Positions 1 through 22,417 of a DNA stretch of 22,417 nt are shown one piece after another. Numbering within the stretch: the first letter of the stretch is position 1; every line of letters begins with the position of its first letter. The position numbers were made by a program, and so were the translations under genes. The stretch is taken from the IMG/VR virus record IMGVR_UViG_3300046804_000600, positions 1 to 22,417 of that record, one strand, 5' to 3'. The stretch is from a virus. Below the pieces are notes generated by a model. That model did not search any database. It saw only the letters and a program-made list of their open reading frames with translations, and was not told the origin of the DNA.

Positions 1-1728
1 GCTCAAAAGTATGCTCAAAGAATGAGTGGTACTATTATGAAGCATCAACATGATAATTCAGGCTTTGGCTCAGGATTGAGAGCTAACTTGAAAGTTATGA
101 GAGCAATTCAAGATGACTTGAAAGCTAAAGCCGCTGAGTTGGGAATTGAATATCAAGAGTTAGAAGAAACAGGTGGAAACCAAATCGAAATCAAACCAGC
201 ATCACAAACACAAACTCAAGTTATCCAACAAGGTAACAAGACATTGGGTACAGTTAACAACCCAACTTTGGCAGCAACTATCAAGTCTGCTATTGGTAAG
301 GGTGAAATGCAATTAAACCCAGACGAAGAACAAGGTATGTTCGAAGCTAAAAAGAAGCCAGATGCAAATAAAAACGGCATCCCTGATTATGCAGAAGATG
401 GTAAAGGTAAGAATGATTTGAAGAAAAAGAAAGTAGACGAGTCTATTTCTCTTTCAGAAAGTCCAGAAACATTACAACATATCATTAGCAAGTTCAAGAA
501 CGAAGTTAAACGTTTCATTGCTGGTGAAGAATTAGACAATGATTTGTTTGACGCATTGTTTGACTACTATAGCGATGCAGGCGAATTGCCATACGGTGTA
601 GCTAAGGGTCGTACAGGTGATCCATTCGAATGGATTACACAACGTTTTGAACAAGATGTACATGACCATGTAGTTGACGAAAGCACAGCTAGAGATTTTA
701 CTCAACATGCTTTGGCAGAACCAACAAGTAATTTCACTAAGCCAGGTAGCCCAATGGCAGTACCAAAAGGTACACCGACAAAACTAAATCGTCCAGTTCC
801 GGACGAAACACCATGGAGTGTTGATCCAATCAACGCGGCAACAGACAGAGCATTCAATTTTATTGATAGCTTGAAGAAGAAAACACCATTTACAGAAGGT
901 ACAGATATGAAAGATATCCAATTAGAAAGCTGGGATAAGCAGCTACAAAGTTTATTAAGTGAAGGTTTAACAGTATCTTCAAGTACTGGTCAACAAGGTT
1001 CACCTAATTCAGTTACAGTAAGTGCAACTGAAAACGATGCAGACCAACTAATGCAAGTATTGCGTTCTGCTGGTATCGGTGGTTTTGGTGCAGAACCATC
1101 TACTCCTGAAGTAGGCTACGGTGTAGCTAGTCAGGGTGAAGAAGATTTTGACGGTACAGGTACAGAACCTCAACCAAGTCCAGATGTAGTTGGTGATGAC
1201 GGTGATATGTTGTCTATGCTAAAGAAAATGGCTGGTCTATCCGGTGACGGTGAAGCTGAAGTTGTCGCAGTATCTACTGACGATGAAGGCTCAGATGATT
1301 ACGAAGATGAAGAAGGTAGTGATGATACTACTTTACAACCAGCTGACGGCGAAGAAGAAGAATCAGGTGAAGAATCCGACGAAGATGAAGTCGAAGAAGG
1401 CAATAAATTTACTGGCAATCTAGCAAAAGCTCGTGCTGCTGGTAAAGAACAGGCTGATTTAGACGGCGACGGTGACATGGAAAAAGTTCGTGAAGGTGAA
1501 GATAATTGCAATGAATGCGGTATGTCAGAATCTTCATGCGAATGTGACCATGAAGAACAAGTAGAAGAATCCTTTGCTAACTCATCAGATCCTGCTCAAC
1601 AAGAATTAATGAAGTTAAAGGCTTTGTTAAGCATGGGTAATGACTTAAATAGAGCAAAATCTAGTCAAACAGTAGGTAATCCAGTACGTGCTGAAATCAA
1701 TGACTGGAAAAAGTTAAGCGGAATCTAA
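1..1728 (+). CDS. Acidic phage protein with EF-hand-like and Cys-cluster motifs (5' end outside window)
   Basis: I do not recognise a named family. The frame is open from base 1, and the first ATG (22) has no Shine-Dalgarno sequence, so the gene probably starts upstream of the window. Residue numbers here count from that ATG. Two Asp-rich loops resemble calcium-binding loops: DANKNGIPDYAED at about 114-126, followed by a Lys-rich stretch, and DLDGDGD at about 479-485. Between them lies a very acidic, probably disordered tract (about 390-470). Directly after the second loop is a CxxC-x6-CxC cluster (C496, C499, C506, C508) that could bind zinc. The C-terminus (LMKLKALLSMGNDLN, then NDWKKLSGI) looks folded and helical. 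The place just before a tail block, with a terminator right after it, suggests a late virion-associated or prohead-core-like protein. That role is inference. The reading frame itself is secure. Confidence 0.8.
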   Translation, partial: AQKYAQRMSGTIMKHQHDNSGFGSGLRANLKVMRAIQDDLKAKAAELGIEYQELEETGGNQIEIKPASQTQTQVIQQGNKTLGTVNNPTLAATIKSAIGKGEMQLNPDEEQGMFEAKKKPDANKNGIPDYAEDGKGKNDLKKKKVDESISLSESPETLQHIISKFKNEVKRFIAGEELDNDLFDALFDYYSDAGELPYGVAKGRTGDPFEWITQRFEQDVHDHVVDESTARDFTQHALAEPTSNFTKPGSPMAVPKGTPTKLNRPVPDETPWSVDPINAATDRAFNFIDSLKKKTPFTEGTDMKDIQLESWDKQLQSLLSEGLTVSSSTGQQGSPNSVTVSATENDADQLMQVLRSAGIGGFGAEPSTPEVGYGVASQGEEDFDGTGTEPQPSPDVVGDDGDMLSMLKKMAGLSGDGEAEVVAVSTDDEGSDDYEDEEGSDDTTLQPADGEEEESGEESDEDEVEEGNKFTGNLAKARAAGKEQADLDGDGDMEKVREGEDNCNECGMSESSCECDHEEQVEESFANSSDPAQQELMKLKALLSMGNDLNRAKSSQTVGNPVRAEINDWKKLSGI

Positions 1729-1747
1729 AAATAAAAATCCGCATTTT

Positions 1748-1777
1748 AAATAGCTCACTTCGGTGAGCTATTTTTTT
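1748..1777 (+). terminator. Rho-independent terminator with UUCG loop
   Basis: A perfect 11-bp stem (AAATAGCTCAC at 1748-1758 with GTGAGCTATTT at 1763-1773) closes a TTCG tetraloop and runs into seven T (1771-1777). It lies 20 nt after the stop of the acidic protein gene and separates it from the tail-fibre gene. Confidence 0.93.
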
Positions 1778-1799
1778 GGGTGCCCGTATTTTATACAAC

Positions 1800-1807
1800 G
1801 ATAAATA
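1800..1807 (+). promoter_or_regulatory. T4-late-type promoter box GATAAATA
   Basis: GATAAATA lies 20 nt upstream of the fibre gene start, just after a terminator, so the fibre gene needs its own promoter here. The box differs at one base from the T4 late consensus TATAAATA. T4-like spacing would start the RNA near 1813, at the AAGGTGA Shine-Dalgarno (1813-1819), giving a very short leader. Confidence 0.6.
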
Positions 1808-1827
1808 CATAATAAGGTGACTTAGAA

Positions 1828-4800
1828 ATGGCTCAACAAAATATTAACTTTGGTGCTTTCCCCAACGATTCCGATGCAGACTCAATTCGTGCGGCGTTTG
1901 GTAGAGTACAGAATAACTTCACGGAATTGTACGGCGTAACACTATCAACAGGCGTTGTTAGTATTATTGCTGGTGCTGGTGTCTCTGTCAATAGAGCTAC
2001 TGGTAACGTAACAATCTCTGCAAATATCGCAAGTCTTGACGTACAAGCCGGTAACAACATGCAAGTTGGTATCGGTAATTCGTATGGTAGTGAAACTACT
2101 ATTGGTTCAAGCGGTACCAAACTACAGATTGCTTTGAAAGATAGCATTAGTTTAAGTAACGTAACTGCTACAAACTTAACTGGTAGATTGACTGCTGCGG
2201 CGTCAAGCCAACCAAACATTACGAGTATCGGATCATTGGTTAGTTTAACTAGTTTAGGCAATATCACAGGCCCATTCTTTAACGGGAACGTTGTAGCTAC
2301 AACTATATCATCAGTAACATATTCAAGCCCTGGATCAAATACTCAGATTCTTTTTAACAACCAAGGTAACATTGGATCTAGCCCTAACTTAGTATTCACA
2401 GGTACCCAGTTAAACATGACTGGTGCTTTCAACGCAACCGGTAATATTTCTACTGGTGCAAACGTTAACTCGGGTAACGCACGTTTGGGTAATCGTGTTG
2501 ATGCAAACTTCTACTACGGTAACTTCATGGGACCTGCGCTAACAGCGACACAAGTTACAAGTTCAAATCAACCTAACATTACTAGCGTTGGTACATTGAC
2601 ATCTCTACAAGTTGCTGGTACTATCGAAGTTCAGCAAATGACAGTTTTACAAGAGTTCGTTGCTGGTAACATTTCAGGAAACTTGGTAGCTGGTAACATT
2701 GCACCTCCAGGTGACGATACTCAGATTCTTTTCAACGACGGTGGTGTAGCTTGTGCGTTGCCTGGATTTACATTCAGTAAAGCAAGCAATATTCTTTCTA
2801 TCTCAGGTAACGTTCAAGGTGCAAACTTAGTTTCACAGGGTGTTCTTGCTGTAACTGGTAACGCAAATACCGGTAACTTGGGTACACTAAACGTTATCGC
2901 AACTGGTAATATTGATGCAGGTAACATTATAACACCTGGACTATTAAACGTTCAAGGTAACGCTAACTTAGGTAACATCGGCACTAGTGGTGTATTGTAT
3001 GTAGGCGGTAACGCAAACACAGGTAACTTAGGTACAACAAACATTATTGCGTCAGGTGACGTGCAGGGTTCCAATTTAATTGCAACAGGTAATTTACAAG
3101 GTGCAAACTTAATTACTCCTGGATTCTTGTCGGTAACAGGTAATGCTAACGTAGGTAATATTGGTACAGGTAATTTAATTACTTCTGGTTCTGCAAACAT
3201 CAGTGGCATCTTAACTGTATTGGCAAATGCTAACATAGGTAACATCGGAACTTCTTCTATCATCGCCAGTGGTAACGCAAACATTTCAGGCGCAGCGAAC
3301 ATTACTGGTAACGCTAACATCGGTAACGTCGGTACACGAAATATCGTAGCGACTGGTAGTGCTAACATTTCAGGTAGTGCTAACATCACTGGTAATGCAA
3401 ACATTGGTAATATTGGTACAGCATCTATCGTTGCAAGTGGTAATGCAAGTATCTCAGGTAGTGCTAACATTACTGGTAATGCAAACATTGGTAATATTGG
3501 AACTGCATCTATTGTTGCTAGCGGTAACGCAAGTATCTCGGGCAGCGCAAACATTACTGGTAATGCAAACATTGGTAACATCGGTACCTCTACTATTGTT
3601 GCAAGTGGCAACATCACAGGTTCTAACCTAGTTGCAACCGGTAATTTGGTCGGTGCAAACTTAGCAACACAGGGTAGATTGTCAGTTACAGGCAATGCAA
3701 ACACAGGTAACTTAGGGACACAACACATCACTGCTAGTGGTGATGTTTCTGCTAGCGGTGGTATGACTGTTCTAGGAAATGCTAACGTAGGTAACGTTGG
3801 CACGTTGAATATGTTTGCTTCAGGTAACGCAAGCATCTCCGGTAATATGTCTGTTGGAAGTACATCAGTTACTGGAATAATGACAGTTTCAGGTAATGCT
3901 AACGTAGGTAACGTTGGTACTACTCACTTTGAAGCCGCAGGTAACGCAAACATCGCAGGAAAAATTGTAGTTACTGGTAATGCAAACACAGGTAACTTGG
4001 GTACACATCACGTTACCGCAACGGGTAACGTAACCGCTAGTGGTGGAATGAGTGTTACTGGTAACGCAAACACAGGTAACTTAGGTACTACGCATTTGAC
4101 GGCAGCAGGAGATGCGACTATTTCTGGTCTTATCAGTGTCACGGGTAATGGTAATCTCGGTAACTTGGGAACACATCATGTTATCGCTACAGGTAATATC
4201 GAAGGTACAAACTTAATTGCGACTGGTAATTTAGTTGGTGCTAATTTATCTACTGCAGGTGTATTGGCTGTAAGTGGTAATGGTAATATAGGTAACTTAG
4301 GTACACAACACGTTGTTGCTACTGGCGGCGGCACGTTCGGTGGAACACTAGGTGTTACTGGTAACGCAAATACCGGTAACTTGGGTACACTACACGTTGT
4401 CGCTACAGGTAACATTACTAGTGGTAATATCAGTACAGGTGGTGTATTGAACGTTACTGGTAATGCCAACATCGGTAACGTCGGTGTTAAACATGTCGTT
4501 GCATCTGGTGATGTAACTGCTAGTGGAACAATGAGTGTTACTGGTAATGCAAACACAGGTAACATCGGGACACGACACTTAGAAGCAACAGGTAATGCTA
4601 ACATTGCGGGTGTCATGGTTGTTTCAGGTAATGCTAACGTAGGTAACGTTGGTACTATGCACATGGTAGCAGCCGGTAATGCTAATATTGCAGGTGTACT
4701 AGGTGTTACTGGTAACGCAAACATGGGCAACTTGGGTACTACCCATATGGTTGCAACAGGCAACGCAAACATTGGTGGAATATTGAGTGTTACTGGTAAC

Positions 4801-5391
4801 GTAACGGCAGCTAATATTACTGCGAATCACTTTGGTAATGGTTCTGCGTTGACTAGTATCACTGGTGCAAACGTCACCGGTGCAGTAAGTTTTGCCACAA
4901 CAGCAAATAGTGTTTCAGGCGCTAATGTAGTTGGAACAGTATCAGCCGCAACTAATGCAGGCACTGTAACAGCAACATCACAACCAAACATTACAAGTCT
5001 TGGTACATTAACTGCATTGGATGTTAATGGTAACGTAACGCACAGTGGTGTTAAAACTACAGTTAGTGGTTATTTGCTAAGAAGTGTTGCAGGTGGTATT
5101 GCGGCTGCAGGTTCAAATCAAGGTACTGCAACTGCATTGTCAAAAGATATTAACCCTGTAACATCATCTACTGTTAACTCAGCAGACGGTGTTTCGTTAC
5201 CAGCGTTTGGTGGTATGCAAATGATTGTTTTAAATCTTTCTGCAGCCAACATTAAAGTATATCCATCGACTGGTGGACAAATCGATAGTTTAGGTACTAA
5301 CGTTCCGTATGTGTTAGGACCAGATGCAAGATTGATGTTTGTGTCTATCTCTGCAACACAATGGTATTCAATGTCAGGCGTTTACGCATAA
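1828..5391 (+). CDS. Long repeat-rich tail fibre-like virion protein
   Basis: This 1187-residue protein is probably a fibrous tail or baseplate-attached protein that contacts the host surface. The N-terminal 36 residues (motif NFGAFPND, then RAAFGRVQNNF) resemble the start of the fibre-like protein at 8207 and may be an attachment module. Next come two modules containing QPNITS and TQILFN. Residues about 344-971 hold 21 copies of GNxNxGNxGT spaced about 28-45 residues apart, suggesting a beta-solenoid or triple-stranded fibre shaft. A third QPNITS module precedes a C-terminal domain of about 140 residues (GTATALSKDIN, then VYPSTGG and ATQWYSM) that resembles C-terminal domains of other phage and prophage tail proteins. 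The start has AAGGTGA 8 nt upstream, and the next gene follows after 9 nt with AAGGAG. There is no signal peptide. The fibre role is inferred from repeats and context. The reading frame is certain. Confidence 0.9.
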   Translation: MAQQNINFGAFPNDSDADSIRAAFGRVQNNFTELYGVTLSTGVVSIIAGAGVSVNRATGNVTISANIASLDVQAGNNMQVGIGNSYGSETTIGSSGTKLQIALKDSISLSNVTATNLTGRLTAAASSQPNITSIGSLVSLTSLGNITGPFFNGNVVATTISSVTYSSPGSNTQILFNNQGNIGSSPNLVFTGTQLNMTGAFNATGNISTGANVNSGNARLGNRVDANFYYGNFMGPALTATQVTSSNQPNITSVGTLTSLQVAGTIEVQQMTVLQEFVAGNISGNLVAGNIAPPGDDTQILFNDGGVACALPGFTFSKASNILSISGNVQGANLVSQGVLAVTGNANTGNLGTLNVIATGNIDAGNIITPGLLNVQGNANLGNIGTSGVLYVGGNANTGNLGTTNIIASGDVQGSNLIATGNLQGANLITPGFLSVTGNANVGNIGTGNLITSGSANISGILTVLANANIGNIGTSSIIASGNANISGAANITGNANIGNVGTRNIVATGSANISGSANITGNANIGNIGTASIVASGNASISGSANITGNANIGNIGTASIVASGNASISGSANITGNANIGNIGTSTIVASGNITGSNLVATGNLVGANLATQGRLSVTGNANTGNLGTQHITASGDVSASGGMTVLGNANVGNVGTLNMFASGNASISGNMSVGSTSVTGIMTVSGNANVGNVGTTHFEAAGNANIAGKIVVTGNANTGNLGTHHVTATGNVTASGGMSVTGNANTGNLGTTHLTAAGDATISGLISVTGNGNLGNLGTHHVIATGNIEGTNLIATGNLVGANLSTAGVLAVSGNGNIGNLGTQHVVATGGGTFGGTLGVTGNANTGNLGTLHVVATGNITSGNISTGGVLNVTGNANIGNVGVKHVVASGDVTASGTMSVTGNANTGNIGTRHLEATGNANIAGVMVVSGNANVGNVGTMHMVAAGNANIAGVLGVTGNANMGNLGTTHMVATGNANIGGILSVTGNVTAANITANHFGNGSALTSITGANVTGAVSFATTANSVSGANVVGTVSAATNAGTVTATSQPNITSLGTLTALDVNGNVTHSGVKTTVSGYLLRSVAGGIAAAGSNQGTATALSKDINPVTSSTVNSADGVSLPAFGGMQMIVLNLSAANIKVYPSTGGQIDSLGTNVPYVLGPDARLMFVSISATQWYSMSGVYA
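2857..4740 (+). repeat. Array of 21 GNxNxGNxGT-coding repeats
   Basis: The coding repeat ggtaacgcaaa (and variants) for GNANxGNxGT occurs 21 times with an average spacing of about 93 bp, but the spacing varies. Synonymous codons differ freely among copies (ggtaac/ggtaat, gcaaac/gctaac), so the conserved unit is the protein motif and not the DNA. Confidence 0.85.
3355..3606 (+). repeat. Three tandem 84-bp units inside the fibre gene
   Basis: Three successive 84-bp units (3355-3438, 3439-3522, 3523-3606) code nearly the same 28 residues (NISGSANIT, GNANIGNIGT, then xxIVAS). Most differences between them are at third codon positions. This is the most regular part of the repeat array and probably the most recent duplication. 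Confidence 0.85.
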
Positions 5392-5400
5392 GGAGTATAA

Positions 5401-6021
5401 ATGATTACGCTACAATTATTACAGGCACTTTGCCCTAAAACAAAATCTTCAGTATTAGAACAGTATGTAGAGCCTCTACATGATGTAGCCCAGTACTACG
5501 AAATGTATGAGCATCCAAAAAGACTTGCTGCATTTCTAGCACAGACTGCACACGAGTCAGGTGGCTTTAATTTTGTTAAAGAAAACTTGAACTACAGTGC
5601 TAAAGGTTTGATGGGTACTTTTAAGAAGTATTTCCCTGATGAGGCAACAGCTAAAGCATATGAGCGTCAGCCAGAGAAGATTGCTAATCGTGTTTATGCT
5701 AGTCGCATGGGTAACGGCGATGAAGCATCAGGAGATGGTTATCGTTTCTGTGGTCGTGGTCTAATTCAATTGACTGGTCGTAATAACTATACTAAGTTTG
5801 CAGAAGACTTAGGTATCTCAATTGAAGAAACAGTCGCATATATGGAGACCCCACAAGGTGCAGTTAGTTCTGCAGGTTGGTTCTGGGATAACAACAACTT
5901 GAATCAATATTGTGATAAGGATGATTTTGTAATGCTAACAAAACGTATCAATGGCGGCACAATTGGTTTAGAAGATAGAAAACATCACTACGAATTAGCA
6001 TTGAGAATCATTCAAGGATAA
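5401..6021 (+). CDS. GH19 chitinase/lysozyme-type endolysin
   Basis: A 206-residue glycoside hydrolase family 19 protein. In phages this family cleaves peptidoglycan glycan strands. The core shows FLAQTAHESGGF, where E52 is the expected catalytic acid, then ENLNYSAKGL with E61 as the second catalytic glutamate. GRGLIQLTGRNNY (118-130) and the AGWFWDNN region (158-165) are also typical of bacterial and phage GH19 enzymes. The whole protein is the catalytic domain. There is no signal peptide, membrane anchor or visible wall-binding domain, so export would need a holin or delivery by the virion. The start has a strong AAGGAG that overlaps the stop of the fibre gene. Its place between two tail genes fits either late lysis or a virion-associated enzyme for entry. 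The family call is strong. The choice between these roles is open. Confidence 0.92.
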   Translation: MITLQLLQALCPKTKSSVLEQYVEPLHDVAQYYEMYEHPKRLAAFLAQTAHESGGFNFVKENLNYSAKGLMGTFKKYFPDEATAKAYERQPEKIANRVYASRMGNGDEASGDGYRFCGRGLIQLTGRNNYTKFAEDLGISIEETVAYMETPQGAVSSAGWFWDNNNLNQYCDKDDFVMLTKRINGGTIGLEDRKHHYELALRIIQG

Positions 6022-6023
6022 TT

Positions 6024-8186
6024 ATGGCTCAACCAGAATGGGGCACGAATGCAGGTAACTTAGGTACTTATCCTGCAAACTCTAACTTAGCTATACAGTT
6101 AGTAGGATCACCTAAGTTCCCGAGTACACAACTCACTTTTTCATTGCAGAGTGGGTCTTTGCCTGCCAGTTCGTTGAATGCACTAACATTATCTACAACT
6201 GGTTTGATTTCAGGTATTCCAGACGCAGTTCAAGTTGAAACTGAATATAGATTCACTGTTAGAATAACAGATGACTTAGGTGAATTTAGAGACAGAACTT
6301 TTTCAATTAGTATTGCGGGAATTTCAACACCTCACTTTGTAACCCCTAAAGGTGAGATACTTAACGTTTTAGATAGCAGATGGGTATCATTTCAATTGCT
6401 TTATACTAATCCATTGAATGACGATATTTTCATAACTAATTCTACTGGAACACTACCACCTGGTTTGCAAGTATCTGCCACTGGTGTGATTCATGGCTAT
6501 CCAAAGATTCCGAATAATGACGGTATTCCGGTCAACAAGACATATACATTTACACTAGCAATTAACAGTTCACTGGGTGTGAACTTTCAAACATATTCTA
6601 TTACAGTAAGAAATCATAATTTAACTCATCCAAAAAATACTAGATTGCCTGTAATTCTAAATAATCGCCCTTTAAGTTTACCGATTAACCCCGCTGATCC
6701 TTTCTACGAATATTATGTACTTGATGGTAAGAACACTATTTTAGTAGATAGCGGTTCATATATGAGTTACAAGGTTATAGGCAAAGACTTTGATGATACT
6801 GATTTTGTATATGAGTATAACAATTTACCATTAGGGCTAGTAGGTGATACTAGGTCAGGATGGATTACTGGTATTCCAACGTTACAGTTTCAGGGTATTA
6901 GTAAATTTGAATTTAATGTAAGAGTAGCAAAGGCTTCAAAACCAGCTATAGTAGGTGAGTTTGTTCAGTACAAGCTAATCGTAAAGAAAGATATAGCACA
7001 AGACATTGTTTGGGTTACGGATGGTAATCTGGGTACAATTTTAAATGGTAGTATTAGTGACTTGAATATCCAAGCAACTTCTGCATTAGCTTTGAAGTAT
7101 AGATTAACTAGCGGAAGTTTACCTCCTAATTTAGAACTACTAGATAATGGGTTAATTGTAGGTCGTGCAGCATTCCAACCAACTGAAGAAATTTTAACAG
7201 TTGGTACAAAAACTAAATTTGAGTTTGAAGTCGAGGCATTTAATACTGAGTATGCGTTATTAGCATCTAAGAAAATGTTTACGATAATAATCGAACAATA
7301 CTTTGATAAGCCTATCGAGAATGTATATATCAAAGCAGTACCGAGTATCCCTCAAAGAAAGTTAATTTATGATTTTCTAAACAACGATACAGTGTTCCCA
7401 GAAGAATTATTGTATCGTGCAAGAGATCCTTATTTTGGTAAATCATCAACTGTTTCCTTCATACATATATATGGTCAAGAAGCATCAAGTTTAGAAACAT
7501 ATTTGTCAGGAATGTCAAAAAATCATTTCGACATTCAATTAGTTTTAGGGGCTGTAAAGACTGCTAAGGCAAAAGATAAGTTAGGTAATACTTTATATGA
7601 AGTAGTGTACTGTGAAATTATCGATGAGAATAGCACCATTGCAAAAGTAGATAAAGATTTATATTGGCCCAGAGAAATTTCTAGAAACTTTGGTCCTTAT
7701 GATACTGGTGCAAGTGAAATATTTACTAGCGATAGTTTTAACAACAAGTTTCATACTAGTTTAACTCCTGGCTCAATTAGAATGCTACACCCTGCAAGTC
7801 TGCATAACATGAGAGTTAGAATGGCAGAAGAATTAGGACAAACATTAGATAATAATGTTCTTCCAAAATGGATGACAAGTCAGCAAGATGACGGCACTAT
7901 TATTGGGTATAAGCCAGCTTGGGTAGTTTGCTATGCTAATCCAGGACAAGGGGAAACTATTAAGCAAAACATGATTGATAATTTCGGTCTTAACTTAAAT
8001 GATATTGATTTCACGGTAGATAGATACTTCATTGACAAGAGTGCTACGTTTAACTGGAACCCTTATCTAAATATACCTGCGTGGACAGAGTTGCCAAGTG
8101 CATACCCTACACCTAACCCATTAGATACTAATGACTTGGTGGTAGTTTTCCCTGAGAAATCGATACTACCCAAGAACACACAATAA
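6024..8186 (+). CDS. Tail/virion protein with four putative-Ig (He_PIG-like) modules
   Basis: A 720-residue structural protein. The N-terminal 430 residues contain four repeats of the pattern LPxxL, then TGxIxGxP, typical of He_PIG/cadherin-like beta-sandwich domains. They lie at about 43-66 (TGLISGIP), 142-160 (GTLPPGL, TGVIHGYP), 267-285 (LPLGL, WITGIP) and 362-380 (SGSLPPN, NGLIVG). The leading W-x-T...GNLGT element occurs at 6-15 and again at 330-338. Such domains in phage tails often bind carbohydrates or act as spacers. Residues about 430-720 form a different domain, rich in aromatic and charged residues, that I cannot assign. It starts 2 nt after the endolysin stop with AAGGA upstream. 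A tail fibre or baseplate role is inferred from domains and neighbours. Confidence 0.88.
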   Translation: MAQPEWGTNAGNLGTYPANSNLAIQLVGSPKFPSTQLTFSLQSGSLPASSLNALTLSTTGLISGIPDAVQVETEYRFTVRITDDLGEFRDRTFSISIAGISTPHFVTPKGEILNVLDSRWVSFQLLYTNPLNDDIFITNSTGTLPPGLQVSATGVIHGYPKIPNNDGIPVNKTYTFTLAINSSLGVNFQTYSITVRNHNLTHPKNTRLPVILNNRPLSLPINPADPFYEYYVLDGKNTILVDSGSYMSYKVIGKDFDDTDFVYEYNNLPLGLVGDTRSGWITGIPTLQFQGISKFEFNVRVAKASKPAIVGEFVQYKLIVKKDIAQDIVWVTDGNLGTILNGSISDLNIQATSALALKYRLTSGSLPPNLELLDNGLIVGRAAFQPTEEILTVGTKTKFEFEVEAFNTEYALLASKKMFTIIIEQYFDKPIENVYIKAVPSIPQRKLIYDFLNNDTVFPEELLYRARDPYFGKSSTVSFIHIYGQEASSLETYLSGMSKNHFDIQLVLGAVKTAKAKDKLGNTLYEVVYCEIIDENSTIAKVDKDLYWPREISRNFGPYDTGASEIFTSDSFNNKFHTSLTPGSIRMLHPASLHNMRVRMAEELGQTLDNNVLPKWMTSQQDDGTIIGYKPAWVVCYANPGQGETIKQNMIDNFGLNLNDIDFTVDRYFIDKSATFNWNPYLNIPAWTELPSAYPTPNPLDTNDLVVVFPEKSILPKNTQ

Positions 8187-8189
8187 ATA
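8183..8189 (+). promoter_or_regulatory. Weak late-promoter-like box ATAAATA
   Basis: ATAAATA overlaps the stop codon of the preceding gene, 17 nt before the ATG at 8207. It lacks the G or T at the first position of the full box, so it may be chance in AT-rich DNA. Confidence 0.25.
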
Positions 8190-8206
8190 AATGACGGAAT
8201 ATAATT

Positions 8207-9019
8207 ATGAGCGATATTAACACAAACGGCATGAACATCAATTACCCAGTACCAGGGGTAAACAACTCAACACAGGGTTTTAGAGATAACTTCTCAAGTA
8301 TTAAAACAAACTTAGATGTTGCTAAAACCGAATTAAATGACTTACAAGGCAAAGTCTTAGTTAAGAGTGCGTTAAACAACACTACACTTAATAATGATAT
8401 GGCTGGTGGTATCATTAGCAACGTTGAAACTAAAATGTTCCGTAGTAGCACATATGATTTGGGTGCTTCACTTACGGGTATCGTTGTAGTCGATGTGCAA
8501 AAAGGTGATGTTCAATATGGTGTAGTTACGGGCGATGTATCAATTTACTTCGACAACTGGCCTGCTACTACAGGTAATAAAATTATCCAATCTAAAATTC
8601 AACTAAGATTAACAGTTACTAACCCAAATGCAGTAATTACTTTCCCACCATCAACACACGACACTAATACAGGTAGTTTGGTGAGCGGACCTACTGCGAG
8701 TGTTCAACGTTTAGAGAACTATGGTTCACAGTACTTAACACCGGGCGTATTTAGTAATCAAGTTGGTATCCCTGTGGGAGTATCATTGGTAGTTTATAAT
8801 GTTGCTACTATGGATTGTGGGACAACACTTGAAATTACCCCAGTAAATAGAAACCAAAAAGCAAGTGCTTTTGAATTGCGTACACCAACGTCAATTGGTT
8901 TACCAGGAGATGGTCCTGGAACTGTGTGTTCTGATGGACAATACATGTATCTATGTGTGGGTAACTATGATGGAGAATCTCCTATCTGGGGAAAAGTTCC
9001 CCTCTACGTAATCAGCTAA
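8207..9019 (+). CDS. Short tail fibre-like virion protein
   Basis: A 270-residue protein that I place among tail or fibre proteins. The N-terminus (INYPVPGVNN, then GFRDNFSSIKTNL) matches the pattern of the N-terminus of the long fibre protein at 1828 (IN[FY]...R..F....N). It is followed by a helical stretch (LDVAKTELNDLQGKV), then a beta-rich middle. The C-terminus has TPTSIGLPGDGPG, then YLCVGNYDGESPIWGKVPL, which looks like a small C-terminal head domain of the kind seen on several phage tail proteins. It probably assembles on the same baseplate or tail site as the long fibre. The upstream signal is weak (ACGGAA about 9 nt before the ATG). The structural role is inference. The gene itself is secure. 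Confidence 0.85.
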   Translation: MSDINTNGMNINYPVPGVNNSTQGFRDNFSSIKTNLDVAKTELNDLQGKVLVKSALNNTTLNNDMAGGIISNVETKMFRSSTYDLGASLTGIVVVDVQKGDVQYGVVTGDVSIYFDNWPATTGNKIIQSKIQLRLTVTNPNAVITFPPSTHDTNTGSLVSGPTASVQRLENYGSQYLTPGVFSNQVGIPVGVSLVVYNVATMDCGTTLEITPVNRNQKASAFELRTPTSIGLPGDGPGTVCSDGQYMYLCVGNYDGESPIWGKVPLYVIS

Positions 9020-9025
9020 TAAATA
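9019..9025 (+). promoter_or_regulatory. Weak late-promoter-like box ATAAATA
   Basis: ATAAATA ends 4 nt before the ATG at 9030. With T4-like spacing the RNA would begin at about the start codon, leaving no leader. The incomplete box makes this uncertain. Confidence 0.25.
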
Positions 9026-9029
9026 GTTG

Positions 9030-9272
9030 ATGCAACATCCCTTCTTAGATATTAATGAAATATTAAAACTTAGCTTAGAAGAAATTCAACAAAAGATTTC
9101 TGACTTACAGGGCAAAATGGCATTTGCTCAACGAATGCGAAATGCGGCTATGATTGCACAGCTTCATATGGTGATTGATACTTATCAATCAGCCGCAGCC
9201 CAAAAGCTAGATGAAGTCTTTAAAAAGCAAAACGCCCAATCTCAAATAAGAATCCAAGAAGGTGCAAAATGA
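9030..9272 (+). CDS. Small helical protein, uncharacterised
   Basis: About 80 residues, nearly all predicted helix, with LSLEEIQQKISDLQGKMAFAQRM and a second segment AAMIAQLHMVIDTYQSAAAQKL. The heptad-like spacing of Leu, Ile and Met suggests a coiled-coil hairpin. I recall similar small helical proteins in T4-like phages but no function. I chose the ATG at 9030. A TTG one codon upstream (9027) is equally in frame, and neither has a Shine-Dalgarno. It overlaps the next gene by ATGA, so the two are probably translated together. Confidence 0.75.
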   Translation: MQHPFLDINEILKLSLEEIQQKISDLQGKMAFAQRMRNAAMIAQLHMVIDTYQSAAAQKLDEVFKKQNAQSQIRIQEGAK

Positions 9273-9886
9273 GTGCAAGAATCCACACCCAACTTAACTT
9301 CAATGCCGGTGCCTACTACGAAGGCAGCTTCTATATGGGAACATACGAAGTTGATTTAACTCTTACAGTAGAAACTGAATCTATCAGAGAACAAAATGTT
9401 GCCTTAGAAAGAATGAAATATTTTATGATGGAGACATTGGCTGACTCAGTTCTAATTAGAGATACTGAGACTGCTCAAATTGAAAAATATCTCAATGCTG
9501 ATTTGAAAGTATGTACATTACCCGAAGAACCATTCGACCAAGTTGTAGGTATTATGTTATTATGTAAGCTAAATGCAGTAGCAGAAGGCAGATTGTTAGT
9601 ATCTGATATCACAATTGGCTCATCGATGAGCGACGGAGTTAACTGCTTAATCAGTGATGATGAATTTCTAGGACCATTTGAAGCGTCTGGATGGTGGAAA
9701 GAGTGTTCTACCAAAATCAATGATTTAATTAGCAATAGACCAAACAAGAAAATTGTTAAACTAATTAAACCAGGAATAGATTGGACAGATGTATTCTTGG
9801 GTTGGGAAGAAAAGAAAGTCAAAAAAGATTCGAAACCAAATGCTGAAATTGTATTTGGTAGCTTTGAATCAAAAACGGACAAATAA
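9269..9886 (+). CDS. Uncharacterised conserved-looking phage protein
   Basis: A 205-residue protein I cannot assign. The N-terminal 60 residues are beta-rich with alternating aromatic residues (NFNAGAYYEGSFYMGTYEVDLTLTVET), then a helix (NVALERMKYFMMETLADSVLI), then a mixed alpha/beta core with WWKECSTKINDLI and a PGIDWTDVFLGWEE segment. The C-terminus is Lys-rich. There are no membrane segments. Its start overlaps the preceding small helical gene by ATGA. It is the last gene before a new sigma70-like promoter, so it belongs to the upstream late unit. Confidence 0.8.
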   Translation: MSARIHTQLNFNAGAYYEGSFYMGTYEVDLTLTVETESIREQNVALERMKYFMMETLADSVLIRDTETAQIEKYLNADLKVCTLPEEPFDQVVGIMLLCKLNAVAEGRLLVSDITIGSSMSDGVNCLISDDEFLGPFEASGWWKECSTKINDLISNRPNKKIVKLIKPGIDWTDVFLGWEEKKVKKDSKPNAEIVFGSFESKTDK

Positions 9887-9889
9887 CAC

Positions 9890-9918
9890 TTGACTTTACT
9901 TGTATAGTTGTGTAATAT
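9890..9918 (+). promoter_or_regulatory. Sigma70-type promoter, start at the ATG
   Basis: -35 TTGACT (9890-9895), 17-nt spacer, -10 TAATAT (9913-9918). The following CTTACT puts the expected RNA start at the A of the ATG at 9925, so the message should be leaderless. Confidence 0.8.
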
Positions 9919-9924
9919 CTTACT

Positions 9925-10431
9925 ATGCGTAATGATTCCTATGGACAACAAGTTTTGTCCGAAAATGACCTCTGTAATTTATATCTTCAAGACCCAGAGA
10001 GGATCATCCATTGGGCTCTAATAGAAAAAGAAATTAAAATAGACAAGGATCTTGGTATTACCAATGTACCGGAATTTAAGTTGTATCAATCTCCTACAGG
10101 ATCAATGGAGAATTTTGACAATCAAAAACAAAACTTCTGGTACATGCCCGAAGAGTACAAAAACTTTGATATTGCAAAATTTGTTTTGGATCAGTGTAAA
10201 GTAGAAGCAGAATTTCAACGAGCAGGTGAAGAACTGTTGATGTTCCAAGAACGTGATATGTTTATGATATTGCGATATTTGAAATACTTAGTGGATACTA
10301 TGCGAAAATATAATATCGTATGGGGAGTTGGTAGAGGATCAAGTGTAGCAAGCTATGTATTGTATCTGATTGGGGTACATCGTATAAATAGCTTGCACTA
10401 TGACTTATCGATAGATGAGTTTTTAAAATAA
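9925..10431 (+). CDS. Stand-alone fragment related to DNA polymerase III alpha (DnaE)
   Basis: A 168-residue protein whose C-terminal 65 residues match the part of bacterial DnaE just before the catalytic aspartates: a helix LRYLKYLVDTMRKYNI, then WGVGRGSSVASYVLYLIG, then INSLHYDLSIDEFLK. This corresponds to DnaE PGRGS...SLVAYALGI...DPL.Y.LLFERFL. The frame stops where DnaE would continue with its PDFDVDF motif, so the metal-binding aspartates are missing and polymerase activity is not expected. I recall short proteins of this kind in T4-like phage genomes, so it may be a stable stand-alone protein and not debris. A strong sigma70-like promoter serves it, and the predicted mRNA is leaderless. 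A role as binder of nucleotide or host replisome is only inference. Confidence 0.82.
   Translation: MRNDSYGQQVLSENDLCNLYLQDPERIIHWALIEKEIKIDKDLGITNVPEFKLYQSPTGSMENFDNQKQNFWYMPEEYKNFDIAKFVLDQCKVEAEFQRAGEELLMFQERDMFMILRYLKYLVDTMRKYNIVWGVGRGSSVASYVLYLIGVHRINSLHYDLSIDEFLK
10383..10390 (+). promoter_or_regulatory. Exact T4 late box TATAAATA inside a gene
   Basis: TATAAATA lies within the 3' end of the DnaE-like gene. It would start RNA near 10396, about 45 nt before the ATG at 10442, whose gene has a good Shine-Dalgarno. Confidence 0.4.
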
Positions 10432-10441
10432 GGAGTAAATT

Positions 10442-10771
10442 ATGAGTGGAGTATATCGTTCAGCAATGGGCAAACCCGTAGATATGGGTTCCATTGTATC
10501 AAAAAATGAAAGAGTTCGTGCTGTTGGAAATATGAACGTCAACGCACGAGGTGATATTTTGGATAGTAATAACAAAATCATCCGTGATAATACAAAACGT
10601 GTTAAAGATTCATATAAAAATGCAGTCAGAGATACATCTGGTACAATGCCACAGTTTGAAGACGAGGCTGCACCAGTAACACCCAATATCCCATATAAGG
10701 TAAATGTTACAGAGTTGTCACCCGAAGAGCAATTACTAGAAGATGAAGACCAAGACTTTGAAAAGAAGTAA
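10442..10771 (+). CDS. Small uncharacterised phage protein (VNARGD motif)
   Basis: A 109-residue soluble protein. The N-terminal half (GKPVDMGSIVSKNERVRAV, GNMNVNARGDILDSNNKII) resembles a short conserved protein I recall from T4-like cyanophages. It has no assigned function there. The C-terminal half is acidic and Pro-rich and likely disordered. A strong Shine-Dalgarno (AAGGAG, 10432-10437) precedes the ATG by 4 nt. An exact late box TATAAATA (10383-10390) lies upstream, so late expression and a virion role are possible but not shown. Confidence 0.78.
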   Translation: MSGVYRSAMGKPVDMGSIVSKNERVRAVGNMNVNARGDILDSNNKIIRDNTKRVKDSYKNAVRDTSGTMPQFEDEAAPVTPNIPYKVNVTELSPEEQLLEDEDQDFEKK

Positions 10772-10780
10772 CCAAAATAG

Positions 10781-10809
10781 TTGCATTAACTTAATTTGCC
10801 AAGTACAAT
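10781..10809 (+). promoter_or_regulatory. Sigma70-type promoter, start at the ATG
   Basis: -35 TTGCAT (10781-10786), 17-nt spacer, -10 TACAAT (10804-10809), then the same CTTACT-ATG junction as the promoter at 9890. RNA should begin at the ATG of the GroES-like gene (10816). Confidence 0.75.
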
Positions 10810-10815
10810 CTTACT

Positions 10816-11187
10816 ATGAAATCAGCATTTGAAGCACATAAGATAGAAAAAGCTAAATTCAAACCAATCGGTGAACATATTGTTGTAACAGACATGAAGT
10901 TCACCGAACGTATTACTACCGGTGGTATCATTCTAATGAATGACGACATGAAAAGTTCTGGTATTAGACCTCGTTGGTGTAGAGTTTATGCGTTAGGTCC
11001 TGATTATACAGGAGAACTTAAAGAGAACGATTGGATTCTTGTTAGTCATGGTCGATGGACTCGTGGTATCGACATTGAAGATGAGGAAGGTAAGAAAACC
11101 ATTCGTAGGGTAGATCCGAACGACATTTTATTGGTCAGTGATGAACCAATGGATGACGAAACAATTTCAGATAAGATTGTGGCATAA
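10816..11187 (+). CDS. GroES-like co-chaperonin
   Basis: A 123-residue Cpn10-fold protein, likely the functional match of T4 gp31. It would cap host GroEL to widen or adjust the folding chamber, classically for the major capsid protein. The match covers FKPIGEHIVVTDMKF (N-terminal barrel strand), TERITTGGIILMNDD (mobile loop with the GGIIL hydrophobic tripeptide at 36-40 that docks to GroEL), then RVYALGPD, ENDWILVSHGRWT and DPNDILLVSDE, matching GroES VLAVGNG, VGDIVIFNDGYG and ESDILAIVE. It is longer than GroES (97 residues), with an extra N-terminal helix and an acidic C-terminal tail. No Shine-Dalgarno is present, and the sigma70-like promoter predicts a leaderless mRNA. Confidence 0.92.
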   Translation: MKSAFEAHKIEKAKFKPIGEHIVVTDMKFTERITTGGIILMNDDMKSSGIRPRWCRVYALGPDYTGELKENDWILVSHGRWTRGIDIEDEEGKKTIRRVDPNDILLVSDEPMDDETISDKIVA

Positions 11188-11189
11188 CA

Positions 11190-11540
11190 ATGAAATGGTT
11201 ATTTAAATGGTTGCGTGATGGCATTAACGACCTCGATACACCAGTCTCATCAGACAGAGAATACATTAATCGAGGAGTCCAAGTTGGATTGGCTGTTCCT
11301 AAAATGAGAAAGAGTCCAAGAGAACTTGCGGCTGCAACTGCATCTGACGGATCAATTCATCTTAATCAAAGTCCTATGAATTTTAGAATTTACCCGGCAA
11401 CTGGTGGACACATTGTAGAATACACTTACTACAATGAAAAAACGGATAGGAATGACCAAGCATTACATCTGATACCCAGTGAACTTGACTTAGGTTCAGA
11501 ACTTGCTAAAATTATGACTTTAGAAGCACTTAAACGTTAA
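11190..11540 (+). CDS. Uncharacterised phage protein
   Basis: A 116-residue protein of unknown function. It starts with an amphipathic helix (MKWLFKWLRDGIND), then a basic linker (VPKMRKSPREL), then a compact alpha/beta part: MNFRIYPATGGHIVEYTYYNE with DRNDQALHLIP and a C-terminal helix. I recall similar short proteins in T4-like phages without a function. The ATG lies 2 nt after the GroES-like stop and has no clear Shine-Dalgarno, so translation is probably coupled to the upstream gene. Confidence 0.78.
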   Translation: MKWLFKWLRDGINDLDTPVSSDREYINRGVQVGLAVPKMRKSPRELAAATASDGSIHLNQSPMNFRIYPATGGHIVEYTYYNEKTDRNDQALHLIPSELDLGSELAKIMTLEALKR

Positions 11541-11550
11541 GGAGAAAATT

Positions 11551-12240
11551 ATGGATACTTTATTTGACACCGCAGTTACGTACAGAACTCCCGCAGACAT
11601 TAATCGCTCGATGGGGCGTGTCTACGGTTACATGAGTTTGGCAGTATGTATTAGTATGTTAGTTAGCATGTATGTTGGCATGACGCCCGAATTGTTGCAG
11701 TTTTTCTTTACTGGTGTAATGAAATGGGTTGTAATCTTTGCCCCTTTAGTATTTGTTATGCTAGTTCCAATTATGCTTAACTCAGGGATAGGTAGAACCG
11801 GGGCAGTAGCTTTGCTATCAGCGTTTGCCGCATTGATGGGTCTTAGTTTTGCAGTAATATTTGCTGTCTATACACTAGGTTCAATCTTTACTGCGTTTAT
11901 GGGCGCAGGTGTGTTGTTCGGTACTATGAGTTTTTATGGTTACTTTACTAAACGTAACCTAGATAGTATGGGACAATTTATGTTCATTGGATTGATTGCA
12001 ATTGTAATTGCTAGTATAATCAATATCTTTATTGGCAGTACAGTTATGCAGATGGTTATCTCAGCATTGGCTATCATTATCTTCTTGGGTTTAACTGCGT
12101 ATGATACGCAAAAGATCCGCGAAGAATTGTATGAATCAGGCGATACTACTATTGCAGAAGTCTCAGGTGCATTAACTCTGTATTTGGACTTTATTAACTT
12201 GTTCTTGTCGTTGTTGCAACTATTCGGTGAAAAGAAATAA
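11551..12240 (+). CDS. BAX inhibitor-1 (BI-1/YccA/YbhL) family membrane protein
   Basis: A 229-residue polytopic inner-membrane protein. It has about seven hydrophobic segments (roughly 24-44, 56-76, 82-100, 102-127, 140-160, 165-182 and 206-225). Family signatures include YGYFTKRNLDSMGQF, the NIFIGS loop, GLTAYDTQKI and YLDFINLFLSLLQLFG. The two acidic residues D185 and D213 probably correspond to the pH-sensing aspartate pair described in the bacterial homologue YetJ, which leaks calcium. In E. coli, YccA of this family restrains the membrane protease FtsH. A phage copy could therefore protect phage membrane proteins or alter membrane ion flow. That is inference. A strong AAGGAG precedes the ATG, and the stop overlaps the clamp-loader start (TAATG). 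Confidence 0.93.
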   Translation: MDTLFDTAVTYRTPADINRSMGRVYGYMSLAVCISMLVSMYVGMTPELLQFFFTGVMKWVVIFAPLVFVMLVPIMLNSGIGRTGAVALLSAFAALMGLSFAVIFAVYTLGSIFTAFMGAGVLFGTMSFYGYFTKRNLDSMGQFMFIGLIAIVIASIINIFIGSTVMQMVISALAIIIFLGLTAYDTQKIREELYESGDTTIAEVSGALTLYLDFINLFLSLLQLFGEKK

Positions 12241-13166
12241 TGAGAAATAATCTTTGGGTTGAGAAATATAGACCAAGTTCAGTATCAGACTATGTGTTTG
12301 TTGACGACCGTCAACGTGAACAAGTTACTGGTTGGATTCAAGCAGGAGAGATTCCTCACTTACTGTTGAGCGGTGAACCAGGTACAGGTAAAACTACTCT
12401 TGCTAAAGTTCTTATCAAGGAACTAGGAGTTGACGATTACGATGTATTAGAAATCAATGCATCACGTGAAAACTCAGTAGACACGGTTCGTGATAAAATC
12501 ACTGGGTTTGTTCAAACAATGCCCTTTGGTAAGTTCAAAATCGTTTTACTTGACGAGGCTGATTATCTAAGTCCTGCAGGTCAGGCAGCATTGCGTAATG
12601 ATATGGAAGCATATTCCATGACAGCACGATTCATTTTGACTTGTAACTATGAGCATCGTGTTATTCCAGCATTGCGTGAAAGTCGTTGCCACAAATTTCA
12701 CATTGCTAAGCCAGATAAAACTGAATTTACAGCAAGAGCCGCAACAGTTCTAGTAAATGAAAATATTGAATTTGATTTAGATGTTTTGGATACTTATGTG
12801 GGAGCAAGTTATCCTGACTTGCGTAAGTGTTTGAATCAATTACAAGTAAATAGTAGTACGGGTAAATTGTTACAACCTACAAGTCAAGGTTCTAACGAAG
12901 ATGAAATGCTTGTTGACGCAACACAACTGTTTAAGAACGGTAAAGTGACTGAAGGTCGCCAGCAACTACTTCAATATTTGAGTTTGCATCCTAGTAGAAT
13001 CGAAGACATTTACCGCTGGATGTACACGAATTTAGATTTATGGGGTAATACCCAAGATAAGAAAGATGCTAACATCATTATTATTCGTAATGGTTTAGCG
13101 AATTTAAGCCTAGTTGGTATCCCTGAAATCAACTTGGCAGCTACTTTAATTGAGTTATCACAATGA
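12240..13166 (+). CDS. Clamp-loader ATPase (T4 gp44 / RFC small subunit type)
   Basis: A 308-residue AAA+ ATPase that opens and loads the sliding clamp on primer-template DNA. Motifs appear in order: WVEKYRP (6-12, RFC signature), Walker A GEPGTGKTT (45-53), Walker B LLDEADYL (103-110), sensor-1 FILTCNY (131-137) and the arginine-finger SRC motif within RESRCHKF (148-150). The C-terminal 110 residues are helical and fit the collar domain. Length and motifs match T4 gp44. Its partner (gp62-like) and the clamp (gp45-like) are not seen in this window. The start overlaps the BI-1 stop and the end overlaps the next gene by ATGA, so the three form a tightly coupled unit. Confidence 0.95.
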   Translation: MRNNLWVEKYRPSSVSDYVFVDDRQREQVTGWIQAGEIPHLLLSGEPGTGKTTLAKVLIKELGVDDYDVLEINASRENSVDTVRDKITGFVQTMPFGKFKIVLLDEADYLSPAGQAALRNDMEAYSMTARFILTCNYEHRVIPALRESRCHKFHIAKPDKTEFTARAATVLVNENIEFDLDVLDTYVGASYPDLRKCLNQLQVNSSTGKLLQPTSQGSNEDEMLVDATQLFKNGKVTEGRQQLLQYLSLHPSRIEDIYRWMYTNLDLWGNTQDKKDANIIIIRNGLANLSLVGIPEINLAATLIELSQ

Positions 13167-13420
13167 GATATTTACTAATCACTTATGTCCGTAAAGCGGA
13201 CGGAAAAATTGATGAACAGGTTACTGTTTCAAAACGAACTAAAGACACTGATATACAAATGTGTAATGTAATCTTAGATTACAAAGACAAAAAAGTAGTC
13301 AAGTCTGTTATTGATGGTCATGCTATGCCCACAACATGGGAAAAGATTGATACTTATTACCGTGAATTGTATCCAAGCATCATTGAACGTTTAGAACAAG
13401 AAGCCGGGACAGACGAATAA
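13163..13420 (+). CDS. Small conserved phage protein next to the clamp loader
   Basis: 85 residues, alpha/beta: a strand MRYLLITYVRK, then DEQVTVSKRTKDTDIQMCNVILDYKDKKVVKSVIDG and a helical tail WEKIDTYYRELYPSIIERL. I recall similar short proteins beside replication genes in T4-like cyanophages, with no function given. It is too short to be an obvious gp62 clamp-loader partner, though coupling through ATGA overlap with the clamp-loader gene leaves that open. A terminator follows directly. Confidence 0.8.
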   Translation: MRYLLITYVRKADGKIDEQVTVSKRTKDTDIQMCNVILDYKDKKVVKSVIDGHAMPTTWEKIDTYYRELYPSIIERLEQEAGTDE

Positions 13421-13444
13421 AAAGGGGCGCAAAGCCCCTTTTTT
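13420..13444. terminator. Bidirectional terminator between convergent genes
   Basis: A 9-bp stem (AAAAGGGGC at 13420-13428 with GCCCCTTTT at 13434-13442) around a GCAAA loop. It is flanked by A-rich and T-rich runs (TTTTTT at 13439-13444 on plus, and a T run on minus), so it can end both the plus-strand unit and phoH. Confidence 0.93.
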
Positions 13445-14267
13445 ATTGATATAGATTTAAGACATGTTCGATGATCCTGTGTCGTTGAACATCTTTCAGT
13501 TCAAAGTTGCATAACTGCAATCCAGGAATCACCCCCTTTCTCAATCGATTTTGTAAGTCTAGTAGCCCATTGTCGGCTGTTTTTCTATCGGCTTGTTCAA
13601 TGTCGCCAGTAATTACAATCTTACTACCGACTCCGATTCTAGTCATAATCATTTTGAGTTGACCAGGAGTTGCATTTTGTGCTTCATCAAGTATAATGTA
13701 GCTGTGCTTAAAGTTACGACCTCGACAAAATGCTAGGGGTGCAATTTCCACTATCTGTTCTTCTAGCATGTGGGCGATTTCACTCGCTGTATAATACTCT
13801 CTTAAAACATCTAATAACGGTCTAGTCCATGGCTCCATTTTCTGATTAATGTCGCCTGGTAAGAAACCATGTTTTTCATCTTCAACACCAACTGCTGGGC
13901 GTGTCAGGATAATACGGTCTACTTCACCTGCCTTCAATGCTTTGATAGCGGCTTGCATAGCTAAGTAAGTTTTACCTGTTCCTGCTGGTCCACCAACAAC
14001 GACAATATCTGTGTTTTCGTTTAATAGTGCGAGGATGTATTTTTCCTGATTGACGGACTTGGGCACTAATTGTATTGGACGTCTGTCTAATTTTACTCGT
14101 GCTTGGTCGAAATTGATTGTTTTTGATTCCTTTGTGTAGAATGTCTGTGTGTCATGTTTTTTACTGTGTGAGTATCGTGTATCTTGCTCTTGTTGACGCA
14201 ATGCGCCAGTTTTTCTTTTACTCAAAATAAGCTCTCCTTGGTCGAGTATTGTGTTCTCATAAAACAC
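13443..14267 (-). CDS. phoH: PhoH-like P-loop ATPase
   Basis: A 274-residue (if GTG-started) PhoH-family ATPase, a frequent gene in marine phages whose role in infection is unclear. Links to RNA metabolism and phosphate stress have been suggested. Motifs: Walker A GGPAGTGKTY (92-101), LTRPAVGVEDEKHGFLPGD (121-139), Walker B IILDEAQN (181-188), ITGDIEQAD (219-227) and the C-terminal QRHRIIEHVL. The N-terminal 60 residues are variable and polar. Two starts compete: GTG at 14267 without a Shine-Dalgarno, and TTG at 14225 with a perfect AAGGAG 8 nt upstream (260 residues). The family core begins well after both. It is the only gene on this strand and stops at the shared terminator. Confidence 0.94.
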   Translation of the reverse strand: MFYENTILDQGELILSKRKTGALRQQEQDTRYSHSKKHDTQTFYTKESKTINFDQARVKLDRRPIQLVPKSVNQEKYILALLNENTDIVVVGGPAGTGKTYLAMQAAIKALKAGEVDRIILTRPAVGVEDEKHGFLPGDINQKMEPWTRPLLDVLREYYTASEIAHMLEEQIVEIAPLAFCRGRNFKHSYIILDEAQNATPGQLKMIMTRIGVGSKIVITGDIEQADRKTADNGLLDLQNRLRKGVIPGLQLCNFELKDVQRHRIIEHVLNLYQ

Positions 14268-14327
14268 AAGAATATTTAAATTACTTTAGTGTGTTGATAA
14301 TAGCGTACTTTTTGTGCATACATTCCT

Positions 14328-14335
14328 GATAAATA
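14328..14335 (+). promoter_or_regulatory. T4-late-type promoter box GATAAATA
   Basis: GATAAATA in the 131-bp divergent gap between phoH and the gene at 14399. Transcription would start near 14341, giving a leader of about 58 nt. It is the first of two such boxes here. No clear sigma70 promoter for phoH is visible in this gap. Confidence 0.5.
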
Positions 14336-14368
14336 TTAGGCTGTTCTCAATCTTTTTATAAAGCTCAA

Positions 14369-14387
14369 TATCATCAGCAAGATGATA
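14369..14387 (+). repeat. Inverted repeat overlapping a late promoter
   Basis: Perfect 7-bp arms TATCATC (14369-14375) and GATGATA (14381-14387) around AGCAA. The 3' arm contains the first bases of the GATAAATA box at 14384, 11 nt before the ATG at 14399. It may be a protein-binding site or a hairpin in transcripts from the upstream box. Confidence 0.55.
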
Positions 14388-14391
14388 AATA
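14384..14391 (+). promoter_or_regulatory. T4-late-type promoter box GATAAATA close to the ATG
   Basis: The box within ATGATAAATACT ends 7 nt before the ATG at 14399. With T4-like spacing the RNA starts at about 14397, so this message would be leaderless or nearly so. Confidence 0.55.
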
Positions 14392-14398
14392 CTAAACT

Positions 14399-15028
14399 AT
14401 GAGCAATCCTTCAGACGAATTTTTCAAAGATATCGATTATCCTAGCATCATCGATACTATTAAAGGTGTTTACTTTAGTGACGCCACAATCAACTCATTA
14501 TTGGATTTTGAACGAGTCCTAGATGAAGCAGACCTATACGCATACAAGAATTGGGATTTGGGCGAACTTGTTAGAGGCCCTGATGTCAAAAAGTACAATG
14601 TTTCTTGCGTATTCATGTACCCGGAAAGATTGATGCCCGATCCACGCGGTGGAAAGAGATTGATTCGTTTAGGTTGTACGATTAAATTCAAGAAAACAAA
14701 AATTAAAGTTCCAGTCAAAATCGAATCACAAGACGATTATAAACCCGGGACTCATTATCCAAAAACAGTAGAACGTGATGTATGGTTAGTATACATCCAG
14801 ATGCCTAAAGACTTGATGAACGATATCCGTGAAGGTTCTATTGACTTAGCAGACCAAACTATCGACTTGGAAGAGTTAGATAATGCGTATGAGGATGATT
14901 TAGATAAAGAGGGTAATGAGGGCGAGGAGAATGAAGGTTCCGGTCAGGCGCCAGCCCAGGGTGATATGAGCATAGGTGGAGGTTTGCCACCGCCACCAAT
15001 GGGTCAACCACAAGGAGGACCAATGTAA
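14399..15028 (+). CDS. Uncharacterised late phage protein with acidic and Gly/Pro-rich tail
   Basis: A 209-residue protein I cannot assign. Residues 1-150 appear folded, with an N-terminal helical part (DEFFKDIDYPSIIDTIKGVY) and a beta-rich part (YNVSCVFMYPERLM, LIRLGCTIKFKKTKIKV, RDVWLVYIQMP). Residues about 155-185 are strongly acidic, and the end (GGGLPPPPMGQPQGGPM) is Gly/Pro-rich and disordered. No Shine-Dalgarno is visible. Two GATAAATA boxes upstream point to late expression. It overlaps the next gene by one base (TAATG), so the two are probably made together. A structural or assembly role is plausible but unproven. Confidence 0.82.
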   Translation: MSNPSDEFFKDIDYPSIIDTIKGVYFSDATINSLLDFERVLDEADLYAYKNWDLGELVRGPDVKKYNVSCVFMYPERLMPDPRGGKRLIRLGCTIKFKKTKIKVPVKIESQDDYKPGTHYPKTVERDVWLVYIQMPKDLMNDIREGSIDLADQTIDLEELDNAYEDDLDKEGNEGEENEGSGQAPAQGDMSIGGGLPPPPMGQPQGGPM

Positions 15029-15585
15029 TGTCTAAGATTCTAACAGAAGGTCTAGACCATATGGACTTGCAGGGTCAAGTAATTCCTAAAATCACACTAG
15101 ACAAATATGAAGCTAAAATGGGCAGTGATGATGAAATCGTCACAGTCTCTATGGTTGTAAAAAGCAATTCAGCAAGTGAAGATTTAGTAGATTGGTTTGA
15201 ACGTGGTTACGATTGGGTATTAGACGGTAAAGTTAGTGACGGTGAACTTACTACTGGTAAATTTGTAGTGTTCATTGAGCTAGACCGTAGAACCAAAGTA
15301 CCAGAAAGAATAATTGAAATAGTTGAAGATATGGAAACATTAACTGGGTTGTCAGTTGATGACTGGACAATGGAAATAGATGGTCAGGAATATCCATTAA
15401 GTGCAGACAAAATGAGAGAATTGATTCCATTAAGCCCGCACGAGTATAGAGAAAGATTCCCCGAAGAATCAGAAGATGATGAAGGGTTGAATGAGATGCG
15501 TGAACGTGCTGGATTAGCACCACATAAATCAAACAAAGTACAAGATTCATTATTAAAAGATTTTATAGCAAAGGCAGGATTATAA
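15028..15585 (+). CDS. Uncharacterised phage protein
   Basis: A 185-residue soluble protein of unknown function. It has an alpha/beta start (DLQGQVIPKITLDKYEAKMGSD), a strand-helix region (VTVSMVVKSNSASEDLVDWFERGYDWVLDGKV), a strand FVVFIELDRR, and an acidic helical C-terminus ending in DSLLKDFIAKAGL. I recall proteins of this type in T4-like phages near structural genes. It overlaps the upstream gene (TAATG) and abuts the next one (0 nt), so the three genes 14399-16206 form one unit. Confidence 0.8.
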   Translation: MSKILTEGLDHMDLQGQVIPKITLDKYEAKMGSDDEIVTVSMVVKSNSASEDLVDWFERGYDWVLDGKVSDGELTTGKFVVFIELDRRTKVPERIIEIVEDMETLTGLSVDDWTMEIDGQEYPLSADKMRELIPLSPHEYRERFPEESEDDEGLNEMRERAGLAPHKSNKVQDSLLKDFIAKAGL

Positions 15586-16206
15586 ATGGCAACATTATTA
15601 CCAAGAAAATCAGGACCACAAGATAACGCAATTGCAACTGATGATGACCATCACGAAGCATTGTCAAGTGATCCAGCAGTATCAGCATTCCCACAAGGAA
15701 GTTCATTTGGAGGATTCGGAAATGCAACATCAAATGGCACAGCAGCATTTGGCGCACCTCAAGCAGGAGGCTTCGGTGGTTCCACCGGCTTTAGTTCAAC
15801 AACTACAACATCGTCAACAACTAGCAGTTTCGGAGCAAGTCCGTCAATACAATCAGGAGCATCTATGCCACAACACAACCCAGCAGATTCTTTAAAATCA
15901 GGCGGAGGCGCAATGTCCGAAGGTGGTGAATCTACTGTAGCATTAGACAAAGATGCAACAGATTGGATTAATAAGAAATGGCGTCCAGTTATGGGTTGGG
16001 TGTACATGATGACATGTACCTGTGACTTTGTTGTGTTCCCGGTACTATGGTCATTGTTACAAGCATTGACACATGGTAACGTTACAAGTCAATGGCAACC
16101 ATTAACATTGCAAGGCGCTGGTCTATACCACATTGCAATGGGTGCAGTTCTAGGTATCGCAGCTTATGGGCGAACAAAAGAAAAAATCGAGGGTGCGGCA
16201 AAATAA
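15586..16206 (+). CDS. Holin-like membrane protein with FG-rich disordered N-terminus
   Basis: A 206-residue two-part protein. Residues about 35-90 are Ser/Thr/Gly-rich with five FG dipeptides (F41, F44, F55, F63, F82) and resemble nucleoporin FG repeats in composition. Residues about 130-206 hold WRPVMGWVYM, a long hydrophobic stretch (134-161), a polar loop, a second segment (176-195), and the ending GRTKEKIEG. This arrangement (RP near the first membrane segment, RTxEKxxG after the last) matches the 3TM holin family first described for gene transfer agents. A holin would release the endolysin (GH19 gene, about 10 kb upstream) at lysis. AGGA lies 9 nt before the ATG. The holin assignment is likely but rests on a short pattern. 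The role of the FG part is unknown. Confidence 0.8.
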   Translation: MATLLPRKSGPQDNAIATDDDHHEALSSDPAVSAFPQGSSFGGFGNATSNGTAAFGAPQAGGFGGSTGFSSTTTTSSTTSSFGASPSIQSGASMPQHNPADSLKSGGGAMSEGGESTVALDKDATDWINKKWRPVMGWVYMMTCTCDFVVFPVLWSLLQALTHGNVTSQWQPLTLQGAGLYHIAMGAVLGIAAYGRTKEKIEGAAK

Positions 16207-16209
16207 ATA
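16203..16209 (+). promoter_or_regulatory. Weak late-promoter-like box ATAAATA
   Basis: ATAAATA overlaps the stop codon of the holin-like gene, just before a much stronger sigma70-like promoter. It lacks the G or T first base and may be chance. Confidence 0.2.
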
Positions 16210-16238
16210 TTGACTTAACGCACAAACTGCGTTATACT
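16210..16238 (+). promoter_or_regulatory. Sigma70-type promoter of the dnaJ-clpA unit
   Basis: -35 TTGACT (16210-16215), 17-nt spacer, -10 TATACT (16233-16238), then 7 nt to the ATG at 16246. RNA should start at or within 2 nt of the ATG, so dnaJ is probably leaderless. The spacer holds a palindrome. Confidence 0.85.
16216..16234 (+). promoter_or_regulatory. Candidate operator in the promoter spacer
   Basis: Perfect 7-bp arms TAACGCA (16216-16222) and TGCGTTA (16228-16234) around CAAAC. It fills the -35/-10 spacer and overlaps the first two -10 bases. A dimeric regulator bound here would block RNA polymerase. It is not the CIRCE heat-shock operator. The other two sigma70-like promoters of the window lack it. 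Confidence 0.55.
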
Positions 16239-16245
16239 TAATATT

Positions 16246-17070
16246 ATGAGCGACCACTATCAAACTCTCGGGGTAGACAGAAATGCCTCCCCCGACGAAA
16301 TCAAAAAAGCATACAGAAAATTAGCGGCAGTACATCACCCTGACAAGGGTGGTGATACAGCCATGTTCCAGAAGGTACAAGCTGCCTACGATACTTTATC
16401 AGACCCAGAAAAGAAAGCACAATATGATAATCCACATCAACACCACTTTGGCGGAAACAGCCCATTCGGATTTGAGTTTCACACCAATGGATTTAATGTC
16501 AATGACCTCTTCGGTTCAGTCTTCGGACAAGGAGGTCATCCTTTCTTCGGACAAGGATTTCAGAATAATCGACAACCAACATATCGCACCACAGTTTGGT
16601 TATCTTTGGAACAGGTATGTACAGGTGGAGAACAAGTACTACAACTGCAAACACCCAACAGTGGACTTCAAACTGTAAAAATCAATATCCCATTGGGTGT
16701 TGAAAATGGTGAACAATATAAGTATACGGATTTGATTAAAGATGCTACGCTTATGGTTGACTTTAGAGTTCACCCTCACCCAAAGTTTGAACGTCATAGA
16801 TTTGACTTGTTGACCAAATTAGAAGTATCAGTGTTAGATTTAATTGTGGGCACATCAGTTAAGTTCACCACTATTTATGGGAAAGAACTTGAAGTAACTG
16901 TCCCAGCTAAATCTAAACCGGGCACAATGTTGAGAATTGCTGGTTCAGGCGTTCCATTTAATGGGCAAAACGGTGACCAAATGCTATTGATTATACCAGT
17001 AATGCCTGATACAATAGACGACAGAATAGTTCAAAGTATTCTACAATGTCAACCATCACGAGGAAACTAA
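16246..17070 (+). CDS. dnaJ: DnaJ-type co-chaperone (type II, CbpA-like)
   Basis: A 274-residue J-domain protein that should stimulate ATP hydrolysis by host DnaK and hand it clients. The J domain covers residues 1-60 ([23 protein letters not shown] at 31-33, [21 protein letters not shown]). A Gly/Phe-rich linker follows (about 68-108, [10 protein letters not shown] to FFGQGFQNN), then the C-terminal client-binding beta domains ([48 protein letters not shown]). The Cys-rich zinc domain of DnaJ is absent, which makes it type II. In phage lambda, DnaJ and DnaK remodel the replication complex, so a phage-encoded J protein could redirect host DnaK. It heads the unit with clpA. The start sits at the predicted RNA 5' end with no Shine-Dalgarno. 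Confidence 0.95.
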
Positions 17071-17073
17071 TAA

Positions 17074-19347
17074 TTGACTAACTCACCTGAAATTGAATCC
17101 ATTATTGAGCAAGCAATTGGATTCGCAAAAGAGCGCAACCATGAATACTGCACTATTGAACACTTGCTATTGAGTTTAATTTCATATACTCCCTTTAAAA
17201 AGTGTTTGCATGGTTATGGTATTGACGTTGAATCAATGACCAAAGAAGTTGTAGGATATGTTGATAGTTTACACGCTATCAAAGTAACCGACACTAGTAA
17301 AGAAGTTCATCCTAGAAAAACTAACAGTTTAGAACGAGTGATGAATCGGTCAGTAACTCAAGTGTTGTTTACTGGTAGAAAACAAGTTACTACGGTTGAC
17401 TTGTATCTAAGTATTGCACACGAAACAAACAGTCATGCTCATTACTTTCTTCTAAAGTATGGTATCAATAAGAATGAGTTTGTACCATACTGGCAAAAAC
17501 ATTATAAGAATCAAGAATCGTACTCTAACTTGACTGAAACTCAAGCAGACGAGATTTTAGAAGAATACACCTCTAACCTAACAGAACTTGCACACAAAGG
17601 CAAAGTTGAACCGTTGATTGGTCGTGCATTTGAAATTGATGAAATTGTTAACGTATTAGCAAAACGATTCAAATCAAACGTATTGATGGTGGGCGATCCA
17701 GGTGTAGGTAAAACTGCTATTGCAGAAGGTCTTGCCCTGAAGATTGTAGAAGGTGATGTTCCTGAGTTTTTGAAGGGCCACACTCTTTATTCGCTTGAAG
17801 TGGGTTCATTGCTTGCTGGCTCAAAGTATCGTGGTGACTTTGAAGAAAAGATTAAAGCAATCATTGAAGCATTGAACACAAAGAAAAAAGCAATCCTATT
17901 CATTGACGAAGCACACACTATGAAGGGTGCAGGTTCAAGTAACAATAGTGGTCCTGACTTTGCTAACATGATTAAGCCTGCTATCACAAAAGGCACATTG
18001 AAAGTTATTGCAAGTACAACTTGGGAAGAATTCTACGAAAGTTTTGAGAAGGATCGTGCGTTGATGCGTAGATTCTATAAAGTATCAGTAGACGAACCAA
18101 ATCGTGAATCAACTATTCGTATTTTGAATGGTCTAAGCACACGATTGAATGACTTTCACCATGTTGAAATCAAAGAAGATGCAATCGTTGCGGCAGTTGA
18201 TGCGGCTACACGATATATGCACGATAGAAAGAACCCAGATAAGTCAATCGACCTGATTGATGCCGCTTGTGCTAAACAACGAGTATTGGGTAATGACGGT
18301 GCTATCATCACTAAAGAACTAGTATACGAACAAGTTGAGCGTATGACCAAAGTTCCTGCTGATAAACTCAACAATGATAATAACGACCGTATTATTAATC
18401 TCGAAACTAATGTTAAAGATAAACTATATGGTCAAGAAGAATCAGTTAATCAAGTACTTGAACGATTGTATGTGTCATTTGCGGGTATCGGTAATGATAC
18501 AAAGCCAATGGCAAGTTTCTTGTTCTTAGGACCAACTGGTACAGGTAAAACTGAACTAGCACGACTATTATCTAAGAATCTGGACATGCCATTGTTGAAG
18601 TACGACATGTCAGAATATAGTGAAAAGTTCAACGTATCAGCATTACTAGGTGCCCCTCCCGGATACGTAGGTTACGGTGAAGGCAACTTAGGTGGTGGTC
18701 GATTAATCAACGACTTGAGCAAGAATCCTCATGCTATCTTGTTGTTTGACGAAGTTGAAAAAGCTCACCCTGATATCTTTAATGTGTTCTTGCAACTACT
18801 TGATGAAGGTCGAGTAACAGGTACGAACGGTAAAGAAGTCAATGCTAAGAACTGTATCGTCATTATGACTAGTAACTTAGGTGCTAGTGACAGTGAAAAG
18901 AACATGATTGGTTTTGGTAGTCAAGAAAAGACAGGTGAAGATGACAAGGCTCTTAAAGAATTCTTTAAACCTGAATTCAGAAACCGTATCGATTTGATTA
19001 CTAAATTCAACAAACTCGACACATTGGCGATTAAGAAGATTGTAGTGAAGTTTACAGATGTCCTTAAGAATTCTCTGAAAGAAACCTACGATATCACTCT
19101 GAATTTGTCAGAGAATGTTGTAGATTATCTAGCGGAAAAGGGTTATGATCCTAAGATGGGCGCACGTCCTCTAGGTCGTAAAATTGATGAGTTGATTCGT
19201 GTACCATTATCAAAGAAAATCTTGTTTGAACGAATTAAGAATTCAAACATTACAGCAAACTTGGTCGGTGAAGAAATTCAATTTGATGTTCAACAAAAAT
19301 TAACAGCAGAAGTAGGCGAAGATGGGATTATTAAAGTCAGCCAATAA
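17074..19347 (+). CDS. clpA: ClpA-type AAA+ unfoldase with ClpP-docking motif
   Basis: A 757-residue Hsp100 protein that unfolds and threads proteins, close to E. coli ClpA in length (758). In order: N domain (about 1-145, HEYCTIEHLLLSLI); D1 with Walker A GDPGVGKT (207-214) and Walker B ILFIDEAHT (about 273-281); D2 with Walker A GPTGTGKTE (about 486-494), Walker B LLFDEVEKAHPD (about 554-565), EFRNRID and GARPLGRKID. The long coiled-coil middle domain of ClpB is missing. NMIGFG places an IGF tripeptide at 612-614, where ClpA carries its IGL loop for binding ClpP. It can therefore probably feed substrates to host ClpP. No clpP is seen in the window. The start is TTG: a stop lies directly upstream in frame, AGGA is 9 nt before, and the N domain needs this start. 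Confidence 0.94.
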   Translation: MTNSPEIESIIEQAIGFAKERNHEYCTIEHLLLSLISYTPFKKCLHGYGIDVESMTKEVVGYVDSLHAIKVTDTSKEVHPRKTNSLERVMNRSVTQVLFTGRKQVTTVDLYLSIAHETNSHAHYFLLKYGINKNEFVPYWQKHYKNQESYSNLTETQADEILEEYTSNLTELAHKGKVEPLIGRAFEIDEIVNVLAKRFKSNVLMVGDPGVGKTAIAEGLALKIVEGDVPEFLKGHTLYSLEVGSLLAGSKYRGDFEEKIKAIIEALNTKKKAILFIDEAHTMKGAGSSNNSGPDFANMIKPAITKGTLKVIASTTWEEFYESFEKDRALMRRFYKVSVDEPNRESTIRILNGLSTRLNDFHHVEIKEDAIVAAVDAATRYMHDRKNPDKSIDLIDAACAKQRVLGNDGAIITKELVYEQVERMTKVPADKLNNDNNDRIINLETNVKDKLYGQEESVNQVLERLYVSFAGIGNDTKPMASFLFLGPTGTGKTELARLLSKNLDMPLLKYDMSEYSEKFNVSALLGAPPGYVGYGEGNLGGGRLINDLSKNPHAILLFDEVEKAHPDIFNVFLQLLDEGRVTGTNGKEVNAKNCIVIMTSNLGASDSEKNMIGFGSQEKTGEDDKALKEFFKPEFRNRIDLITKFNKLDTLAIKKIVVKFTDVLKNSLKETYDITLNLSENVVDYLAEKGYDPKMGARPLGRKIDELIRVPLSKKILFERIKNSNITANLVGEEIQFDVQQKLTAEVGEDGIIKVSQ

Positions 19348-20041
19348 TGTTCAGGGTGTAGATTTTATCGATTATAGAGATACAGTCTACTATAACAAGT
19401 ACACATATCGTGCAAGAATAACTGTTGAGGGTTTGCGCAGGGGCTATTATAGTGATCCTGAAGAATTTGAAGAAAGACTGAACAAGAATAAATTGTGGGG
19501 TAGGATTTCCGATAAAGAAAAAGAAACCATCAAACAAAATCTTCCCGAGATTAAAACATTGTTGCAGTTTAGAGTAGACCACAAGAAAGATAAACAGGTA
19601 ACTATTCGTATGGAGCATGACACAATGGCTGTGTTTCATAACGACTTAGATTTTCTGCACAAACATTTTGATGGTTTAGTCGGTGCTAAAATAGACTTTA
19701 CTCAAGTTGAGACTGCCGGGTATGCTGGTGTTAAGTTATTTGCAAAACAACCTAAACACCCGTTTAGAGTTTATTTTAGAAGTAAGCGTGTGCCGGCAGA
19801 GTTTAGAGAAAGTGTTAAAAATATACTAAAATCTAACCCCAAACTAAGACCTAGCCCAGCATTTAAAATTTGGCTTAATAGCACTGAGAGCAATGGTTGG
19901 AGAGTATGGTATCATAACTACCTGAGTTCTAGTTTCTTCATTGATTATACAGAAGAAAGCTATCTAAGCTACTTTGCGTTGATGCACGGTGAACAGTTGG
20001 GTAAAAAGTACAAACTAGAGAAACGTCCCGTTATCGTCTAA
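19322..20041 (+). CDS. Uncharacterised phage protein overlapping clpA
   Basis: A 239-residue soluble protein I cannot assign. It opens with FIDYRDTVYYNKYTYRARITVEG (strand-rich), then a charged helical part (DPEEFEERLNKNKLWGRISDKEKE), a beta/alpha core (DFLHKHFDGLVGAKIDFTQVE, VKLFAKQPKHPFRVYFRSKRVP) and an aromatic C-terminal region (WRVWYHNYLSSSFFIDYTEESYLSYFALMHG). It looks like a basic, single-domain alpha/beta protein. I recall similar proteins in T4-like phages without a function. The only usable ATG is 19322, 26 nt inside the end of clpA, which suggests translational coupling to clpA. Confidence 0.82.
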   Translation: MGLLKSANNVQGVDFIDYRDTVYYNKYTYRARITVEGLRRGYYSDPEEFEERLNKNKLWGRISDKEKETIKQNLPEIKTLLQFRVDHKKDKQVTIRMEHDTMAVFHNDLDFLHKHFDGLVGAKIDFTQVETAGYAGVKLFAKQPKHPFRVYFRSKRVPAEFRESVKNILKSNPKLRPSPAFKIWLNSTESNGWRVWYHNYLSSSFFIDYTEESYLSYFALMHGEQLGKKYKLEKRPVIV

Positions 20042-20045
20042 ACAT

Positions 20046-20053
20046 GATAAATA
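20046..20053 (+). promoter_or_regulatory. T4-late-type promoter box GATAAATA
   Basis: The box lies in the same 12-nt context (ATGATAAATACT) as the one at 14384. RNA would start near 20059, about 19 nt before the ATG at 20078, and would serve the 20078-22417 unit. Confidence 0.65.
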
Positions 20054-20074
20054 CTCTATTAATATAGGGTATTT
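20049..20074 (+). promoter_or_regulatory. Hairpin covering the ribosome-binding region
   Basis: Arms AAATACTCTAT (20049-20059) and ATAGGGTATTT (20064-20074) form 11 pairs, one a G-U, around TAAT. The only Shine-Dalgarno-like bases for the ATG at 20078 (AGGG, 20066-20069) are in the 3' arm. The 5' arm overlaps the late box. No T run follows, so it is not a typical terminator. Confidence 0.6.
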
Positions 20075-20077
20075 ACC

Positions 20078-20245
20078 ATGGCAAAGATTGTAGAAGAAGT
20101 TGTAGTAATCAAACTAAGCAAATTAGTTAAAGAAAACACTGAATCCACTGGTTTAATCGCCAGCAATGAAATATGTGATGCACTAGAGCAAGTTGCACAA
20201 GAACTTGCAGGCGATGGTGTGGTTGTCGAAGTAGTGAGAGCATAA
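20078..20245 (+). CDS. Small uncharacterised protein (55 residues)
   Basis: A 55-residue protein, MAKIVEEVVVIKLSKLV and so on, ending DGVVVEVVRA. A first strand (VEEVVVIKLSKLV), a helix (SNEICDALEQVAQELAGD) and a last strand (GVVVEVVRA) would make a small beta-alpha-beta fold. The function is unknown. It is supported by a late promoter box upstream, a one-base overlap (TAATG) with the next gene, and ordinary codon use. The likely Shine-Dalgarno AGGG is weak and lies in a hairpin, which suggests translation is controlled. Confidence 0.72.
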   Translation: MAKIVEEVVVIKLSKLVKENTESTGLIASNEICDALEQVAQELAGDGVVVEVVRA

Positions 20246-20586
20246 TGAGCCAACCAGTAACAATCACATTAATCCCCCAGACAGCAAGTACTGGGCAGAA
20301 CACACTTATTACAAGTGATAAACACCCTGCAGCCGGTTACTATCTAAGCAAGAAAGATTTCCAAACTTTTACTTGGAACTTTACCTCAGTTTCTGGAATT
20401 TTAACTTTCCAAGCTACATTAGCAGAAACCCCCACAGAAGATGATTGGTTTGTAGTTCACACTATTAACGCAACCAGTTCAACACAAAACAGTTATGTTA
20501 ACATCACGGGTAACTTTGTTTGGTTACGTGCCGTTATGAATAACTTTAGTACTGGAACAATACAACATATCAAGGTAAGTTATTAA
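20245..20586 (+). CDS. Small beta-rich, probably structural protein
   Basis: A 113-residue protein composed mostly of beta strands (VTITLIPQTAS, FTWNFTSVSGILTFQATLAETP, DDWFVVHTINATS, SYVNITGNFVWLRAVMNNFSTGTIQHIKVSY). The layout, with a TEDDWF turn and a FVWLRA strand, resembles small beta-sandwich domains in phage virion proteins. It has no signal peptide. It overlaps genes on both sides by one base (TAATG twice) and so belongs to the late unit starting at 20078. A virion decoration or tail role is only an inference from fold type and context. Confidence 0.78.
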   Translation: MSQPVTITLIPQTASTGQNTLITSDKHPAAGYYLSKKDFQTFTWNFTSVSGILTFQATLAETPTEDDWFVVHTINATSSTQNSYVNITGNFVWLRAVMNNFSTGTIQHIKVSY

Positions 20587-21344
20587 TGATATTGCTAGAA
20601 GGCGGAAACATTTGGGACGATGTTGAGACTAATTTTGACCCCGGTCAAGTTGGTAAACCACTGACTGCCACAACACAAAAGATTTTAGATAACTTAGGTG
20701 TTAGTGTTAACACTATTGGTAGTTGCTGGAAGCCCCGCTATGACAGAAATGGTAACGTTGTTCCTAGCAACGACTTAGATGCTATGGTAGATTTAGCAAT
20801 GTTGCAACATGTATTTCAAACTTCCGATGGTAAAACAACTAGACAAGCACTAGATGATTATCTACAAAAACAAGGATTGAAAACATATAAAGCAGGTGTT
20901 ACTGTTCATACTAGAATCCCAATGGGCGGCAAGTTTTATCAAGTTGATTTGAAAGTTGTCCCTAACGCAGCCAAAGTTGCACAATTTCATAGACACGATA
21001 TCCCTCAAGGTTCACCTTACAAGGGCGTTAATAAGCAATTAGTTATGAATGCCTTAGCAACAAGTCAAAATATGTTATGGAGTCCTGATGAAGGATTGTA
21101 TGCACGTGATGCAGCCGGTAAGAAAGCACAATTATTAAGTGACGACTGGGATAAAATTGCTCAGTATTTGCTAGGCAAAGGCGCATCTGGTAAAGATTTG
21201 GGTAGTGTAGAATCAATCTTATCAAAGTTGCCTGATAATAGAAAAGAAGAAGTTTTGAATCTAGCACGAAGTGGACGTAGTTGGCAATCTGCAACACCCG
21301 GAGTCAATGAATGGTTTCGTAGAACATTGGATATGCTAAAATGA
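20586..21344 (+). CDS. Pol-beta-fold nucleotidyltransferase-like protein
   Basis: A 252-residue protein with the signature of the Pol-beta nucleotidyltransferase superfamily. It has IGS (44-46) after a helix, then NDLDAMVD with the metal-binding pair D63 and D65, and QVDLKVV with the third acidic residue D121 on a following strand. All three expected acidic residues are present, so it may be active. The reaction could be transfer of a nucleotide to RNA, DNA, protein or a small molecule and cannot be told from sequence. The loop between GS and DxD (16 residues) is longer than the common form. Residues 150-252 are helical and may bind the substrate. It overlaps the upstream gene by one base and the downstream ligase-like gene by ATGA, so the two enzymes are probably made together. 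Confidence 0.8.
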   Translation: MILLEGGNIWDDVETNFDPGQVGKPLTATTQKILDNLGVSVNTIGSCWKPRYDRNGNVVPSNDLDAMVDLAMLQHVFQTSDGKTTRQALDDYLQKQGLKTYKAGVTVHTRIPMGGKFYQVDLKVVPNAAKVAQFHRHDIPQGSPYKGVNKQLVMNALATSQNMLWSPDEGLYARDAAGKKAQLLSDDWDKIAQYLLGKGASGKDLGSVESILSKLPDNRKEEVLNLARSGRSWQSATPGVNEWFRRTLDMLK

Positions 21345-22417
21345 AAATAGAAGATTTTTTATTTGAGGCTTCTTCTGATGTAGGAAGAAAGTATCAGCAT
21401 ATAGAAGATTTAGTGATTGCTAACGGCAGTCATGGTGCAATGCATGCCGTCGAAAGAATGTATTACATGATCCACAACTACGATTCGATTGAATTAAAGT
21501 GGGACGGTATGCCTGTCGTCTACTGGGGTAGAGATAACAAGGGTATATTTAGAATGATTCCGAAAAATGCATGGGCTTATCTATCGAGAGGTGCAATGCA
21601 AACTAAATCGGGAGTTAAGACTTTACCTGATAATCCACAAGATGTTGTCAACTTCATTACTGGCACCGGTGGTGCAGCAGATGAAGGTCGTATGAATTTT
21701 GCAAAGAACGTAGCTAGTCTATGGTCTTTGTTAGAGAAAGCAAGCCCCAAACGTGGGTTTTTAGAAGGTGGTATTTTGTTTTATCCTGGTGTTAAACCAG
21801 ACGGTAATACTGCAATGCCAGTGTTAAATCCAAGAACAAAGACATATGACTTTATGCCGAACATCACTGCATTTCATGTGCCAGTTGGTAGTGACTTGGG
21901 TAAAAAAATTAAAAGTGCTAAAATGATGATTGCAGCCACTGGCTTCTTTGATAAGCTAGGTAGCACCACTGAAGGCAGATTGGATAACACAAATACGTTA
22001 AGCACTAAAGATGTTATAGTTCAAGGTACAACATATGTTGAAGAAATGCCAGGAGTATCTACTAGTGGATTAGATAAACTAAAGAAATTTATAGAAGCAA
22101 ATGCACAAGTAATTGATAACTATCTTGCACCAAAGCCAGGATTGAATAGTCCAGGTGGTGAATTATACACTTATCTAAATAAACATTTGAGAACAACAGG
22201 GTTATTAAAAGATTTCCCTGCTTGGGCACAACAGAATTTAAGTCCTAAGAAAGCTGAAATCATGCTAAGTGATAAAGCTGGATTGAAGGCAACGTTGGGT
22301 GCAGTAGAAGCTATCACTAACGAAAAAATGAATATTATCAAGTCATTAAGTATTGGGTTACACGGTGGTATAATGCAAACTAACCCAGAAGGTTATGTTC
22401 ACGCACACCCTGAAATT
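21341..22417 (+). CDS. Ligase-type (KxDG) nucleotidyltransferase-like protein, 3' end outside window
   Basis: The frame is open to the window end, giving 359 residues of an incomplete protein. ELKWDGMPVVYWGRD places K53-W-D55-G56 in the form of motif I (KxDG) of ATP-dependent DNA/RNA ligases and capping enzymes, where the lysine carries AMP or GMP. FLEGGILFYPG (140-150) could be motif III. NPEGYVHAHPEI at the very end could be motif IV (EGxV), but the gap of about 200 residues before it is longer than in typical ligases, implying an insertion. Motif V would lie beyond the window. I recall phage proteins of this type annotated only as domains of unknown function. The start overlaps the nucleotidyltransferase stop by ATGA. 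Ligase activity is a hypothesis. The gene is secure. Confidence 0.78.
   Translation, partial: MKIEDFLFEASSDVGRKYQHIEDLVIANGSHGAMHAVERMYYMIHNYDSIELKWDGMPVVYWGRDNKGIFRMIPKNAWAYLSRGAMQTKSGVKTLPDNPQDVVNFITGTGGAADEGRMNFAKNVASLWSLLEKASPKRGFLEGGILFYPGVKPDGNTAMPVLNPRTKTYDFMPNITAFHVPVGSDLGKKIKSAKMMIAATGFFDKLGSTTEGRLDNTNTLSTKDVIVQGTTYVEEMPGVSTSGLDKLKKFIEANAQVIDNYLAPKPGLNSPGGELYTYLNKHLRTTGLLKDFPAWAQQNLSPKKAEIMLSDKAGLKATLGAVEAITNEKMNIIKSLSIGLHGGIMQTNPEGYVHAHPEI

Follow-up and report, generated by a model that had tools for sequence, protein, structure and literature searches.

Pol-beta-type and ligase-like proteins with candidate capsid-targeting leaders in an uncultured T4-like phage

At the end of a 22,417-base virus record from an uncultured T4-like phage (the window, i.e. 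the whole stretch of DNA analysed here), two overlapping genes encode P1 and P2, whose sequences carry motifs of two different kinds of nucleotidyltransferases. The preliminary description took them for a two-gene module of a Pol-beta-type and a ligase-like protein, neither belonging to a nameable family, for end repair or tagging and perhaps directed against RNA- or DNA-cutting defences of the host. The questions arose of what these proteins are, whether they form a unit by themselves and where they would act.

Results

Two overlapping genes at the end of the window

Both reading frames were confirmed (Table 1). The two genes with their ATGA overlap are present as described, and so are GS, D63/D65, D121, KWDG, LEGG and EGYV, all of which are conserved far beyond chance. 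P1 starts at the base that completes the stop codon of its upstream neighbour (20245-20586). Since stop and start bases are shared at 20586 and 21341-21344, all three frames appear to be coupled in translation. The P2 frame is open at its 3' side, where it is cut by the end of the record; judged from the relative L036 (84% identical), it continues EGYVQAHPEINLQHDLPGQFLKLIDQMNW, which includes the motif V lysine. In relatives, a third enzyme gene, P3, comes after P2 beyond the window edge. PADLOC gave no convincing match to a defence system.

Table 1 Features of the P1-P2 locus in the window. A slash after E marks the presumed cut.
Feature	Position	Strand	Remarks
P1, Pol-beta-type nucleotidyltransferase, 252 aa	20586..21344	+	ORF, AlphaFold, Foldseek, VIA
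MILLE/GGN, short N-terminal (L/I)xE/G, possible prohead-protease site (cut MILLE, then GGN)	20586..20600	+	
GS of nucleotidyltransferase motif (G45, S46)	20718..20723	+	invariant
DLD, metal-binding D63 and D65	20772..20780	+	invariant
D121, third catalytic aspartate (QVD)	20946..20948	+	invariant
ATGA overlap, P1 stop / P2 start	21341..21344	+	in relatives overlapping, close or fused
P2, DUF6267 ligase-like protein, 359 aa in window, 384 aa in L036	21341..22417	+	cut by contig end
MKIEDFLFE/A, candidate capsid-targeting leader with candidate prohead-protease site (presumed cut between codon 9, E, and the following A)	21341..21367	+	
KWDG, ligase motif I (K53; K54 in L036)	21497..21508	+	invariant family-wide
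LEGG (residues 141-144), position of ligase motif III	21761..21772	+	QGDL in cyanophage relatives
PNITAFHV, candidate motif IIIa	21857..21880	+	conserved block; assigned from position
EGYV (residues 350-353), ligase motif IV	22388..22399	+	motif V lysine (FLKLIDQ) just past window end

P1 is predicted to have a Pol-beta fold

The AlphaFold model of P1 had a mean pLDDT of 90.8, with residues 1-5 below 50. The best 50 Foldseek matches were all Pol beta, lambda or mu (E from 4.3e-7, probability 1.0) and in VIA the model aligned with Pol beta with a Z-score of 12.3 over 178 residues (3.5 Å). G45, S46, D63, D65 and D121 showed no variation among 42 homologues. By predicted fold and catalytic residues, P1 is thus assigned with high confidence to the Pol-beta superfamily, in line with the fold that had been proposed from its motifs. 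The protein has the fold, GS, DxD and third Asp in common with DNA polymerase beta and other Pol X enzymes, but it is only 252 aa long, lacks the N-terminal lyase domain and has no detectable sequence family; neither Pfam nor PHROG contained one, so that the claim of a protein without nameable family held for P1. When bacterial and archaeal genomes were scanned with query A1, two MAG contigs came up, both phage-like.

P2 is a DUF6267 protein with ligase-like features

For P2 the same claim failed: the protein matched PF19782/DUF6267 at residues 19-65 (E 7.6e-10; 39.1 bits vs a Pfam gathering cut-off of 27), and a fused relative did so over 344 residues (237-580; E 4.2e-15, 56.4 bits). No paper naming DUF6267 was found in the literature searched. 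KWDG is unchanged in 40 P2 homologues as well as in distant DUF6267 proteins of cultured phages, and the E and both G of LEGG are, like many other P2 residues, invariant in the 40 homologues. In the DUF6267 alignment of cultured phages, most sequences have (Q/E)G(D/G)L and EG(Y/F)V, and a final lysine stands within K(L/T/A/M)(V/I), so that the blocks follow each other as ligase motifs I, III, IV and V do; part of the window clade has EGYA. P2 itself has motif I (KxDG), motif IV (EGxV) and the motif V lysine in this order, the last being read in relatives because the window is cut. The acidic residues of motif III differ: cyanophages have QGDL, whereas in the LEGG of the window clade the second acid is replaced by Gly.

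The P2 model (L036 version) had a pLDDT of 87.5, with residues 1-13 below 50. Its best matches in VIA were RNA ligases, namely Naegleria RNA ligase (Z 6.3), TbREL1 (6.0), Trl1 (5.5) and T4 Rnl1 (5.2), followed by DNA ligases. RNA and DNA ligases filled nearly all of the first 40 rows, yet with Z at most 6.3, a middling value (below 8) at which the tool warns of a possibly just common arrangement. Because one functional class fills the list, the similarity gains weight despite the middling Z, and the proposed ligase-like fold finds modest support in the predicted model. A search of BFVD with the model returned its own family first and RNA ligases next (probability 0.80); the best Foldseek match in the PDB had an E-value of only 0.3. 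Alignment of DUF6267 with the RNA ligases of PF09414 by hhalign was not significant (probability 0.2), only KWDG being aligned with motif I, and no ligase family was among the Pfam matches of P2. The queries A1, A2 and A3 and a cyanophage P3 gave no relevant match among PDB sequences. According to the 3' end of L036, P2 ends shortly past motif V, without an OB domain or motif VI. Motifs IIIa and IV are separated by a helical insert of about 100 residues.

P2 thus resembles the RNA ligases named above in its overall predicted nucleotidyltransferase fold and has motifs I, IV and V in common with them, but differs from them by a Z of only 6.3, a profile match short of significance, the helical insert and almost nothing past motif V. 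Since profile similarity to a ligase family was tested and not found, P2 should not be called a ligase. The term ligase-like is used here for predicted fold and motifs, not for family membership; as such it is supported by the modest fold similarity together with the motifs. None of the contrary outcomes that the preliminary description had named was encountered: D63/D65/D121 and K53 are conserved, and a motif V lysine follows EGYV. DUF6267, the third enzyme, the gene fusions and the candidate capsid-targeting/prohead-protease sites had escaped it.

P1 and P2 are linked to a third enzyme, P3

Among relatives with enough sequence, P1 is followed by P2 in 69 of 70 loci and P3 was found in 63. 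The two genes are therefore linked as proposed, while the unit is larger than a pair, P3 being normally the next gene. P3 contains GWGRGMGHxGH and GPRATPMR, corresponding to the GRxxxHxGH / TxxR pattern, with HxGH and TxxR invariant or nearly so. It matched the PHROG cytidyltransferase family phrog_3041 (E 3.5e-17) and nothing in Pfam; its cyanophage relatives, annotated as cytidylyltransferases, matched CTP_transf_like (PF01467). By sequence, P3, encoded outside the window, is classified as an NMNAT/cytidylyltransferase-like HxGH nucleotidyltransferase.

The three coding regions occur as separate genes (L036, L043), as P1+P2 fusions (L024, L030), as P2+P3 fusions (L011, L045, L056) and as a single P1-P2-P3 protein (L058, L061, L083). 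Such fusions are strong evidence that P1, P2 and P3 work together or are delivered together. P3 and several neighbours have long tails rich in (L/I)xE-type sites (see below), and the P3 tails carry exchangeable modules, i.e. a SpoT-like HD domain, a GNAT domain, a deaminase and a Tat-like piece.

In cultured phages of Synechococcus, Prochlorococcus and Methylophilales (P-HM1, Melnitz, C48C1, P-TIM40), genes for DUF6267 and cytidylyltransferase adjoin or lie near each other, and a Pelagibacter phage has a cytidylyltransferase with a DUF6267-type gene nearby. P1 was missing from all of these regions that were inspected. In tblastn searches of 50,697 phage records at E 1e-3, neither P1 nor P2 gave a match; the fused relative was the sole query that reached the cyanophages. 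Since P1 is absent from these records, P2-P3 can work without it.

The domain make-up would also suit another activity, in which P2 is some other lysyl-AMP/GMP transferase (of the capping type, or a modifier of proteins or small molecules), P1 is a nucleotidyltransferase that modifies proteins or small molecules and the kit tags host targets on entry, comparable to T4 Alt with ADP-ribose. Within the Pol-beta superfamily, modification of proteins or antibiotics is common, P2 combines nucleotidyltransferase motifs with the missing OB domain and motif VI and the insert of about 100 residues, and the GNAT, deaminase and HD domains of the P3 tails are modifier-like. The best structural matches of P1 and P2, on the other hand, are enzymes acting on polynucleotides (Pol X polymerases and RNA ligases), and we consider tagging possible, though doubtful.

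A candidate prohead-protease site precedes P2 and is kept in fused proteins

In the window, P2 begins with MKIEDFLFE/ASS, and it is the only one of 74 open frames to match the leader pattern. In T4, the prohead protease gp21 recognises (L/I)-x-E and cuts behind the E, and roughly 10 residues at the N-terminus of an internal protein are enough to bring it into the head; in T4 IPIII, targeting depends on residues 4 and 7 and cutting on residues 8 and 10 (PMC9026906, PMC7697877). In the T4 record, IPII and IPIII both begin with MKTYQEFIAE/A, and of the 91 frames in 49 kb of T4, a similar pattern selected IPII, IPIII and gp24, all of them known or annotated gp21 substrates. The leaders of the window clade read hydrophobic-x-x-hydrophobic-(L/I)-x-E/A, e.g. 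MKFSDILFE/A and MKIKEFITE/A; in most cases the P2 leader falls one residue short of the T4 capsid-targeting sequence (CTS), and that of P1 is only five residues long. E5-G6-G7-N8 of P1 is unchanged across the 42 homologues, and longer leaders ending with LME/GGN or INE/GGN occur in relatives.

(L/I/V/F)xE/A precedes the P2 domain in 47 of 48 distinct sequences, which comprise P2 gene starts as well as P1/P2 junctions inside fused genes, compared with a background of 1.3% for 11-residue stretches from other parts of these proteins. The surrounding residues vary while the site is kept, and the low-confidence N-termini of the P1 and P2 models stop about where the site lies. The site is also retained in fused genes, where it is no longer at a gene start (QQINE/AADVGRKYQH); its survival there is as predicted for a cleavage site between two products. 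The P2-P3 linkers of fused genes contain xxE in 22 of 22 cases. P3 tails had 83 sites vs 25.6 expected and the domain parts of the same genes 37 vs 38.8, counts that are not fully independent, since the rows are related to one another and some conserved stretches recur from tail to tail. The frame 1-1728 of the window, considered as a further packaged protein, was dropped with a site count at chance (2 vs 1.5). The DUF6267 proteins of the cyanophages P-HM1, P-TIM40 and S-SM1 have no such leader. That of the cultured Methylophilales phage Melnitz bears one, which ends with INFSKYITE/D.

A near relative encodes the prohead protease

The window is a fragment without the head gene cluster, and gp21 was seen in a near relative, a 260-kb contig whose P1 is 81% identical to that of the window. 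There, gp21 (PF03420, E 8e-29) lies beside gp23 (PF07068, E 1e-98) in the T4 order, the capsid protein has LxE/S or LxE/G sites at its start and the scaffold contains 11 sites. Within the first 10 residues of its ORFs, 13 sites were found vs 5 expected. Since this enrichment at ORF starts is moderate, the leader pattern should not be used alone, i.e. without conservation.

Related enzymes were found in cyanophage virions

Published mass spectrometry bears on the location of these proteins; it was done with cyanophages, whose P3 relatives are distant from the uncultured window clade. Sullivan et al. (PMC3037559) report the putative cytidylyltransferase T4-GC190, a core cyanophage gene product, from purified S-SM1 virions. 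Its translation starts with MKKFSAFLNE/AERS, where, as in T4 IPIII, positions 4, 7 and 8 are hydrophobic and position 10 is E; in 45 kb of S-SM1, the pattern picked this cytidylyltransferase alone among 130 frames. The cytidylyltransferase ORF154 is present in S-CREM2 virions (PMC10665884) and begins with MKNFSSFLTE/A, a T4-type CTS. S-CREM2 virions also contain ORF156, by sequence a Pol-beta-type nucleotidyltransferase; its S-H34 orthologue matched PF01909 with an E-value of 0.004, below the curated cut-off. In the window clade, a relative of ORF156 (31% identity, E 4e-34) is encoded downstream of P3. Six annotated S-CREM2 genes have the 10-residue pattern and the products of five, a SAM hydrolase, a kinase, the cytidylyltransferase, gp13 and gp136, are in the list of 52 virion proteins found by mass spectrometry (P = 0.003, a value that is only indicative because the pattern had been adjusted beforehand on T4 and cyanophage examples including S-CREM2 proteins). 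A virion location of P3-type enzymes is thus supported by data on distant relatives. In the literature searched, a T4 review alone joins capsid targeting with cyanophages.

The S-CREM2 authors caution that such virion enzymes may be abundant contaminants of the purification (PMC10665884). This would fit an ordinary intracellular operon, in which P1, P2 and P3 act in the infected cell in RNA/DNA repair and NAD metabolism and LxE/A stays unprocessed. The cyanophage DUF6267-cytidylyltransferase genes do sit among genes of replication and recombination (gp41, uvsX, mazG), and the DUF6267 proteins there have no leader. This explanation appears unlikely in view of the site in 47 of 48 junctions, at gene starts and in fusion interiors alike and in variable surroundings, of its enrichment in linkers and tails only and of the T4-type leader borne by the cyanophage enzymes found in virions. 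A head location could also mean that the three are structural or core proteins whose enzyme folds have decayed, with no catalysis left, and the long, site-rich tails on P3 and several neighbours would suit such a role. The catalytic residues of P1, motifs I, IV and V of P2 and HxGH/TxxR of P3 are, however, invariant or nearly so over 30-80% identity, which makes decayed enzymes very improbable.

Discussion

In sum, we lean towards P1, P2 and P3 being capsid-packaged and catalytically competent nucleotidyltransferases, an assessment that concerns location and competence and leaves their substrate aside. That these very proteins are cleaved, packaged and injected is likely. In this model, the T4-like phage would make P1, P2 and P3 as precursors, separate or fused, short N-terminal leaders would target them into the prohead core and a gp21-type prohead protease would free the enzymes at (L/I)xE/A. 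They would then be injected with the DNA, as are T4 internal proteins, and could act before any phage gene is expressed. P1 would add nucleotides to damaged nucleic-acid ends, and P2 would adenylylate and seal such ends, be it in RNA such as cleaved tRNA or in the incoming DNA. An RNA target, e.g. a tRNA cut by an anticodon nuclease, fits the bias of P2 towards RNA ligases, a DNA target the bias of P1 towards Pol X. End repair is the likeliest role that we can propose for P1 and P2, held tentatively and at somewhat less than an even chance. P3 would produce or regenerate a nucleotide cofactor, e.g. NAD, or form a CDP or ADP compound; an NAD-related role is put forward just as tentatively.

The exchangeable modules of the P3 tails would fit a general first-response kit. 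In the widest form of this idea, P1 as a gap-filling or tailing enzyme, P2 as a sealing enzyme and P3 as a cofactor-making enzyme would be packed into the head along with exchangeable modules, often within a single precursor. Freed by the protease and injected, they would counter host nucleases and alarm signals ahead of phage gene expression; taken as a whole, we regard this as speculative and rather doubtful. The modules in question are a SpoT-like HD hydrolase, a deaminase, an acetyltransferase and a piece with an export-like signal, in T4-like phages from fresh and marine water.

New here are the arrangement of P1, P2 and P3 as a polyprotein, the interpretation of DUF6267 as ligase-like and a leader that would explain the virion enzymes. 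The latter have been puzzling in cyanophages so far, and their discoverers were unable to rule out contamination. A leader of the T4 internal-protein type provides a rule that can be applied to genome sequences; should it hold, one could predict which proteins uncultured T4-like phages inject. In that case, P1-P2-P3 would represent an early-acting system of a new type, in which a Pol-X-like and a ligase-like enzyme arrive with the DNA, and PF19782, a whole DUF in hundreds of marine phages, would gain a testable activity and location.

Of the known systems, the internal head proteins of T4 (IPI, IPII, IPIII and Alt) are comparable to P1-P2-P3 in the N-terminal leader ending with (L/I)xE, in the gp21-type protease (found in the near relative) and in the presumed injection. 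By this analogy, P1-P2-P3 probably works like the T4 internal proteins and belongs to that kind. Unlike P1-P2-P3, the T4 proteins are not nucleotidyltransferases; here, three enzyme domains are joined in one operon or polyprotein, and the leaders of the window clade have 8-11 residues. The cyanophage pair of DUF6267 and cytidylyltransferase (T4-GC71 and T4-GC190; phrog_455 and phrog_3041) agrees with P2-P3 in both families and in their order and is present in hundreds of cultured phages, and the two virion studies (PMC3037559, PMC10665884) place the cytidylyltransferase in virions. It differs in that the inspected cyanophages have another gene upstream instead of P1 and a DUF6267 protein without leader, at 23-31% identity to the window clade. 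In the giant phages phiKZ and SPN3US, a relative of gp21 matures many head proteins at xxE, which then enter the host as an ejected enzyme bolus (PMC9026906, PMC7411985), a likeness to P1-P2-P3 seen in a different phage group and with different proteins.

P3 tails and variants of the gene set

The tails of P3, the NMNAT/cytidylyltransferase-like enzyme, were found to contain exchangeable modules, set apart by QGVAE↓A/G-like sites (↓, candidate cut after Glu by a gp21-type prohead protease). SpoT-like HD, GNAT and dCMP deaminase modules were found, a further module with the sequence YHAT was judged ADP-ribosyltransferase-like by eye only, and the C-terminus has a conserved S.DY(L/I)(D/E)EK. A twin-arginine-like signal, SRRGFLRGAGAAAALGA, is present in the P3 tail of locus L017 (1636-4392, residues 651-671) and in the third gene of locus L036, where a possible protease site immediately precedes it; an export signal on a phage-injected protein would be odd.

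In locus L043 a second Pol-beta-type nucleotidyltransferase, different from P1, is encoded downstream of P3. In the marine contig L132, P1 (36% identical) is paired with a DUF6267-type protein starting with MRAWQILTE↓A, no P3 adjoins the pair and a small kinase-like gene (by eye) comes next.

Other genes in the window

The product of 15028-15585, for which Pfam gave no match, is a candidate for a further packaged protein, judging from its N-terminus MSKILTE↓G and the counterpart MKQILVE↓G in the 260-kb relative. A cluster rich in chaperones (10816-19347) lies near the genes of the proposed packaged enzymes. Two further products were noted: a 168-residue stand-alone piece that matches the NTPase domain of DNA polymerase III alpha (PF07733, phrog_11127) and is much too short to be a polymerase, and a 1187-residue protein with many GNANIGNIGT-like repeats, which is probably structural, a fibre or beta-helix.

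Features discussed and their locations
Feature	Location	Remarks
Second Pol-beta-type nucleotidyltransferase	L043:9035-10150	phrog_36119; C-terminal DUF5661
P3 tails with modules	L036:6152-8548, L008:6895-9900, L057:6131-8866, L014:1148-4174, L012:1512-4646	
P1/DUF6267-type pair	L132:4908-6754	filed under Gammaproteobacteria MAG
Polymerase NTPase-domain piece	window 9925-10431	
Repeat protein	window 1828-5391	
GroES-like co-chaperonin	within chaperone-rich cluster	
Bax inhibitor-1 membrane protein	within chaperone-rich cluster	PF01027, E 5.9e-53
DnaJ-like protein	within chaperone-rich cluster	by eye
ClpA/B-like ATPase	within chaperone-rich cluster	TTG start
S-CREM2 leader-bearing virion proteins	OR473000 (L167-L170): 3837-5081, 10310-10546, 10579-12846, 107301-108014, 124608-125468	
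Additional S-CREM2 interval	OR473000: 7704-10313	listed with virion proteins

Comparison with virion proteins of S-CREM2

A relative of the L043 nucleotidyltransferase is contained in virions of the cyanophage S-CREM2. Among the proteins reported from these virions, a SAM hydrolase, a kinase, a cytidylyltransferase and two unknowns have a T4-type capsid-targeting leader in common, and this shared sequence feature supports true packaging over contamination. The virion Cas9 of S-CREM2 has RFASFMAE↓A ~25 residues in.
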